Shown one piece after another: positions 1 to 64,000 of a DNA stretch of 64,000 nt. The stretch covers positions 124,001 through 188,000 of the forward strand of contig CACJMO010000002.1 in the NCBI GenBank assembly GCA_902594545.1, written 5' to 3'. The translations under genes were made by a program, and so were the position numbers. How positions within the stretch are numbered: the stretch's first letter is position 1; each line of letters begins with the position of its first letter. This stretch comes from an uncultured SAR86 cluster bacterium (lineage in GTDB: Bacteria > Pseudomonadota > Gammaproteobacteria > Magnimaribacterales > Magnimaribacteraceae). The notes beneath the pieces are model-generated. The model did no database searches, was not told where the DNA came from, and saw only the letters and a program-made list of their open reading frames with translations.

Positions 1-1
1 T

Positions 2-1588
2 CTGGGTGCAATTATCCTCTGTATTGGACTTTGGGCTCATCACGGCAAAGGGATAGTTTACTTTCCCCAAGTAGCTCCTCAATTTGCAGATGTAGATATC
101 TTGGCAAGAGGAAACCTATCAGTAGATGAAATAAGAGATATTGCTATTGAAGCTGAACAAAAAATAATTGATGTTGAAGAAATAGAAAGATTGTCTGTCT
201 GGTCAAATTCTGGAGGGAGTAGAGGTTTGGGAAGGCGTTCAGGATCTCCTGATAGAGTCGGAGGTATGTTCATAGATTTTTATGGGGAGGATGAAGCAGT
301 ATCTGATTTAAATGGTTTTGAGATCATGGAAGTTTTACGAGATAGGCTTAAAGACACTTCAGGTTACATAGTTCAAGTTGAAGAAGAAAAAGGTGGACCG
401 CCTATAGGTAAACCTCTCCAATTAAATGTCAGCGGTGATAACGAGCAATTGCTCGTTGCTGCAATAGGTAAAATTAGAAGCCATCTGGAAAGTATGGGAA
501 GTTTCATTGATATAGAAGATACCACTGTAACAAGAGGTATTGAGTGGGAACTTCAAATCAACAGAACTAAGGCTGCTCAATATGGAGCAGGATTAAGTGA
601 TGTCGGTGCCTCTGTTCAAATGGTAACAAACGGGATAAAAGTTGGTGAATACAGACCATTGAATCTGGATAGAGAAGTAGATATAAGAGTTAGATTCCCA
701 AAATCAGAGAGAAACATTGATCAGTTAGGAAACCTTAATGTTCAAACAATGAAAGGTTTAGTGCCTGTTAGCAGTTTTGTAGAAACTAATATTAAACCCG
801 CCACCAAAAGCATATCAAGAAAAGATGGAAAGAGAGTTCACAGTATTTCAGCCAACACTGTAGAGGGAGCTATACCTTCTGTTCAAATCAAAAAAGTAAA
901 AGATTGGCTTGCAACTCAAGATTTAGGTAGAGGAGTTTCTGTTGGAGATGATGGATTTGATAAGTACAACAAAGAGGCAGCTGATTTTCTAGTTTTAGGG
1001 TTTATAGCCATGCTCTTTGTTATGTTGATAGTCCTGGTTGCTCAATTTAATAGTTTTTATCAAGCAAACATTGTTCTCTCAGCTATTCTCTTGTCTTTTG
1101 GAGGTGTTTTTGTATCTCTTTTAATTCTTGATCGGTCTTTTAGCACACTTCAAACCGGAATAAGTTGTGTTGCTTTGGCTGGAATTGTTGTGAATAACAA
1201 TATTGTCCTGATTGATACTTTCAATTTACTTAAAAGAAATAATCCAGGATCAACCACAAAATCACTCGCTCTTAGAAGTGCAATATTGAGATTGAGACCT
1301 GTATTCTTGACTTCGTTTACGACCATTGCAGGACTCTTGCCTATAGCGCTAGGCTATAGCATCGATCTAATTGATAGAACAATCAAATCTGGATCTTACA
1401 TTACAAGTTTTTGGGAGCAAATGGCCGGATCTCTTGTTGTTGGTTTAACAGTTGCAACAATACTAACTTTGGTTGTGACTCCTTGTGCTCTGGCTTTTTC
1501 AGATACGATTAGGTCCATACCTTCAAGAATATTTAGATTTTTATCTAGACCTTTTCTGGCTCTAAATTCTCTTAGAAAAGCAAATTAA
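2..1588 (+). CDS. RND efflux transporter permease subunit, C-terminal part (5' truncated by window edge)
   Basis: The reading frame is open from base 2, so the gene begins before the window and 528 residues are visible. The start of the visible part carries the FPQVAPQF...ARGN type motif that RND permeases have at the beginning of the second periplasmic porter half. It is followed by a porter domain and a cluster of membrane segments near the end, including the GIVVNNNIVLIDTF segment that matches the conserved GIVVNNAILLID motif of RND pumps. The family is a proton-driven inner-membrane exporter working with a periplasmic adaptor and an outer-membrane channel. The adaptor is presumably upstream, outside the window. 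The substrate cannot be read from this fragment. Confidence 0.9.
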   Translation: MGAIILCIGLWAHHGKGIVYFPQVAPQFADVDILARGNLSVDEIRDIAIEAEQKIIDVEEIERLSVWSNSGGSRGLGRRSGSPDRVGGMFIDFYGEDEAVSDLNGFEIMEVLRDRLKDTSGYIVQVEEEKGGPPIGKPLQLNVSGDNEQLLVAAIGKIRSHLESMGSFIDIEDTTVTRGIEWELQINRTKAAQYGAGLSDVGASVQMVTNGIKVGEYRPLNLDREVDIRVRFPKSERNIDQLGNLNVQTMKGLVPVSSFVETNIKPATKSISRKDGKRVHSISANTVEGAIPSVQIKKVKDWLATQDLGRGVSVGDDGFDKYNKEAADFLVLGFIAMLFVMLIVLVAQFNSFYQANIVLSAILLSFGGVFVSLLILDRSFSTLQTGISCVALAGIVVNNNIVLIDTFNLLKRNNPGSTTKSLALRSAILRLRPVFLTSFTTIAGLLPIALGYSIDLIDRTIKSGSYITSFWEQMAGSLVVGLTVATILTLVVTPCALAFSDTIRSIPSRIFRFLSRPFLALNSLRKAN

Positions 1589-1667
1589 TTTCTTTATTAA
1601 AGAGCCAGTTTAAGGAAAAACTGCGCTATCATATGCACGCCCAATTGAATCAAATAATGGAATATAG

Positions 1668-3719
1668 ATGACCAAAAAACTGACTTTTTTTACTTTTGCT
1701 TTGATCACTTTCTCGATGAATGGTTTCTCGGAAGAAATTCAAGAAATAATTGTCCTTGAAAAAAAATTGTCTAGTTTAAATGAATGGTCAAATAATCAAT
1801 CTATAAGTTCAATCGATGAAGATGAGTTGGTTGAACTCGATGCTCAGCATCCAAAACAAATTTTCAGAAGATCTCCTGGAGTTTGGATAAGCAGAGGTTC
1901 TGGACAAGAGCATTTAACTGCTATTCGCTCTCCAGTCCTTACAGGCCCAGGAGCATGTGGTTCCTTTTTGTTGCTTGAGGATGGTATTCCCATTAGACCT
2001 ACAGGATTTTGTAATGTTAATGGATTGTTTGAAACCTTTTTTGAAATAGCATCTGGTGCGGAAACCATTAATGGTCCGGCAAGCGCTAGATACGGTGCAA
2101 ATGCAATGCATGGAGTAATAAATATACTTTCCAAGCCCATAAACTCAGAAAACTCGATCTATACAAATATAGGTCCTAATAATTATAGGAACTTTAAAAT
2201 TAGTACTGGCAATCAAGAGGATTGGAGATTTGATGGATTTTTTGCAAATAATGATGGTTTCAGAGATGAATCTGGTTACGATCAGCAAAAAATCAAATTT
2301 CAGTCGAACTTTGACTTTGGTACATGGAATGCCTCACTGAAAGCAACATTAACAAACCTGAATCAAGAAACTGCAGGTTATATAAATGGACTAAATACTT
2401 ACAAAGACAAAGATTTTAGTAAAAGAAATTTTAATACTGATGCCTATCGAGATGCTAACTCCCAAAGACTAACACTTAGATTAGCCAAAGAAGAAGATAA
2501 GGTAATCAATTCAATTACTCCTTATATACGTCACAATGATATGAAGTTTTTTCAACACTTCTTGCCTGGTACTCCCTTGGAAGAAAATAACCATTCAAGC
2601 GTAGGTGCGATCTTTCAAAGAATAGCGGATTACGGTTCTTTCAATTTAATAACCGGCTTTCAAATTGATTTAGCCAAGGTTGAACTAACCGAGACCCAAG
2701 AAAATGAATTAACGACAAGCTCAGCATTCAACAATGCTACTAGACCTAAAGGGAAACATTACGATTATGAGGTCGATTCATTAGTCTATGCATTTTTTGC
2801 CGGCGTAGAGAATTTTTCTATAGGAGATAACTTAAACTTCTTTGCTGATACAAGAGCTGAGCTCATTGAATATGACTACTCAAATAATATGGTAAGTGGC
2901 AATACTAGAGAAGATGGATCGAAGTGTGGATTTGGTGGTTGTTACTACAATAGGCCTTCTGATAGGACAGATGACTTTAATGAAATCAGTGCTAGAGCTG
3001 GTATCACAACGACATTCGAAGAAATAAATTATTTTGCTCAAATTAGTTTGGGTTTCAGACCCCCACAAATTAATGAAGCCTATAGGCTTCAAAAGAAACA
3101 GAATGTGACTGATCTTGATTCCGAAACATTAACCATGATTGAGTTTGGAACAAAGTATGCGTTGGATAGTATTAATGGTTCCGTCAGCTTCTATCAAAGC
3201 AAAAAAAGAAACTCCATTTTTAGGGACTCCGAAAACTTTATTCAAGATAATGGAAAAACTGATCATGAGGGTGTAGAACTCAGTCTAGTGATTTACTTAA
3301 ATCCGTCTAATACAGTAAGCACAAATATTACTTACGGAGATCATAGATACGACTTTGAAACAGATACTTCCATGAGAGAAAAAATAAGAGTCAATAATCA
3401 AATTGATACATCACCAAAAATCATGGCTAACCTGCTATGGAATATAGATTTAAATGAAGATTCTTCTTTAGTATTTGAGATAGAGCATATGGATTCTTAT
3501 TTCACTGATGCAGCTAATTTGCACGAGTATGAAGGACATACGCTTTACCATACAAGGCTGAATAGAAATTTTTCTGAATCCCTAAAGGGCTACTTAAGGA
3601 TAGATAATTTATTCGATAAAGAGTATGCAGAAAGAGCTGATTACAATGCGTTTGGTGGAGATAGATATTTTCCAGGTTTACCTAGAGAGGTTTATATTGG
3701 TTTAGAATATACTTTCTAA
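1668..3719 (+). CDS. TonB-dependent outer-membrane receptor
   Basis: The 683-residue protein begins with a signal peptide (MTKKLTFFTFALITFSMNGFS). A TonB-box-like segment (EIQEIIVLE) follows at about residues 23-31, then a plug domain at about residues 50-165 with the typical INGPASARYGANAMHGVINI signature. The rest is rich in beta strands and ends in an aromatic residue (EYTF), as outer-membrane barrels do. It matches siderophore, vitamin or carbohydrate receptors in length; the ligand cannot be assigned. A pair of cysteines in the plug (about residues 97 and 118) may form a disulfide. Only 4 bases separate it from xseB, so read-through into the isoprenoid genes is possible. Confidence 0.9.
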   Translation: MTKKLTFFTFALITFSMNGFSEEIQEIIVLEKKLSSLNEWSNNQSISSIDEDELVELDAQHPKQIFRRSPGVWISRGSGQEHLTAIRSPVLTGPGACGSFLLLEDGIPIRPTGFCNVNGLFETFFEIASGAETINGPASARYGANAMHGVINILSKPINSENSIYTNIGPNNYRNFKISTGNQEDWRFDGFFANNDGFRDESGYDQQKIKFQSNFDFGTWNASLKATLTNLNQETAGYINGLNTYKDKDFSKRNFNTDAYRDANSQRLTLRLAKEEDKVINSITPYIRHNDMKFFQHFLPGTPLEENNHSSVGAIFQRIADYGSFNLITGFQIDLAKVELTETQENELTTSSAFNNATRPKGKHYDYEVDSLVYAFFAGVENFSIGDNLNFFADTRAELIEYDYSNNMVSGNTREDGSKCGFGGCYYNRPSDRTDDFNEISARAGITTTFEEINYFAQISLGFRPPQINEAYRLQKKQNVTDLDSETLTMIEFGTKYALDSINGSVSFYQSKKRNSIFRDSENFIQDNGKTDHEGVELSLVIYLNPSNTVSTNITYGDHRYDFETDTSMREKIRVNNQIDTSPKIMANLLWNIDLNEDSSLVFEIEHMDSYFTDAANLHEYEGHTLYHTRLNRNFSESLKGYLRIDNLFDKEYAERADYNAFGGDRYFPGLPREVYIGLEYTF

Positions 3720-3723
3720 AATA

Positions 3724-3954
3724 ATGACTAAGAAAGTAGATATAAATTTTGAGAAAGCTCTTGATGAGCTTGAATCCATTGTCGAGGACCTAGAATCAGG
3801 AGACTTGAGCCTTGAAAACTCACTTAAATCTTTTGAAAAAGGCATCAAGCTTGCGAGACAATGCCAAGAAAAGCTTTCTCAAGCTGAATTGCAAGTTCAA
3901 AAGCTGATTGAAGAAGATGGAGAGTTAAAAACAACTCCATTGAAAGATGTCTGA
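3724..3954 (+). CDS. xseB: Exodeoxyribonuclease VII small subunit
   Basis: The 76-residue protein has the XseB pattern: FEKALDELESIVEDLESGDLSLENSLKSFEKGIKL, a helical hairpin rich in Leu and Glu. XseB binds the XseA large subunit to form exonuclease VII, which degrades single-stranded DNA to oligonucleotides in the cytoplasm. The order xseB-ispA-dxs is the usual gammaproteobacterial arrangement. Its last 8 bases overlap the start of ispA, so translation is probably coupled. xseA is not in the window. Confidence 0.93.
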   Translation: MTKKVDINFEKALDELESIVEDLESGDLSLENSLKSFEKGIKLARQCQEKLSQAELQVQKLIEEDGELKTTPLKDV

Positions 3955-4816
3955 GTTTGAAAAACTGCTGGGATCTTATCAAGCAAGAGTAAATCAAAAA
4001 TTGGAAGTTCTTCTTCCGCATGATGATTCCATTCTGACTTCTGCTATGCGTTATTCAGTTCTTAATGGAGGTAAAAGGCTAAGGCCAATATTGGCCTACC
4101 TAACTGCTGAGCTTAATGATACTGAAGCTGAATATATGGATACATTGGCTAGTTCTTTAGAGCTGATTCATTGTTACTCGTTAATCCATGATGATCTGCC
4201 AGCTATGGATGATGATGAACTACGGAGAGGAAATCCAACCACTCATAAAAAATTTGATGAGGCAACAGCAATTCTTGCTGGGGATGCACTGCAACCTCTC
4301 GCATTTGAATTGATATCTACAATAAAGACAACTGACAGGAATAAAGTACAAATGATAAACAGTTTATCTAAGGCTTGCGGTTACTTGGGAATGGTAGGTG
4401 GGCAGATAAAAGATATCAATTCCAATCAAATAAAAGATGTAGAGTCTCTAGATTCAATGCATTCTGAAAAAACCGGTAGGTTGATACAAGCTTCCATTGA
4501 AACTGCAGGGATATTGAGCGGACTATCCCCGTCTGATATTGATTCTCTAAAAGAATATGGTGGAAAAATAGGTCTGGCATTTCAAATTCAAGATGACATT
4601 ATTGACATTGAATCTCCTGCCTCTGTGAGCGGTAAAGATCAAGGTTCGGATATAGGGAAGGATAAAACAACTTACCCATCATTAGTCGGACTAGAAGCTT
4701 CAAAAGTAAGGGCTCATGAGCTTTCTAAGGATGCAAAAAAAATTCTTCAACCAATAAACAAAAATACTGATAATCTAGCCATGTTGGCTGATTATATAGT
4801 GTCCAGAAAAGCTTAA
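3947..4816 (+). CDS. ispA: Farnesyl diphosphate synthase (geranyltranstransferase)
   Basis: The 289-residue prenyl synthase condenses IPP with DMAPP and GPP to give farnesyl diphosphate in the cytoplasm. The first aspartate-rich motif DDLPAMD is at residues 82-88 with the bacterial DDx4D spacing, and the second motif DDIID is at residues 216-220. GGKRLRP at about 41-47 is the diphosphate-binding site. Length and motifs are normal for IspA. It overlaps xseB and is 3 bases from dxs, which makes its substrate precursor pathway, so the three genes look like one operon. Confidence 0.95.
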   Translation: MSEFEKLLGSYQARVNQKLEVLLPHDDSILTSAMRYSVLNGGKRLRPILAYLTAELNDTEAEYMDTLASSLELIHCYSLIHDDLPAMDDDELRRGNPTTHKKFDEATAILAGDALQPLAFELISTIKTTDRNKVQMINSLSKACGYLGMVGGQIKDINSNQIKDVESLDSMHSEKTGRLIQASIETAGILSGLSPSDIDSLKEYGGKIGLAFQIQDDIIDIESPASVSGKDQGSDIGKDKTTYPSLVGLEASKVRAHELSKDAKKILQPINKNTDNLAMLADYIVSRKA

Positions 4817-4819
4817 ATC

Positions 4820-6715
4820 GTGAAAATTTTTGATTCAATACCCACTGAAGCACCGATCTCTGAGATTCTTAATCTTATTAATAAGCCTGAGGATCTAAGA
4901 AATCTTCAACAGTCCCAAATACCTCAATTGGCAGATGAACTAAGAGAATTTCTTCTTTATACAGTCGGTAAAACTGGAGGTCATTTTGGCGCTGGACTTG
5001 GAGTTGTAGAACTAACGCTTGCTTTGCATTATAAGTTTAATACACCTTATGACAGGATTGTATGGGATGTAGGTCATCAAACATATCCACACAAAATCCT
5101 TACCGGAAGACGTGATGCCATGGAGAGCATGAGACAAAGTAATGGACTAGCCCCCTTCCCTGTAAGATCAGAAAGTGAGTATGATACTTTTGGTGTCGGG
5201 CACTCCAGCACCTCAATTAGTGCAGCACTAGGAATGATTGCTGCAGCAGAAAAGAAGAATGAACAAAGGTATGTTACAGCCGTCATAGGAGATGGAGCAA
5301 TGACAGCCGGTATGGCCTATGAAGCTCTGGCTCATGCAGGTTCAATAGATAAAAACCTTTTGGTAATTTTAAATGATAACCAAATGTCCATTTCAGAAAA
5401 TATAGGTGGAATGAGAAATTACCTTGCAAGAATATGGGCAAGCAAAACTTATAACAGAATAAGGGAAAGCGGTAAAAGTGTCTTAACCTACCTGCCGGGC
5501 GCCAAAGAATTTGCCAGAAAAGCAGAAATACATGCAAAGGGAATGGTTGCACCAGGGTCATTATTTGAAGAATTAGGCTTTGAGTATTTTGGACCCGTAG
5601 ATGGTCATGATGCAAATAACTTAATCAATATTCTAGATGACTTAAAACATATAAAAGGGCCTAAATTTCTCCATGTAATTACCACAAAGGGTAAAGGCTT
5701 TGCCCCTGCTGAAAATGATCCGGTAGGCTTTCATGCCATTAATAAAATAAAACAATCTGATCTACCAACGCATACAGAGACTAAACCAAAACAACCTACA
5801 TATTCTCAAATTTTTGGCGAATGGTTATCTTTTAAGGCAAAAGAAGATGAGAAATTAGTAGCAATTACTCCAGCAATGGGAGAAGGTTCCGGCATGATTG
5901 AATTTTCTAAAGAATTTCCTGATCGATATTATGACGTGGCAATAGCTGAACAACACAGTGTTAGCTTTGCAGCGGGGCTGGCATGTGAAGGCTTAAAGCC
6001 AGTAGTGGCAATCTATAGCACTTTCTTACAAAGAGCCTATGATCAGTTAGTTCATGATGTTGCTCTTCAAGATTTGGATGTACTTTTTGCATTAGACAGA
6101 GCTGGTCTGGTCGGATTAGATGGAGCGACTCATCAAGGTGCATTCGATTTATCTTTTATTAGATGCATACCCAATATGGTAATTATGGCTCCCTCTGATG
6201 AGAACATGGCATGGCAAATGTTAAATACTGGCTATCATTACAATGGCCCGGCTGCTGTTAGATATCCCAGAGGAATAGGTACAGGAGCTTTTTATGATAA
6301 AAATCATGACGATTTAAAAATAGGTAAAAGCTTAACTGCTGTTGATTCTGATCAAAAAGATGTTGTGATTTTGTCTTTTGGTACTGTTTTAGATGATGCG
6401 ATTCAATCCGGTAAGAAGTTCAATGCTCGAGTTGTTGATATGAGGTTCGTTAAACCTTTAGATCATGATCTCATTAAAGAAATAAGCAAAGACTATAAGT
6501 TAATTGTAACAATCGAAGATAATGTTATTGCCGGAGGAGCTGGATCTGCTGTAAATGAATATTTACTGTCTTTGAATACAAATGCCAGGGTTTTAAATCT
6601 TGGTCTCCCTGACGAATTTATAGAGCATGGTGATCAAGAACAGCAGAAAATACTTAACGGATTAGATGCTTCTGGGATAGAAAAATCTATAGAAAAGAAA
6701 TTGAAACTAATCTGA
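4820..6715 (+). CDS. dxs: 1-deoxy-D-xylulose-5-phosphate synthase
   Basis: The 631-residue thiamine-diphosphate enzyme makes DXP from pyruvate and glyceraldehyde-3-phosphate, the first step of the MEP isoprenoid pathway, and also feeds thiamine and pyridoxal synthesis. The GDG...NDN thiamine-diphosphate motif is at residues 157-187, the DVGHQTYPHKILTGR region near 83-97, and the catalytic-glutamate motif AIAEQHSVSF near 375-384. The start is GTG. The reverse-strand ribA overlaps its 3' end by 9 bases. Confidence 0.96.
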   Translation: MKIFDSIPTEAPISEILNLINKPEDLRNLQQSQIPQLADELREFLLYTVGKTGGHFGAGLGVVELTLALHYKFNTPYDRIVWDVGHQTYPHKILTGRRDAMESMRQSNGLAPFPVRSESEYDTFGVGHSSTSISAALGMIAAAEKKNEQRYVTAVIGDGAMTAGMAYEALAHAGSIDKNLLVILNDNQMSISENIGGMRNYLARIWASKTYNRIRESGKSVLTYLPGAKEFARKAEIHAKGMVAPGSLFEELGFEYFGPVDGHDANNLINILDDLKHIKGPKFLHVITTKGKGFAPAENDPVGFHAINKIKQSDLPTHTETKPKQPTYSQIFGEWLSFKAKEDEKLVAITPAMGEGSGMIEFSKEFPDRYYDVAIAEQHSVSFAAGLACEGLKPVVAIYSTFLQRAYDQLVHDVALQDLDVLFALDRAGLVGLDGATHQGAFDLSFIRCIPNMVIMAPSDENMAWQMLNTGYHYNGPAAVRYPRGIGTGAFYDKNHDDLKIGKSLTAVDSDQKDVVILSFGTVLDDAIQSGKKFNARVVDMRFVKPLDHDLIKEISKDYKLIVTIEDNVIAGGAGSAVNEYLLSLNTNARVLNLGLPDEFIEHGDQEQQKILNGLDASGIEKSIEKKLKLI

Positions 6716-7297
6716 GTCAGTCAGCATATGACCTAATTTATCTGCCTTCACCTTAAGATAGTTCTCATTGTGCTTGTTAGGGTCAATCTGAACAGGAACT
6801 CTTTCGGTAACCTTGATACCAACCTCTTCTAGACCATTTATCTTGCGAGGATTATTTGTCATGAGTTTGACCGAAGAAATATTCACCGAAGAAAGTATCT
6901 CTTTACAGTATGAATAATCCCTTTCATCTGCAGCAAAGCCTAAAGCTTCGTTTGCCTCGACAGTGTCCATCCCTTGATCTTGCAATTCATAAGCTCTGAT
7001 TTTGTTGACCAACCCTATACCTCTTCCTTCCTGTGCCATGTAGATAATCATACCCTTACCTTCCGAAGCTATCCTTTCTAAGGCCATAGCAAGTTGTGAC
7101 CCGCAATCACATTTTAGACTGTATAAGGTGTCTCCAGTAAGGCATTGAGAATGGATTCTAAGAAGAGAGTCATTTGTAAGGTCTCCCATATACAAGAGAA
7201 GATGTTCTTCATCTTTTGCCTCATCTTCATAGGCAATTACTGAGAAGTCGCCCCAATGAGTGGGCAATTTTGCTTCCGCTTTTTTTTGGATTGTCAT
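6707..7297 (-). CDS. ribA: GTP cyclohydrolase II
   Basis: The 196-residue enzyme opens the GTP ring, the first step of the purine branch of riboflavin synthesis. The zinc site C-x10-C-x-C is intact at Cys52, Cys63 and Cys65, and the EGRGIGL substrate loop is present near residues 88-94. This stand-alone copy matters because the RibA-like half of ribBA at 29751 has lost those cysteines, so this gene probably supplies all GTP cyclohydrolase II activity. Its end overlaps convergent dxs by 9 bases. Genes upstream on the same strand are pgpA and thiL. Confidence 0.95.
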   Translation of the reverse strand: MTIQKKAEAKLPTHWGDFSVIAYEDEAKDEEHLLLYMGDLTNDSLLRIHSQCLTGDTLYSLKCDCGSQLAMALERIASEGKGMIIYMAQEGRGIGLVNKIRAYELQDQGMDTVEANEALGFAADERDYSYCKEILSSVNISSVKLMTNNPRKINGLEEVGIKVTERVPVQIDPNKHNENYLKVKADKLGHMLTDSD

Positions 7298-7336
7298 AAT
7301 TTTAAAGGTGGGTATTCTACTTGAGAAATTACAAAA

Positions 7337-7813
7337 TCAAATTAAATAATAAGATAAAAAAATAACTAAAACACCAGAAAATATACCCGCCAAAACATCA
7401 TCGATCATCACGTAAAAGGCACTGTGCTTACTGTCCATTTTCTTTATTCCGAAAGGCTTCAAAATATCAAAAATTCTAAACAAAGCAAAAGCAATGATGA
7501 GCCATTGAAGGGAGTGATCAATCATTGCTAGCGGTATACACGCGACCCACATTCCGACAAATTCATCCCAAACAAAACTTCCTGGATCATTCTGCTCCTT
7601 AACTGTTTTTGGATAGATATACAAGCCAACAAAAAAAGACAATACAACAAATGAAATAAAGACTAGATGATCAAACAATTCAACGATATTTCCAAAAAAG
7701 AAAAAGTAATAAATAGCTAAGGCGAATATACTTCCTGCGGTACCAGGAGCAACAGGTGATAAACCTGAGCCAAATCCAAGAGCAAGCCAAGAAAGAGGGT
7801 TTTTTAGATTCAT
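7337..7813 (-). CDS. pgpA: Phosphatidylglycerophosphatase A
   Basis: The 158-residue inner-membrane phosphatase converts phosphatidylglycerol phosphate to phosphatidylglycerol. It shows the family pattern: an N-terminal GFGSGLSPVAPGTAGS motif, VWDEFVGMWVA in the middle and a C-terminal DDVLAGIFSGV motif, with several hydrophobic segments. It starts 3 bases after the thiL stop, a pairing (thiL-pgpA) that is conserved across Gammaproteobacteria, though usually directly downstream of nusB. Here nusB lies 24 kb away, so the block has been split. Confidence 0.94.
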   Translation of the reverse strand: MNLKNPLSWLALGFGSGLSPVAPGTAGSIFALAIYYFFFFGNIVELFDHLVFISFVVLSFFVGLYIYPKTVKEQNDPGSFVWDEFVGMWVACIPLAMIDHSLQWLIIAFALFRIFDILKPFGIKKMDSKHSAFYVMIDDVLAGIFSGVLVIFLSYYLI

Positions 7814-7816
7814 AAC

Positions 7817-8761
7817 TTAGAAATGACTATAACCTGATTCCAAATCCATTTTATTTCCTTCATGGTCAAATAGAGTTAATTCTTTAGTGTTTGTAATCTT
7901 ACCAATTTCAGTTATGGGAACTCCCAATCTTTCCGAAATATTATTAACCTTAGCGGACTTGTCTTCTGAAGCAGTGAAACAAATCTGATAATCATCACCA
8001 GAATTTATCAGTTCTAGTGTTTTATTTTCGACAGAAGTTGGAATCATCGAAAGATGGGCATCGGCTCCTACATCACTGGACTTACAAATGAGATTCAAAT
8101 CTTGAATTAAGCCATCCGATATATCAATCGCCGAACTGGCTATATCGATTAGCTCCAATCCTAATGCTATCTGCGCTTTAGGATGAAGATAAGCATCAAA
8201 ACCTGTATCTTGATTTTGGGATTTTTGCAGTTCCTTTAACTGAAGAAATGCGTCTCCAATAACTCCACTAACATAAATAAGATCATTTTCTTTTGCTCCA
8301 GACCTCAGGAGTGCTTTTCCTTTTTCCACTTCTCCCATTACTTGAACGGTTATTGATAGCTTTCCTTTTGTTGTGTCTCCACCTACAAGAGGAATCTTAT
8401 ACTCATCAGAAAAGTCATTGAGACCCGATGCAAAATCTTCTAACCATAAATGGTCTGCCTTTGGAAAAGTTAGAGCAATTGAATACCAAGATGGATTAGC
8501 ACCACAAGCCGCAAGATCACTCAATGCTATTGCACAAGATCTGTAGGCTATGTCCCTTGGAGATATAGAATTCAAAAAGTGGATATCCTCAATGGAGGTA
8601 TCAATCGAATTAATATATTGAGTATCTGGATTCAGATTTAGAACCGCGGCGTCATCGCCAACTGATAATTCGACATTGCGCTCGGCCAAATAGGCCGAGC
8701 CAATGTCAGAAAAGTATTTTTGAATTAATAGATGTTCGTCCAAGGTATTTTCCTTAGACAA
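7817..8761 (-). CDS. thiL: Thiamine-monophosphate kinase
   Basis: The 314-residue ATP-dependent kinase phosphorylates thiamine monophosphate to the active cofactor thiamine diphosphate. Visible family motifs are VGDDAAVL near residues 29-36, the DTSIEDIHF metal/substrate segment near 54-62, VGGDTTKG near 120-127 and the SAIDISDGLIQDL segment near 209-221. The product is the cofactor needed by Dxs encoded nearby. It is 3 bases from pgpA and 7 bases downstream of the thiolase gene, so a thiolase-thiL-pgpA-ribA transcript is likely. Confidence 0.95.
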   Translation of the reverse strand: MSKENTLDEHLLIQKYFSDIGSAYLAERNVELSVGDDAAVLNLNPDTQYINSIDTSIEDIHFLNSISPRDIAYRSCAIALSDLAACGANPSWYSIALTFPKADHLWLEDFASGLNDFSDEYKIPLVGGDTTKGKLSITVQVMGEVEKGKALLRSGAKENDLIYVSGVIGDAFLQLKELQKSQNQDTGFDAYLHPKAQIALGLELIDIASSAIDISDGLIQDLNLICKSSDVGADAHLSMIPTSVENKTLELINSGDDYQICFTASEDKSAKVNNISERLGVPITEIGKITNTKELTLFDHEGNKMDLESGYSHF

Positions 8762-8768
8762 TTATCTA

Positions 8769-9962
8769 CTATTCAGGGATGGACTCAAATAAGCCCGTAG
8801 CTCCCATTCCACCGCCAACGCACATGGTCACTATTCCATATTTACCATTTCTGCGTCTAAGCTCTCTCGCTAAATGTCCAACTTGTCTAGATCCTGTCAT
8901 TCCAAAAGGATGACCAATTGCAATTGAACCTCCATTAACATTCAGCTTTTCTGATGGAAGACCAAGCTGGTCTCTGATGTATACAACTTGAGATGCAAAA
9001 GCTTCATTAAGCTCCCATAGATCAATGTCGTCAACGGTTAGTCCGGCTGAATCTAAAAGCTTTGGTATTGAGAAAACTGGTCCAATTCCCATTTCATCTG
9101 GTTGGCAACCAACTGTTGTGAACCCTCTGAAGTAAGCTAGAGGTTTGAGACCTAATTCGTTAGCTTTTTCTTCACTCATGATCAAAGTAACCGAAGCTCC
9201 ATCTGATAGTTGCGAAGAGTTTCCAGCCGTTACAGATCCACTTTCAGGATTGAATACAGGATTTAAGCTAGAAAGGCCCTCTAAAGTTGTTTCAGGTCTG
9301 TTGCAGTCATCTCTGTCTACAGTGACGTCAACTTCTTTTTCTGCACCAGTCTCTTTGTTTTTTAAGATCATTTTTGTATCCATTGGAATGATCTCATCAT
9401 CGTAGTACCCAGCGTCTTGCGCTGCCGCACACCTTTGCTGACTTGATAACGCATACTCGTCTTGTGCTTCTCTCGTTACGTTATAACGATCTGCAACACA
9501 CTCGGCTGTAGTTCCCATTGCATGATAAATGCCAGGGACTTCTTCAGCCAGCTTGTCATTAACATACATGTGCATGTTGGTATGACCTTGAGAAGTACTT
9601 ATAGACTCAACACCACCTGCAATAATGCAGTCATAGAAGCCACTTTGAATTTGAGTGGCAGCCATAGCAATTGAATTTAATCCTGAAGAGCAGTAACGAT
9701 TAATTGTTACTCCTCCAGTTTGGATTGGGAGATTAGATAAAACAGCAACATTTCTTGCAATGTTGTGCCCTTGCGCTCCCTCAGGGTTACCACATCCTAA
9801 AATAATATCCTCTACCATTGACGGATCAACTTCTGGATTCCTCTCTAAAAGTGCATTAACAATGTGGGATGTCATATTGTCTGCACGAGTATTATTGAAG
9901 CCACCACGAAATGATTTCGCTAAGCCTGTTCTAACACTATCAACAATTACTGCATTACGCAT
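8769..9962 (-). CDS. Acetyl-CoA C-acyltransferase (thiolase)
   Basis: The 397-residue thiolase has the nucleophile Cys91 in RYCSSGLNS, His351 in GHPFGMTGSR and the acid/base Cys381 in CVGGGMGATG, so the full catalytic set is present. The family cleaves 3-ketoacyl-CoA with CoA, or condenses two acetyl-CoA. Sequence alone does not separate a degradative FadA/FadI-type enzyme from a biosynthetic AtoB-type one. The acyl-CoA dehydrogenase 3.2 kb upstream makes a role in acyl chain degradation plausible. A Shine-Dalgarno-like AAGGAG precedes the ATG. Confidence 0.93.
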   Translation of the reverse strand: MRNAVIVDSVRTGLAKSFRGGFNNTRADNMTSHIVNALLERNPEVDPSMVEDIILGCGNPEGAQGHNIARNVAVLSNLPIQTGGVTINRYCSSGLNSIAMAATQIQSGFYDCIIAGGVESISTSQGHTNMHMYVNDKLAEEVPGIYHAMGTTAECVADRYNVTREAQDEYALSSQQRCAAAQDAGYYDDEIIPMDTKMILKNKETGAEKEVDVTVDRDDCNRPETTLEGLSSLNPVFNPESGSVTAGNSSQLSDGASVTLIMSEEKANELGLKPLAYFRGFTTVGCQPDEMGIGPVFSIPKLLDSAGLTVDDIDLWELNEAFASQVVYIRDQLGLPSEKLNVNGGSIAIGHPFGMTGSRQVGHLARELRRRNGKYGIVTMCVGGGMGATGLFESIPE

Positions 9963-10044
9963 ATATTCTCCTTTTTTATAAAAATCGGGCGTAAGATGTT
10001 AGGTCACTGAAACCTATTAAGCAAGTTAAATTAAAGCCACAAAC

Positions 10045-11103
10045 CTACATGTTTGTAACAATAACCTCCTCAGATCCAACTGGTAACACTACCAATGTTC
10101 CATCTTCAACAAGTGTCCACTCTTTGCGGACCGCATCTACGCCCCTTACAAACATAATTTCCTGAATATAATTCCTTGGAGCAGGCGTTAGATGATAAAA
10201 AACTAAATTCTTAACATTTGCCTTGTTGGCAATCTCAGCCGCTTCTACTAGCGTAGTATGATAAGTGGTTATGTCATCCAGTACTGTAGCTAATAAATCC
10301 ACTCCTCGACTTCTTAGTACTTCTTCCATAACTGCTAACATATGGTTAGCTTGGGCTTCATGAAATAGGACATCAACATTCATTGAATTGTCGATTACAC
10401 TCTGAGTGTAAGAAGTATCTCCGGTGATTACCAAAGATCTTCCTTTGTATTCGAATTTGAACCCTAATGCAGGCTCTATTGGTTCATGAACAACCCTAAA
10501 AGCTGTTATTTTTAATTCTCCATTATCAAATATTACCGGATTGTTGAGATCTATAACTCTTGTATCAAAACCTGCATATTCCAGGGGCGCTATTGCATCG
10601 CCATGGTGCTCATTACGAAATGCATAATCATGAGCATATGCCATCTCTATTCCTTGAGTGAACTGATCAATACCTTCTGGACCAAAAACTTTTAACTTTG
10701 AGCTGCGTTGACCTACAACCCATGCATTCTGATGGAGGCCAGGCAAGTCAGCAATGTGGTCCGAATGTAAATGGGTGATTAAAACTGCCTCGATATCCCT
10801 AAAATTAATGTTCCAGCTCCTAAGGTTATCATTGCTACCATCACCTATATCTACAACAAATAGATCTTCTCCAGCAGCAACTAGAATACATGTTTCTGCT
10901 CTTCCTGGGCTAGGTAATGGTGACCTTGAACCACAAACCGCAGCACTTAAGGCATCCTCTTCAGGTAGGTTATCGGTAGCAGAACCGATAGCAGTAAATG
11001 CAGCCGTCAATACCCTGTCTTGTATGGAAGGAACTTGAATTAATACCCATGATGTAACTCCAAGCACTAGAGATACAAGAGTAAATCGAATTAAAATTTT
11101 CAT
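10045..11103 (-). CDS. Membrane-anchored metallo-beta-lactamase-fold hydrolase
   Basis: The 352-residue protein has an N-terminal hydrophobic segment (residues 5-24) that is a signal anchor or signal peptide, so the enzyme domain is periplasmic. The metal motif HLHSDH is at residues 111-116, with a further VVHEP, GDTSYT and YHLTP giving the remaining metal ligands of the beta-lactamase fold. The layout is closest to the RNase Z/arylsulfatase-like branch of the family rather than true beta-lactamases, but the periplasmic location argues against tRNA processing. The substrate is unknown. It lies between the thiolase and a DUF3604 gene, all on the minus strand. Confidence 0.8.
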   Translation of the reverse strand: MKILIRFTLVSLVLGVTSWVLIQVPSIQDRVLTAAFTAIGSATDNLPEEDALSAAVCGSRSPLPSPGRAETCILVAAGEDLFVVDIGDGSNDNLRSWNINFRDIEAVLITHLHSDHIADLPGLHQNAWVVGQRSSKLKVFGPEGIDQFTQGIEMAYAHDYAFRNEHHGDAIAPLEYAGFDTRVIDLNNPVIFDNGELKITAFRVVHEPIEPALGFKFEYKGRSLVITGDTSYTQSVIDNSMNVDVLFHEAQANHMLAVMEEVLRSRGVDLLATVLDDITTYHTTLVEAAEIANKANVKNLVFYHLTPAPRNYIQEIMFVRGVDAVRKEWTLVEDGTLVVLPVGSEEVIVTNM

Positions 11104-11152
11104 GTTATGTCATATATTATGTCAGGTGTTTTTTGCCAAGCAATAAAAGATA

Positions 11153-13123
11153 TTAGTCAACTTTGAACCAGATTGGAGAAGACCATGCCCTTTCTTGAAT
11201 GGTTACAGGTATATCTGACCTTGGCTTCTCCTCTGCTCTTACTGCATCCCATGTTGACCATCTGCAAGTAGGATTTTCAAGAACCCGTGCATAGTAAAAA
11301 ACTTGTTGGTCGCTTCTGAATTCAGGATCTTCCCAAAAAGTCTTTATTTCTGCACTGCCCTTTTCGCGACTTATTGAACAATCCTCTAAATTTACTTTAG
11401 CGCCATTGTCAGGACATCTATGGTTAAGGGGGTTTACTCTCTGACCATCAGAACAGGCTACATCAAAAACTCTTTCTCTTTGCTCTCCATCAGCCAACCA
11501 CCCTTTAATTATTTGAACTCTTTGTAAAGGCGCTCCAAGAGGATCGGAAATAGCCCACACAAGAAATCTAGGATTTTTGCCTTTTTCTTGAATTATATCT
11601 CCTCCCATTGGTATGTTTGCTGAATAGGCTTCTTGAATGAGATCACGATCATTCAAATCTAAATTTTCAAAATTATAGCCAGCAAAAAAGCGAACTTTAA
11701 TTCTAGGTCCACTTGTACCAAAGGTTTCTTTGCGCCTAAAAGCATTATAGATGGACTCTCGGGTGTTCTCCTCAGCCCACACTCCCGCAAGTCCTGAAGA
11801 TCCAAACCGAATTAAACGCGGACTGAAACTAAGATAATTTTTCTCATCTATTTCAAGGATGCTATCAGGCTGCCATAACCTTGCTATTAAACTGTATATT
11901 CCATCAAAGGGAACAGACCCTCTAAGATACGGCTCTCCGTCTAAAAGACCAATCTTAGAGAAGTGAGTTTCTTCGGTATAAGATCCACCGCCTACGTGTG
12001 TGTCACTAGAACCTATAACGCCAAAATTAAAAGGATTGGGTTTACCCTGATCTTGGAGAGTCAATCCTTGTAAATACGCATCTCTTACATAGCTTCCAGT
12101 TAAATTACTCAAAATCTTTTCACCAGGATGATTAGTTACAGCTTCAAAACCTGCCCATTCATCATTTTTAGATAAAAAAGGATGAGTTTCTGAAGTTCCT
12201 TTAGCTTGAGTGATTTCAACCAAGGGTTCGTTACGTAATCTCTTGCTTAAATAGGCTTCATCTATTGGACCGCCGTTGTAATCACTCATTGAAAAAGCAG
12301 CGCCGCCAGAAATGTTAGAGTTATGAGGAATTGCTAAGCTTTCTACTCCTTCCTCTCTTTGTATATCCATCCAATTCCATAATTCTTCCGGATCTAGACT
12401 GTCATCTCTAGAAAAGATTCTTTCAGGGAGGTTTTTTGTATCTTTAAATATAACGTTCCTGTGAAGGTACTTATTGTATAGATCTACACTTGACGAATAT
12501 TCGTAACCCGCAAAAGTGGTAAATATCCCAGGCTGGTATGCATCATCTGCTGCTTTTATAGTTTTTTTCCATACAGATTTTCCAACAGTTTCTATAAGAT
12601 CTCTATCGACACTTCCATCTTCTAGGCCTGCTCGAGCCGCCCCTCCAAAACCTCTAAATAGGCCAGATCGCTTAATGATTGAAAATAAACTATTACTTAC
12701 TTCCTCATTCAAGTTATGCATCGGCTTAGTGAATTCGTATTTAGAGAACTCAGAGCTTGTATCTGCCGCTTCTTTAATGATTCCTAAAAATACTGCATGA
12801 TCAGTTACCGCATAAAAATCTAATGGTCTTTTGAGTTGAATGTTATAACCAGTTGGATGAGGAATAGCTTCTCCCTGGGCAAATTTATAGGCATCAATAG
12901 GATTAGCAATCGTTCCAAAAGTATAAGCGTCGAAAGAATTAGAGGTATGGACATGAAGATCACCGAAGTAGGCATTCTTATCTGGATTAGGCTTAGGCCT
13001 TTCGAATACTTGAACAGTTTCTTTTTTTACTTGCGAGTTATTATTGAGCGAACTTGGATCTTCTGGTGAGCAGGCAGAAATAATAAACAAAATAAGTACA
13101 TAAATTATTTTACGAACATTCAT
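11153..13123 (-). CDS. DUF3604 family lipoprotein, PHP-like metal-dependent hydrolase
   Basis: I take the ATG at 13123 because it begins a lipoprotein signal (MNVRKIIYVLILFIISAC, lipidated Cys18) with a GGGG stretch upstream; a longer frame from 13183 would bury this signal. The 656-residue protein has GDLHVHT with His57 and His59 and a VTDHA motif at Asp108-His109, the metal-binding signature shared with PHP-type hydrolases, and ends with the ERAWSSPIWFK motif of DUF3604. No reaction is established for the family to my knowledge. A second family member lies at 31697. A perfect 16-bp palindrome sits 62 bp upstream of this start. Confidence 0.82.
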   Translation of the reverse strand: MNVRKIIYVLILFIISACSPEDPSSLNNNSQVKKETVQVFERPKPNPDKNAYFGDLHVHTSNSFDAYTFGTIANPIDAYKFAQGEAIPHPTGYNIQLKRPLDFYAVTDHAVFLGIIKEAADTSSEFSKYEFTKPMHNLNEEVSNSLFSIIKRSGLFRGFGGAARAGLEDGSVDRDLIETVGKSVWKKTIKAADDAYQPGIFTTFAGYEYSSSVDLYNKYLHRNVIFKDTKNLPERIFSRDDSLDPEELWNWMDIQREEGVESLAIPHNSNISGGAAFSMSDYNGGPIDEAYLSKRLRNEPLVEITQAKGTSETHPFLSKNDEWAGFEAVTNHPGEKILSNLTGSYVRDAYLQGLTLQDQGKPNPFNFGVIGSSDTHVGGGSYTEETHFSKIGLLDGEPYLRGSVPFDGIYSLIARLWQPDSILEIDEKNYLSFSPRLIRFGSSGLAGVWAEENTRESIYNAFRRKETFGTSGPRIKVRFFAGYNFENLDLNDRDLIQEAYSANIPMGGDIIQEKGKNPRFLVWAISDPLGAPLQRVQIIKGWLADGEQRERVFDVACSDGQRVNPLNHRCPDNGAKVNLEDCSISREKGSAEIKTFWEDPEFRSDQQVFYYARVLENPTCRWSTWDAVRAEEKPRSDIPVTIQERAWSSPIWFKVD

Positions 13124-13184
13124 AATGGAACCCCAATTAAAGAAAAGTATAATTAATGAAACATTATTCTTAAAGAAGAACAAG

Positions 13185-13200
13185 TGTCAGGATCCTGACA
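13185..13200. promoter_or_regulatory. Perfect 16-bp palindrome upstream of the DUF3604 gene
   Basis: TGTCAGGATCCTGACA reads the same on both strands, with two 8-base arms and no spacer. It lies in the gap between the acyl-CoA dehydrogenase stop and the DUF3604 start. With no loop it is a poor terminator hairpin, so a regulator binding site is the more likely reading. It includes GTGTCA, the half-site sequence of the operator at 16070, but with the arms in the opposite order. Confidence 0.45.
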
Positions 13201-13207
13201 TCAAATA

Positions 13208-14404
13208 TCAGAGACCTAAAACAGCTTTTGCCATAATATTTCTTTGTATTTCATTACTGCCACCGTAAATAGTGGTTGCTCTAAGATTCTGATATTTTCC
13301 TGCTATTGATCGATAATCTTCATCTCCAATAGCAGGCTTATTGGAACCTAAGCTGGTGTCTTGGAAAGGAATTCCGTAATAACCAATAACTTCCAATGTT
13401 AATTCAGATATTTCCTGTTCTAAATCTGTAACAAGGGTTTTCATCATTGAAGATTCTGGACCAGGACTGTCGCCTTTGGTCAAGGAACTAAGAATTCTCA
13501 GTGAGGTGTATTGGATAGATAGAGCCTTAATTTCCAATTCAGCAACCTTCGTATTGTAAGTGTCGGCAAAGCTAGAATCTTTATGAGTAGATGAGATCTT
13601 TTTAATTAGCCTTCTAATAAAATCTAGATCTGAAAGGCTCTTGGAACCGCCTATTCCTCCACTTCTCTCAAACTCTAATAAGTATTTAGCGACCGACCAA
13701 CCCTGGTTCTCTTCTCCTATTCTATCGCTCACTTTGGCTACTGCATCAGTGAAGACCACTTGGTTGAAATCATGATCTTTGGCCATCGTAAGAATGGGTT
13801 CGACTTTAACTCCTGGCTGATTCATATCTAGCATCAGAAAGGTTATGCCTTCTTGATTTTTCCCTGAGTTATCAGTTCGTACCAAGCAAAAAATTTTATT
13901 TGCTAAGTGTGCATGAGTAGTCCAGATCTTAGTCCCGTTTATTACGTATTCATCTCCTACTCTTTCTGCTTTACATTGAAGACTAGCCAGATCTGAGCCA
14001 GCTCCGGGTTCACTGTATCCCTGACACCAATAATCCTCACCACTGATAATCCTTGGAATGTAGTAATCTTTTTGCTCTTTTGTTCCTTTTCCCAACAAAA
14101 GAGGACCAATCATAGCCAGACCCATGGGTATCAAATTTGGGGCTCCGGCTTTCGCGCATTCAGATGAAAAAATATAGCGCTGCGTTTGGGTCCAATTAGT
14201 ACCCCCATACTCTTCTGGCCAAGAAGGAACCAACCATCCTTTATTGGCGAGCTTCTTCTGCCACTTCATCGCCACTTCCTTCTCTGTAAAGACAGCGGAA
14301 GTATGTTTTGCTGCATTAACAAGATCTTGTGTGAGTTCTTGCTTTAAAAAATCTCTTACTTCTTCCTGAAAAGAGATTTCTTCTGGAGAAAAATTAAGAT
14401 TCAT
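13208..14404 (-). CDS. Acyl-CoA dehydrogenase
   Basis: The 398-residue FAD enzyme oxidises the alpha-beta bond of an acyl-CoA. It has the N-terminal helical domain, the CQGYSEPGAGSDLASL flavin-contact motif near residues 121-136, the W-T-x-H segment of the beta domain, and the C-terminal YGGSNEIQRNIMAKAVLGL motif. The branch resembles the many uncharacterised acyl-CoA dehydrogenases of marine bacteria and of sterol or aromatic side-chain degradation, so the chain type is open. Its ATG overlaps the stop of the CurA-like reductase by one base (TAATG), which makes a two-gene unit certain enough to call an operon. Confidence 0.92.
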   Translation of the reverse strand: MNLNFSPEEISFQEEVRDFLKQELTQDLVNAAKHTSAVFTEKEVAMKWQKKLANKGWLVPSWPEEYGGTNWTQTQRYIFSSECAKAGAPNLIPMGLAMIGPLLLGKGTKEQKDYYIPRIISGEDYWCQGYSEPGAGSDLASLQCKAERVGDEYVINGTKIWTTHAHLANKIFCLVRTDNSGKNQEGITFLMLDMNQPGVKVEPILTMAKDHDFNQVVFTDAVAKVSDRIGEENQGWSVAKYLLEFERSGGIGGSKSLSDLDFIRRLIKKISSTHKDSSFADTYNTKVAELEIKALSIQYTSLRILSSLTKGDSPGPESSMMKTLVTDLEQEISELTLEVIGYYGIPFQDTSLGSNKPAIGDEDYRSIAGKYQNLRATTIYGGSNEIQRNIMAKAVLGL

Positions 14405-15405
14405 TAAGTAGAGACATTAACAATTCTTGTACCGATATTGCCACCAGCCAGAAGATCGACAAATCCTTTTGGTGCCTCATCCAACCCATCAACTTCATCG
14501 GTTAAAACCTTAAACTGACCTGATTGAATCCATTCGATTATTTCATCAGTTGCCTCGTTGTACTTGTCAGCAAAATCAAAAACTAAAAAACCTTGCATTC
14601 TTATACTTTTATTTACAAGAAGACCTGGGATGCCTTTGGGTCCCGGTTCAGGCGTGTTGGTATCGTATTGAGAAACAACACCACAGCATGTTATTCGACC
14701 CCCAGTGTTCAATCTAAATAGAGCGGAGCCAAGAATCATCCCTCCCGTATTATCAAAATAAACATCAACTCCATCTGGCGTTGCGTCTTTAAGATTTTGC
14801 CTAAAATTTGCATCTTTATAATTAACGGCCGCATCGAAGTTAAGTTCATTGATCAATTTGTTACATTTTTCATCGCTTCCGCAAACTCCTACAACTTTGC
14901 ATCCTTTGATTTTTGCAATTTGACCAACCATATGGCCAACTGAACCTGCTGCAGCAGAAACCATAACAGTCTCACCTGCCTTAGGCTGTCCTACTTTTAG
15001 TAAACCAAAATAAGCGGTCAAACCGTTGATTCCTAATGGACCTAAATAAAGAGAGGGATCTACACCTTCTCTTAGAACTGTTAGGTCGTTAGGTGACTGA
15101 ACTGAATATTCCTGCCATCCAGTTTGAGTAAGAACTTTAGATCCTATGGGGCAGTTCTTGTCAGAGCTTTCAACAACTTCCCCTACACCGGTACTATTCA
15201 TGACAATTCCAGTGGTTGGGGCACCAGCGTAACTTGCACTTCCTTGCAAACCTGCTCTGGTTCCTGCTGTTATAGCGAATGAAATAGTTTTGACCAGTAC
15301 CTCACCTTGTTTAGGCTTTGTAACTTCTGATTTGACTACTTTGTAGTCACTTTCTTTCAATTTTCCTTCCGGAAGACTATCTATCAATACTTGTTTATTT
15401 TCCAT
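14404..15405 (-). CDS. NADPH-dependent CurA/PTGR-like enal/enone reductase (zinc-free MDR family)
   Basis: The 333-residue protein belongs to the medium-chain dehydrogenase/reductase superfamily. The nucleotide-binding motif AAAGSVGHMVGQIAK lies near residues 151-165, and FDNTGG and GRITCCGVVSQY follow. The catalytic zinc ligands of alcohol dehydrogenases are absent, as in the curcumin reductase/prostaglandin reductase branch, which reduces carbon-carbon double bonds next to a carbonyl with NADPH. It lies 42 bp downstream of the TetR gene and is translationally coupled to the acyl-CoA dehydrogenase, so TetR, reductase and dehydrogenase probably form one transcript. Confidence 0.85.
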   Translation of the reverse strand: MENKQVLIDSLPEGKLKESDYKVVKSEVTKPKQGEVLVKTISFAITAGTRAGLQGSASYAGAPTTGIVMNSTGVGEVVESSDKNCPIGSKVLTQTGWQEYSVQSPNDLTVLREGVDPSLYLGPLGINGLTAYFGLLKVGQPKAGETVMVSAAAGSVGHMVGQIAKIKGCKVVGVCGSDEKCNKLINELNFDAAVNYKDANFRQNLKDATPDGVDVYFDNTGGMILGSALFRLNTGGRITCCGVVSQYDTNTPEPGPKGIPGLLVNKSIRMQGFLVFDFADKYNEATDEIIEWIQSGQFKVLTDEVDGLDEAPKGFVDLLAGGNIGTRIVNVST

Positions 15406-15447
15406 ATTCAGAAAATATCTTATTTTTAGAATTTATAAAACTATTAT

Positions 15448-16026
15448 TTAAAGAAGAGCATTTTCAAATGCTTGTATTTTTAAGGCGCAAGCATCTTCTA
15501 CAGAAAGTTGTTGATTCTCTCTAAGCTCTATCCAGTAACCCGTAGAGTTAATGGAAGTTAAGAAAGCTTGTGTGGCCTTAGTCTCCTCCTTGACTTCAGG
15601 AAGCCACGAATAGAGCAAAGCCTTAAGATTTTTTTGATTTCTTTTGTAATTCTTCTGCAAGGTCTTGTACTTCCATTTGTTGGCTAAAGTTGCTCGTAAA
15701 AATTGTAAATTTGATTCATAAGTTCTAGCTTCCATCACAACAAGCTCTTTGATTCTCGATTTTATATCTCCGCATGGTGTTGTATTCATCATATCTCCGG
15801 CGTAGTTTTGTTTTACCCTTTCATCCATAAGAATGAATAATGTTTCTTTATCTTGAATCTGTCTAAACACGGTGCGAATTCCAAGATCTGCTTCATCGGA
15901 AACTTGCTGAGCAGTAGGTTCAAGAATGCCCCTCTGTACGAGGTTCATCAAAGCATCAACTATTGCATTTTGTGTATTGAGGCTTCTGAGACGCCTTCCA
16001 TCATTTTTAATTTTTCCATTTTGCAT
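15448..16026 (-). CDS. TetR family transcriptional regulator
   Basis: I prefer the ATG at 16026 (MQNGKIKNDGRR..., 192 residues) because the longer frame to 16050 adds only a hydrophobic octapeptide. An N-terminal helix-turn-helix (TAQQVSDEADLGIRTVFRQIQDKETLF, about residues 38-64) is followed by an all-helical ligand-binding domain with no close match that I recognise. The gene is divergent from the DUF1330-led operon, and the gap holds a perfect palindrome at 16070-16086. It most likely represses both arms and releases them when a ligand, perhaps a substrate of the neighbouring enzymes, is bound. The ligand is not evident. Confidence 0.85.
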   Translation of the reverse strand: MQNGKIKNDGRRLRSLNTQNAIVDALMNLVQRGILEPTAQQVSDEADLGIRTVFRQIQDKETLFILMDERVKQNYAGDMMNTTPCGDIKSRIKELVVMEARTYESNLQFLRATLANKWKYKTLQKNYKRNQKNLKALLYSWLPEVKEETKATQAFLTSINSTGYWIELRENQQLSVEDACALKIQAFENALL

Positions 16027-16069
16027 TAGACAAAGATAAATTAGTGTCATAATCTAAGTCAACAGAAAA

Positions 16070-16086
16070 TGACACAATTTGTGTCA
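16070..16086. promoter_or_regulatory. Operator-like palindrome in the TetR/DUF1330 divergent gap
   Basis: TGACACAATTTGTGTCA has two perfect 8-base arms around one central base, the length and symmetry usual for TetR operators. It ends 19 bases before the DUF1330 start and lies 43 bases upstream of the preferred TetR start. A related half-site TTAGTGTCA is at 16041-16049. Together GTGTCAT (16044-16050) and ATGACAC (16069-16075) form a second, wider inverted repeat. Autoregulation of both transcripts is the inference. Confidence 0.72.
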
Positions 16087-16105
16087 ATAATAATGGAGAG
16101 GATTT

Positions 16106-16531
16106 ATGGAAGTTAAAAATGCAGTCATGCCGAACGAAATACAACTTAAGGAGTTCAATGACCAAGGAGAAGATAAACCAATTTTTATGGTCAATCTGCT
16201 GAAATTTAAAGAGAAAGCTCAATATCCAGACAAGAGAGAAACTGATCTAACCGGTCAAGAAGCCTATGCTATATATGGAGAACAAGTGGTAGAGCACTTA
16301 GCAAAGGTTGGAGGCAAACCTATCTTTGGAGGCAATGTAGAAAGGTTAATGCTCGGAGAAGTTGAAGACCTTTGGGATCAGGTTGCAATAGCAATGTACC
16401 CATCAAGAAAAGCTATGTTAGAAATGATTTCCGATCCAGATTACATAAAGAGCGCACAGCACAGAGTTGCCGGCCTGGAAGGTCAATTAAATATTGAAAC
16501 TTCTGTTGAAGAGATATTTAAAGATTCTTAA
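16106..16531 (+). CDS. DUF1330 domain protein
   Basis: The 141-residue protein has the DUF1330 pattern: FMVNLLKFKEKA near residues 27-38, YGEQVVEHLAKVGGKPIFGGNVE in the middle, and a DQVAIAMYPSRKAMLEMISDPDY segment. The family has a dimeric alpha-beta barrel (ferredoxin-like) fold; no general enzyme function is established. It is the first gene of the TetR-flanked plus-strand operon, with a strong GGAGAGG ribosome site at 16095-16101. The next gene follows after 10 bases. Confidence 0.82.
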   Translation: MEVKNAVMPNEIQLKEFNDQGEDKPIFMVNLLKFKEKAQYPDKRETDLTGQEAYAIYGEQVVEHLAKVGGKPIFGGNVERLMLGEVEDLWDQVAIAMYPSRKAMLEMISDPDYIKSAQHRVAGLEGQLNIETSVEEIFKDS

Positions 16532-16541
16532 AGAATAGAAG

Positions 16542-17573
16542 ATGAAAACCTTTAGCCGAATCTTTATTGCAATTAATGTTGCTCTGATTATTTTTGTAAT
16601 TTACATAACTCGAGACGGTGTTACTTATACTCCTTTTGGAGATGGCGAAGTTATTTTGGACTCTGGAAACTACGAAGCATTTCCCTTGCCCGATTATGCG
16701 TCAGCTATGATTAATGAGAACTATAAAAGTTACTTTATTGAAGTAGAACCAGGTATAAAAGTTCATGTTCTTGAAGTGGGTGAAGGTTTCCCGGTTTTTC
16801 TAATGCACGGCAATCCAACATCTGGATTTCTATACAGAAAAATAGCCAACAAATTGCCTTTAGATAAAGTCAGAGTCATTATGCCAACCAGTCCTGGGCT
16901 TGGCTTCTCTTCTAAAATTCCTGCAAGTGAGCATAAGCTAGAAAATCACATTCGATGGATTCATACAGTCCTAGATCAACTGGAGATAAAGGAATTAATA
17001 TATGCCGGACAAGACTGGGGGGGACCTATTGGTATGGGCGCATTATCTCTTTCTCCCAACCTTCTTAAGGGTGCTGTCATTATGAATACAGGATTTAATG
17101 CACCAACTCTAAGTATTGATATTTCCCCAGCACATGCGACTGTCAAGACTCCTGTGATAGGAGAGTTGTTGGTAGAAGTTTTCTTCTCTATGTTTGATAG
17201 ATTAGGCAATGTGCAAGGCGATCCTGAGACATGGACTCCAGAAGTAGCAGAACTTTACGGCAAACCCCTGTATGACAATGGCAATGAAAAGGCGCCATTG
17301 GCGATGATGAGAATGGTCACAGATGGTCCAAATCATCCAAGCACTCCCTCGATGGTTAATATAGAAAATTACGTTAAAACCCTTGATATTCCTGCAGAGA
17401 TAGTTTGGGGAATGAATGATCCAATTCTAGGAAAAGCTCTTCCAAGAATGCAAGAAAACTTTCCGAAAGCTCCAGTAACGCAAACTGATGCTGGTCATTT
17501 CCTACAAGAAGAAGTTCCAACTGAAATAGCAGAGGCTCTTATTAGAGTCTTTAACCAAGTTAATAAGAGATAA
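16542..17573 (+). CDS. Membrane-anchored haloalkane dehalogenase-like alpha/beta hydrolase
   Basis: The 343-residue protein starts with a hydrophobic anchor (about residues 7-22). The hydrolase core has HGNPTS at 89-94, where Asn91 matches the halide-stabilising residue of some haloalkane dehalogenases. The nucleophile elbow GQDWGG has Asp158 and Trp159, a likely acid is Asp293 in WGMNDP, and the base is His319 in DAGHF. An aspartate nucleophile followed by tryptophan favours a dehalogenase or epoxide hydrolase over an esterase. The substrate is unproven. The enzyme would be periplasmic if the anchor is N-in. It is 4 bases upstream of the GST gene. Confidence 0.78.
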   Translation: MKTFSRIFIAINVALIIFVIYITRDGVTYTPFGDGEVILDSGNYEAFPLPDYASAMINENYKSYFIEVEPGIKVHVLEVGEGFPVFLMHGNPTSGFLYRKIANKLPLDKVRVIMPTSPGLGFSSKIPASEHKLENHIRWIHTVLDQLEIKELIYAGQDWGGPIGMGALSLSPNLLKGAVIMNTGFNAPTLSIDISPAHATVKTPVIGELLVEVFFSMFDRLGNVQGDPETWTPEVAELYGKPLYDNGNEKAPLAMMRMVTDGPNHPSTPSMVNIENYVKTLDIPAEIVWGMNDPILGKALPRMQENFPKAPVTQTDAGHFLQEEVPTEIAEALIRVFNQVNKR

Positions 17574-17577
17574 AAAA

Positions 17578-18642
17578 ATGTTACAAAAAGAAAAAGTCAC
17601 ACTCATAGGTGCACCACCCTCTCCCTACACAAGGAAGATGATTGCTCTACTCCGCTATAGACACATACCCTATGAAATAGTTTGGGGTAATCCCGGAGAG
17701 CTTTTAGCTGGAGAAGGTCCTTATGCCGATCTGAATATTGAACCCCCTAAGCCGGTTCTGCTTCCAACTTTCCTTATGAGAGACGACAAAGGAAATCTTA
17801 AAACCGTTACTGATTCAACACCAATCATTAGAAGGCTAGAAGATGAGTTTGAAGGTAGAAGTGTCATTCCAGAAGATCCAGCACTGAGTTTTTTAAATTA
17901 TCTTCTAGAAGATTTTGGAGATGAATGGGTTACTAAATATATGTTCCATTACCGTTGGCATTTTGAAGAAGATGCCGACAACGCTTCATCAATACTTCCT
18001 TTAAATCATAAGGTTGACCTTCCCGAAGAAGCATGGAAATTATTTAAAGAAGGAATTGGTAACAGACAGATAGAGAGGCTTTGGGTTGTTGGGTCAAACG
18101 ATATTACAGCACCCATTATTGAAAATAGTTATAAACGATTCTTAGAAATTATGCAGACGCATTTAGCAAACTTACCTTTTTTATTTGGCTACAGGCCTAG
18201 CTCTGCTGATTTTGCAATCTATGGACAGCTCACTCAATTGGTTGGTCTGGATCCTACTTCAAGAGCCATCGCACACCAAAAATCTCTTAGAACTGTTGCT
18301 TGGATTAATAGCTTGGAGGATTTATCAGGAATAAAACTTGATGATAATCCTTGGGTTGTGATGGAAGAATTACCTGAATCCATAAAATCTCTATTAAAGG
18401 AAATAGGTCGTGGTTATGTGCCTGCTTTATTGGAAAATAATAGAGCTTTAGAAAATGGAGATGAAACTTGGGAAACAGAAATTGATGGTTCTACTTGGTC
18501 CCAAAAGACTTTTAATTATCAAGGCAAATGTCTGCAATGGATTAATCAAGAGTTTTATACTTTAACCGACATGGATCAGAAAAGATTACTGAATCTTTTT
18601 GAAGGAACAGGCTGTGAAAAATTATTGATGAAAGAAAAATAA
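17578..18642 (+). CDS. Glutathione S-transferase-like protein with long C-terminal extension
   Basis: The 354-residue protein opens with a thioredoxin-like GST N-domain (VTLIGAPPSPYTRKMIALLRYRHIPYEIVWG, residues 8-38) with a DSTPIIRRLEDEF glutathione-contact segment near 81-93. A helical C-domain contains FLFGYRPSSADFAIYGQLTQL near 201-221. Usual GSTs are 200-230 residues, so about 100 residues after that domain are extra and I do not recognise them. Glutathione conjugation or reductive dehalogenation would suit the neighbouring hydrolases, but this is inference. It lies between the two dehalogenase-like genes with spacers of 4 and 1 bases. Confidence 0.75.
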   Translation: MLQKEKVTLIGAPPSPYTRKMIALLRYRHIPYEIVWGNPGELLAGEGPYADLNIEPPKPVLLPTFLMRDDKGNLKTVTDSTPIIRRLEDEFEGRSVIPEDPALSFLNYLLEDFGDEWVTKYMFHYRWHFEEDADNASSILPLNHKVDLPEEAWKLFKEGIGNRQIERLWVVGSNDITAPIIENSYKRFLEIMQTHLANLPFLFGYRPSSADFAIYGQLTQLVGLDPTSRAIAHQKSLRTVAWINSLEDLSGIKLDDNPWVVMEELPESIKSLLKEIGRGYVPALLENNRALENGDETWETEIDGSTWSQKTFNYQGKCLQWINQEFYTLTDMDQKRLLNLFEGTGCEKLLMKEK

Positions 18643-18643
18643 A

Positions 18644-19708
18644 ATGAAAATATTAAGAACACCCGACAAAAGCTTTGAAGGAATAACCGATTTTCCTTAT
18701 GAGCCCCACTACACAAATATAAAAACCCATGATGGTTCAGAATTGAGAATTCATCATATAGATGAAGGGCCTAAGGATGGACCTATTTTATTAGCAATGC
18801 ACGGCCAGCCAGTTTGGTGTTATCTCTATTCAAAGATGATACCTTTTTTGACCGATGCAGGTGTAAGAGTGATAGCTCCAGATTTACCGGGTTATGGAAA
18901 ATCTGATAAGCCCGCTTCAAGGGAAGACTATAGCTATCAAAATCAGGTGGATTGGATGGTCGATTGGTTAAATGCCAATGATTTTCAAAAAATTACATTC
19001 TTTGGGCAAGATTGGGGTGGCTTAATCGGATTAAGAATAGTTGCAAGAGAGCCTGATAGATTCTCAAAAGTCTCAATGGGAAATACCGGTCTTCCTTACA
19101 ATCCTGAAGTGTCTGAAGAGGTTATTGAAGAAATAAAAGCCTTCAGAGAAAGTAATATAAAACTTCATCCAATGTCGATGGCGAAACAGATAAGGCAAAT
19201 GGATAGTGGAAAAACTCATCCAGGTCTTAAGTTCATGTACTGGCAGAAATTTTGTTGGGATACCGAAGACTTGCCTATAGGTTTTATTCAATCGATGCAG
19301 ATGGATAAAAGATCTATGATTTCAACAATCCTTAATTATATTTTTATCCTGCTAGGAAAATACAGTGCATCACCTTTTAAGTCCTATGTTGCTAAAGCTT
19401 ATGAGGCGCCTTTTCCAGATCCAAGCTATAAAATGGGTCCGAGAGCTATGCCTAGTCACGTGCCGACAGTTCCCGATCAATCTTTAGAAGAACAGAGAAA
19501 AGCGAGGGAGTTTTTCTCTACGTGGGATAAACCTTTTCTCAGTGTTTTTGCAGGAGATGATCCAGTGACTAATGGAATTGAGAAAGACGTTTTAGAGATG
19601 TGCCCAAATGCAAAGAGTGCTGCCCATATTGGAGGTGGTCATTTTTACCAGTGGACAAGACCTAAAGAATTATCTGAATTATTAATTAATTTTATAAAGG
19701 AAAACTAA
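18644..19708 (+). CDS. Haloalkane dehalogenase-like hydrolase
   Basis: The 354-residue cytoplasmic alpha/beta hydrolase resembles the DhlA branch (RVIAPDLPGYGKSDKP at 75-90). The motif HGQPVWCYLY starts at residue 53, with Gln where DhlA-type enzymes usually have Glu or Asn. The nucleophile is Asp123 in GQDWGG with Trp124 as a possible halide ligand; Asp305 or Asp306 and His333 (GGGHF) complete the triad. The middle of the cap domain is longer than in typical 300-residue enzymes. Its stop overlaps the next start by one base (TAATG). It is clearly different from the first dehalogenase-like gene, so this is not a recent tandem copy. Confidence 0.82.
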   Translation: MKILRTPDKSFEGITDFPYEPHYTNIKTHDGSELRIHHIDEGPKDGPILLAMHGQPVWCYLYSKMIPFLTDAGVRVIAPDLPGYGKSDKPASREDYSYQNQVDWMVDWLNANDFQKITFFGQDWGGLIGLRIVAREPDRFSKVSMGNTGLPYNPEVSEEVIEEIKAFRESNIKLHPMSMAKQIRQMDSGKTHPGLKFMYWQKFCWDTEDLPIGFIQSMQMDKRSMISTILNYIFILLGKYSASPFKSYVAKAYEAPFPDPSYKMGPRAMPSHVPTVPDQSLEEQRKAREFFSTWDKPFLSVFAGDDPVTNGIEKDVLEMCPNAKSAAHIGGGHFYQWTRPKELSELLINFIKEN

Positions 19709-20631
19709 TGAACAGAGTAACGGAACATACAGGATCAAAATACCCAATAATTCAAGCACCCATGGGGTGGATTGCAAGAAGCCAATTAGCTTCTGCAGTT
19801 TGTAATGCTGGTGGTTTTGGCGTTATAGAAACCTCTTCGGGTGAAGTAGATAACTGTAAGGCTGAAATAGAAAAAATGTCAGAACTTACTGATCAACCCT
19901 TTGGAGTAAATCTGCCGCTACTCTTCTTAAGAGATGAAAGTATGGTGGAGTTCTGTGTTCAACATGGCGTGAAATTTGTAACCACATCCGCTGGAGATCC
20001 TTCCAAATATATAGATATACTCAAGTATGCTGGAATTACTGTTTATCACGCTGTGCCAAGCGTTGAAGGTGCCATTAAAGCTGCGGATTGCGGCGTGGAT
20101 GGACTGGTTGTTGAAGGCACAGAAGGTGGTGGATTCAAAAGCCCCGAAGAAGTAGGTCTTTTTGTATTAATCCAAGCAATTCGAAAGCAAATTGATCTTC
20201 CAATTATTGCAGCTGGTGGAATTGCTGATGGTGCCGGTATGGCTGCAGCTTTTGCGGTTGGTGCTGAGGGCATTCAAATGGGAACACGATTTGTCTCAAG
20301 CAAAGAAAGTCCGGTGCATGACAATTTTAAAAATTACATATTTGACTCCCCTCTCAATGGGACTTGGATATTGAATAAAACATCTAAGCCCGTAATTAGA
20401 GCATTGAGAACTGACTTCACTAAAGAAATCTTGGATGCTGGAGAAATGGATATGTCCGCAATGGGAAAAATACAGGATTTATACTTTGGGGGTGATATGA
20501 ATGCAGCACCTGCACTTTCAGGTCAATCGGTTGGTCTGATAGATGGTATTAAATCTGCTGAAGATATTATTCAAGACACCATAAAAGAATTTAATGAAGC
20601 ATGTTCAAAGCTCGGAGCATTGAAGCTATAG
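19708..20631 (+). CDS. Nitronate monooxygenase (2-nitropropane dioxygenase-like FMN enzyme)
   Basis: The 307-residue TIM-barrel flavoprotein begins with the family signature KYPIIQAPMGWIA near residues 11-23, and the FMN phosphate site AAGGIADGAGMAAAFAVGAEGIQMGTRF is near 170-197. The EGTEGGGF segment near 135-142 is in the position of the substrate loop; the family catalytic histidine, usually in GxxAGGH, is replaced here by Gly-Phe. The family oxidises nitronates, but many members act on other substrates. Translation is coupled to the upstream dehalogenase by a one-base overlap. Confidence 0.85.
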   Translation: MNRVTEHTGSKYPIIQAPMGWIARSQLASAVCNAGGFGVIETSSGEVDNCKAEIEKMSELTDQPFGVNLPLLFLRDESMVEFCVQHGVKFVTTSAGDPSKYIDILKYAGITVYHAVPSVEGAIKAADCGVDGLVVEGTEGGGFKSPEEVGLFVLIQAIRKQIDLPIIAAGGIADGAGMAAAFAVGAEGIQMGTRFVSSKESPVHDNFKNYIFDSPLNGTWILNKTSKPVIRALRTDFTKEILDAGEMDMSAMGKIQDLYFGGDMNAAPALSGQSVGLIDGIKSAEDIIQDTIKEFNEACSKLGALKL

Positions 20632-20633
20632 AT

Positions 20634-21104
20634 ATGTTCAATTTTAATCTACTGCCCTCCCCTGCAGATAATATTTACAAGGGCAATAAGATTGCTCAAT
20701 GGTTCTTTATTGCCTTCGTCTGCCTTATGACATGGAGATCAATCATCCATATGGTCTTTGAAAAATATGGCATGCACGAAATAGCAAACTTATTAGTTCT
20801 GTCCGGTGATCCAGATCCCATGCCACTAATTTATATGTTCTTTTCTTTGTGGGGTTTTGCTCAACTAATTTTTTGCGGAGTTTGTTGGATAGTTATTTTT
20901 AGATACAAATCATTGATACCTTTAATGTTGGTATTTTGGTTAATTGAATGGTCCGGAAGACTTTTTTTATATCCACTAATAGGTAGAGCAACCGTAGACA
21001 GTGGTATTTATTCCACTGGAAATACTCCGGGAGTAGAAGGTGCTCCTTATGTCACCATTATGTTGGTAATTTTTTTAATACTTTCCTTAAGAGAAAAAAA
21101 ATAA
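20634..21104 (+). CDS. Integral membrane protein of unknown function
   Basis: I start at the ATG at 20634, 2 bases after the preceding stop; an ATG at 20601 would overlap the upstream gene by 31 bases. The 156-residue protein has about four hydrophobic segments (near residues 22-41, 63-85, 90-108 and 135-150) and the polar loop HEIANLLVLSGDPDPMP. I do not recognise a family. Its position inside the operon suggests a role beside the detoxification enzymes, for example as a transporter or quinone-linked anchor, but nothing in the sequence shows this. Confidence 0.7.
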   Translation: MFNFNLLPSPADNIYKGNKIAQWFFIAFVCLMTWRSIIHMVFEKYGMHEIANLLVLSGDPDPMPLIYMFFSLWGFAQLIFCGVCWIVIFRYKSLIPLMLVFWLIEWSGRLFLYPLIGRATVDSGIYSTGNTPGVEGAPYVTIMLVIFLILSLREKK

Positions 21105-21111
21105 GAAAACT

Positions 21112-22218
21112 ATGAAGCAATTACAAACCTTAAAATCTGATCTTCATCAATCACGAATTGCCCTAGAACAGCTTGGAGAAGATATTCAGGACAGTGAAGT
21201 TCTTCTCCAAGTAGAGAAATTTTCATTTACTGCCAACAATGTAACTTATGGCGTTGCGGGCGATAGCATAGGTTATTGGAATTTTTTTCCAGCTATCAAT
21301 AATCCTAAAAATACATGGGGCTGTATACCGGTCTGGGGTTTTGCTGAAGTCATACTGTCGAATAACCCTGAAATAGAGCATGGTGAAAGAATATTTGGTT
21401 ATTTTCCTCCTGCTAACTTTTTAATTGTTAATCCAGTAAAAGTTTCTGCAGGGTCTTTTAGTGATGGCAAAGAGCATCGTAAAGAATTACCCCCTGTCTA
21501 CAACAACTATGTAAGGCTTAATGCTGAAACAGGCTACGATCAATCCATGGATAATATAAGAGCATTACTTTTCCCTCTCCATATCACGGCATTTTGTTTA
21601 TGTGATGCTTTAGAAGAGCAATCCTATGATGGTGCATCTCAGGTTCTTATAGTCAGTGCTTCAAGTAAAACAGCCATAGGTCTTGCTCAAGGTTTAGCTG
21701 AAACTGATGATTCACCAAAAATTGTTGGATTAACATCAAGCAATAACATTCAATTTGTCGAAAGCCTGGGTTGTTATGACCAAGTAATATCCTATGATGA
21801 TTTAAGTAGCATAAATAATGCTCCTTCAGTCATGGTTGATATGTCGGGTAACCAAGAAGTTTTATCTGCAGTCCAAAATAATTTGAAAGAAGATTTACTG
21901 AAGTGCCTAACTGTCGGTATGACACATTGGGACAAAGGAGGAACGGTGGACGAAGCTCTTGCACAAGCCGAGTTACAAGAAAGAACAGAATTCTTTTTTG
22001 CACCTGCTCATATACAAAAGCGAATAGGAGATTGGGGTCAGGAAGGATATGCAGAAAAAACGAATGCGTTTATGACCAGGAGAGCTAAACAAAGTAATGA
22101 TTGGATGCAAATCAAAAAGATTACGGGATTAGATAATTTTTCTGAAACCTACAAAGAAGTGGTTGCAGGAAATATAAATCCTAATGAGGGAATCATAGTA
22201 GAAGTTTATGATGCGTAA
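21112..22218 (+). CDS. DUF2855 family protein
   Basis: The 368-residue protein matches DUF2855: FSFTANNVTYGVAGDSIGYWNFFPA near residues 37-61, GCIPVWGFAEV, and a nucleotide-binding-like SASSKTAIGLAQGL segment near 183-196. The overall order (N-terminal catalytic-like domain, then a Rossmann-like region with VMVDMSG) resembles medium-chain dehydrogenases, so an oxidoreductase is a reasonable guess, but the family is uncharacterised to my knowledge. Its end overlaps the sulfatase start by 11 bases. Confidence 0.75.
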   Translation: MKQLQTLKSDLHQSRIALEQLGEDIQDSEVLLQVEKFSFTANNVTYGVAGDSIGYWNFFPAINNPKNTWGCIPVWGFAEVILSNNPEIEHGERIFGYFPPANFLIVNPVKVSAGSFSDGKEHRKELPPVYNNYVRLNAETGYDQSMDNIRALLFPLHITAFCLCDALEEQSYDGASQVLIVSASSKTAIGLAQGLAETDDSPKIVGLTSSNNIQFVESLGCYDQVISYDDLSSINNAPSVMVDMSGNQEVLSAVQNNLKEDLLKCLTVGMTHWDKGGTVDEALAQAELQERTEFFFAPAHIQKRIGDWGQEGYAEKTNAFMTRRAKQSNDWMQIKKITGLDNFSETYKEVVAGNINPNEGIIVEVYDA

Positions 22219-23863
22219 AAAGCTGACTTACTTTTTACCGGTACTTTTAATTTCGGGGTTTTTAATCTGGGAATACAAAGTAAATTTAATCATTTGGACA
22301 TTGCCTAAAATCATGAACTTGGTAAATCCAATTCAGGAGAATATATCAACGAATTGGTCAGAAGGTCCCTTTGAAATTTCAGATAAAAACGATTCTAGGC
22401 CAAATATTATTTTGATTTTGGCTGATGATATGGGTTACAACGATATATCTTTGCATAATGGCGGTGCTGCAGATGGTTCCCTAAAGACTCCTCATATTGA
22501 TTCATTGGCAGAAGATGGTATTTGGTTTTCTAGAGGTTATGCGGCTAATGCTACTTGTGCGCCATCAAGAGCTTCAATAATGACTGGAAAATATCCAACA
22601 AGATTTGGTTTTGAATTTACTCCTGTTCCTGATGCTGGAAGGATGGTTCTATCTTGGCTTGCAGAAGAGGATGACGCAGAGTTAAAAGCAAGAATTGACA
22701 GAGAATTAGCAATGAACTTACCTCCATTTATGGAGCAAGGTATGCCATCTGAGCAGATAACAATTGCTGAGGTTTTAAAGGATGCAGGATATTACACAGC
22801 GCACATCGGAAAATGGCATCTTGGTCATGCAGGTGGAATGGATCCTTTAAGCCAAGGATTTGTAGACTCTTTATCTTTGGGAGGTGCGTATTATTTACCG
22901 GAAGACCATCCAGAAGTAGTGAATGCAAAGTTTGATACTAGCATTGATAAGATGGTTTGGAGTTCAGGTCAATATGCGGCTAGGTTCAATGAAGGTGCTC
23001 TCTTCGAACCGGATAAATATGTAACAGATTACTACACGGACGAAGCGCTAAAAGTAATTGAAAAAAATAAAAATAGACCATTTTTCTTATATCTAAGTCA
23101 TTGGGCCATTCACAACCCTCTACAAGCTTTAAGGAGCGATGTAGAACAAATGAGTCATATGTCAGGTCACAATCTTCAAGTATATGCAGGAATGATTGCT
23201 TCTCTGGATAGAAGTGTGGGAAAAATTTTACAGAAATTAAAAGATTTAGATATTTATGGAAAAACCTTAATCATTTTTACTAGCGACAATGGTGGAGCTA
23301 ATTACATCGAATTAGAAGACATAAATAAACCGTTTAGAGGCTGGAAAATTAGTTTTTTTGAAGGGGGAATAAGAGTTCCTTTTATAGTAAGTTGGCCTGA
23401 CGAGATAACTCCAGGAATGATCTCTGACAGCGCAGTTCATCATTTTGATATTTTTCCAACAATTACGTCAGCGGCACAAGTTAAAACTTCTGATGAAAGA
23501 ATATTAGATGGAGTTGATTTGTTGCCTCACATAAAAAAAGAAAGTTCTGGAGAACCCCATGAAACACTTTTTTGGCGATCGGGAAATCATCAATCTGTTC
23601 TCCATAAAAAATGGAAATACATAATTAGTAAAAAAGAAAATAAACGCTGGTTATTCGATACTTCGATAGATCCTACAGAAAAAAATAACTTGATAGAAAG
23701 TCATCCCAAAGAAGCCAAACAAATAGAGGAGCTCTTAGAAAAATTTAATTCTGAGCAAAAAGAGCCTTTATTTCCGTCCGCTTTTGAGGCCCCAACTATG
23801 ATAGATAAGTATGACGGGCAAGAATACGAGGAAGGAGATGAGTATATTTACTGGTCTAATTAA
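22208..23863 (+). CDS. Membrane-anchored sulfatase (formylglycine type)
   Basis: The 551-residue enzyme has an N-terminal anchor (residues 8-21 and a second hydrophobic stretch near 26-40). The arylsulfatase core begins with NIILILADDMGYND (metal residues Asp73 and Asp74). The CAPSR motif at 117-121 is the C-x-P-S-R site where Cys117 is converted to formylglycine, followed by GKYPTR. GKWHLG near 201 and TSDNGG near 364 complete the active site. It would hydrolyse sulfate esters at the outer face of the inner membrane and needs a maturation enzyme that is not in the window. A start at the second Met (22211) is equally possible. Confidence 0.9.
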   Translation: MMRKKLTYFLPVLLISGFLIWEYKVNLIIWTLPKIMNLVNPIQENISTNWSEGPFEISDKNDSRPNIILILADDMGYNDISLHNGGAADGSLKTPHIDSLAEDGIWFSRGYAANATCAPSRASIMTGKYPTRFGFEFTPVPDAGRMVLSWLAEEDDAELKARIDRELAMNLPPFMEQGMPSEQITIAEVLKDAGYYTAHIGKWHLGHAGGMDPLSQGFVDSLSLGGAYYLPEDHPEVVNAKFDTSIDKMVWSSGQYAARFNEGALFEPDKYVTDYYTDEALKVIEKNKNRPFFLYLSHWAIHNPLQALRSDVEQMSHMSGHNLQVYAGMIASLDRSVGKILQKLKDLDIYGKTLIIFTSDNGGANYIELEDINKPFRGWKISFFEGGIRVPFIVSWPDEITPGMISDSAVHHFDIFPTITSAAQVKTSDERILDGVDLLPHIKKESSGEPHETLFWRSGNHQSVLHKKWKYIISKKENKRWLFDTSIDPTEKNNLIESHPKEAKQIEELLEKFNSEQKEPLFPSAFEAPTMIDKYDGQEYEEGDEYIYWSN

Positions 23864-23879
23864 CATAAAAAAATAAATC

Positions 23880-24278
23880 ATGAATCAACTAGCTCAAAAA
23901 ACTCATATCCCTTGGTGGCTCACTTTAATTATCTTTATGGAAGTTTGGCCTATGTTTTTAGGTCCTTATTGGGCCCTTACTGATCCAACTTTCTTTGGAA
24001 CTCCAGAATCCACAACGACTATTCTTGGAGATTGGATTTATACCGCAAGAAATCTTGCAGTAGGTTTTGCATTGATTCTTGCGTTCTATCTTAAGAATGC
24101 TCCAATGCTATTTATACTAATTTTTATTAGATTATTTACTGATTTAATTGATGGCCCAGCCTTTTGGTTCTTTAGGGATCAGGTTAGTGAAATTGCTTTC
24201 ATTATAGTTTTTCTGTTTGGGTACTACATACCAGCCATCATAGCTTTACGATATCTCTGGAAACAGATGAAAATATAA
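23880..24278 (+). CDS. Small integral membrane protein of unknown function
   Basis: The 132-residue protein has about four hydrophobic helices (near 13-30, 58-74, 76-92 and 104-125) and conserved-looking polar signatures between them: TPEST at 43-47 and RLFTDLIDGPAFWFF near 84-98. It resembles the 20634 gene product in size and helix number but not obviously in sequence. I do not recognise a family. It is the last gene before a 78-base gap that has a possible new promoter. Confidence 0.65.
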   Translation: MNQLAQKTHIPWWLTLIIFMEVWPMFLGPYWALTDPTFFGTPESTTTILGDWIYTARNLAVGFALILAFYLKNAPMLFILIFIRLFTDLIDGPAFWFFRDQVSEIAFIIVFLFGYYIPAIIALRYLWKQMKI

Positions 24279-24302
24279 AGCATTACTTTTAAAAAAAGTT
24301 TA

Positions 24303-24331
24303 CTGTCTATAAATTAATCATTTTATATACT
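24303..24331 (+). promoter_or_regulatory. Possible sigma-70 promoter upstream of the second nitronate monooxygenase gene
   Basis: A TATACT -10 hexamer at 24326-24331 matches the consensus in five of six positions and is 17 bases downstream of a weak -35 (CTGTCT, 24303-24308). It lies in the only sizeable gap of the plus-strand run, 26 bases before the start codon, with a strong GGAGGAG ribosome site at 24348. The call rests on the -10 and on position only. Confidence 0.35.
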
Positions 24332-24356
24332 AAGTTTCAAAATTTATGGAGGAGAA

Positions 24357-25328
24357 ATGAAAACACAAATAACTGAACTTTTTGACATTGAGCATCCTAT
24401 TATTCAAGGGGGCATGCATTATGTTGGTTTTGCGGAATTGGCTGCGGCTGTATCGAATGCGGGTGGGCTTGGAATCATAACCGGACTAACCCAAGGAACA
24501 CCTGAAAAATTGGATGCTGAAATAAAGAAATGCCAAGCCTTAACAGATAAACCATTTGGCGTAAATTTAACCTTTTTACCTTCCCTTACTCCTCCAGATT
24601 ATCCAGGATTAATTGAAGTAATTATAAATAACGGCGTTAAAGTAGTAGAAACAGCTGGAAGAAATCCTGCCGTTTATATGCCTGCAATGAAGGATGCAGG
24701 AATTAAAGTCATACACAAATGTACATCGGTAAGACATTCTCTTAAAGCACAAGATATAGGTTGTGATGCTGTTTCAGTAGATGGATTTGAGTGCGGAGGT
24801 CATCCTGGAGAAGATGACATACCAAACTTTATACTCCTTCCAAGAGCAGCTGATGAATTAGATATACCATTTGTTGCATCTGGCGGAATGGCGGATGCAA
24901 GAAGTCTTGTTGCTGCTATGGCGCTGGGAGCTGAAGGCATGAATATGGGCACTCGTTTCATTGCAACAGAAGATGCGCCTGTTCATCAGAATGTAAAAGA
25001 AGCAATTGTTAATGCTAGTGAACTCGATACAAGATTAATCATGAGATCTCTAACTAACACTGAGAGAGTATTGAATAATCCAGCTGTGGAAAGTTTGATG
25101 GCAAAAGAAAAGGCCTTGGGTGATGACCTGAAATTTGAAGATATAGTAGATGAAGTTGCAGGAGTCTATCCAAAAGTCATGATGGAAGGTGAGCCAGAAG
25201 CTGGTGCTTGGTCATGTGGTATGGTAGCGGGATTAGTAAGTGACATACCATCTGTAAAAGAGTTGATAGACAGGATAATGTCTGAGGCCGAAGAGATAAT
25301 TGCCTCAAAACTATCAAAGGCTATCTAG
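24357..25328 (+). CDS. Nitronate monooxygenase-like FMN enzyme (second copy)
   Basis: The 323-residue protein starts FDIEHPIIQGGMHYVGFAELAAAVSNAGGLGIITG, the family's N-terminal barrel strand, and carries ASGGMADARSLVAAMALGAEGMNMGTRF near residues 178-205 for FMN phosphate. The segment DGFECGGHPGEDD near 141-153 contains the catalytic histidine context (CGGH, His148) that the first copy at 19708 lacks. This copy is therefore the better candidate for genuine nitronate oxidation. It has its own strong ribosome site and a possible promoter. Confidence 0.88.
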   Translation: MKTQITELFDIEHPIIQGGMHYVGFAELAAAVSNAGGLGIITGLTQGTPEKLDAEIKKCQALTDKPFGVNLTFLPSLTPPDYPGLIEVIINNGVKVVETAGRNPAVYMPAMKDAGIKVIHKCTSVRHSLKAQDIGCDAVSVDGFECGGHPGEDDIPNFILLPRAADELDIPFVASGGMADARSLVAAMALGAEGMNMGTRFIATEDAPVHQNVKEAIVNASELDTRLIMRSLTNTERVLNNPAVESLMAKEKALGDDLKFEDIVDEVAGVYPKVMMEGEPEAGAWSCGMVAGLVSDIPSVKELIDRIMSEAEEIIASKLSKAI

Positions 25329-25338
25329 CGGAGTAAAT

Positions 25339-25878
25339 TTGGTACGATCTTCCCGAAAGGTACACAAGTATCTCAGCTTGGCGATCTCTGTTCAGCTTTT
25401 GTTATGGACGGTATCTGGTATTTATTTCTCTTTTAATAAGATCGAAGACGTCAGAGGCAATCAGTATTTAAAGCCTGTTGATATAATTGAAGCGCCTAAA
25501 GGAAATAAAATTAGTCATGAGCAAGCTCTCGAGATAGTTTTTGATCAAACCTACCTTGAGCCTTTGATCCTCACAGAGATATCTCAAGAGGCGCCAGGTT
25601 CAGAATACAGAGGAAGGGACCTCCCTCTCTATAAAATAGAGTCAAGCGATGAAAACTCTAAAAATATAAATGTCTATGTAGACCCTTATTCGGCAAAGAT
25701 AGTGGCAATTCGATCAAATCAATGGCGAATTTGGGACTTTATGTGGGGAATTCACATCATGGACTGGAATGAAAGGGACAATATAGGAAACATTTTTTTA
25801 AAAGTATTCTCCATTCTTGCTTTATTAAGTGCCCTTTCTGGAATCTACCTTTTCTTTTCAGCGAATAAGAGAAATTAG
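25339..25878 (+). CDS. PepSY-type membrane protein
   Basis: I choose the TTG at 25339, which has GCGGAG at 25328-25333 with suitable spacing and leaves the upstream gene intact; an in-frame TTG at 25300 would overlap that gene. The protein of about 179 residues has a first helix (SLAISVQLLLWTVSGIYFSF), a periplasmic domain with the PepSY-like pattern ISHEQALEIVF and VYVDPYSAKIVAI, a WDFMWGIHIMDW segment and a C-terminal helix. This is the layout of the PepSY-associated TM proteins, some linked to iron reduction. The exact function is unknown. Confidence 0.7.
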   Translation: MVRSSRKVHKYLSLAISVQLLLWTVSGIYFSFNKIEDVRGNQYLKPVDIIEAPKGNKISHEQALEIVFDQTYLEPLILTEISQEAPGSEYRGRDLPLYKIESSDENSKNINVYVDPYSAKIVAIRSNQWRIWDFMWGIHIMDWNERDNIGNIFLKVFSILALLSALSGIYLFFSANKRN

Positions 25879-25879
25879 T

Positions 25880-26173
25880 TCATTTTAAGGAGTCTTTAAA
25901 CCATTCTGGCAATAAATCAATATTGTGTTTTTTTGCAAATTTAGCAATCATCGGAATGGTGATTGGAGCAAAAGGTATTATCGCAAGTAATCCGAAACTT
26001 AAGTCTTTAAGTATCTCATTCAACTGCTTATTGGCCCTTTCCAATGATTCTTCATCTGCTTCTCCTTTTAAGTAATCACTATAGGTGGTCAACATTTGCC
26101 TCGAGGACTCAGTTTCATAAGCAAACTTTTCTTTTAGAAAGGCTATAATTCTTTTGATTCTTCCATCAAACAT
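25880..26173 (-). CDS. Small hypothetical protein, LETM1-like C-terminal motif
   Basis: The 97-residue protein is helical with one hydrophobic stretch (DLSFGLLAIIPFAPITIPMIAKFA, about residues 57-80) and ends in KKHNIDLLPEWFK. The 'PFAPIT...P...K.A.K..IDLLPEWFK' end recalls bacterial LETM1-like short proteins, but the match is weak and from memory. It is the only minus-strand gene between two long plus-strand runs and ends one base after the PepSY stop. Confidence 0.6.
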   Translation of the reverse strand: MFDGRIKRIIAFLKEKFAYETESSRQMLTTYSDYLKGEADEESLERANKQLNEILKDLSFGLLAIIPFAPITIPMIAKFAKKHNIDLLPEWFKDSLK

Positions 26174-26212
26174 AGAATCAGTATACTAATTAATTATGAT
26201 AAAAAAGTAGAT

Positions 26213-26866
26213 TTGAACAAAGAAGAAAGATTCCTGTATATAAATAAAGAGCTCCAAAAGCTCTATCCTAAAACTCCAATACCGCTAGATCATGACTCAC
26301 TTTATACGCTGCTAGTGGCGGTATTATTATCTGCCCAATGCACAGATGTTAGGGTTAATCAGGTAACACCTAAACTTTTCGCTCTTGCCGACAATCCGTT
26401 TGATATGTCTAAAGTAAAGACATCAGAAATAAAAAAAATTATCAGGCCGTGTGGCCTATCGCCAAAAAAATCTAAGGCTATCTCTGAGCTAAGCAAAATC
26501 CTATGCAAGAAATATGATGGAGAAGTTCCAGAATGTTTTGAAGCTTTAGAGGAGCTTCCAGGTGTGGGTCATAAAACAGCATCAGTTGTAATGAGTCAAG
26601 GATTTAATCACCCTGCATTCCCTATCGATACACACATCCACAGACTTGCACAAAGATGGAGATTATCAAAAGGTAAAAATGTAAAGCAAACAGAAAAGGA
26701 CCTAAAAAAAGGATTTCCTGAAAAAGACTGGAACAGGCTTCACTTACAAATCATTTTTTATGGCAGAGAATTTTGTACAGCCAGGGGATGCGATGGGAGG
26801 GTGTGTTCTATTTGTAAAGTCGTCAATGAGGGGAGGAAATCCCCAATTATTACTAATAAAGCCTAA
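26213..26866 (+). CDS. nth: Endonuclease III (DNA glycosylase/AP lyase), altered cysteine loop
   Basis: The 217-residue enzyme removes oxidised pyrimidines and nicks abasic sites. The helix-hairpin-helix LPGVGHKTASVV contains the catalytic Lys121, and Asp139 in FPIDTHIHR is the second catalytic residue. The start is TTG, in line with the MNK start of E. coli Nth. The C-terminal cysteines are at 188, 193, 198 and 201, spacing x4-x4-x2, not the C-x6-C-x2-C-x5-C of the usual [4Fe-4S] loop, so the cluster may be absent or bound differently. Confidence 0.9.
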   Translation: MNKEERFLYINKELQKLYPKTPIPLDHDSLYTLLVAVLLSAQCTDVRVNQVTPKLFALADNPFDMSKVKTSEIKKIIRPCGLSPKKSKAISELSKILCKKYDGEVPECFEALEELPGVGHKTASVVMSQGFNHPAFPIDTHIHRLAQRWRLSKGKNVKQTEKDLKKGFPEKDWNRLHLQIIFYGREFCTARGCDGRVCSICKVVNEGRKSPIITNKA

Positions 26867-26897
26867 AGAATATAGGGAGAAGTAATAGCTCATTCTG

Positions 26898-26903
26898 TAT
26901 AAT
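26898..26903 (+). promoter_or_regulatory. Possible -10 element upstream of glyA
   Basis: A perfect TATAAT, directly preceded by TG, lies 39 bases before the glyA ATG in the 75-base gap after nth. No clear -35 is seen at the right distance. It is a candidate start for the glyA-nrdR-rib-nusB transcript. Confidence 0.35.
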
Positions 26904-26941
26904 CATCAAAGTCGCCCAATTTTATTATTTAAAAAAAACCT

Positions 26942-28198
26942 ATGTTCATAACTGAAAAGAATTTAAAGGAATTTGATCCTGAATTGTGGAACTCGATTAA
27001 TAACGAAACGGCCAGACAAGAGAAACATATTGAGCTAATCGCTTCAGAAAATTACACCTCTAAAAGTGTATTGGAAGTTCAAGGTTCTGTGCTCACTAAT
27101 AAATACGCTGAAGGCTATCCGGGTAAAAGATACTACGGCGGCTGCGAGCATGTAGATATTGCAGAATCACTAGCCATAGATAGAGCAAAGGAGCTTTATG
27201 GTGCAGCTTATGCAAACGTTCAACCACATTCTGGAGCAAGTGCCAACTCGGCTGTGTACCTTGCATTATGCGAAGCAGGTGACTCAATACTAGGAATGAG
27301 TTTGGATCACGGAGGTCATTTAACTCATGGAGCAAAAGTTAACTTTTCTGGCAAAACTTATGAATCTTTTCAGTACGGTCTTGATCCTTCGACTGGAGAA
27401 TTGAATTATCAAGAAGTCGAGGATTTGGCGAAGGAACACAATCCCAAAATGATCGTTGCTGGCTTTTCTGCTTATTCTGGAATAGTTGACTGGGAAAAAT
27501 TTAGATCTATAGCTGATGCTGTAGGCGCATACTTATTGGTTGATATGGCCCATGTTTCTGGACTGGTAGCTGCTGGAGAGTACCCATCACCAATACCCTT
27601 TGCTGATGTTGTTACAACAACTACCCACAAAACACTCAGAGGTCCTAGAGGAGGATTAATTTTAGCCAAGGAGAATGAAGAAATTCATAAAAAGTTAAAC
27701 TCAGCTATTTTCCCTGGGACTCAAGGAGGCCCTTTAATGCATGTTATAGCTGCAAAAGCTGTCTGCTTTAAGGAGGCATTGGATCCTGCCTTTAAAGATT
27801 ATCAAAAACAAGTGAAAGCAAATGCCAAAAGGATGGCTGAGACTTTCATGAACAGAGGTATCAATATTGTTTCAAATGGTACAGAAAATCATATGTTCTT
27901 GGTCGATCTAGTGGATAAAGGAATTACCGGTAAAGATGCCGATGCTTCATTGGGTCGTGCAAATATAACTGTTAACAAAAACGCCGTTCCAAATGACCCT
28001 CAATCTCCATTTGTTACGAGCGGTTTAAGGATAGGTACTCCAGCGGCTACGACTAGAGGATTTAAAGAAAATGAAATTACTCAAGTTGCTGATTGGATTT
28101 GTGATGTTCTTGAAGACATAAATAATGAACAAGTAATATCAGATGTAAAAGACAAAGTCGTTGAACTTTGCACTAGATTTCCAGTATATTCAGATTAG
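26942..28198 (+). CDS. glyA: Serine hydroxymethyltransferase
   Basis: The 418-residue PLP enzyme interconverts serine and glycine and charges tetrahydrofolate with one-carbon units. The PLP lysine is Lys230 in [24 protein letters not shown] near 31-40 and [18 protein letters not shown] near 55-72 are family signatures. Length is normal. It starts the glyA-nrdR-ribD-ribBA-ribH-nusB run typical of Gammaproteobacteria. No clear Shine-Dalgarno sequence precedes the ATG, only an A-rich stretch. Confidence 0.97.
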
Positions 28199-28201
28199 TT
28201 T

Positions 28202-28657
28202 ATGCATTGTCCTTACTGTGGTTTTTCAGATACAAAGGTTATCGATTCCAGATTGATAGCTGAAGGTCAACAAATAAGAAGAAGAAGGGAATGCCCTCAA
28301 TGCAACGAAAGGTTTACAACATTTGAGACTGCAGAGCTTTTGATGCCCAGGGTTATAAAGCAAAAGGATAATTCTAGAGAACCTTTTAATGAACAAAAAC
28401 TTAGAGAAGGACTCTATAGATCCTTGGAGAAAAGGCCGGTTGGCGAGGAAGAGATTGAAACTTTGATTGAAGACATCAAAAAAGATATCAGATCTTCAGG
28501 AGAGAGAGAAATTCCATCTAGGCTTATCGGTGAAGTTGTAATGCAGAATCTAAGAAAAATAGATGAGGTAGCTTTTATCAGATTTGCTTCAGTTTATAGA
28601 CGCTTCGAGGATATCAATGAGTTCTCTGAAGAAGTAGAGAAACTTACCAGCGATTAA
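28202..28657 (+). CDS. nrdR: Transcriptional repressor NrdR
   Basis: The 151-residue regulator represses ribonucleotide reductase genes in response to ATP/dATP. The zinc ribbon uses Cys3, Cys6, Cys31 and Cys34, with the basic stretch RRRRECPQC for DNA binding. The ATP-cone begins with [20 protein letters not shown] near residue 50. It follows glyA by 3 bases and precedes ribD by 2. Confidence 0.96.
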
Positions 28658-28659
28658 TC

Positions 28660-29751
28660 ATGACTTGCCCTGCTGAGCACATGAGTGAAGCATTGTCGCT
28701 TGCCAGAAAGGGTCTTTTAACAACTAGACCAAACCCAATGGTGGGTTGTGTAATAACCCACAATGAGAAAATAATTGGAAGAGGATGGCATGAGAAATCA
28801 GGAGATAATCATGCAGAAATAAATGCCATACATGACGTATTCAGGAATCTAGGTTCAAATGCAGAATCAGCACTAGAAAACTCAGAAATGTATGTGACTC
28901 TTGAGCCTTGCTCAACTACTGGCAAAACGCCTCCCTGCTCTGAGGCAATTAAAAAATATGGTATTAAAAAAGTATTTATTGCTTCAGAAGATAATTCACA
29001 AGATGGTTTTGCAAATAAAACGGATGGAATAGAAATTGAAGTGGGCCTTTTAAGGGAGGATGCAAGAAGACTGAATCGTGGCTTTTTTTCCAGAATAGAA
29101 AAAAACCGCCCCTTCATAACCGCTAAAATGGGTGTAGGATTGGATGCAGGCATCGCTCTATCTTCGGGAGAAAGCAAGTGGATTACTTCAAAGGAATCCA
29201 GGAAAGATGTACATAAAATGAGGGCAGAAAATGATGCCATACTTACTGGAATTGGAACTATAGTTGCAGATAATCCAAGCCTAACCTCAAGAGATTCGGG
29301 CTACGATGAAGATAAAGTAATGCAGCCATTACGAATTGTTATAGATCGAAATAATAAACTCACTGGAAATGAATCTATATTTCAAGTTGAAGGAAATAAT
29401 TTGATATTTTCATCTAATCAAAACATAGATTCTCACAACACCAATTTCTATCCCAATCCAAGTAACAAAGAAATAAATCTTAAAGAGATTGTGCAGTACT
29501 TAGCCAAAGAGAAATCCATTAATAATCTCATGATTGAATCAGGATCTGGCATGTTTGATGCTCTTCTAGATGAGCAACTAATTGATGAGATTATTCTTTA
29601 TCAAGCACCAAAACTTCTAGGCAAAGATAGAAAAAGCTTTTCTAATTTGGATGTGACCAATGAAAAACTAAGTACAATAGACTTCCAAATAATAGAGACT
29701 ACCAATTTGGGTGAAGATAAAAAAATAATACTGAGGCCAAATTATAAATAA
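28660..29751 (+). CDS. ribD: Bifunctional diaminohydroxyphosphoribosylaminopyrimidine deaminase/reductase
   Basis: The 363-residue enzyme carries out the second and third steps of riboflavin synthesis. The N-terminal deaminase has the zinc site His51-Ala-Glu53 and Cys84/Cys93 (EPCSTTGKTPPC); the NADPH reductase domain starts near residue 148 (RPFITAKMGVGLDAG). The stop overlaps the ribBA start by one base (TAATG). In most relatives ribE lies between ribD and ribBA; it is missing here. Confidence 0.95.
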   Translation: MTCPAEHMSEALSLARKGLLTTRPNPMVGCVITHNEKIIGRGWHEKSGDNHAEINAIHDVFRNLGSNAESALENSEMYVTLEPCSTTGKTPPCSEAIKKYGIKKVFIASEDNSQDGFANKTDGIEIEVGLLREDARRLNRGFFSRIEKNRPFITAKMGVGLDAGIALSSGESKWITSKESRKDVHKMRAENDAILTGIGTIVADNPSLTSRDSGYDEDKVMQPLRIVIDRNNKLTGNESIFQVEGNNLIFSSNQNIDSHNTNFYPNPSNKEINLKEIVQYLAKEKSINNLMIESGSGMFDALLDEQLIDEIILYQAPKLLGKDRKSFSNLDVTNEKLSTIDFQIIETTNLGEDKKIILRPNYK

Positions 29752-30842
29752 TGGAATTAAATAGTATTCAAGAAATCATAGATGATATTTCTCAAGGAAA
29801 GATGGTCATTCTTATGGATGATGAAGATAGAGAAAATGAAGGTGATCTAGTTCTAGCGGCTGAAATGGTAGATGCTGAGGCGATTAACTTTATGGCAACT
29901 CATGCTCGAGGTCTTATCTGCTTGGCAATCAATGAAGAAAGATGTAAGACGCTAGGTTTAGAACAAATGGTAAAGAATAACGGAACAGAATTGGGTACAG
30001 CATTTACAACCTCTATAGAAGCGGCTGAAGGCGTCACCACTGGCATATCTGCAGCTGATCGTGCAACTACTATAAAAGCAGCTGTTAATTTGCAAGCAAG
30101 AGCTGAGGATATTGTTCAACCTGGCCATGTTTTTCCTATTAAGGCGCAAGAAGGAGGAGTATTAACAAGAGCAGGTCACACCGAAGCAGGCACTGATCTG
30201 GCAAAACTTGCTGGATTCGACCCTTCTGCAGTCATTGTCGAAATAATGAATGACGACGGAACGATGGCAAGAAGAAAAGACCTTGAAGTATTCGCAAAGA
30301 AGCATGATCTCAAAATAGGAACCATTGCAGACCTGATTCATTATAGAAATATAAGCGAGAAAAGTATCAAGTTAATCGATAAAACCAATATCAAGTCTGA
30401 ATATGGAGATTTTGCTTTAAGTGCCTACGAAGATACCATTAATGGAGAAGTTCACATCGCTCTTGTTAAAGGAGATATTAGCCCTGAAGATGAAGTGATG
30501 GTTAGAGTTCAGCAAAATAATACTCTTCAAGATGTTATGGGAATCAATGAATTCGGCAGTAGACTTTCCTTTTCTCAAGCAATGAAGAAAATTAATGAGG
30601 AAGAAAAAGGGGTCCTTTTATTTTTATCACATCATGAAACTCCTCAAGAAATCCTATCCAATATATCTTTTCTTAAAGACCAGAAAAGGACTAAAAATAA
30701 TGATGGTCCTGACTCCAGAATAATTGGTGTGGGGGCACAGATTTTGAAAGATCTTGGTATAACAAAAATAAGACTCTTGGGAGCTTCAGTGAAATATCCA
30801 TTAACTGGCTTTGATCTTGAAATAACTGAATTTATTAACTAG
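29751..30842 (+). CDS. ribBA: 3,4-dihydroxy-2-butanone-4-phosphate synthase with degenerate GTP cyclohydrolase II-like domain
   Basis: The 363-residue protein has a complete RibB domain (about residues 1-203; DDEDRENEGDL near 23-33 and RAGHTEAGTDL near 140-150) that makes dihydroxybutanone phosphate from ribulose-5-phosphate. The C-terminal half follows the RibA fold pattern, but the zinc ligand C-x10-C-x-C is gone: residues 252-270 have no cysteine. The GTP-contact EGRG loop is also absent. The C-half is therefore expected to be inactive as a cyclohydrolase, and ribA at 6707 supplies that step. Confidence 0.92.
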   Translation: MELNSIQEIIDDISQGKMVILMDDEDRENEGDLVLAAEMVDAEAINFMATHARGLICLAINEERCKTLGLEQMVKNNGTELGTAFTTSIEAAEGVTTGISAADRATTIKAAVNLQARAEDIVQPGHVFPIKAQEGGVLTRAGHTEAGTDLAKLAGFDPSAVIVEIMNDDGTMARRKDLEVFAKKHDLKIGTIADLIHYRNISEKSIKLIDKTNIKSEYGDFALSAYEDTINGEVHIALVKGDISPEDEVMVRVQQNNTLQDVMGINEFGSRLSFSQAMKKINEEEKGVLLFLSHHETPQEILSNISFLKDQKRTKNNDGPDSRIIGVGAQILKDLGITKIRLLGASVKYPLTGFDLEITEFIN

Positions 30843-30846
30843 AACA

Positions 30847-31305
30847 ATGAAAGGTTTCGACAAAATAGAAGTGTCAGATATAGCCAAGAAAGGGACTTAC
30901 AGCATTGTTTATACATCTTGGAATTCTCAGATCATTAATGATCTTCTGCAAGAAACAAAAAAAGAACTTATATCTCAAGGGGTGCCAGATAAAAATATTA
31001 TTCTAAAAGAAGTACCGGGTGCGTTTGAACTTCCGCTTGCAGCCCAAAAATGTGCAGAGAACTCCTCATCAGTTATTGCATTGGGTGCGATAATAAAAGG
31101 CGATACTCCTCACTTTGATTTCATTTCTAGTTCTTGCATAGAAGGGCTTCAGGACGTAGCCCTAAAAACAAATAAGCCTATTATTTGTGGTGTTTTAACA
31201 ACGGAAAATCTTGATCAAGCTAAGGAAAGATCAGATCCAAATCAAATGAATAAGGGAAGAGAATTTGCTTTAAGCGCCATGAACATGGTCGATGCTCTTT
31301 CTTAG
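30847..31305 (+). CDS. ribH: 6,7-dimethyl-8-ribityllumazine synthase
   Basis: The 152-residue enzyme condenses the RibB and RibD branch products to lumazine. Motifs include the VYTSWNSQI substrate segment, EVPGAFELPLAA near residues 50-61, ALGAIIKGDTPHFDFI near 78-93 with the catalytic histidine, and the GVLTTENLDQA C-terminal region. It lies 4 bases after ribBA and 3 before nusB. Riboflavin synthase (ribE), which uses its product, is not in the window. Confidence 0.95.
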   Translation: MKGFDKIEVSDIAKKGTYSIVYTSWNSQIINDLLQETKKELISQGVPDKNIILKEVPGAFELPLAAQKCAENSSSVIALGAIIKGDTPHFDFISSSCIEGLQDVALKTNKPIICGVLTTENLDQAKERSDPNQMNKGREFALSAMNMVDALS

Positions 31306-31308
31306 TTT

Positions 31309-31710
31309 ATGAAATCAAAAAAAGAAACCTCACCTGTAAGGTCCAGGGATAAAGTCATACAAAGTCTTTATGAAATAGAATTATCTGGTTCGGATTTAAA
31401 GGATATCCTGGCAGACTTAGCTCTTCAAAGTCGATATCCACATTTCAAAGATCTCCTTACAGGTGTAATTAACTCAAAGGAAGATATTGATACTATCCTT
31501 GCAAGCAATATGGATAGGAAGCTTTCTTCTCTTGATCCAATTGAACGTAATACTCTTAGATTAGCAACTTATGAACTGCTTTATACTAAAACTGACGCTC
31601 CTATCATTATTAATGAAAGCATAAGACTTAGTAAAAAGTATGGTGCAGTAGATGGGCACAAATATGTGAACGCTGTTTTAGATAGAATATATAAATCTAA
31701 TTCAGAGTAG
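31309..31710 (+). CDS. nusB: Transcription antitermination factor NusB
   Basis: The 133-residue all-helical RNA-binding protein works with NusE (S10) in rRNA antitermination. It shows RSRDKVIQSLYEIELSG at the N-terminus and LDPIERNTLRLATYELLY near residues 75-92, followed by INESIRLSKKYGAVDGHKYVNAVLDRI, all typical of NusB. Its end overlaps the convergent DUF3604 gene by 14 bases. thiL and pgpA, its usual downstream partners, are at 7.3-8.8 kb instead. Confidence 0.94.
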   Translation: MKSKKETSPVRSRDKVIQSLYEIELSGSDLKDILADLALQSRYPHFKDLLTGVINSKEDIDTILASNMDRKLSSLDPIERNTLRLATYELLYTKTDAPIIINESIRLSKKYGAVDGHKYVNAVLDRIYKSNSE

Positions 31711-33892
31711 GCTTAATGAAAACAGGAGAGGACCAAGCTCTCTCTTCATTATCAGATAAACAATCACCCTCTCCTTGCCCTTCAACATCTCCGCAAAGAT
31801 TAACTTCTATGCATTTACCTGAATCATCAAATTCACATGCTAAATTCGCAGCTCCCACAGCTAGAGAAGGGGCTTGAATTGCTCTAACGTAATAAATCAC
31901 TTCTCTATTAGCGTTAAGAAAATTTGGATCTTCAAATTCAACTAAACATCCCTCTTGTGAAGGTTCGCATTCAATTATCTTCCATGGGTCCTCTATCAAA
32001 GTTTCAATGGGCTCATTAGGATAAGTCTGGGGCCTAATACGAATTATCTCTATTCTTTGAATAATATTTCTTTCATCAACAGGATTAAAACATTCTCCGT
32101 TGCAAAGCCTATTTAAGGTCGAAGCATCAAGTTGATTATCTGAACTGCATCCAGGAATTTGCTTTTGTGAGCCGAGTGCTCTGACCTGAAATACAGGGTT
32201 CTGAGACATTGAAAATTCGCTTCCCATCGGCTTTATACCGGAGGGATGATTTAAAACATCAAACCACAATAATATTCTTTCTCCACTTGTAGCATAAACC
32301 TCACGAGTATTAAGCGAATTCCATAGAGATTCTCTATTTTTCTGAGAAACATGCGAAGCTATCAATCCTCCTGTATATAAAAATGAAGCTACCCTCTCGC
32401 CCTGACTGGGTTTCATTCTATCAATCATTTGTTCAAGATTGATTTCCTGAGACCTAGGTATCGCAAAACTTTGTTGAGATTGTCCTAGTGACATGAATGC
32501 ATTGGAGGATTTATATTTTGAGTCCGTATTTCTTATACGATCAATCTCTTTATATCCTGTACCCGGTCTGGAGGAATGATTATCACTGGATCCAATAAAT
32601 CCAAACCTAAATGGTTCAGAATTTTTATCTTCAAAATTTCTTAATGCCAATGCGTACTGAACTGAAGATCTAGGTCTATACTCAAAAGCTGGAAGATAAC
32701 AATCCTGGCATTGCCCGCTATTCAACCATTCACTGGGTTTATTATTAGGAATTGATAACAAACCATAGGGATTGGCATTTGTAAAATTATTCCTAGCCTC
32801 TTCAGCCCTTGTATTGCATAAATTTTCATCACCTGCAGATACTCGACATCTTTCTCTAATAATTTCTCCAGCCTGGAAGCAATCGGGTAAGTAGTTATCC
32901 GTAGGTGATGGACATTCTAAACTTCCATCTACTTCATTAAATGCCTCCCAAGAACGATACTCCTCAGAGTTTCCATGGCCTGAAAATATCTCAATCAAAT
33001 TCTGAAATTTTGGATCATGCTCTTTTCCATTCAGCTGATTACTCCAGGTAGCCATAGGAGGAGAAGTATTTCCCCAAGCAGAGCCGTGTGGAATAACGAG
33101 CGACTCTATGTTCCATTCATTTAATTTTCTATATAAATCTGAGGGCTTATAAGCTCTTTCAAGACAATCCAGTGGTAGATCCTTCACGTGCTTATCCGAA
33201 TCGCAGAATTCTAAGTTTTTTATGATCAGCTGCCTCTGTCTATAATCAAAATAATTGGACATGTTCTTGAAGTCATAAAGCATGGCTCCATACAAAGCAT
33301 ACACAGGAGCTTCTACGATACTTGCAAAAAACTTATGATCCGGAGCCCCGATTGGTCTCTCAGGAAGAGGTCCAAAAAGCGGCTTTAAAATGACATTCTT
33401 ATGACCATAATGATTCTCTGGGTCAAGGCTTGTCTGAGTCCACTCCCAACCCACCATCGGTATGATCTCTGTTTCATCATGTTCTTGCGAAATTTTTGAG
33501 CAATTTCTCAAAGATTCAATTGTTTCTTTCCATTCCCTTCGTGTAAGAAATTCAGCGTGATCAGTAACAGAGAAGAAATCAAGATTTGCACAATACCTTG
33601 CAAAATTACAAGCATCAGCTACTGGATGAGTTCCTTCGCCTTCAAGTATAGGAAGGTTGCCTAGGAAAGCATCTAGCGAATAAGTAGTATGGACATGCAG
33701 ATCTCCAAATAGGATCTGTTTAGTTGATTCCTCATCAGTATTTTTTCCCAGGTAAGGAGCACTAAAGGTTTCTACTGTACCTTGGCTAGGATGTCTTCCA
33801 AAAAAATCAAAAAATAAAAACAAAAATAGAAGAATGAAAACAGAAACTAAAACCAAAATACCCTTTGAGGCTATTTTGAGATAGCGGATCAT
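31697..33892 (-). CDS. DUF3604 family membrane-anchored PHP-like hydrolase (second copy)
   Basis: The 731-residue protein has one N-terminal helix (residues 11-31) that anchors it to the inner membrane. The metal motif GDLHVHTTYSLDA has His66 and His68, and VTDHAEF has Asp111 and His112, matching the copy at 11153; both end in ERAWSSPVF-type sequence. A block of cysteines in the middle and C-terminal regions suggests disulfide bonds in the periplasm. Reaction and substrate are unknown. The gene begins 6 bases after a small secreted-protein gene and overlaps nusB. Confidence 0.82.
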   Translation of the reverse strand: MIRYLKIASKGILVLVSVFILLFLFLFFDFFGRHPSQGTVETFSAPYLGKNTDEESTKQILFGDLHVHTTYSLDAFLGNLPILEGEGTHPVADACNFARYCANLDFFSVTDHAEFLTRREWKETIESLRNCSKISQEHDETEIIPMVGWEWTQTSLDPENHYGHKNVILKPLFGPLPERPIGAPDHKFFASIVEAPVYALYGAMLYDFKNMSNYFDYRQRQLIIKNLEFCDSDKHVKDLPLDCLERAYKPSDLYRKLNEWNIESLVIPHGSAWGNTSPPMATWSNQLNGKEHDPKFQNLIEIFSGHGNSEEYRSWEAFNEVDGSLECPSPTDNYLPDCFQAGEIIRERCRVSAGDENLCNTRAEEARNNFTNANPYGLLSIPNNKPSEWLNSGQCQDCYLPAFEYRPRSSVQYALALRNFEDKNSEPFRFGFIGSSDNHSSRPGTGYKEIDRIRNTDSKYKSSNAFMSLGQSQQSFAIPRSQEINLEQMIDRMKPSQGERVASFLYTGGLIASHVSQKNRESLWNSLNTREVYATSGERILLWFDVLNHPSGIKPMGSEFSMSQNPVFQVRALGSQKQIPGCSSDNQLDASTLNRLCNGECFNPVDERNIIQRIEIIRIRPQTYPNEPIETLIEDPWKIIECEPSQEGCLVEFEDPNFLNANREVIYYVRAIQAPSLAVGAANLACEFDDSGKCIEVNLCGDVEGQGEGDCLSDNEERAWSSPVFIKPTLN

Positions 33893-33898
33893 AGAAAC

Positions 33899-34279
33899 CT
33901 ACGATTCTTTTACAATCAGTTCAAGAGAAGAATTTTTTAAGTCCTCTGATAAAACAAAATATTTTTCTCTTTTGGCTCGTTGGCTCTTTAGATTAACTTC
34001 AAAGATATCACCATTCCTGAAACTTTTGGTCAAAGTAAAAGTATCCCCTTTTCGTATCTTAAATATATCTCTCGTATCGACAGTAGCATGATTTAAAAAA
34101 TCATTTAAAGAAAAAGAAAAGTCTCTTGCTGTGTTAACACGAGAGGCATCGGCTTTATAAAGGTAAACAGCTATAGCTTCAAATTTATTTGCTTGAAATT
34201 CATCACCCTCTTTAAAATTTTTTTCACTAGCATTTGTTAAAAGGGGGATTAGTAAAAGTAAAATGTAAAAGTATCGCAT
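33899..34279 (-). CDS. Small secreted protein of unknown function
   Basis: The 126-residue protein has a clear signal peptide (MRYFYILLLLIPLLTNAS) and a mature part of about 108 residues with alternating beta-type stretches (KGDTFTLTKSFRNGDIFEVNLKS). I do not recognise a family. It lies 2 bases after purA and 6 bases before the DUF3604 gene on the same strand, so it is either the tail of the purA transcript or a partner of the periplasmic DUF3604 protein. Confidence 0.65.
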   Translation of the reverse strand: MRYFYILLLLIPLLTNASEKNFKEGDEFQANKFEAIAVYLYKADASRVNTARDFSFSLNDFLNHATVDTRDIFKIRKGDTFTLTKSFRNGDIFEVNLKSQRAKREKYFVLSEDLKNSSLELIVKES

Positions 34280-34281
34280 AT

Positions 34282-35562
34282 CTATATTTGTTGCCTAATA
34301 ATAGTATCTTCTCGTTTAGGGCCAGTTGAAATCATGATAACAGGAACTCCGGAGATTTCTTCTACTTTTTCAACAAAGGCTTTAGCATTATCATTAAGGT
34401 CGTCAAATTGAGTGATACCTGCTGTTGGCTCTGACCATCCTTCAAGTTCAAGATATTGGGGCTGCACGTCTTCAATATCCATAGTTTCAATGAGTTCCTC
34501 AAAAGATTTACTACTTTTATAGGAAGTACAAATTTTTACCTTTTCCAGGCCATCCAAAACATCTATCTTTGTTAGACAAAGGCCATTTACTCCGCTTAGT
34601 CTTGTCATGTTTTCTAATAGCAATCCATCTAACCAACCGCATCTCCTTGGCCTACCAGTAGTTGCACCTACCTCACCTCCAGTCTCCGCTAAATAGGTAC
34701 CTACTTCATCGAACAGTTCTGTAGGAAAAGGCCCTTCTCCAACCCGAGTTGTATAAGCCTTTGTTATTCCAATTGTATAGTCAACATCTGATGGACTTAC
34801 TCCAGCTCCAGAAGTTATTCCACCTATTAGATTGCTCGATGTGACGAAGGGATAAGTACCCAAACTAATGTCTAACAGTGCACCTTGTGCTCCTTCAAAA
34901 AGTATTTTCTTATCTTGGTTCTGAAGATTTCTTATTTCTTCAATAACGTTGCCAACATATGGCTTAAGCTTCTCAGCTTGTTGTAAATTTTGGTCGAAGA
35001 GTTCATTGATATTGATTTCATTCGCACCAAAAGAATGTGTGAAAATTGAATTGTAAAAATCTAAGGCCTGAGTGATTTTTTCTTTTAATTTAGATTCATC
35101 ATATAAGTCAGCAATTCGTATGGATCTTCTTCCAACTCTATCTTCATAGGAAGTGCCTATGCCCCTACCCGTAGTTCCGATCTTGGTAAGATTATTGGAT
35201 TGTTCTCTAAGTTGATCTAACTTGATATGGTATGGCTGAATAAGGCTACAAGCAGAGCTAATTGTCAGTCTTCCTTCTAAATTTCCCAGCACTTCAGCTG
35301 CGTCATCAATCTCAGAAAATAAGGCATCTAAACTTACTACAACACCTCTACCAATGAAGCATTGTATGTTTGGGTGACAAATAGCCGAAGGTAACAAGTG
35401 AAAAACTACCTTTTTACCATCTACAATTAATGTATGGCCTGCGTTGTGGCCTCCTTGATATCTAACAGCAGCATCAAGATTATTCTCAGCTAAGTTGTCT
35501 ACAACCTTGCCTTTTCCTTCATCTCCCCATTGAAGACCCAATAAAGAAATATTTTTGTACAT
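34282..35562 (-). CDS. purA: Adenylosuccinate synthetase
   Basis: The 426-residue GTP-dependent enzyme makes adenylosuccinate from IMP and aspartate. The phosphate-binding loop WGDEGKGK is at residues 11-18, with QYHNAGHT-like GGHNAGHTL near 38-46, and TTGRPRRCGWLDG in the C-terminal half. Length is normal. It follows hisZ by 9 bases in the conserved hflKC-hisZ-purA order. Confidence 0.97.
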   Translation of the reverse strand: MYKNISLLGLQWGDEGKGKVVDNLAENNLDAAVRYQGGHNAGHTLIVDGKKVVFHLLPSAICHPNIQCFIGRGVVVSLDALFSEIDDAAEVLGNLEGRLTISSACSLIQPYHIKLDQLREQSNNLTKIGTTGRGIGTSYEDRVGRRSIRIADLYDESKLKEKITQALDFYNSIFTHSFGANEININELFDQNLQQAEKLKPYVGNVIEEIRNLQNQDKKILFEGAQGALLDISLGTYPFVTSSNLIGGITSGAGVSPSDVDYTIGITKAYTTRVGEGPFPTELFDEVGTYLAETGGEVGATTGRPRRCGWLDGLLLENMTRLSGVNGLCLTKIDVLDGLEKVKICTSYKSSKSFEELIETMDIEDVQPQYLELEGWSEPTAGITQFDDLNDNAKAFVEKVEEISGVPVIMISTGPKREDTIIRQQI

Positions 35563-35571
35563 TAATTTTTC

Positions 35572-36540
35572 CTATAAGTTTGATACTGCAATTAAATCAA
35601 GATCGAATCCGACAGCAGGCCTATCTTCTTTAGATGCTTTTCTAAGTCCATCATACCTTCCACCTTTAGAAAGTACGTAACCAGCTTTATCGGAATAAGC
35701 GGAAAACACTATACCGTTATGGTATTTAAATCCCTGTACTTCACCCAAATCGATGTGAATATCCTGTATTCCCATCTCTTTTAGTTGATTGACAATAGTT
35801 TCCAAATGACTCAACGAATCCTTGGATGAATCTAAATATGCAAATTCTTCTTTTGCTTGAGAAATAATATCTAGGTCTCCATACATTTCGCATAGGGTCA
35901 ATATAGATGCTTTGTGTTTGTGTTCGTTTGGGACTAGATTTTCCAAATCAGAGATAGATTTCTTAGATAACGCTTTTTCAATTAATGTCAGTTTTTCTTG
36001 ACCAAGTTCTTGAAATTGATTCAGAACGGACGCTGTGAAACCGGCATGACCAATTCCAAGAGTTATATTTTTTATACCGGAAATCTCTAAACTTTTTAGC
36101 ATCAATTTAATGCTCTCTAGTTCAGCAGCCATGGAGGAGTCACCAAATATTTCTGCTCCGACTTGAATGGTTGTTCTAGATCTAAGGATCTTAGAAGATT
36201 TACTTTTAACGACTTCTCCGGCGTAACAGAGCTTTACTGCATCATTAGATTGAATCCTGTATGCATCAATTCTTGAAGCTTGTTCAGAGATGTCAGGCCT
36301 TATTGAGAGATCTTTACCCGTTAAATTATCTTTGAAGGTAAATGCATATGATTGAATTTCATCATGTGCCTCTCCGCCAATTGACTCCGAAAGCTCTAAA
36401 AGTGGAGGAATGATAAACTCGTAACCCGAGTCAATATATTCATCTATAAGTTTTCTTCTTAATTTCTCAACCTCTATAGCCTTAGGTGGCAGAAGCTCAT
36501 CTACGCCATCAGGTAAACTCCAGCGTACTTTAGAGCTCAT
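35572..36540 (-). CDS. hisZ: ATP phosphoribosyltransferase regulatory subunit
   Basis: I start at the ATG at 36540 rather than the TTG three bases upstream. The 322-residue protein is a class II aminoacyl-tRNA synthetase paralogue (LPDGVDELLPP, FTFKDNLTGKDLSIRPDIS) that activates the short form of HisG, so a short hisG is expected elsewhere. It is shorter than the roughly 390 residues usual for HisZ and ends soon after KGGRYDGLRKA and PAVGFDLDLIAVS. It begins 4 bases after hflC. Confidence 0.9.
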   Translation of the reverse strand: MSSKVRWSLPDGVDELLPPKAIEVEKLRRKLIDEYIDSGYEFIIPPLLELSESIGGEAHDEIQSYAFTFKDNLTGKDLSIRPDISEQASRIDAYRIQSNDAVKLCYAGEVVKSKSSKILRSRTTIQVGAEIFGDSSMAAELESIKLMLKSLEISGIKNITLGIGHAGFTASVLNQFQELGQEKLTLIEKALSKKSISDLENLVPNEHKHKASILTLCEMYGDLDIISQAKEEFAYLDSSKDSLSHLETIVNQLKEMGIQDIHIDLGEVQGFKYHNGIVFSAYSDKAGYVLSKGGRYDGLRKASKEDRPAVGFDLDLIAVSNL

Positions 36541-36543
36541 CAA

Positions 36544-37419
36544 TTAGTTGTTAGCCTTAGAGTCGTCCAGATATTTAAAGAAATCACTATCAGGATTTAT
36601 CAATAAGATATCAGACTTACTTCCAAAAGTTGATTGGTAAGCCTTTAAGCTTCTTGTGAAGTCGTAAAATTCGGGGTCTTTAGAATAAGCATTAGCGTAA
36701 GTTGCCGTAGCTATCGCATCCCCATTACCTTTGATCTCTTCAGCTTGCCTATATGCATCAGCAAGGATAATTGTTTTTTCTTTATCAGCCGTTGCTCTTA
36801 TTTTTTCCGCAACCTCATTACCTTGGGCCCTGAGTTCTTTGGCCAGCCTTTCCCTTTCAGTTCTCATCCTATTGTAGACAGAGTCACTTACCTCAGGCGG
36901 GAGGTCAATTTTCTTTACACGTAGATCAATTACTTGGACGCCCAGTTCAGCAACTGCAATAGCGTCTAATTGCAGGGTTAACTTATCCATAAGCTCATCC
37001 CTTTCTCCTGAGACAACTTCATTAACTGTTCTGGTACCGAACTCATTTCTCAAGCCAGCATCAACCCTTTGTATAAGAAGTCTTCTTAGTCTTTCTTCAT
37101 CTCCACCGGTTGTGGTGAAGTATTTTTCGACATCACTTACTCTCCACTTAACGAAGGAATCTACCGTGAGAGCTTTTTTTTCAGAAGTTAAATAGCTTTG
37201 AGGTGCGGCATCCAAAGTAAGGATTCTTGCATCAAATTTCTTTACAGAATTAACTACTGGAATTTTGAAGTGGAGTCCGGGAGGTACGTCTGCTTCTACG
37301 ATTTCACCAAATCTTAGCTTTACAGCCCTCTCAGTTTCTTTGACAACAAAGATTGATTGACTGATCAAAATAACGATCAGAACAAAGGCCGGGAATAATA
37401 TACGTTTTAGAGCATTCAT
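36544..37419 (-). CDS. hflC: HflC, SPFH-domain regulator of FtsH protease
   Basis: The 291-residue protein has an N-terminal transmembrane segment (residues 7-24) and an SPFH/band-7 domain, beginning KETERAVKLRFGEIVEADVPPGLHFKIPVV, exposed to the periplasm. HflK and HflC form a cage around FtsH and modulate membrane-protein turnover. Its start overlaps the hflK stop by one base. The small membrane gene yjeT (DUF2065), often between hflC and hisZ, is absent. Confidence 0.95.
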   Translation of the reverse strand: MNALKRILFPAFVLIVILISQSIFVVKETERAVKLRFGEIVEADVPPGLHFKIPVVNSVKKFDARILTLDAAPQSYLTSEKKALTVDSFVKWRVSDVEKYFTTTGGDEERLRRLLIQRVDAGLRNEFGTRTVNEVVSGERDELMDKLTLQLDAIAVAELGVQVIDLRVKKIDLPPEVSDSVYNRMRTERERLAKELRAQGNEVAEKIRATADKEKTIILADAYRQAEEIKGNGDAIATATYANAYSKDPEFYDFTRSLKAYQSTFGSKSDILLINPDSDFFKYLDDSKANN

Positions 37420-38546
37420 TATCTTCTTTCCTCTTGTCTGTTTCTTCTTCTAATTTCTTCTATAACTTCATTAGTTAAATCTCTAATGGAAGGATTATTT
37501 GCATTACCAGGTATGTTTAGGCTTTCTATACCTCTTGTAGATTCAGCAATTTTATCGAGCGGCAAATAAAGGATATTATTTCCTCCTTCAACATCTATCA
37601 TTACTTTAGTGCTGTTCGACATGACGCCTTGAATGGAATCTAGGTAAAGCCTGTTTCTGGTAACATCTGGAGCTTTCTGATATTCAGCTAGGAGCAGGTT
37701 AAATCGTGTTGCATCTCCTTCAGCTTCCGATACCACTTGTTCTTTATAAGCTTCTGCATCTTGCAACATTCTCTGTGCTTGACCTCTAGCTTCAGGTACA
37801 AGACCATTTGCATAAGTTTCAGCTTCATTTCTTGCTCTGACCTCATCCTCTCTAGCTTTGATAACGTCATCGAAAGCTTCCTGGACTTGATTAGGAGGAG
37901 AAGAGTCCTCTATGTTTACGATAACCACTTCAAGACCCGTATTGTATTTATCCAAGTATCTCTGCAGTCTAGTTTTAACCTCTTGAGCAATAAGTTCACG
38001 ACCCGTTGTCAGAGCATCATCCATGATTGATCCACCCACTACGTGTCTCAATGCACTTTCAGTTGCCTGGACAAGACTTGCATCGGCATCACGGATATCG
38101 AGAACATATTTTTGAGGATCACCTATTTGATACTGAACAGAAACAGTAACATCAACAATATTCTCATCCTTAGTAAGCATTAAAGCATCATGTCTGTGAG
38201 GCCTAACTCGGACAACGTCAACTATTTCCCAAGAATCGATTATTGGAGGATTCCATCTAAGTCCTGGGCCTTTAATTTCTTGGAACTTGCCCAATCTTAA
38301 GACTACCGACCTTTCCGCTTGTTCAACCTGATAGATTCCAAAACCTACCCAAGTTAAAACTAAGATACCAATTATGAGTGGCAGGCTTTTCATGCTAAAA
38401 CCTCCCCCTGAAGAGTCTCCTGAAGAGCCCCCTCCACCAAATAGAGAGTCAATTCTCTCTCTTACTTTTTTTATTACTTCATCGATCTCCGGAGGAGTAT
38501 CATTCCTTCCCCATGGATCTTTATTATCATTTCCATTCCAAGACAT
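37419..38546 (-). CDS. hflK: HflK, SPFH-domain regulator of FtsH protease
   Basis: The 375-residue partner of HflC begins with the Gly-rich cytoplasmic tail MSWNGNDNKDPWG, typical of HflK, then a transmembrane helix (about residues 53-72) and an SPFH domain starting YQVEQAERSVVLRLGKF. It lies directly after hflX with no gap and is translationally coupled to hflC. Confidence 0.95.
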   Translation of the reverse strand: MSWNGNDNKDPWGRNDTPPEIDEVIKKVRERIDSLFGGGGSSGDSSGGGFSMKSLPLIIGILVLTWVGFGIYQVEQAERSVVLRLGKFQEIKGPGLRWNPPIIDSWEIVDVVRVRPHRHDALMLTKDENIVDVTVSVQYQIGDPQKYVLDIRDADASLVQATESALRHVVGGSIMDDALTTGRELIAQEVKTRLQRYLDKYNTGLEVVIVNIEDSSPPNQVQEAFDDVIKAREDEVRARNEAETYANGLVPEARGQAQRMLQDAEAYKEQVVSEAEGDATRFNLLLAEYQKAPDVTRNRLYLDSIQGVMSNSTKVMIDVEGGNNILYLPLDKIAESTRGIESLNIPGNANNPSIRDLTNEVIEEIRRRNRQEERR

Positions 38547-39845
38547 TTATATTGCTTCCTGTGTTTGATTAGTGTCGATTAAGGTTACACCTTTTGTATT
38601 TAATAACTTTATGAGGTCATTTTGATAAGTTTCAAGATTTAATTCTATCAGACCTTGATCAGATATTCTCTCCTCTCTCACTCTACCAGAACTATATAGT
38701 TTAGCTCTAAGCCAGCCTAAATCTGAGTTTAGCGATATCCAGCTTTTGGTTAGTTTGCCATTAAGTTTTGTATTAATGGCTTCAAATAAACTCTCAAAAC
38801 CATCAAAAGTTTGAGAAGAAATCCAGATTTGATCTTGGTTTTGACTGGACAACATATCAAGATCGGACAAATCAAGCTTGTCACATTTATTATTGACCCT
38901 GATAAGTGGTTTATCTAACAATCCAAGCTCTTTAAGAATCTTATTCACTTCTTGAACTTTAAATCTGTGATCTTTATCCGAAATATCTACAACATGTAAC
39001 AAGAGATCTGCCGATCCAAGATCATCAAGAGTTGCCTTGAATGATTCTACTAGCTGAGTAGGCAAGTTAGATATAAAACCTACTGTATCTGAAAACAGTA
39101 TATCTCGCAGTTTAGGCATATCTGTTTTTCTTGTTACAGAATCCAAAGTAGCAAAAGGCTTATCTGCAGCATAAAGATTATTTTGAGTGAGGTAATTAAA
39201 TAAAGTGGTTTTACCAGCATTGGTGTATCCAACTAAGGCAACAACCCTGTCCTTTCCCTTTTTTCTTGCATAGCGATTCACCTCTTTTTGATTATGTGCT
39301 TTGTCTAAGCGTTTTTTAAGATTTTTTATTCTGTGACCTATTAACCTTCGGTCAGTTTCTAGCTGAGTCTCTCCTGGACCTCTAAGCCCTATTCCACCTT
39401 TTTGCCTCTCTAGATGACTCCATCCTCTAACAAGCCTTGTAGAAAGGTGGGTGAGTTGTGCAAGTTCTACTTGGAGTTTTCCAATGTGACTACTAGCTCT
39501 GGTAGCGAAAATATCTAGAATTAAGGAGGTTCTATCAAGCACTCTGGCTCCTAAATATTTTTCTAAATTTCTCTCTTGGGAGGGAGATAAATCCGTATTG
39601 AAGATAACTAGACTAGTCTTGAAAGACTTTACAAGTTGTTTGATCTCATCAACTTTCCCTTGTTTGATAAAATAATTTGGTGAGGGTCTGTCTACTTTCG
39701 CAGTTACTTCAGTACATACCTCAGTACCAGAAGATAAACACAACTCCTTAAACTCTTCTAAAGCTTCTAACTGAAGGTCTCTATTTAAAGAAAACCTATC
39801 TATATGGACAATTACGGACTTGGGTAGTACTTCTTCGCGAATCAT
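38547..39845 (-). CDS. hflX: GTPase HflX
   Basis: The 432-residue ribosome-associated GTPase splits stalled ribosomes. The G1 motif GYTNAGKTTLFN is near residues 203-214, followed by DTVGFI (G3) and NKCD (G4); the N-terminal HflX domain carries GGIGLRGPGETQLETDRR near 151-168. Its ATG overlaps the miaA stop (TAATG). In E. coli and most relatives hfq lies between these two genes; here there is no room for it. Confidence 0.95.
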   Translation of the reverse strand: MIREEVLPKSVIVHIDRFSLNRDLQLEALEEFKELCLSSGTEVCTEVTAKVDRPSPNYFIKQGKVDEIKQLVKSFKTSLVIFNTDLSPSQERNLEKYLGARVLDRTSLILDIFATRASSHIGKLQVELAQLTHLSTRLVRGWSHLERQKGGIGLRGPGETQLETDRRLIGHRIKNLKKRLDKAHNQKEVNRYARKKGKDRVVALVGYTNAGKTTLFNYLTQNNLYAADKPFATLDSVTRKTDMPKLRDILFSDTVGFISNLPTQLVESFKATLDDLGSADLLLHVVDISDKDHRFKVQEVNKILKELGLLDKPLIRVNNKCDKLDLSDLDMLSSQNQDQIWISSQTFDGFESLFEAINTKLNGKLTKSWISLNSDLGWLRAKLYSSGRVREERISDQGLIELNLETYQNDLIKLLNTKGVTLIDTNQTQEAI

Positions 39846-40780
39846 TAATGGTGGGTGATTAAATCTTGAACTATTTGAGATAAGTTTGGTTGAGTCTCTA
39901 AAAAATTTATATTTTGCCAGCTCTTTAGCCAGGTCATTTGTCTTTTCGAAAGTTGTCTAGTTGAGTTTATTGCCTTTGTTATCATAACATCAAGACTCAC
40001 TTCACCATCCAAAAATTCACAAACTTGCCTGTATCCGACGCTCTTCATTGACTGAGATTCTTTACTCATTCCTTCAAGGTTAAGAATATTTTCTACTTCT
40101 TGGACCAAGCCCTCTTCAATCATCTTCTTAAACCTGATTGCAATTTTTTCCCTGTGAGAGTTTTTATCATCTGGTCGGATGGCGAATTGAAGTAAATTTG
40201 AAGAACTTATTGTCTTATCTATAACTTTTTGATGTTGTTTTTGTAATTCAGAAAATTTCTTACCAGTCGCTTTAAAAACCTCAATAGCACGTTTTATTCG
40301 TTGAGTATCATTTTTATGAATTTTAGCTGCTGATTCCTCATCAATTTCACTAAGGTATTTATGCATTTTTTCATTTCCATTAAGAGAAAACTCGTTCTCT
40401 AAATCAATTCTTAGCTCTTTCTCAACTGAGGGTAAATTTGAAATTCCATGGATTAAGTGGTCAAAATACATCATGGTTCCACCAACAAGAATGGGCAACT
40501 TATTGCTTTCAAAGGCATCTTTTATGGATCTAATACAGTCTCTTTGGAATCTAGCCGTAGAGTAGTTTTCTTGCGGATCTAAGATATCAACCAGATCATG
40601 AGGATAGGATTTTAAAGTATCAGGGTTAGGCTTTCCGCTCCCTATATCAAGAAATTTATAAATTTGAACAGAGTCTACACTGATAATTTTGACTGGCATC
40701 TTGTCAGAAAGCTGCATTGCAAGATCTGTCTTACCTATGGCTGTTGGGCCCATGATAGTTACAATTAATTTCTTTTCCAC
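39845..40780 (-). CDS. miaA: tRNA dimethylallyltransferase
   Basis: The 311-residue enzyme adds dimethylallyl to A37 of tRNAs reading codons that start with U, using the isoprenoid DMAPP. The P-loop GPTAIGKTDLA is at residues 11-21, SVDSVQIYK follows near 35, and the QRIKRAIEVFKATGK region is near 161-175. It is the first gene of the miaA-hflX-hflK-hflC-hisZ-purA run, with a terminator of the upstream amt operon 25 bases before its start. Confidence 0.95.
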   Translation of the reverse strand: MEKKLIVTIMGPTAIGKTDLAMQLSDKMPVKIISVDSVQIYKFLDIGSGKPNPDTLKSYPHDLVDILDPQENYSTARFQRDCIRSIKDAFESNKLPILVGGTMMYFDHLIHGISNLPSVEKELRIDLENEFSLNGNEKMHKYLSEIDEESAAKIHKNDTQRIKRAIEVFKATGKKFSELQKQHQKVIDKTISSSNLLQFAIRPDDKNSHREKIAIRFKKMIEEGLVQEVENILNLEGMSKESQSMKSVGYRQVCEFLDGEVSLDVMITKAINSTRQLSKRQMTWLKSWQNINFLETQPNLSQIVQDLITHH

Positions 40781-40805
40781 CGGACATATGATAGTTGATT
40801 GCGGA

Positions 40806-40841
40806 CAAAAAAAACCGGCCTTTAGGCCGGTTATTTTTTTT
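40806..40841 (-). terminator. Rho-independent terminator after the first amt gene
   Basis: AACCGGCC-TTTA-GGCCGGTT (40813-40832) forms a perfect 8-bp GC-rich stem with a 4-base loop. On the minus strand, the direction of amt, a run of eight T follows the stem. The plus-strand side is also T-rich, so it could work in both directions. It separates the glnK-amt operon from miaA. Confidence 0.88.
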
Positions 40842-40848
40842 GCTTAAT

Positions 40849-42126
40849 TTAGGCTAAGTCGTATCCTCTTTCTTCGTGCTCAACAACATCTAGTCCTTCG
40901 TACTCTTCTTCTTCTGTTACCCTAAGAGCCGTGAAAGATCCTATAAATTTCAAAATCACCCATGATGCAATAGCTGTCCATAGACCTATAACCACAATCC
41001 CTTTGAGTTGAATCATTAGTTGCTCCATTGGTACCCATTCTTCTCCAGCACTGGAGCCTAAAAAGCCTCCCTGAACTCCAAGGAAGCTGACCATAATAAT
41101 ACCAATTATTCCACCTACTCCATGAACAGGGAACACATCTAGTGAGTCATCTATTCCAAATACACCTTTTACAGCTTGGGTTGCGTAAAAACAAATAGAT
41201 CCTGCCATTAGTCCGATTAAAAGAGCTCCTTCAGGCCCAACACTTCCAGCTGCAGGAGTAATGGTAGCTAAACCAGCAACCATACCGGTTGCGATTCCTA
41301 CAATTGTTGGCTTTCCACCTTTGATCCACTCAATTGCCATCCAAGTTAAAGCCCCTGTTGCAGCACTGATATGAGTGACCAACATTGCCATTCCTGCTAA
41401 TCCATCAGCTGCCCATGAACTACCTGCATTGAATCCAAACCATCCTACCCATAGCATGGCAGCTCCAGTAACGACCATAGTTCTATTATGAGGAGGCATT
41501 GCAGTTGATGGAAATCCCTTTCTGGGTCCGAGAACTACGGCAATTACTAAAGCTCCTACTCCACAGGTTAAGTGAACTACTAATCCTCCAGCAAAATCTT
41601 TGACATCTCCGAGATAACCTCCTCCCCAAATCATATGGCAAGCAGGTATATAGACAGCCGTAAACCATAGAAGAGAAAAAAGGCACATTGCTCCAAACTT
41701 CATTCTTTCAGCAAATGCTCCAACAACTAGAGCTGGGGTAATGATTGCAAATGTCATCTGGAAGATGACAAATAAAGAATGAGGCATGGTAGTACCGGGT
41801 GCTAAAGTATCTCTTCCTATTCCGCTCAAAAAGAATGCGCTAGTACCACCAATAAATGCATTTCCCTCTGTAAAAGCTAGACTGTAGCCATAAACTACCC
41901 AAGCTACAGAAACAATACAAGCTATCGCAAAGCATTGCATGAGAACTGAAATAGCATTTTTACTTCTTACGAGACCTGCATAGAAGAGAGAAAGTCCGGG
42001 TAAGGTCATGAATAATACTAACGCTGTAGATGTTAGTATCCACGCAGTATCACCTGAGTTAAGTTCATCTGCAGAAATTCCTACAGAAAAAATAGCCGCT
42101 GAAATAAGAAATAACTTTTTCATCAT
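40849..42126 (-). CDS. amt: Ammonium transporter (AmtB type), first copy
   Basis: The 425-residue channel moves ammonium into the cell. It has a cleavable-looking signal sequence (MMKKLFLISAAIFSVGISA), as E. coli AmtB does, and about 11 transmembrane helices. FYAGLVRSKNAISVLMQC and the MIWGGGYLGD and FPVHGVGGIIG segments (twin-histidine pore) are typical of the family. It is 14 bases downstream of its own glnK, which gates it by insertion of the T-loop. Confidence 0.94.
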   Translation of the reverse strand: MMKKLFLISAAIFSVGISADELNSGDTAWILTSTALVLFMTLPGLSLFYAGLVRSKNAISVLMQCFAIACIVSVAWVVYGYSLAFTEGNAFIGGTSAFFLSGIGRDTLAPGTTMPHSLFVIFQMTFAIITPALVVGAFAERMKFGAMCLFSLLWFTAVYIPACHMIWGGGYLGDVKDFAGGLVVHLTCGVGALVIAVVLGPRKGFPSTAMPPHNRTMVVTGAAMLWVGWFGFNAGSSWAADGLAGMAMLVTHISAATGALTWMAIEWIKGGKPTIVGIATGMVAGLATITPAAGSVGPEGALLIGLMAGSICFYATQAVKGVFGIDDSLDVFPVHGVGGIIGIIMVSFLGVQGGFLGSSAGEEWVPMEQLMIQLKGIVVIGLWTAIASWVILKFIGSFTALRVTEEEEYEGLDVVEHEERGYDLA

Positions 42127-42140
42127 AGTCTCACCTATAG

Positions 42141-42488
<348 letters not shown>

Positions 42489-42558
42489 CTAAATATTAGT
42501 CTTAACACTATAGATTGATTTAACTGTCTTTAAAATAGAAAACCACCTGTAAGGAATT

Positions 42559-42576
42559 ATGCAACTTCAGTGCCAA
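42559..42576 (-). promoter_or_regulatory. Sigma-54 promoter of the first glnK-amt operon
   Basis: On the minus strand the sequence is TTGGCACTGAAGTTGCAT, with GG and GC separated by exactly 10 bases and matching the TGGCAC-N5-TTGC consensus in all key positions. It lies 80 bases upstream of glnK. A promoter of this class needs RpoN and an enhancer-binding activator, normally NtrC for glnK genes. Confidence 0.85.
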
Positions 42577-42648
42577 AAAGAGTTAAATCGTTAAGTTACT
42601 GTTTTTTTAGGGTTTTTTAGGGATAATAGGTATTTATAAGAGGAAATA

Positions 42649-42675
42649 TGGTGCAGCTATAAATAAACTGCACCA
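42649..42675 (-). terminator. Hairpin downstream of the duplicated-domain lipoprotein gene
   Basis: TGGTGCAG and CTGCACCA (8-bp perfect arms, 11-base loop) lie just after the stop of the lipoprotein gene, which supports a terminator, although the following tail (ATATTTCC) is only moderately T-rich. The arms are also the NtrC half-site sequence, but in the outward order, and they sit about 75-100 bases upstream of the sigma-54 promoter, so a regulatory role is an alternative. The remaining gap between this hairpin and glnK holds only the promoter. Confidence 0.4.
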
Positions 42676-42691
42676 AAAAGTAACATTTTAC

Positions 42692-43504
42692 CTAGATTTG
42701 AGGTGTTCTAAATGGAGATGAGTCAAATAGTAACATTTCACTACAATCTGGTTGAGGCCCTTCTATTGAAGGCGCAGTCTCAGCGAACATTCTATTACCT
42801 AATTCTCTAGATTCCTCTGAATCCCAAAAATGATGAAAAGCATAGTCATATGGACCCACTGAAGAACCGGCTATTGGTGTTTCAAAATCAGGGACATGAA
42901 TTGTATAGAAATATGGCGATCCACTGCCCGAAGATTCTTGTGCTGCATTTAACCAGTTGTTGTAAGTGTCTAAGCCGTCTAATAGCTCTGCTTCACCGAA
43001 CGAATCTGTATAACTGCAAAACATAAAACCTACTACTCCTCCTGGGTCAGTATCTTGAGCAGTAGCAGTTCGATATACGTTTACATCAAAACCATAATTA
43101 GCTTCCTCTCCATTGTCAGAAGCGCCGCATGAGATTATGTTACTTGTCTTTTCTGTCCAAGCATCAGCTGGACCTTCTATCCATTCTTTCCAACCTTTGT
43201 TTGCCTGCTCTTTTGATTCCCATACTAGTGTCCACATGCCGTCATAAAGATCTGTCTCAGTTCTTGGGACTAGTCCTACTGACATAGGAACAGCTGTTTC
43301 CAAACCATCTAAAATATCATTCCATTCAACTAATAACTCGGCGAAAGACTCTTGTGAGATGTCAGGCCCGAAATCGCAGAATAAATATTCAACGTATGCA
43401 GTATCAAGTGCTGATTGCGCAATATCAATTTCTCTTCTTTCCTCTGCACATGAGATAGCAAAAATTGAAATTACTACAAAAGCTAGGATTTTATTTTTTA
43501 ACAT
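42692..43504 (-). CDS. Lipoprotein with two tandem repeats of an unknown domain
   Basis: The 270-residue protein has a lipobox (FAISC, lipidated Cys19). Repeat 1 (about 37-145) and repeat 2 (about 157-266) share a start with Tyr/Phe-Leu/Met-Phe-Cys (Cys43, Cys163), a YD-x5-7-W(E/D)S-x-E segment (near 87-99 and 219-231) and a late cysteine (Cys126, Cys254). An ancient internal duplication with one disulfide per repeat is likely. The size suggests two ferredoxin-like barrels, but I do not recognise the family. It lies between the two glnK-amt operons. Confidence 0.7.
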   Translation of the reverse strand: MLKNKILAFVVISIFAISCAEERREIDIAQSALDTAYVEYLFCDFGPDISQESFAELLVEWNDILDGLETAVPMSVGLVPRTETDLYDGMWTLVWESKEQANKGWKEWIEGPADAWTEKTSNIISCGASDNGEEANYGFDVNVYRTATAQDTDPGGVVGFMFCSYTDSFGEAELLDGLDTYNNWLNAAQESSGSGSPYFYTIHVPDFETPIAGSSVGPYDYAFHHFWDSEESRELGNRMFAETAPSIEGPQPDCSEMLLFDSSPFRTPQI

Positions 43505-43537
43505 ATATTTTCTCCCTTTTTATTATTGTACAGATTA

Positions 43538-43720
43538 TTATTGTACAGAAACTTTGGAGCCTTCTATAAAGCTCATAATATCTTCTGCTTTATAAAGGAT
43601 CTTACCCTCTATTTTGTAGTAGCATGGACCTTTGTCCTCTCTTCTCCATGCTTCTAATGTTCTTTCGCTGCACATCAAGATTTGAGCAGCCTCTTTAGGT
43701 TTGATTAGTTTTATATCCAT
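43538..43720 (-). CDS. Small helix-turn-helix DNA-binding protein (excisionase/MerR-like)
   Basis: From the ATG at 43720 the protein has 60 residues: LIKPKEAAQILMCSERTLEAWRREDKGPCYYKIEGKILYKAEDIMSFI is a winged HTH of the excisionase-like class (often called HTH_17). Met codons at 43744 and 43792 would give longer forms, but the latter would start inside a terminator hairpin. It ends 33 bases before the lipoprotein gene. A regulator of that gene is a plausible inference; no integrase or phage gene is nearby. Confidence 0.65.
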   Translation of the reverse strand: MDIKLIKPKEAAQILMCSERTLEAWRREDKGPCYYKIEGKILYKAEDIMSFIEGSKVSVQ

Positions 43721-43780
43721 AATTTTCTTTGAGTTAACATCCATGTATTTTGAGTAAATCCTTTTACACTCAAACGGAAA

Positions 43781-43806
43781 AGGGCAATCCAATTAAGGAT
43801 TGCCCT
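43781..43806 (-). terminator. Rho-independent terminator after the second amt gene
   Basis: AGGGCAATCC and GGATTGCCCT make a perfect 10-bp stem with a 6-base loop (AATTAA). On the minus strand TTTTCCGTTT follows, and on the plus strand ATTTTTATT, so it may stop transcription both ways. It lies 41 bases after the amt stop. Confidence 0.8.
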
Positions 43807-43847
43807 ATTTTTATTATGTACATCAGATGACATAATCGAACGCAGCA

Positions 43848-45071
43848 TTACTTAAAGTCTGGATAAGCCTCTACACCAATCTCAGCTTTATCTAGACCTA
43901 GATCCTCATCTTCTTCAGAAGCTCTAATTCCGACAACTGAGTCTAGTATTTTCAATACTATGAAGCTTGTAACAAAGACCCAAGCGAATATGATTAAAGC
44001 ACCGAGGAATTGAGTTCCGAATGCACCCGCACCCGATAATGGGGTAGCCATGATTCCCCATATTCCAACAGTACCATGAGCTGAAATAGCTCCTACGGGA
44101 TCATCTATCTTTAATTTTGTATCTAGTATGATCACAGAGAAATATACAATTACACCACCAATGAGTCCGATAAAGGTTGCTAAACCTCCGGTAGGTGTAT
44201 CAGGAGCAGCTGTTATTGCTACCAAACCGGCTATTGCACCATTGATTGCCATCGTAACATCAGCTTTACCACTAAATATTTTACTAGCGAACAATGCACC
44301 TAGTACTCCGCCAGCTGCAGCCATGTTAGTATTCAAAAACACCTGTCCAACTGCAATAGCATCTGCAGCAGTGTTAATGGCTAGTTGAGATCCGCCATTG
44401 AATCCAAACCAACCTAACCATAGTACTAAAGCACCGAGTGCAGCTATGGGGATATTTGATCCAGGTATTGCGTAAACTGATCCATCTGCACCATATTTGC
44501 CTCTTCTAGCGCCTAGTATAGAGACAGCTGCCAGAGCTGCTGCAGCACCACAAAGGTGAACTACACCTGATCCAGCGAAGTCAGTATATCCAAGAGCATC
44601 AAGGCCGCCACCGCCCCATTTCCAGTAGCCTTGAACAGGATAAATAAAACCTGTCAGGACAACCGCAAAGGCGAAGAATGGCAGTAGTTTCATTCTCTCG
44701 GCTACAGCACCTGAAACAATTGACATTGCCGTAGCAACAAAAACTACCTGGAAGAAGAAATCAGAGCCTTCAGAGTATGAGCCGTAACTCATGTCTTGAT
44801 CACCCATACCTAGTCCTAGGTAAGATAAACTAAAGCCAGGAACCCAAGCAGATATTGCTGAGTCTCCGGGGTACATGATAAAGAAACCACACACCAAATA
44901 CATTACACATGCTATCGAGAAAAGACCTAAGTTCTTGGTCACAATCTCGGCAGCGTTTTTTGACCTTACCAATCCAGCTTCTAACATAGTGAAACCTGCG
45001 GCCATCCACATGACAAGCGCTCCACTCATTAGAAGGTAAAAGGTATTAAGCGCAAATTCTAATTCTGTCAT
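43848..45071 (-). CDS. amt: Ammonium transporter, second copy
   Basis: The 407-residue transporter has no separate signal peptide but opens with a helix containing AAGFTMLEAGLVRSKNAAEI, the family signature. GYWKWGGGGLDALGYTDFAGSGVVHLCGAAAALA near 148-181 and AISAHGTVGIWG near 311-322 carry the pore histidines. It differs strongly from the first copy and belongs to another Amt branch, so the pair may differ in affinity. It is 15 bases after its own glnK. Confidence 0.93.
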   Translation of the reverse strand: MTELEFALNTFYLLMSGALVMWMAAGFTMLEAGLVRSKNAAEIVTKNLGLFSIACVMYLVCGFFIMYPGDSAISAWVPGFSLSYLGLGMGDQDMSYGSYSEGSDFFFQVVFVATAMSIVSGAVAERMKLLPFFAFAVVLTGFIYPVQGYWKWGGGGLDALGYTDFAGSGVVHLCGAAAALAAVSILGARRGKYGADGSVYAIPGSNIPIAALGALVLWLGWFGFNGGSQLAINTAADAIAVGQVFLNTNMAAAGGVLGALFASKIFSGKADVTMAINGAIAGLVAITAAPDTPTGGLATFIGLIGGVIVYFSVIILDTKLKIDDPVGAISAHGTVGIWGIMATPLSGAGAFGTQFLGALIIFAWVFVTSFIVLKILDSVVGIRASEEDEDLGLDKAEIGVEAYPDFK

Positions 45072-45086
45072 TTTTTCTCCTTAAAT

Positions 45087-45425
45087 TTATAGCGCGTCTT
45101 CATTGAGATCACCTGTTCTGATTCGAACAAGTTGATTTAGATCTACAACAAAAATCTTTCCATCACCTATTTTGTTTGAATTTGCAGAAGTACTTATAGC
45201 TTCTACTACCTCATCAGCTTTATCGTCGGATACAGCGATTTCGATTTTCGTTTTTGGAAGTAAATCGACTTCGTATTCAGATCCTCTGTAAAGCTCCGTA
45301 TGGCCCTTTTGTCTGCCATAACCTTTTACGTCTGTGACTGTTAGACCTGTAACACCTACAGAAAGAAGTGCTTCTCTAACCTCATCAAGCTTAAAGGGTT
45401 TAATAACTGCTGTTATTAACTTCAT
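45087..45425 (-). CDS. glnK: Nitrogen regulatory protein P-II, second copy
   Basis: I start at the ATG at 45425, which has a perfect AAGGAG ribosome site and gives the same 112-residue length as the first copy; a longer frame to 45470 would run into the sigma-54 promoter. Tyr51 in the T-loop ([13 protein letters not shown]) and GDGKIFV are intact. It closely resembles the first copy (same N- and C-terminal segments), so the two may form mixed trimers. It forms an operon with amt at 43848. Confidence 0.95.
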   Translation of the reverse strand: MKLITAVIKPFKLDEVREALLSVGVTGLTVTDVKGYGRQKGHTELYRGSEYEVDLLPKTKIEIAVSDDKADEVVEAISTSANSNKIGDGKIFVVDLNQLVRIRTGDLNEDAL

Positions 45426-45464
45426 TATTTTCTCCTTAAATTTTAGAAAAATACAAAATGTATA

Positions 45465-45482
45465 ATGCAATCTCTATGCCAA
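45465..45482 (-). promoter_or_regulatory. Sigma-54 promoter of the second glnK-amt operon
   Basis: On the minus strand TTGGCATAGAGATTGCAT has GG and GC separated by 10 bases and fits the -24/-12 consensus. It is 40 bases upstream of the preferred glnK start, closer than in the first operon. The rest of the 155-base gap up to waaA shows no clear enhancer dyad or gene. Confidence 0.85.
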
Positions 45483-45580
45483 ATAAATTTTCGTAAATTC
45501 AAGAGTAAATTAGTGAATTTCTTATTCTGATGTTCTATGAATGTGCTAAAAAAGAATAGAAAGCTCTAGAATCGAGCAAT

Positions 45581-46867
45581 TTAGATCACGTTGCTGATGA
45601 GCGGCTTGAGTTTACTAAGAATGGCATCGAGGGCTCCACGATTTCTCATGAAAACCTTATAAGCTTTCGTACCTATTGCGTTACAAGTTGATTCATCTTC
45701 TATTAAGAACAGGTAGCGGTTGCATAGCTCTTCGGCATCATGGACAACAGTTAAAGCATTATCTTGAATAAGTTGTTCAGAAATATCTGAAAAATTTCTT
45801 AAGCTAGGACCAGATAAAAGAGCTAAGCTTTGAGCGGATGGTTCAAGAAGGTTTTGGCCTCCGTGATCTATTAAACTGCCACCGATAAAGGCTACGTCAG
45901 CCAGCGAATAAAGAAAATTTAGTTCTCCTATAGTATCTCCAAGAAGTATTTTAGTATCCTTACTTACATCTTCTCTCATGGACCTTGATACGAATGGTAT
46001 TTTAGATTCTTGCAAAATCCCTTTAACTCTCTCGAACCTTTCAAGATGTCTGGGAACCAAAATCAATAAGGATTCAGGCCTTACTTTTAAGATTTTTTTA
46101 AAAGCATCTAGAACAATGTCCTCTTCTCCTTCATGGGTACTGGAAGCGATTAAAGTTGGTCTGACTTTTCCATTAATACTCCAATCTTTTCTGATATTCA
46201 GGGAAATTTCATTAAGTTCAGAAGGAATATCCTGGTCAAACTTAAGATTACCGCATATGTCTATTTTTTTAATTTGGGAAATTTCATTAAATCTAAGCCT
46301 ATCCGACTCATATTGTGCAAGAATTAAATCTAAAGAATCTATAGATTCTTTAATTAATGAGTTATATTTTAAATAGTTTGATTTAGATTTTTCTGAAAGC
46401 CTGGCATTAACCAATGCAGTTTTGATCCCCTTTTGTTTACATAAATTAATTAAATTGGGCCATATCTCCGTTTCCAACAAAATAAGTGCTTTAGGTTGCC
46501 AATGATCTAAAAAGGGCTTTATGCATAGTGGTAAATCAACTGGCAAATATTGGTGCTTTACAGTCCCACCCAATCTTTCCAATAATAGTTTGGATCCTGT
46601 AGGTGTAGTTGTTGTAACAAGAATTTCAATATTTGGGTATTCGGCTATTAGCCTTCTTAAGAGGGGCATTGAGGCATTTACCTCTCCAACAGACACAGCG
46701 TGCACCCAAATTAAAGGTTTATTTTTTGTAGGAGAATCTTTAGATATTCCGAGTCTTTCAGACCATCTAAAAAAGTATTCTCTGTTGTAGGCTCCTTTCC
46801 AACAAAGCCTAGCGAAATACAGAGGTAATAAGAAATAAAATGCAAATGTATAAACGTTTCTATGCAC
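45581..46867 (-). CDS. waaA: 3-deoxy-D-manno-octulosonic acid transferase
   Basis: The 428-residue GT-B enzyme attaches Kdo to lipid IVA at the cytoplasmic face of the inner membrane. The N-terminal hydrophobic anchor is followed by GAYNREYFFRWSERLG, WVHAVSVGEVNAS (acceptor-side catalytic glutamate) near 53-65, LILLETEIWPNL near 119-130 and the C-terminal GGSLIDHGGQNLLEPSA motif near 316-332 (donor binding). It is divergent from hldD with a 47-base gap. Confidence 0.94.
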   Translation of the reverse strand: MHRNVYTFAFYFLLPLYFARLCWKGAYNREYFFRWSERLGISKDSPTKNKPLIWVHAVSVGEVNASMPLLRRLIAEYPNIEILVTTTTPTGSKLLLERLGGTVKHQYLPVDLPLCIKPFLDHWQPKALILLETEIWPNLINLCKQKGIKTALVNARLSEKSKSNYLKYNSLIKESIDSLDLILAQYESDRLRFNEISQIKKIDICGNLKFDQDIPSELNEISLNIRKDWSINGKVRPTLIASSTHEGEEDIVLDAFKKILKVRPESLLILVPRHLERFERVKGILQESKIPFVSRSMREDVSKDTKILLGDTIGELNFLYSLADVAFIGGSLIDHGGQNLLEPSAQSLALLSGPSLRNFSDISEQLIQDNALTVVHDAEELCNRYLFLIEDESTCNAIGTKAYKVFMRNRGALDAILSKLKPLISNVI

Positions 46868-46914
46868 AAGCGTATGCTAACATAGCTCCTATTTCTAATA
46901 ATTAATTTAATCTT

Positions 46915-47877
46915 TTGATAATAGTAACTGGCAGTAACGGTTTCATCGGATCTAATCTTATTAAAGGCCTTAATGAAATGGGCATTAAGGAAATAATTGC
47001 AGTAGATGACCAAACCAATACAGAAACACATCGTAATATTGCTCATCTCGAAATAGAAGAATTCTTTGAAATAGATGAATTCCTAGATTTCATAAAAGGA
47101 GATCAAATCCTAAATAAAGATATTCAGGCCATTTTTCATCAAGGCGCCTGTTCAAATACTATGGAGTGGGATGTAAATTACCTTTACAAGAATAATCTTT
47201 ATTATTCAAAAGAGCTATTGAGGCTTGCTAAACGTTTGGATTGTCAATTTATATATGCCTCATCAGCATCTGTCTATGGCAGTGGAAATGAATTCAAAGA
47301 ATTAAAGGAGAATGAAAATCCTATAAATCTTTACGCTTACTCAAAATTTAAATTTGATCAGTTGGTGAGAAAAGAATTAGATCAAGAACATGGCCAGATA
47401 GTTGGCTTAAGATACTTTAATGTATACGGTCCACATGAAGAACACAAAGGAACAATGGCTAGTGTTGCCTACCACCTACATAATCAATTAAAAAAAAGCG
47501 ATCAAATAAAACTATTCGAAGGGTCAGATGGGTACGAGAACGGGGAACAAAGAAGGGATTTTATATACGTCAATGATGTAGTTAAGGTTAATTTATGGTT
47601 CTTGTGTCACAAAGATATTTCTGGAATCTTCAATGTAGGGACCGGTAAGAGTCAAACTTTTAATGAAGTTGCTCAAGCAGTCATAGACTGGAATAAGAAA
47701 GGGAAAATTGTTTATATACCATTTCCAGAAAACTTAGAGGGTGCTTATCAAAGCTATACAGAGGCTGATATTACTCACCTAAAAGAAGTGGGATATGAAG
47801 AGGAATTTCTAGACGTAAAACAAGGTGTTACTGACTACCTAGATAAATTAGAAAGCTGGCCGAAAAATGAACCCTAG
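46915..47877 (+). CDS. hldD: ADP-L-glycero-D-manno-heptose 6-epimerase
   Basis: The 320-residue short-chain dehydrogenase makes the heptose donor for the LPS inner core. The Rossmann motif TGSNGFIGS is at 5-13, and Tyr140-x3-Lys144 (YAYSK) is the catalytic pair. The start is TTG, which gives the MIIVTG beginning of all HldD proteins. Its end overlaps the acyltransferase start by 11 bases. Confidence 0.94.
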   Translation: MIIVTGSNGFIGSNLIKGLNEMGIKEIIAVDDQTNTETHRNIAHLEIEEFFEIDEFLDFIKGDQILNKDIQAIFHQGACSNTMEWDVNYLYKNNLYYSKELLRLAKRLDCQFIYASSASVYGSGNEFKELKENENPINLYAYSKFKFDQLVRKELDQEHGQIVGLRYFNVYGPHEEHKGTMASVAYHLHNQLKKSDQIKLFEGSDGYENGEQRRDFIYVNDVVKVNLWFLCHKDISGIFNVGTGKSQTFNEVAQAVIDWNKKGKIVYIPFPENLEGAYQSYTEADITHLKEVGYEEEFLDVKQGVTDYLDKLESWPKNEP

Positions 47878-48832
47878 CAAAGATATTCCGCTACAAAATA
47901 ATCAGGCTAAGCTATCGCTAAAACTTCTATCCCTAAGATATTTAATGACTTGGATTGGGATAATAATATTAAGACTATCCGTATTTCTTCCTTACAGTTT
48001 TTTAATGAAGTTTGGTAATGGCATAGGAATGATCCTACATAAAATAAGTCCTCATAGATCAGAAATAGTCAAAATTAATATTAAAAAATGCCTAGGTATT
48101 GAAGGAAAGGAACTGGAACATTTGGTAAGGTCAAATTTTAAAGCTTTAGGCAGAGGTTTCTTTGAAACAGCAATAGCTTGGTGGGCATCAAATAAAAAAA
48201 TAAAAGCACTTAGTCAGAATATAGTTAACGAGCATTTAATTGATCAGCTTGGTTCAGGAGCTCTAGTTCTCATAAAACATTCGACGCATCTAGAATTAGA
48301 TTTGCGAATTTTAAGTAATTACTTTGATCTTACGGGAATGTATAAGAATCAAACAAATGCAGTCGTCAATTATGTAATGATTAACTCGCGCAATAAATAT
48401 GTAAAGGCATCTGCATCAAACAACGAAGCCATGAAAGCCATTAGATGGATAAACAAAGGTGAAAAATTTATTTATGCCGCAGATCAAGATTATGGTCTCA
48501 AGGTATCAGCGATGATACCTTTCTTTGGTTCTGATGCTGCCACTGTAACTTTCCCCGCCTTATTTTCTAGAAAAAATATTAAAATTATTATGGCCGATGT
48601 ATCGAAGATAGACGGGTGTTATGTAATCGAGTTTGCAGAGCTGAACAATACTGAGGATGAAAAATACTTCTTGTCTAGCATGAATGAGTGCTACGAAGAG
48701 TTCATAAAAAAAGAGCCTGAAGGATATTTATGGATGCATAGAAGATTTAAAAGCGGATCAGAAAATGCCATTTATCCTAAGTGGTCTAGTCGAGAAAAAA
48801 GGAGAGCTAAAAGGAGAATGAAAAGAGACTAA
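47867..48832 (+). CDS. Lipid A late acyltransferase (LpxL/HtrB family)
   Basis: The 321-residue protein has an N-terminal membrane segment (about residues 28-48) and the acyltransferase motif HSTHLE, an H-x4-E box, near residues 138-143. DQDYG near 206-210 and FFGSDAATVTFPALFSRK near 218-235 are typical of LpxL and LpxM. It adds a secondary acyl chain to lipid A; whether laurate, myristate or another chain cannot be read. The C-terminus is strongly basic. hldE follows on the other strand after 2 bases. Confidence 0.88.
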   Translation: MNPSKDIPLQNNQAKLSLKLLSLRYLMTWIGIIILRLSVFLPYSFLMKFGNGIGMILHKISPHRSEIVKINIKKCLGIEGKELEHLVRSNFKALGRGFFETAIAWWASNKKIKALSQNIVNEHLIDQLGSGALVLIKHSTHLELDLRILSNYFDLTGMYKNQTNAVVNYVMINSRNKYVKASASNNEAMKAIRWINKGEKFIYAADQDYGLKVSAMIPFFGSDAATVTFPALFSRKNIKIIMADVSKIDGCYVIEFAELNNTEDEKYFLSSMNECYEEFIKKEPEGYLWMHRRFKSGSENAIYPKWSSREKRRAKRRMKRD

Positions 48833-48834
48833 AG

Positions 48835-50247
48835 CTACTGAGCTTGATCTAGTATTTTAGTTGTTGATAAGCCTTTGACTAAGGGTATTGTTACAACAGA
48901 ACCTCCATAACCAGTTACTTCTTTATAACCAACAATATCCTTAACTTTATAGTCGCCACCCTTTACTAATAAATCCGGCTGCAAAGTTTTGATAAGCTTT
49001 AAAGGCGTATTTTCGTCAAACATAACAACTTTATCTACACACCGCAGTGAAGATAAAACTTTAGCTCTATGAATTAATTTGTTGATTGGCCTATTTTTTC
49101 CTTTTAATTTGCTTACAGAACTATCGGAGTTTATTCCAACAATAAGCTTGTCTCCCAGAGCTTTAGCCTTTTCCAGATACTCTACATGTCCGGCATGCAA
49201 GATATCAAAACAACCATTAGTAAAAACAATTTTCTTGTTGCTATCTTTCAGATCATCTTTATAAGGTCCCACTTCTTCTAATGTTAAGTAAGGTTTTTCT
49301 TTTTCCAAGAATGGGTTAATTTCTTGAGGGGTGACTGTCGCGGTTCCTAATTTTGCGACTACTATCCCTGCAGCTATATTTGCCATACGTATTGAATCTC
49401 CTAGATCGAATCCGCCGGCTAAGCCTCCAGCTAATGCAGCTATGACAGTATCACCAGCACCTGATACATCGAAAACATCCCTGGCCTGCGTAGGAAAGTC
49501 CGATCTTAATACCTTCCCTTTTTTGTTTTGTAAAAGTGTCATACCCTCAGGCCCTCTAGTGATTAAAAGCGCATTAAGATTTAAAGCCTTAATCAACGCT
49601 TTGCCTTTTTTTGTAAGGTCAGCTTCACTTCCCACCCTTCCTACTACATCTTCAAACTCAGACAAATTGGGCGTAATAATGTCAGCACCCTTGTATTTTG
49701 AAAAATCTTTGCCTTTAGGATCAACCAAAACAATTTTACCCTTTGCTTTAGCTTTCTTTATTAGCAAGGCAGTATCTTTGAGTGTTCCTTTTCCGTAATC
49801 AGATAATACAAGTGCACTAACATCATTCAAACTGATGTGTTTATAAAAAAGCTCTAAAGTGGATTTCCAATCCTCCTCAGAAAAATTTTCTTCTTCATCT
49901 ATACGTAAAATTTGCTGTTGGGCCGAAAGAAGTCTTGTTTTGGAAATAGTTGGGTGAAGGGATTGTCGTAAAGCTATCTTAATTTTATTCTTCTTTAAGA
50001 GTTCATTTACAACTCTTGAATCGCCATCCTTACCGGTAACACCAATTAGAGTTGCCTTTATTCCTAAGCTAGATAAATTAAGAGCTACATTTGCTGCTCC
50101 GCCCAATCTAATTTCTTCGTTTGAAGGTCTCAAGACAGGGACAGGTGCTTCGGGTGATATTCTATCGATAGAACCCATAATATATTTATCGAGTATTACA
50201 TCCCCAAATACGATAACTTTACCCTTTTTCAAATTCTTGAGATTCAT
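48835..50247 (-). CDS. hldE: Bifunctional heptose-7-phosphate kinase/heptose-1-phosphate adenylyltransferase
   Basis: The 470-residue fusion carries a PfkB-type kinase (GDVILDKYIMG near 15-25, GGAANVALNLSSLG near 49-62, SGAGDTVIAALAGG near 260-273) and a cytidylyltransferase-like domain (TNGCFDILHAGHVEYL near 341-356). It makes ADP-glycero-manno-heptose, the substrate of HldD next door. Both domains look intact. Confidence 0.95.
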   Translation of the reverse strand: MNLKNLKKGKVIVFGDVILDKYIMGSIDRISPEAPVPVLRPSNEEIRLGGAANVALNLSSLGIKATLIGVTGKDGDSRVVNELLKKNKIKIALRQSLHPTISKTRLLSAQQQILRIDEEENFSEEDWKSTLELFYKHISLNDVSALVLSDYGKGTLKDTALLIKKAKAKGKIVLVDPKGKDFSKYKGADIITPNLSEFEDVVGRVGSEADLTKKGKALIKALNLNALLITRGPEGMTLLQNKKGKVLRSDFPTQARDVFDVSGAGDTVIAALAGGLAGGFDLGDSIRMANIAAGIVVAKLGTATVTPQEINPFLEKEKPYLTLEEVGPYKDDLKDSNKKIVFTNGCFDILHAGHVEYLEKAKALGDKLIVGINSDSSVSKLKGKNRPINKLIHRAKVLSSLRCVDKVVMFDENTPLKLIKTLQPDLLVKGGDYKVKDIVGYKEVTGYGGSVVTIPLVKGLSTTKILDQAQ

Positions 50248-50332
50248 CTAGTAATTATATACCCCTAGAGCAAGTGCTTATCTATATTATAAGAATATAT
50301 CTTTATAATTAGACTCAAAAAATTTAAAAAAA

Positions 50333-50953
50333 ATGACATTTGTACCCCCAATTGACATGAATCAGGTTAAAGGTTTTCTGGATCCATTGGAAGGTGAAGC
50401 TCTGTATAGCTATGCAAAAAAATACGTGATCAATAAACCGGCTCTAGAGATTGGAAGTTACTGTGGAAAATCAGCCGTGTACATTGGTGAGGGAGTTAAA
50501 GCGAACAATCAAAAACTGTATTCTATAGATCATCACAAAGGGTCAGAAGAACAACAACCCGGTGAGGAATACTTTGATCCAGATCTCTTAAGCAAAGATG
50601 GTGAAAGCTTAGATACGTTACCTCATTTTTTAAAGACAATTTCGGACAGTAATTTAACAAGTTATGTTATTCCAATTGTGTCCTCATCCAAGGAGGCCAA
50701 TGAAGATTTGGACTTAAATTTTGATATGGTTTTTATTGATGGTGGCCACAGCGAAGAGGCTGCTCAAGCAGACTTTAATTTATGGTCAAAAAGGTTGGCC
50801 AAGAAAGGGATATTGGGAATTCATGATGTGTTCCCCAATCCAGATGATGGAGGAAGGCCCCCTTTTAACATCTATAAGAAAGCTCTTGATAGTGGCGATT
50901 TTATAGAATTAGAAGCTATTAAATCTCTAAGGATTTTACAAAGAGTAAGTTAA
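50333..50953 (+). CDS. Class I SAM-dependent methyltransferase (Methyltransf_24 type)
   Basis: The 206-residue protein has the SAM-binding motif LEIGSYCGKSAVYIGEG near residues 36-52, an acidic second-strand SIDHHKG near 63-69 and FDMVFIDGGHSEEAAQADF near 129-147 with GILGIHDVF after it. This is the layout of small class I methyltransferases found in polysaccharide loci. The substrate is unknown. It is the only plus-strand gene in the envelope stretch and overlaps the next, convergent gene by 4 bases. Confidence 0.8.
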   Translation: MTFVPPIDMNQVKGFLDPLEGEALYSYAKKYVINKPALEIGSYCGKSAVYIGEGVKANNQKLYSIDHHKGSEEQQPGEEYFDPDLLSKDGESLDTLPHFLKTISDSNLTSYVIPIVSSSKEANEDLDLNFDMVFIDGGHSEEAAQADFNLWSKRLAKKGILGIHDVFPNPDDGGRPPFNIYKKALDSGDFIELEAIKSLRILQRVS

Positions 50954-51966
50954 TTTAGTGAGGTCCAATCTTGAAGGAAAAGCTCATGTCCGGGCGTGAA
51001 CCCATAAAGAGTATCTGCTGCAAGTAGCACCGCCCCTGCAGTCCAAGTAGGTTTTTCAATGGGCCAAAACTTTTCATCGGTATAAACATAGCCAGTCCAA
51101 TATAGTCCATCTTCATCTCTCCATTGATGTAGAGAATTGAATAAATCTTCAGCTTTATCCACCAAGCCTAATTTAACAAGCGCCATAACCAATTCAGAAC
51201 TTTCTGCAACTGTCACCCATGGTTCCTCACTGACACATTTACACCCCTTTCCCTCAACAATAAATTCCAACCATTTAGAGTCAATTATTGAAATGCCTTT
51301 ATCGTGAGTATAAACCCCACAAAGAATTGGATAATACCAATCCATACTATATCTGGATTTACTCTCCCAACTTCTATCATATCTTTCTGGATTATTAATG
51401 ATGGAATTTTTCAATTTACTTTTTGCCTCTAGTAATCTTTCTGCTGGACGATCCAGGATCTCATTAATTGCAATGGCACACTCTAAGCTCTTGTAAATTG
51501 AACTGCTCCCCGTAATTAAAGAATCATCAAGTATTTCTTTTCCCTCTTCTTTAGCCCAGTAGATATCACCTTGTAAAGTTTGAGAAGAAATAACAAAATC
51601 AATTGCCTTAGAAAGCGTGGGGTATAGGTTTTCTAAAAAATCCTTATCTCTGAAAATAAGATAATGATGCATGAGACCAGTTGCTATATAAGCAGAAAAA
51701 TTTGTCTCTCTTCTCTTTGTTTGAGGAATTGATTTTAAATATTCAGAATACCAAGAGCCATCTTCAAGTTGATTATCAGAAAGCCACAAAAAAGCCTGCT
51801 CAGCCTCATCTTTTTTTCCTGCAATAGAAAGGCCCATACATGCTTCGACATGGTCCCAAGGGTCAAGCTTTTTACCCTTCTCCCATGGAATCGACCCATC
51901 ACTATTTTGTACTTCTAAAATATAATTAATAGAAGGAATATAAAAGTCTAAAGTTTTGCTATTCAT
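50950..51966 (-). CDS. Alpha/alpha-barrel protein of the prenyltransferase/terpene-cyclase-like fold, function unknown
   Basis: The 338-residue protein has repeated helical units with the QNSDGSIPW, DNQLEDGSWYSEYL and GLYWTGYVYTDEKFWP motifs, the QxxDGSW-like repeats of alpha6-alpha6 barrel proteins such as prenyltransferases and squalene cyclases. No DDxD cyclase motif is evident. Similar proteins are also seen near glycosyltransferases, where the role is unknown. Its 5' end overlaps the neighbouring methyltransferase by 8 bases, so the two are co-translated. Confidence 0.6.
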   Translation of the reverse strand: MNSKTLDFYIPSINYILEVQNSDGSIPWEKGKKLDPWDHVEACMGLSIAGKKDEAEQAFLWLSDNQLEDGSWYSEYLKSIPQTKRRETNFSAYIATGLMHHYLIFRDKDFLENLYPTLSKAIDFVISSQTLQGDIYWAKEEGKEILDDSLITGSSSIYKSLECAIAINEILDRPAERLLEAKSKLKNSIINNPERYDRSWESKSRYSMDWYYPILCGVYTHDKGISIIDSKWLEFIVEGKGCKCVSEEPWVTVAESSELVMALVKLGLVDKAEDLFNSLHQWRDEDGLYWTGYVYTDEKFWPIEKPTWTAGAVLLAADTLYGFTPGHELFLQDWTSLN

Positions 51967-52672
51967 CCAAAGGTTTTTTGAAATACATTACTAAGCTCTT
52001 TCCAATTAAGGGCTGAAGTATCATTTCAAGTATTCTTGTAAAAATTGGTCTCTGCATTAAATCCCACACTAAAAGCTTATGATATTGTTTGATAATGAAA
52101 GATTGATCTTTGGTGTTCCAGAACAAGCATTGCAACCACCAATACGGAGAGTGTAATCCATGGGCCCAGTGAAAAGACAAATATTCTAAACCGAAGTCCT
52201 TTCCCAATTTTTTTAATTGGTTATGTCTAAATATCCTGACATGACCTCCAGGCGTTTGAGAATACTCTTTGCTTAATTTCCAGCAAATTAATTCCGGTAA
52301 ATATCTCGGAACACTTAAGGCCATTATCCCTCCTGGCTTCAAGACCCTTGTGAGCTCTTTTACGGATTGCTCGGGGGAGTCTACATGCTCTAAAACTTCG
52401 CTACAGATAACTGCATCCAAAGAAGATTCTTTAAAAGGAATATCATTTATATTTGCCACACCAAAATTACATGATGTAGATAAGTCGCCAACATCAAAAT
52501 CGTTAAGACGAGTCTTAGCCGTTTGCACATCTTCTAAGCACAAATCCAAACCGATCACATTTGCGGATGACTCTATAAATCCACCAATTGAGTGACGGCC
52601 CTCCCCGCAACCCATGTCCAATAAAAATTGGTCATCCCCTAGATTAAGATTTTTGTACCTGATTGTGTTCAT
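51959..52672 (-). CDS. Class I SAM-dependent methyltransferase
   Basis: The 237-residue enzyme has LLDMGCGEGRHSIG near residues 17-30 (SAM site I), GLDLCLEDV near 40-48, DAVICSEVLEHVDSPEQSVKELTRVLKPGGIMALSVP near 83-119 (sites II and III). It resembles UbiE/type-11 methyltransferases; the C-terminal third (HWAHGLHSPYWWLQCLF) is hydrophobic and suggests a lipid-linked or membrane-side substrate. It overlaps the glycosyltransferase by 29 bases, longer than usual for coupled genes. Confidence 0.82.
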   Translation of the reverse strand: MNTIRYKNLNLGDDQFLLDMGCGEGRHSIGGFIESSANVIGLDLCLEDVQTAKTRLNDFDVGDLSTSCNFGVANINDIPFKESSLDAVICSEVLEHVDSPEQSVKELTRVLKPGGIMALSVPRYLPELICWKLSKEYSQTPGGHVRIFRHNQLKKLGKDFGLEYLSFHWAHGLHSPYWWLQCLFWNTKDQSFIIKQYHKLLVWDLMQRPIFTRILEMILQPLIGKSLVMYFKKPLDE

Positions 52673-53897
52673 TGTTATATGATTTTATAACGTTATTAAA
52701 GACATCAACGTAGGATTGAGCAGCTATTTTCCAGTCAAAAAGCTCTTCAATTCTTTTCCTTCCCTTTTCAGACAACTCCTTTCTTTGCAACGGATTTTGA
52801 AATAATTGTATAACTGCCCTCTCGATATCAACTGTAGAGCCTGGCTGAATTTTTATTGCGGAATCTCCAACAACTTCTTTCAACCCTCCAGAGTGGGTGC
52901 TTATTAACGGAACACCGCAAGACATAGCTTCTCCTGCACCAAATCCAAAGCCCTCGTACAAAGATGGTATAACGGCAACCTTGGAAGCGTGATAAAGATC
53001 CACTATTTCCTCTTCACTAATCCCAGAATGAAATATTATTTTTTCTTCTAAATGCAATTCCTTGATTAATTGCCTGATTTTGCTGTCCGTGGGAGATTTA
53101 CCAATGACATCGAGTGATGTATCAGGAAAACTCTCCAGAATTCCTGGAAGAGCCTCTATTAGAAACTTGAGTCCTTTTAGAGGTATATCCGCACTTGCTG
53201 TTGTAATAAGCTTGTGCCCTTGGCTTTCTTTTTGTGTATTAGGAACAAATTTTTGAATATCAATACCATTTAAAATTATTTCAATCTTGTCAGGATCAAC
53301 CTCAAATTCATCAACTATATCTTGCTTAGATGGGCCACTTACACAAATAATCTGATTCAGATTAGGAGCAACCCTTTTTTGCATCGGTAAGAAATTATGC
53401 CATCGCTTAGAGGATAATTTTTCTTTCCAATTTTTGGCACTTTCCATCTCAAGTTTATGGTCTTTTGTTATAGGGTGATGAATGGTGACCGCTAAAGGAT
53501 ACAGTTTTTGTATTTGCAAAAGAGAACCACAAAGCGATTGGTTATCCAAAAGCACATCAAAAGCAGGACTTGATGATTCCAAATACTTCAGTAGTCTTTT
53601 GCCAAACGTATAAGGCTCAGGAAAGCCTCCAGTCATCACATTACTCCACTCATAGAAATCTATAGGATTGAGAAAATAGTTCAACTTAAATTCTTTCAGC
53701 CTATTTTCGCTTGCAAATAAATCCAAGCTGGGAATTTTAATCAACTTCACTGAGTCATGCAGCTCTGGGTAAGGTGGGCCCGATATAACAGAGACATCAT
53801 TACCTAGTTTGCTGAGCGCTTTACTTAAATGTTTAACGTAAATGCCTTGTCCGCCTGAATAGGGATGACTTCTATAACTTAATAGTCCTATTTTCAA
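52644..53897 (-). CDS. Family 4 glycosyltransferase
   Basis: The 417-residue GT-B enzyme opens with LSYRSHPYSGGQGIYVKHLSKAL and contains the donor-site segment IPSLYEGFGFGAGEAMSCGVPLISTHSGGLKEVVG near 315-349, with the conserved E-x7-E pattern. NDP-sugar donor and acceptor cannot be assigned. It is 9 bases after the LPS kinase and leads the glycosyltransferase-methyltransferase-alpha-barrel set. Confidence 0.87.
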   Translation of the reverse strand: MKIGLLSYRSHPYSGGQGIYVKHLSKALSKLGNDVSVISGPPYPELHDSVKLIKIPSLDLFASENRLKEFKLNYFLNPIDFYEWSNVMTGGFPEPYTFGKRLLKYLESSSPAFDVLLDNQSLCGSLLQIQKLYPLAVTIHHPITKDHKLEMESAKNWKEKLSSKRWHNFLPMQKRVAPNLNQIICVSGPSKQDIVDEFEVDPDKIEIILNGIDIQKFVPNTQKESQGHKLITTASADIPLKGLKFLIEALPGILESFPDTSLDVIGKSPTDSKIRQLIKELHLEEKIIFHSGISEEEIVDLYHASKVAVIPSLYEGFGFGAGEAMSCGVPLISTHSGGLKEVVGDSAIKIQPGSTVDIERAVIQLFQNPLQRKELSEKGRKRIEELFDWKIAAQSYVDVFNNVIKSYNNEHNQVQKS

Positions 53898-53906
53898 GAA
53901 ATACTC

Positions 53907-55397
53907 CTAGATTCTTTTTGATACTCTTTGGTGCAGTGAAGGCTGGTTCGCAAGACTTTTAAGCATTCTCTTCTTATCCTTAGATATATTTTTTTTAATT
54001 GAACTAAATCCTTGTTTTCCAGCAGTATCCAAATCTAAAGCAATGATGCTTTTTTTAAATATAAAAAAATTTGAACTTTTAGCATCGCCATGACTAAAAT
54101 TTATCCAACTGAGTTTTTTAAAGAAGGCTACTATACCTGAAACAATCACTTCAGAATCAACATTGTTGGAAATAGCCTCATCAAGCCTTTGTCCGGCTAT
54201 TGCTCTAGTAACTAGAAATGAATTTCTCTTCCCAAAAAATCCCTTTTGTATATATATCAAGACAGGTTCAGAGGTTTGAATACCAACAGCAGTCATCCAG
54301 TTATAAGCCACCCAGGAGTTATAGGCTCTAGTTTGCTTGAAAACACGAGAAAGTCCGTGAGTTAAGTTTTTTATTCTATATTTTTTAAAGAAATAATTTG
54401 TCCCTTGTATTTCGATTTCTACTACCAAATGTCCTTCTTCATCTTTAATCACCTTTCCTTCACTTATCAATAAATCTTCATCTTTGATGAATTCCATAAA
54501 TAAATTAAGAGGGATCTCTTTGTTAAACAACCATCTTCCAGATTTGTCTTGATCCTTAGAAAATATACTAGACTCAGGAAAAGGTGACGTAGAAACGATC
54601 TTAAATGGCTTCAACCTTGGCTTAAGGTACATTGAGAATGCCCTATCAAGAATTTTACTTACCAAAACAGAATGCTGCTTGCAAAGTTCTTTAAAAGAAC
54701 AGGAAAAATAAGTTTTAAAGAATCTATAACAGTCTCTCTCAGTCAATCCAAAACCCATTGCAGAATGTAAAAAACCTCCAAGATCTTTTATCAACCACCT
54801 CTCCGGTACATTATTTCTTATCTGAGATCTATGAAGGTCAATGGTAGTGATTTTTAAATCCTCGAAGTTAATTTCTTTCTCTACATGTAAATGGCACAAG
54901 TAAAGATCTCGATGGTTTAATCCAGAATCATGTATCTGTCTGATTGTTTTAGCAGTTTGCTCAATTAAAATTTTCTTTTGTTTAAAGGAGAGCCTTTTAT
55001 GAAGCCCTTCTAAAAAAAAGTCCTCCAGCGAGATAGTTTCTTCCAGTTCTTTTGTAATAAGGAATGAGCGAGAGTTAGCTGGGTTTATACCTTCTTGAAA
55101 AAATCCAACAACCTCGAGAGAGTTTATAGAACTTTGTGATAAGTGTTTTATTGCGTTAAATTCTCTTAATGCACCTATCACGGGCACTTTCAACTGAATT
55201 AGGTTTTTTAATACTTCTCTCCACCCTACAGGCCCATGAATTTTAAGAAAATATCTCTTTTCATTGACTTCAATTCTTTTAGTAATTCTATTGGCATGCT
55301 TACGGTAAGTCTCTCCTTCAATCTCCTCAGCAAAACTAAAAGAGGCCTTTTCTTTAAAGAGGTCTTGCAATTCGTTATCAAAAAAAATCTGCTTCAT
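53907..55397 (-). CDS. LPS core kinase with two kinase-like domains (WaaP-type fused to second Kdo/WaaP-like domain)
   Basis: I start at the ATG at 55397, whose A is shared with the waaG stop (TGATG). The 496-residue protein has an N-terminal RfaP-like domain (about 1-265): GPVGWREVLKNL, NHRDLYLCHLHV near 164-175 and IDLHRSQIRNNVPERWLIKDLGG near 189-211, which are the RfaP signatures. The C-terminal domain (about 330-495) repeats a kinase-like pattern: KKYRIKNLTHG, SHGDAKSSNFFI near 452-463 and ALDLDTAG near 469-476. It probably phosphorylates inner-core heptoses at two sites. The fusion is unusual compared with the separate waaP and its neighbour in Pseudomonas. Confidence 0.82.
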   Translation of the reverse strand: MKQIFFDNELQDLFKEKASFSFAEEIEGETYRKHANRITKRIEVNEKRYFLKIHGPVGWREVLKNLIQLKVPVIGALREFNAIKHLSQSSINSLEVVGFFQEGINPANSRSFLITKELEETISLEDFFLEGLHKRLSFKQKKILIEQTAKTIRQIHDSGLNHRDLYLCHLHVEKEINFEDLKITTIDLHRSQIRNNVPERWLIKDLGGFLHSAMGFGLTERDCYRFFKTYFSCSFKELCKQHSVLVSKILDRAFSMYLKPRLKPFKIVSTSPFPESSIFSKDQDKSGRWLFNKEIPLNLFMEFIKDEDLLISEGKVIKDEEGHLVVEIEIQGTNYFFKKYRIKNLTHGLSRVFKQTRAYNSWVAYNWMTAVGIQTSEPVLIYIQKGFFGKRNSFLVTRAIAGQRLDEAISNNVDSEVIVSGIVAFFKKLSWINFSHGDAKSSNFFIFKKSIIALDLDTAGKQGFSSIKKNISKDKKRMLKSLANQPSLHQRVSKRI

Positions 55398-56500
55398 CAA
55401 AAATTACTTTCTACATAATCTGCAACAAAGCTAAACCTCGAAAAAAAATAATCTTCATTCTTGAGTTCTTTTATCGAGGATTTAACATTTTCTAACTTTC
55501 TTTCTGAGAGGGTTTCTTCCAATAAACTATTAAAAGCTTCTTGAGAAAAATTATGCTCAAGAACTGATCCTGATCTAAATTTTAAGATTTCTTCCGAAAA
55601 ACCTACCTCTTTTGATGCCAAAGCCGGAAGACCAGAAACAATTGCTTCTATTATGATGTTTCCAGCAGCTTCCTCTCTTGCAGGATGTATTAGCAAGTCA
55701 GCAGATTTCATAAATGATGCCACATCGTCCCTTGGACCCATGAATTTAATTTTACTTTGAACGTCACTATCTTTGATCAGATCAAGATAACCCTTTTCAT
55801 TGTCATCTCCTATAACTACTAACGTAGCAGGAATATTTTTATTTTTTAAATAAAGAAGACCCAAAATGGCACGGTCTAATCCTTTTCTAAAAAAATCTGA
55901 ACCAACAAAAAGTAGAATTTTATCATTAGGTGGTATTTGTAACTCTTTGTGCATATCGATGGACATCGCGTCTAACCAGTCTCTCTTTATACCCGGGGGA
56001 ATAACTTGCATTCTTTCTTCAGGTGTTTGGTAGATATCTTTAAATTCATCTTTCTGGCGATTGTTTAAGAGCAGTATCTTGGTTAAGGACTTATTAGAAA
56101 AAACTTCTGTCTCAAATTCTATTGATTGCTTAAATCTTTTTGTGAATCTTTGTAAAAAATGTTTATTTATAGAATGTTTAGCAAAACAAGTATCAGCTGC
56201 AAAATATAAATCTAATCCTGGCATTTTATTAAACCCAAATACTATTTCCGGATTAAATTTATTAATACCTTCAAAAACTTCATCAACAAATTTCCTATCT
56301 TTCGATGCATTAGTGAATCCGTTTTCTCCGATCTCCATCACATCTAACCAAGCTGGTATTTCCCCACTCCAAGATCTTGTAAAAACCTTGAGTGTGTAGT
56401 TTCTTTTGTAAAGCTCTTCAGCAATGCCCAAAAAGTCTTTTTGCAAGCCCCCGTAAGGAAAATATTTGAATAATGTAATGGCTATCTTTTTACCACTCAT
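55397..56500 (-). CDS. waaG: LPS core glucosyltransferase WaaG
   Basis: The 367-residue GT4 enzyme adds the first hexose to heptose II of the LPS core at the inner membrane. It matches WaaG closely from the start (FKYFPYGGLQKDFLGIAEEL), and GFNKMPGLDLYFAADTCFA near 92-110 is the WaaG-specific segment. PPGI and HPAREEAAGNIIIEAIVSGLP near 270-290 form the donor site. It overlaps waaF by one base and leads into the kinase gene. Confidence 0.92.
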   Translation of the reverse strand: MSGKKIAITLFKYFPYGGLQKDFLGIAEELYKRNYTLKVFTRSWSGEIPAWLDVMEIGENGFTNASKDRKFVDEVFEGINKFNPEIVFGFNKMPGLDLYFAADTCFAKHSINKHFLQRFTKRFKQSIEFETEVFSNKSLTKILLLNNRQKDEFKDIYQTPEERMQVIPPGIKRDWLDAMSIDMHKELQIPPNDKILLFVGSDFFRKGLDRAILGLLYLKNKNIPATLVVIGDDNEKGYLDLIKDSDVQSKIKFMGPRDDVASFMKSADLLIHPAREEAAGNIIIEAIVSGLPALASKEVGFSEEILKFRSGSVLEHNFSQEAFNSLLEETLSERKLENVKSSIKELKNEDYFFSRFSFVADYVESNF

Positions 56501-57516
56501 TAATGCAGTCCTTCCAGGGCGATTAAAACTTCTTCCGGGCTAATTTCTAATAGTGACTGATGATAGCCTTTTTCACTGGTCCCGTACCTAACCTTTTTGT
56601 AACCTTCCATTTTTCTGAGAATTTGTTTTTTATCAATTAAAGGTGGAGTATATTCAGGCGATGAAGGTCCATATAACGCAACAAGTGGAGTTCCTACAGC
56701 AGCTGCAATATGCATTAATCCTGAATCGTTAGTAACTACTTTTTTTGCATAAGACAAAATATCTATAGCGTCCAATAGGCTTGTTTTTCCAATAAGATTG
56801 ATAAAGTTGATTTCATTAGAGAGGTTGTTTGTATTTTCTATTTCTATTCCAATATTCTCATCATTTTTTGAACCAATGCAGAATACATTCCATCCATGAG
56901 ATATATAGGTCTTGGCAATCTCAGAATAATACTCTGATGGCCATCTTTTTGAGGGTCCAAATTCTGCTCCAGGACATAAAGCAAGGGCGGGCTTTTCTTT
57001 CTCAACTAAATTTTTTTCTAGAAGGAGAGAAAGATTAGTAGAGTTAATCTCTAATTTTGGTAAGGATAGATTTCTCAAAGAAAAATTTTCCTTCTCTAAA
57101 GAAAGGGCTGCAAATTTTTCAACCATCAAAGATTTTTTCAATTCATTTGAGGATCTTATGTCATTAATTAATCCATATCTGAATTCGCCTAACCAACCAG
57201 TTCTAACCTTAATTTTTGCAAAATAAGGCAGAAGTGCAGACTTAAATGAGTTAGTGAGGATAATAGACCTCTCGTAACTTTCTCGTTGAAGTTTTTTTCC
57301 AAGTTGAAATCTTTCGTAGACTTTTATATCGCCATGGGTAAAAGGTGAAGCTATTTTCTTGTCTACTTCCGGCATTCTATCAAGCAAGCTCAATGACCAC
57401 TCAGGAGCAATTACTTCGATTTTAGCTGAAGGCTCTTCTTGCTTTATCCGCTTATAAAGTGCTTGAGCCATGACAGAATCTCCCACCCAAGAAGGACCAA
57501 CAACAAGAATCTTCAT
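56500..57516 (-). CDS. waaF: ADP-heptose:LPS heptosyltransferase II
   Basis: The 338-residue GT9 enzyme adds the second heptose of the inner core. The N-terminus MKILVVGPSWVGDSVMAQALYK and the segments TNSFKSALLPYFAKIKVRTGWLGEFRYG near 88-115 and CPGAEFGPSKRWPSEYY near 181-197 match E. coli WaaF. TNDSGLMHIAAAVGTPLVALYGPSSPEYTPP near 262-292 is the donor-binding end. waaC, which adds the first heptose and often sits next to waaF, is absent here. It starts 4 bases after ilvE. Confidence 0.93.
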   Translation of the reverse strand: MKILVVGPSWVGDSVMAQALYKRIKQEEPSAKIEVIAPEWSLSLLDRMPEVDKKIASPFTHGDIKVYERFQLGKKLQRESYERSIILTNSFKSALLPYFAKIKVRTGWLGEFRYGLINDIRSSNELKKSLMVEKFAALSLEKENFSLRNLSLPKLEINSTNLSLLLEKNLVEKEKPALALCPGAEFGPSKRWPSEYYSEIAKTYISHGWNVFCIGSKNDENIGIEIENTNNLSNEINFINLIGKTSLLDAIDILSYAKKVVTNDSGLMHIAAAVGTPLVALYGPSSPEYTPPLIDKKQILRKMEGYKKVRYGTSEKGYHQSLLEISPEEVLIALEGLH

Positions 57517-57520
57517 ATTT

Positions 57521-58441
57521 TTAATTTGTAAAGGTTAGCCAGGGACTATTAAGATCCCTTTCACCCCTTACTTGATCAAAGTATGTTTGTTGGAGTTTTT
57601 CTGTGATTGGTCCTCTCAAGCCTGTACCAATTGATTGACCGTCAAGTGAATTGATAGGAACCACCTCGGCTGCAGTTCCTGAGAAAAATGATTCGTCTGC
57701 GTTCAATACATCTTGAACGGTTAATTGCTTTACCTGAAAAGGTATATTCAACTCTTCAGCTAATTCAATAATTGTTCTCCGGGTTATTCCGTCTAGGCAT
57801 GAATCCAGGTTCGGCGAAGAAAGAACTCCATCCTTTACAATAAAAAAATTCTCCCCGCTACCTTCTGCAATGTATCCATCGGCATCCAGCATCAAAGCCT
57901 CGTCAAATCCAGCTTCGAGAGCCTCGGTAAGGGCAACAATCGAATGAACATAGTTACCGTTTACTTTTGCATTTGAAACGGGATTTTTTACTTGGCGCTT
58001 GTAAGAAGATAATTTAACTTTTATGCCCTTTTCTCTAGCTTCAGGATCCATGTAAGATGGCCATTCCCAAGCAGCAACCATTGTATGAACATTTAGATTG
58101 TCTGCTCTAAGGCCCATGCCTTCTGATCCATAAAAACACATTGGTCTAATATAGGCTTCTTGCAAGTTATTAACTTGAATAACCTCTATATGTGCCTTGT
58201 TAATATCTTCTAAGGTATACGGTATGGCCATATTTACGGTAGAGGCAGATTTGAAAAGCCTTTCAGTATGATCGTGTAGTCTAAATACAGAAGGTCCTTT
58301 AGGGGTGTTATATGCCCTAACACCTTCAAATACACCAAGTCCATAGTGCAGAGTATGGGTTAAAAGATGAGTATTGGCCTCCTGCCAATCAATCATTTTT
58401 CCGTTGTACCAGATTTTTCCGTTGATTTTAGATAGATCCAA
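57521..58441 (-). CDS. ilvE: Branched-chain amino acid aminotransferase
   Basis: The 306-residue PLP fold-type IV enzyme interconverts Val, Leu and Ile with their keto acids. The PLP lysine is Lys159 in NAKVNGNYVHS, with HYGLGVFEGVRAY near 32-44, EGSGENFFIV near 193-202 and the GTAAEV phosphate loop near 254-259. The start is TTG with an AAGGAA ribosome site; the next Met would cut into the conserved first strand (KIWYNGKMIDW). The ilvE-waaF neighbourhood is typical of Gammaproteobacteria. Confidence 0.94.
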   Translation of the reverse strand: MDLSKINGKIWYNGKMIDWQEANTHLLTHTLHYGLGVFEGVRAYNTPKGPSVFRLHDHTERLFKSASTVNMAIPYTLEDINKAHIEVIQVNNLQEAYIRPMCFYGSEGMGLRADNLNVHTMVAAWEWPSYMDPEAREKGIKVKLSSYKRQVKNPVSNAKVNGNYVHSIVALTEALEAGFDEALMLDADGYIAEGSGENFFIVKDGVLSSPNLDSCLDGITRRTIIELAEELNIPFQVKQLTVQDVLNADESFFSGTAAEVVPINSLDGQSIGTGLRGPITEKLQQTYFDQVRGERDLNSPWLTFTN

Positions 58442-58509
58442 AGCAATTTCCTTCTTTTGTAAACAACATTTTATCCATATAAATTATTTTATATAGAACA
58501 TTTCAAATA

Positions 58510-59895
58510 TTGAATATATATAATTACAAGGTGGACCTTAACCAGAATATATTTAGAGCATACGACATTCGCGGCATAGCCTATGAAGATTTAAGCGAAG
58601 AAGTTGTAATCAATCTTGGCAAAGCTCTAGGGTCTGAGAGTTTGGATAGGGGAATAAGTGATTTCATCATAGGCAGAGATGGAAGACTTTCAAGTCCTCA
58701 AATGTTTGATTGGCTTTCCTCGGGTGTTCTGTCCACAGGGTGTAACGTAGTTGACATAGGTTTAGTTACAAGCCCTATGTTTTATCATTCGACTTATGAA
58801 CTGTCGACATCTAGCGGGACTGTAATAACTGGAAGTCACAATCCTGGAGAATATAACGGCTTCAAGATCATATTTGATAACCTTCCAACTTCAAGTTCGG
58901 AAATTTTAAAACTTAAAGATAGAATCTTAGGAAAAGATTTTCTAAGTGGAAGTGGGAGTATAGAAAAAAAGGATATAAAGCAAGGGTATATACAAAGGAT
59001 CAAAGATAACATTTCTCTCAAAAATAACTTGAATATTTCTATTGACTGCGGAAATGGAGCGGCTGGGCTTGTTGCTAAAGAGGTTTATGAAGAACTTGGG
59101 TGTAATGTTAAAGAGCTATACGGCGAAGTGGATGGATCGTTCCCTAATCACCATCCAGACCCATCGAAGCTTGAGAATGTTAAAGACCTTATAAGGTCTG
59201 TTCAGGATGAAAATTCCTGTGTCGGGCTCGCATTTGATGGAGATGCCGATAGGCTTGGGGTTGTGTCGCCGGAAGGCAATTTGATATTCCCAGATACTCA
59301 ATTGATTTTATTTTCCAAGCAGGTCATCGATGAGAATCCGAATTCTAAAATCGTGTTTGATGTGAAGTGCTCACAGCTCTTAACTCAGGAGATCGAGAGA
59401 CTTAATGGCGAACCCATAATTTGCAAGACCGGTCATACCTTCATCAAGGAAAAAATTAGAGAAACAGGGGCAAAACTTGGTGGAGAAATGAGTGGACATA
59501 TCTTTTTCAACGACAGATGGCCTGGTTTTGATGATGGTATCTATGCTGGGGCTAGAATGCTAGAAATTATTGATAAAAACGTTAAGGTGAATCCTTTTAC
59601 CAATCTACCAAAATTAATTTCTACACCTGAAATTAATATACCTTCATCTGATGATGAAAAGTTTGATCTTGTTGAGGCTTTTAAATCAAAATCAAATTTT
59701 AGCGATGTAACTATAATTGATATTGATGGAATTAGAGTTGAATTCAAAAATGGTTGGGGTCTGTTAAGGGCATCCAATACAACGCCTGTGTTAGTCCTAA
59801 GATTTGAAGCAAAAACCGAGAGAGATTTGAAAGATATTAAAGCCTTATTCTATGAGAATCTAAAGAACTTAAAAAAAGATATTCCAAATTTTTAA
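58510..59895 (+). CDS. algC: Phosphomannomutase/phosphoglucomutase
   Basis: The 461-residue phosphohexomutase isomerises hexose-6-phosphates to hexose-1-phosphates for surface polysaccharide and LPS synthesis. The phosphoserine is Ser109 in TGSHNPGEYNG; the metal loop DGDADRLG is near 240 and the sugar-binding GEMSGHIFF near 325. The start is uncertain: TTG at 58510 gives 461 residues, GTG at 58531 would give 454; both leave NIFRAYDIRG intact. It is 2 bases before argB, a pairing seen in Pseudomonas. Confidence 0.9.
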   Translation: MNIYNYKVDLNQNIFRAYDIRGIAYEDLSEEVVINLGKALGSESLDRGISDFIIGRDGRLSSPQMFDWLSSGVLSTGCNVVDIGLVTSPMFYHSTYELSTSSGTVITGSHNPGEYNGFKIIFDNLPTSSSEILKLKDRILGKDFLSGSGSIEKKDIKQGYIQRIKDNISLKNNLNISIDCGNGAAGLVAKEVYEELGCNVKELYGEVDGSFPNHHPDPSKLENVKDLIRSVQDENSCVGLAFDGDADRLGVVSPEGNLIFPDTQLILFSKQVIDENPNSKIVFDVKCSQLLTQEIERLNGEPIICKTGHTFIKEKIRETGAKLGGEMSGHIFFNDRWPGFDDGIYAGARMLEIIDKNVKVNPFTNLPKLISTPEINIPSSDDEKFDLVEAFKSKSNFSDVTIIDIDGIRVEFKNGWGLLRASNTTPVLVLRFEAKTERDLKDIKALFYENLKNLKKDIPNF

Positions 59896-59897
59896 AA

Positions 59898-60758
59898 ATG
59901 ACAATTACTAGAAAACAAGCAGAAAATATTGCAACAGTTTTAAGCGAAGGGCTTCCTTATATACAGAAATTTTATAACAAAATTATTGTTGTTAAATATG
60001 GTGGTGCAGCTATGACAGAAAGCTTTTTAAAGGAAAGCTTTGCAAGAGATATAGCTCTAATGAAACTTGTTGGAATGAAACCTGTAATAGTTCATGGTGG
60101 CGGACCACAGATTGGAGAAGAGCTAAAAAAAGCGGGTGTCACTTCCGAGTTCATAAATGGACAAAGAATCACTACCAAATCTACGATGAAGGTTGTTAAA
60201 AAGGTACTGGGCAAAAATATAAATAAAGAAATAATTAAATTATTAAAGAAACATGGTGGTCATGGCTTATCTTTCAACCATGAAGAATTCAAAATAATTA
60301 AAGCCTCAAAAAAACACAACAAGGACGTAGACCTAGGATATGTCGGAAATGTAAGCAGAATCCTTAAAACACCTCTACAGAAAGCTCTCAGCAGCGACTA
60401 TATTCCTGTCATAGCGCCCATAGGTCTGAATAGAAAAAATGATTTTCTGAATATCAATGCTGACTCGGTGGCGGGAAAGGTAGCTCAAGCTCTCAGAGCA
60501 GAAAAATTGATACTTCTGACAGATGTTAAAGGTATTGGAGATTCAAAAAATGATCTAATCTCTAAAATTTCTTTAAGAAAGGGACAAAAACTACTTAAAG
60601 AAGATTTTATCAAAGGAGGAATGACTCCAAAGCTTTCAGCTGCATTGGAGGCAAAGAAAAATGGTGTTAAATCTAGTCACATAATAGATGGAAGAGTCCC
60701 TCACGCCGTCCTCCTTGAAGTGCTTACTGAAGAGGGAGTAGGAACTATGATAAGCTAA
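59898..60758 (+). CDS. argB: Acetylglutamate kinase
   Basis: The 286-residue kinase phosphorylates N-acetylglutamate, the second step of arginine synthesis. Motifs are VVKYGGAAM near 27-35, VIVHGGGPQIGEELKKAG near 62-79 (substrate loop), NINADSVAGKVAQAL near 187-201 and KGGMTPKL near 238-245. An N-terminal helix (MTITRKQAENIATVLSEGLPYIQKF) precedes the core, as in arginine-sensitive hexameric enzymes, so feedback inhibition is likely. Confidence 0.95.
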   Translation: MTITRKQAENIATVLSEGLPYIQKFYNKIIVVKYGGAAMTESFLKESFARDIALMKLVGMKPVIVHGGGPQIGEELKKAGVTSEFINGQRITTKSTMKVVKKVLGKNINKEIIKLLKKHGGHGLSFNHEEFKIIKASKKHNKDVDLGYVGNVSRILKTPLQKALSSDYIPVIAPIGLNRKNDFLNINADSVAGKVAQALRAEKLILLTDVKGIGDSKNDLISKISLRKGQKLLKEDFIKGGMTPKLSAALEAKKNGVKSSHIIDGRVPHAVLLEVLTEEGVGTMIS

Positions 60759-60762
60759 ATCT

Positions 60763-61347
60763 ATGGATCAACTTAAACCACGCCAACTGGATATAATGCA
60801 GAATCTTGCAAAGATGTTAGGCGAAAAGGGGCCGGTAAAGATAACAACTTCTCTACTAGCTAATCAGTGCGGAATTACCGAAGCAGCAATTTATAGGCAC
60901 TTTCCAAGCAAAAAAAAGATCTACTCAGGTTTAGTGGATTTCTGTGAACAAAATATTTTCGATTTAATTGCTAATATAAACTCTTCAGAGGGTGATGAAC
61001 TGGAAAAAGCGAAGAAAATTCTTATTTTATTGGTAAATTTTAGTGAAAAAAATCCTGGGCTAGCCAGACTGCTTACAAGAGAAGCGTTTTCAATTGAAGA
61101 GACTAGCCTTGATGAAAGGATTGGACAGATGATGGCGAAAGTTGAACTGTTGATAAAACAAAATCTTCAAAGGCACGAGCAAACTACAAAAGCTAAATTG
61201 GCTTTACCAACTGCTTCGGCAGCTAATTTGTTGCTTGCCAGTGCAGAAGGATTCATCCAGCAATTTGTTAGGTCAGGCTTTGAAGACTCACCTTCAAAAA
61301 GGGTTAATGACCAGTTTGACTTCCTCATCAGATCCCTTGCTAATTAG
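60763..61347 (+). CDS. slmA: Nucleoid occlusion factor SlmA
   Basis: The 194-residue TetR-family protein binds DNA sites over the nucleoid and blocks FtsZ ring assembly there. The HTH ITTSLLANQCGITEAAIYRHFPSKKKIYSGLVDFCEQNIF near 27-66 matches SlmA rather than other TetR regulators, and ILLVNFSEKNPGLARLLTREAF follows as in SlmA. It lies 4 bases after argB and overlaps convergent mrcA by 8 bases. Confidence 0.9.
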   Translation: MDQLKPRQLDIMQNLAKMLGEKGPVKITTSLLANQCGITEAAIYRHFPSKKKIYSGLVDFCEQNIFDLIANINSSEGDELEKAKKILILLVNFSEKNPGLARLLTREAFSIEETSLDERIGQMMAKVELLIKQNLQRHEQTTKAKLALPTASAANLLLASAEGFIQQFVRSGFEDSPSKRVNDQFDFLIRSLAN

Positions 61348-63706
61348 GTATATTTTCCTCTAGGAAGTATTCAAAAGCTGGCCTAGTAGTCTCTTTTGAA
61401 GCTAATTTTCCTGATTCTTTATCAATCTTTACTACTGTTAATCCCTCAGGAGGCAATTCTATTGAAACCGGTATGTCATCAATAATCTCCTTTTTATAGT
61501 CTAACCAGATTGGCAATGCAATTGTTGAACCAAACTCTCTATCACCCAAACTTTTAGGAGTATCAAATCCCACCCAAACTGAAGTAACGATGTTTTCATT
61601 ATATCCAGTGAACCAAGTGCTCTCCGCCTCATTTGTTGTTCCAGTTTTTCCTGAAAAATCATTTCGTTTAAGTTCAGATACCTTACTAGCCGTTCCCCTA
61701 ATAGTAGCCTCCTTGAGGATATCATTAATCAGAAAAGCTATCCTCTCATCTATAACTTGCAGGGGTTCGATAGCACCTTTTTTGTAAATCAAATTTCCAC
61801 TTCTGTCGCGTATTGAATCAATGAGATAAGGTTCAACCTTTTTTCCTCCATTCGCAAACACTGAGTATGCAACAGCATTTCTAAGAGGATTCAAAGATGA
61901 TGTCCCAAGTGATAAAGATAAATCTGCAGGCAGTCTATCTTTATCAAAACCAAATTTTTCAGCATAAGCTCTAACTTTCTCAATGCCAACCTCCCTCAGC
62001 AATCTCACTGAAACTAGATTTCTGCTCTGCAATAATCCCTCTCTCAATCTGGTAGGACCATAAAATCTTCCACTAGCATTCCTTGGTCTCCATTTTTCTT
62101 CTAAAGCTTTATCTTCAAAAACTATTGGTGCATCATTGATTAAAGATGAGGCATGAAAACCCTCTGAAAAAGCTGCTGCGTAAAGAAATGGCTTAAAATT
62201 AGATCCCAATAGAGGTGAAGCTTGCTCAACACGATTAAATTTACTTTGAAAGAAATCATAACCTCCGACTGAAGCTAATATGGAACCTGATTTAGGATCT
62301 ATTGAAATAAGAGCACTTTGAACTTCAGGTACCTGTGTCAGTGATAAAGATTTCGTTATTTCATCCTTTTTAATCCAAACTAAATCGCCCACTTCTATTA
62401 TGTCATTGAAAGATTTTGGTCGAGGACCTCTTCTGTTCTCTGTAATGTGAGGTCTAGCCCAGCTTAAGTCCTCAGACCAAAGAATTTCAATAAATTCTCC
62501 AGACTTAGTTAATACTTCAAGAGTGTCTTTGTTATTTGTAACAACTGCTATAAATCTACCTTTATTCTCTGAGAAATTTTGAATTGAGTTAAATATTTCA
62601 CTTAATGATTCGTCTTCTTGCCCTAAAGAATCAGAACTAAAGAAATTATTAATAAGGTCCTTTTTAGAATCTAATTCTTTTTCAAAGAAATTTTCAGGGA
62701 ACAGATCTGATATGTTGTCTGGTTGTCTGAAACCATGTCTTTTATCATAAGCTTCTAATCCTTTTTTTAAGGATTTAGTTGCCATATTTTGAAATTTAGA
62801 ATTTATAGTTGTATAAACCTCCAGACCTTCTGAGTAGGCTTTCAAGCCGTATTGTTGAATCATATATCGCCTGACCTCTTCAGCAACATATGGTGCCTCT
62901 ACTTCTGAGACCAGCCCATAATAGTCTGCTGTCACTGGAGCCAAAATTGCTAAATCATACTGTTCTGGATGAATGAACCCCAAATCCAACATTCTATTTA
63001 AAATCCAATTTCTTCTTTGGATAGCTCTTTTTGGATTTACTAATGGGTTAATGGAAGAAGGAGCTTTAGGCAGCGCTGCTATCATTGCCCATTGAGATAG
63101 ATTTAAGTCTTCAAGAGGCTTTCCGTAATAAACCTCACTTGCAGCAGCAATACCATAGGCTCTATTCCCAAAAAAAATTCTATTGACGTAAAACTCGAAA
63201 ATTTCTTGCTTAGAGTATGTTCTCTCAAGCCTGTAAGCTAAAAAAATGTCTTTGACCTTCCGATATAAGCTTACATCTCTGCTGGTTAAATAGTTACCAG
63301 CAACCTGCATGGTAATTGTACTGCCACCCCCTTGAATTCTTCCTGAAACGATCAATCGATATAAGGATCTCAACAAGCCTGTGTAACTTACACCGGAGTG
63401 AGAAAAGAAATTATCATCTTCTGCAGCCAATACTGCATTTACATAGTGATGAGGTATATTTTTGAATTTAAGCGCGGTCCTTCTTTGTTCGCCAAATTCT
63501 CCTATTAATTTCCCATCTTCTGAGAAAATCTTTAACGGGATTTGAAGCTCAATTTCTTTAATTTTCTGTTCGTCTGGAAGTTTGCTATCAATATATATAT
63601 TAAGACTCGTAATACCCATGCCCAGAAGCAAAAGCAAGATGATGAAAAGCTTACCTAACTTAGTTCCATAAAGAATATTTAAGTATGTCTTTAAATTAAC
63701 AAACAT
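61340..63706 (-). CDS. mrcA: Penicillin-binding protein 1A
   Basis: The 788-residue class A enzyme polymerises and cross-links peptidoglycan in the periplasm. After a transmembrane helix (residues 19-38) comes the glycosyltransferase domain with catalytic Glu96 (AAEDDNFF) and GGSTITMQ near 128-135. The transpeptidase has Ser502-x2-Lys505 (GSNFK), an SRN-type motif (QSRNLVS) and KTGT near 690. An OB-like insert lies between. It is divergent from aroK with only 20 bases between, a gap that elsewhere borders the pilM-Q genes. Confidence 0.95.
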   Translation of the reverse strand: MFVNLKTYLNILYGTKLGKLFIILLLLLGMGITSLNIYIDSKLPDEQKIKEIELQIPLKIFSEDGKLIGEFGEQRRTALKFKNIPHHYVNAVLAAEDDNFFSHSGVSYTGLLRSLYRLIVSGRIQGGGSTITMQVAGNYLTSRDVSLYRKVKDIFLAYRLERTYSKQEIFEFYVNRIFFGNRAYGIAAASEVYYGKPLEDLNLSQWAMIAALPKAPSSINPLVNPKRAIQRRNWILNRMLDLGFIHPEQYDLAILAPVTADYYGLVSEVEAPYVAEEVRRYMIQQYGLKAYSEGLEVYTTINSKFQNMATKSLKKGLEAYDKRHGFRQPDNISDLFPENFFEKELDSKKDLINNFFSSDSLGQEDESLSEIFNSIQNFSENKGRFIAVVTNNKDTLEVLTKSGEFIEILWSEDLSWARPHITENRRGPRPKSFNDIIEVGDLVWIKKDEITKSLSLTQVPEVQSALISIDPKSGSILASVGGYDFFQSKFNRVEQASPLLGSNFKPFLYAAAFSEGFHASSLINDAPIVFEDKALEEKWRPRNASGRFYGPTRLREGLLQSRNLVSVRLLREVGIEKVRAYAEKFGFDKDRLPADLSLSLGTSSLNPLRNAVAYSVFANGGKKVEPYLIDSIRDRSGNLIYKKGAIEPLQVIDERIAFLINDILKEATIRGTASKVSELKRNDFSGKTGTTNEAESTWFTGYNENIVTSVWVGFDTPKSLGDREFGSTIALPIWLDYKKEIIDDIPVSIELPPEGLTVVKIDKESGKLASKETTRPAFEYFLEENIPN

Positions 63707-63726
63707 CTAAGAGTTATAATAACCCA

Positions 63727-64000
63727 ATGAGAGTAATTATTATCGGACCTATGGCTTCAGGGAAGTCTGTTGTGGGGAAAAAGCTCTCAAAAAAATTAAA
63801 AATGAGTTTCTATGATACGGATAAAGAAATTGAAGAAGCAGCGGGAGCTAGCATTGCCTGGATTTTTGATGTCGAAGGAGAAAAAAAATTTAGAGACAGA
63901 GAATACAAAATATTATCCAAAGTAATAGAAATGGAGAATTGTATTATTTCTACAGGAGGAGGAATAATTTTAGAAGAAAAAAATAGAAAATTATTAGAAA
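63727..64000 (+). CDS. aroK: Shikimate kinase, N-terminal part (3' truncated by window edge)
   Basis: From the ATG at 63727 the frame is open to the window end (91 residues). The P-loop GPMASGKSVVGK starts near residue 7, with DTDKEIEEAAGASIAWIFDVEGEKKFRDRE near 33-62 (shikimate and Mg sites) and STGGG near 77-81. This is shikimate kinase, which phosphorylates shikimate on the route to chorismate. aroB would be expected downstream. Confidence 0.92.
   Translation, partial: MRVIIIGPMASGKSVVGKKLSKKLKMSFYDTDKEIEEAAGASIAWIFDVEGEKKFRDREYKILSKVIEMENCIISTGGGIILEEKNRKLLE

Follow-up and report, generated by a model that had tools for sequence, protein, structure and literature searches.

We have identified in SAR86 a conserved set of genes, linked to a TetR-type regulator, that is built around ABH2, a predicted haloalkane dehalogenase, and a long glutathione transferase (GST). 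The set was found in the window, by which we mean the whole 64,000-nucleotide stretch of DNA from an uncultured SAR86 cluster bacterium that was analysed here, and its conservation together with the regulator is well supported. ABH2 is present in 65 of the 101 genomes searched, the window's own included, and in 31 of the 39 most complete, strong matches to the long GST occur in 69 of 101, and 59 genomes encode both. In 54 of these 59, which is every genome with both genes on one contig, the two lie no more than 10 kb apart. This clustering is far beyond chance and contradicts the possibility, allowed for in the original prediction, that the genes are rarely neighbours in related genomes. Our preferred reading, which we advance tentatively, is that the set forms a TetR-controlled catabolic operon of SAR86 for a hydrophobic electrophilic natural compound, probably an organohalogen.

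Organisation and conservation of the gene set

The genes form two divergent arms (Table 1). The minus arm, with genes for an acyl-CoA dehydrogenase (ACAD), a CurA-like MDR protein and the TetR protein, is as originally claimed. The plus arm had been described as nine genes with spacers of 16 bases or less, which holds from DUF1330 to MEM2 (16106-24278; spacers of 10, 4, 1, -1, -31, 7, -11 and 16 bases), but the range concerned contains eleven plus-strand genes, the last two following spacers of 78 and -29 bases. The second nitronate monooxygenase gene, NMO2, is thus not among the tight nine but is gene ten, behind the 78-base gap. The -31 overlap between NMO1 and MEM1 is probably a mis-called start, as an in-frame ATG at 20634 would leave a 2-base spacer like that of relative L030. 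The arms may each be transcribed as a unit.

Table 1. Features of the gene set, in positions of the window. Membrane and anchor assignments (MEM1, MEM2, ABH1, sulfatase) were made by eye.
Feature	Position	Strand	Basis or remark
ACAD, acyl-CoA dehydrogenase	13208..14404	-	Pfam PF02770/PF02771/PF00441
CurA / prostaglandin-reductase-like MDR	14404..15405	-	NCBIfam CurA model 327 bits, below cut-off 440
TetR-type regulator	15448..16050	-	Profile against solved TetR proteins; inner ATG 16026 a possible true start
Decayed palindrome copy (14/17) of relatives' operator-like TGACATAATATATGTCA	16045..16061	.	Read from sequence
Perfect palindrome TGACACAATTTGTGTCA	16070..16086	.	Sole copy within own assembly
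DUF1330	16106..16531	+	PF07045 26.0 bits, cut-off 23
ABH1, alpha/beta hydrolase, N-terminal anchor, HLD-III-like residues; accessory	16542..17573	+	
Long GST with C-terminal extension	17578..18642	+	PF13417
ABH2, predicted HLD-I type haloalkane dehalogenase	18644..19708	+	NCBIfam PRK00870 329 bits, cut-off 265
NMO1, FabK/NMO-fold flavoprotein without GGH histidine	19708..20631	+	PF03060
MEM1, small membrane protein	20601..21104	+	No Pfam family; start probably 20634
DUF2855, MDR double-bond-reductase fold by model; optional member	21112..22218	+	PF11017 338 bits
Type I sulfatase-family protein, CAPSR motif, N-terminal anchor	22208..23863	+	PF00884 173 bits
MEM2, small membrane protein	23880..24278	+	Weak DUF4267 match, 17.7 bits, cut-off 27.8
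NMO2, NMO-family protein with GGH	24357..25328	+	PF03060 209 bits; 78-base gap before gene
PepSY-TM protein, last of plus-strand run	25300..25878	+	PF03929 46.5 bits
MBL-fold hydrolase, recurrent cluster partner outside the predicted range	10045..11103	-	PF12706

In relatives, members of the set recurred nearby, often in a reshuffled order. Within 10 kb of ABH2, 51 fetched regions contained DUF1330 in 44 cases, GST in 42, MEM1 in 39, NMO1 in 34, the sulfatase in 31, the MBL hydrolase in 30, NMO2 in 27 and DUF2855 in 20, the counts for GST and DUF2855 being biased upwards because the regions were picked around DUF2855, GST or ABH2. The cluster genes stay together, though reshuffled, in three families (f1, f2 and f3), and ABH2, DUF1330, MEM1 and the MBL hydrolase do so in a fourth (f4). 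Among the 51 ABH2 regions, four retain no more than a single core partner; three of these come from other genera within the window's own family (L171-L173). Five of the 59 genomes have ABH2 and the GST gene on separate contigs, and in all four GST regions fetched from these five (G019, G037, G059 and G092) the GST is away from ABH2. Not every cluster has DUF2855, ABH1 (near ABH2 in 4 of the 51 regions), TetR, MDR and ACAD, which are either optional or confined to particular families. DUF2855 was rejected as a marker of the cluster, since 26 of the 101 genomes have it and clusters without it also exist.

The regulator and the accompanying enzymes

The TetR-type protein of the window, taken alone, scores 11.7 bits against a Pfam cut-off of 24; eight of the nine aligned members match TetR_N at E<=0.1 (best 2.2e-5), placing the family among helix-turn-helix proteins, and the profile matches solved TetR proteins (best 6azh, 5.6e-8). 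A single perfect operator had been predicted in the gap between the arms. There is indeed a perfect palindrome, TGACACAA-T-TTGTGTCA, at 16070-16086; the whole 1.34-Mb assembly contains the pattern TGACAC-N5-GTGTCA just once, and no other copy of the palindrome with up to three mismatches was found in the window (0.37 expected). However, it is not conserved. Relatives have a different palindrome, TGACATA-N3-TATGTCA or a near copy, which persists in the window at 14 of 17 positions (16045-16061), and palindrome-like sites lie upstream of DUF1330 in all six relatives with tetR there. A promoter scan yielded 27 consensus sites against 39.6 in shuffled sequence and, with fewer sites observed than shuffled, was left unused.

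Two nitronate monooxygenases had been claimed. NMO2 is in keeping with this, with GGH in 38 of 38 distinct sequences, its histidine being the known NMO/FabK residue, but NMO1 is doubtful, as it has GGGF at that position in 45 of 45; NMO1 matches FabK (5gvh) with 206 bits. The claim of sulfate ester cleavage fared similarly. The sulfatase has the type I C-x-P-S-R motif, as C[AS]PSR, in all 48 distinct sequences, but no FGE domain was found in the window's own genome (71% complete) or in the closed relative G004, six of 41 genomes having one, and anSME was found in none of the 41 (control positive in 12 of 14). ABH1, which we compared with the HLD-III residues Asp-His-Asp and Asn-Trp, has HGNPT, GQDWGG and AGHFLQE in five of five distinct sequences, and GMNDP in the window protein; its NCBIfam scores are below the cut-offs. 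The MBL hydrolase retains HxHxDH in 48 of 48 distinct sequences and the CurA-like MDR protein AAAGSVG in 16 of 16. ACAD is 82-88% identical in those same-genus regions that reach so far, where it adjoins MDR or is one gene away. DUF2855, for which a sequence search against the PDB found no relative, models as a CurA-like MDR double-bond reductase fold (4b7c, Z 22.6; CurA 5zxn, Z 22.2). A glutathione-synthetase domain gave a strong match in 40 of 41 genomes.

Proposed pathway and competing explanations

We propose the following order of steps. First, the anchored sulfatase and, where present, the anchored ABH1 would act at the cell envelope to trim the substrate. ABH2 would then take off a halide by way of an aspartyl ester, as haloalkane dehalogenases do, and the long GST, joined in another SAR86 family by further GSTs and an SDR, would add or remove glutathione at the reactive carbon. 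The CurA-like MDR protein and DUF2855 would reduce enone C=C bonds, and ACAD would feed the product into beta-oxidation. The TetR protein is envisaged on the palindrome between the arms, to be released on binding of the substrate or of its CoA ester. The substrate may be, as the original prediction had it, a lipid or polyketide that is halogenated or sulfated.

The same enzymes might instead serve to disarm reactive electrophiles from algae (oxylipins, enals, epoxides), which they would hydrolyse, conjugate to glutathione and, as enones, reduce, with the TetR protein acting as sensor. Such a response fits the GST, the alpha/beta hydrolases, the TetR protein and two CurA/PTGR-type reductases, one recognised by sequence and one by model. 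In addition, the model of the long GST matches both a GST (4kf9, Z 16.0) and StyI (9qd3, Z 15.7), its sole NCBIfam match is a weak one to IsoI (21.9 bits, cut-off 300), and detoxification alone would suit the GST about equally well. However, use of the compound as food is suggested by the sulfatase, by the minus-arm ACAD and by the TonB-type receptors seen by eye near some relatives' clusters, and there is no efflux pump among the annotated members. We regard detoxification as rather unlikely.

Carbon-halogen hydrolysis, part of the original prediction, is supported for ABH2 at the level of residues. ABH2 scores above the curated haloalkane dehalogenase cut-off (PRK00870) and matches the solved haloalkane dehalogenases 6f9o, 5esr and 4mj3 with 305, 296 and 275 bits; these three, 2xt0 and 1edb we take to belong to subfamily HLD-I. 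Of the 63 solved relatives, 60 were listed; apart from one row titled by its ligand, all of these are haloalkane dehalogenases or variants or fusions of them. Across 75 sequences, GQDW is conserved in 74, W200 in 75, AG[DN]DPVTN in 71 and GGGHF in 73. On this basis ABH2 is predicted to keep all five positions of the HLD-I catalytic pentad, Asp-His-Asp plus Trp-Trp, as defined in the accessible text of PMC6920932, the assignment of W200 as the second halide tryptophan coming from local alignments to 5esr and 4mj3 that are weak (1.5 and 3.4 bits). Could ABH2 and ABH1 nevertheless be epoxide hydrolases or other alpha/beta hydrolases, in a pathway for oxylipins, epoxy-carotenoids or similar compounds? 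Epoxide hydrolases share with haloalkane dehalogenases both the fold and the tryptophan that follows the nucleophile, and ABH2 departs from the aligned solved enzymes in having Gln for Glu and a longer cap. Given that the assigned second halide position is invariably tryptophan, that the curated cut-off is exceeded and that the solved relatives are dehalogenases, we think this unlikely.

Outside SAR86, records of the PS1 clade carry the cluster core. PS1 ABH2 falls within part of f1, the family of the window, and has a history unlike that of GST and DUF2855, an odd phylogeny that points to horizontal transfer. DUF2855 is found in 11 of 369 genomes of the class, the window's own included, and of its 11 outside places the 10 fetched all contained no other cluster gene (one stretch being just 3.2 kb). 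In Porticoccaceae/SAR92 loci it lies apart from other cluster genes, with at most ACAD- or MDR-like neighbours, and the plasmid homologues, in three of 47 records examined (two Pseudosulfitobacter, one Variovorax), are likewise without the cluster. The long GST reaches E<=1e-20 in 12 of the 369 genomes, four of them SAR86, and the best match outside SAR86 (G145, 481 bits) is not surrounded by the cluster. That unrelated genes were simply co-inherited in a compact genome, with no single pathway behind them, would accord with the many optional members, with the genomes that keep ABH2 or GST alone and with the differing PS1 histories, but is very unlikely as the same core regroups in differing orders across several SAR86 families and PS1. 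At the other extreme, a dedicated, horizontally moving HLD-I pathway might allow SAR86 and the PS1 clade to mineralise a widespread natural organohalogen, for example a halogenated sulfated algal lipid. We consider this broader scenario doubtful; if true, open-ocean bacterioplankton would ordinarily acquire carbon by dehalogenation, among other routes.

Relation to known systems

SAR86 is among the ocean's commonest bacterial groups, and an isolate, HIMB1674, exists. An account of SAR86 lipid, sterol and aromatic catabolism describes, in the text available, high GST copy number, arylsulfatases, beta-oxidation and tfdA homologues tied to a chlorinated aromatic (PMC11582366); its main text, as available, does not contain the word 'dehalogenase' and gives no account of the present cluster. 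Nor is the cluster described in the available text of PMC8371827, PMC4810484, PMC6299022 and PMC12750322, or among the matches listed, with few subscription journals covered, in the literature found on SAR86, haloalkane dehalogenases/HLD-I, natural substrates, isoprene and DUF1330. DUF1330 itself is not mentioned among the best 10 of 33 matches, and searches for DUF2855, and for the PS1 clade with haloalkane dehalogenase, returned no literature match. In the parts available, a 2023 paper called the fundamental biological role of haloalkane dehalogenases unclear (PMC10503415), and a 2018 review held that natural 1-chloro-n-alkanes are likely hydrolysed (PMC6299022). Since 65 of the 101 SAR86 genomes have a gene of the dehalogenase type, mostly with recurrent partners, concrete enzymes and a regulator are now at hand for the question of this role, and we believe that the cluster offers a testable natural setting for these enzymes.

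A glutathione-dependent pathway resembling isoprene (isoGHIJ) or styrene (StyI) degradation is the least probable reading, for although several GSTs accompany an SDR in one family-f2 cluster (L043; similar by eye in L040 and L050) and the long GST has a StyI-like fold, the additional GSTs give scores, all under the cut-offs, with models of disulfide-bond oxidoreductases and of MaiA/GstA, and the hydroxylase (monooxygenase) family PF02332 was found in none of 41 genomes, the control genomes being silent too. The cluster differs further from these pathways in its dehalogenase-type core and in the C-terminal extension of its long GST. To the CurA/prostaglandin reductase family of MDR proteins it is linked twice, by sequence through the product of 14404-15405 and by predicted fold through DUF2855, although the latter is only 10-17% identical to the structural matches listed. 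The closest likeness is to the HLD-I enzymes, whose Asp nucleophile, His base, Asp acid and Trp-Trp positions ABH2 appears to share and with whose solved members its N-terminal 150 residues align end to end. In contrast to these enzymes, ABH2 has HGQP where the five aligned solved enzymes have HGEP, its cap is longer, and its gene sits inside a cluster with GST, DUF1330, NMO and sulfatase genes.

Gene content and linkage across SAR86

The gene set is real, conserved and partly mobile, and comes from an abundant ocean lineage. All reported genes were found in the window with clean reading frames, and Pfam and NCBIfam together back the earlier naming of the acyl-CoA dehydrogenase (ACAD), the CurA-like reductase (MDR), DUF1330, two alpha/beta hydrolases (ABH1 and ABH2), the long GST, two NMO-family proteins (NMO1 and NMO2), DUF2855, the sulfatase and the PepSY protein. 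The tight plus arm of the original prediction stands for its nine genes, spaced by 16 bases or less, and does not extend to NMO2 and PepSY, which come only after a 78-base gap. The window's assembly comprises 1.34 Mb in 39 contigs and is 71% complete. Two genes beyond the minus arm are listed in the table; a different SAR86 family likewise has DUF3604 genes close to the cluster.

Features of the window other than the genes of the two arms
Feature	Window position	Location	Remark
MBL-fold hydrolase (MBL)	10045-11103	beyond the DUF3604 gene	recurrent cluster partner in relatives
DUF3604 protein	11153-13183	beside the minus arm	728 bits
14-of-17 site copy	16045-16061	overlaps the outer tetR start	
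Perfect palindrome	16070-16086		the window's own

Among 101 genomes, the window's own included, DUF2855 is present in 26, ABH2 in 65 (E<=1e-60) and GST in 75, with strong matches in 69; the six genomes with weaker GST matches were excluded from the count of ABH2-GST pairs. Both genes occur in 59 genomes, and in 54 of these they share a contig at a distance of at most 10 kb (at most 3 kb in 49), so that the genes of the originally predicted set are not the rare neighbours in relatives that would speak against it. ABH2 and GST are on separate contigs in the other five (G019, G037, G059, G073 and G092), and GST lies away from ABH2 in the four of them with fetched GST regions. Over the 51 of 65 fetched regions that hold ABH2, its neighbours within 10 kb were DUF1330 (44), GST (42), the small membrane protein MEM1 (39), NMO1 (34), the sulfatase (31), MBL (30), NMO2 (27), DUF2855 (20), MDR (17), ACAD (15), TetR (14) and ABH1 (4); since the regions, which cover part of the ABH2 genomes, were selected around DUF2855, GST or ABH2, the GST and DUF2855 counts lean upward. 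At most one core partner was found in 4 of the 51, three of them from other genera of the window's family.

Gene order is fixed within the window's genus, save for the presence or absence of members, and is reshuffled in families f2 and f3 (f1 to f4 being family codes of the analysis). In f4, ABH2, DUF1330, MEM1 and MBL stay together, with GST located elsewhere. One f2 region, L043, holds two additional GSTs and an SDR within the set, and L040 and L050 resemble it by eye.

Several regions show individual departures. In L053 (G083:C1:374001-394000), ABH2, DUF2855 and GST are all stop-broken or in pieces, reflecting either decay of the cluster or faulty assembly. In L030 (G011), PepSY and the homologue of the window gene at 25880 are kept apart by about 6 kb of unrelated genes (12495-18697 in flipped coordinates). 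An acetolactate-synthase-like TPP enzyme (PRK07586, 679 bits) lies between ACAD and MDR in L032 (4183-5730), and gaps similar in size to this insert occur in L160, L161 and L163-L165.

Palindromes between the arms

The palindromes between the arms are putative TetR binding sites, judged from sequence. A 17-base site resembling TGACATA-N3-TATGTCA stands just upstream of DUF1330 in all six relatives with an adjoining tetR, and is perfect in two. Among the 12 relatives that have MDR and lack a tetR at this place, TGACATAA-N2-TATGTT is retained in seven, the copies in L035 and L159 are more decayed, and no copy was found in L166, L167 and L169. Relatives without tetR at the locus may carry it elsewhere in the genome.

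Copies in the PS1 clade

In six records whose titles name PS1, OCS116 or Rhodobiaceae (L126-L130 and L132), ABH2 and GST are divergent from DUF2855; four of the six also hold DUF1330 and MEM1, and three an MBL gene. L110, titled Rhodobiaceae, has GST and lacks ABH2 within 11.6 kb, and L133, titled Alphaproteobacteria, has neither within 7 kb. In five records, the PS1 ABH2 shares 87.5-89.3% identity with ABH2 of the window, whereas GST and MEM1 of L126-L132 are just 51-57% identical. In an unrooted tree that included these five sequences, PS1 ABH2 forms a single clade (SH-aLRT 99) nested within a supported set of 21 rows from f1 (the window's own family), and the three remaining f1 rows, L171-L173, are placed elsewhere. 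Grouping the 21 rows to the exclusion of PS1 was rejected (p-AU 0.0076), a test weakened because the rows were chosen after the tree was inspected. In the GST and DUF2855 trees, PS1 and f1 rows fall on opposite sides of a supported branch. We infer a separate horizontal transfer of ABH2. The records are alphaproteobacterial by their titles.

Enzymes of the cluster and its likely role

DUF2855 found no PDB relative by sequence search, and its model (pLDDT 79.6; below 50 at residues 110-131 and 271-280) matches MDR double-bond reductases along its length, with Z 22.6 and rmsd 3.7 over 294 aligned residues for 4b7c, and Z 22.2 and 4.2 A over 307 for CurA (5zxn). The GST model (pLDDT 79.4) best matches 4kf9 (Z 16.0, 3.7 A, 225 aligned) and StyI (Z 15.7, 3.6 A, 226 aligned), matches that span mostly residues 3-252 and so scarcely probe the C-terminal extension. 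NMO1 carries GGGF at the position of NMO2's GGH. The glutathione-synthetase domain PF02955 was found in 41 of 41 genomes, strongly (E<=1e-50) in 40; weak matches mean little, because the control search was also positive in Bacillus subtilis.

The sulfatase motif C[AS]PSR is present in 48 of 48 sequences. Of the maturing enzymes, an FGE domain was found in 6 of 41 genomes, inside frames of 760-775 residues, and was absent from the searches of the window's own genome (71% complete) and the closed genome G004; anSME was found in none of the 41. SAR86 relatives carry C-x-P-S-R sulfatases with no FGE found in 35 of 41 genomes and no anSME in any.

In the parts of the literature covered by the searches, we found no account of this cluster. 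The 2024 SAR86 isolate paper describes GSTs in high copy number, arylsulfatases, beta-oxidation and tfdA homologues, and 'dehalogenase' gives no match in its main text (PMC11582366). The biological role of haloalkane dehalogenases (HLDs) is called unclear (PMC10503415), natural 1-chloroalkanes are judged a likely substrate (PMC6299022), and HLDs are detected in trench sediments by a study that quotes a count of 965 halogenated molecules for seawater DOM (PMC12750322). The most likely reading of the set is a regulated catabolic operon centred on an HLD-I type enzyme and a GST; an organohalogen substrate would be the boldest reading that the data permit.

HLD-I enzymes carry the pentad Asp-His-Asp with Trp-Trp, and HLD-III enzymes Asp-His-Asp with Asn-Trp (PMC6920932). 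ABH1 has some HLD-III-like residues and scores under the curated cut-offs. Across 75 distinct ABH2 sequences, D123-W124 is kept in 74, W200 in 75, D306 (AG[DN]DPVTN) in 71 and H333 (GGGHF) in 73, and W200 aligns with a Trp in each of 5esr and 4mj3, within segments that are short and low-scoring. In contrast to the five aligned solved enzymes, ABH2 has Gln replacing Glu in HGxP and a longer cap.
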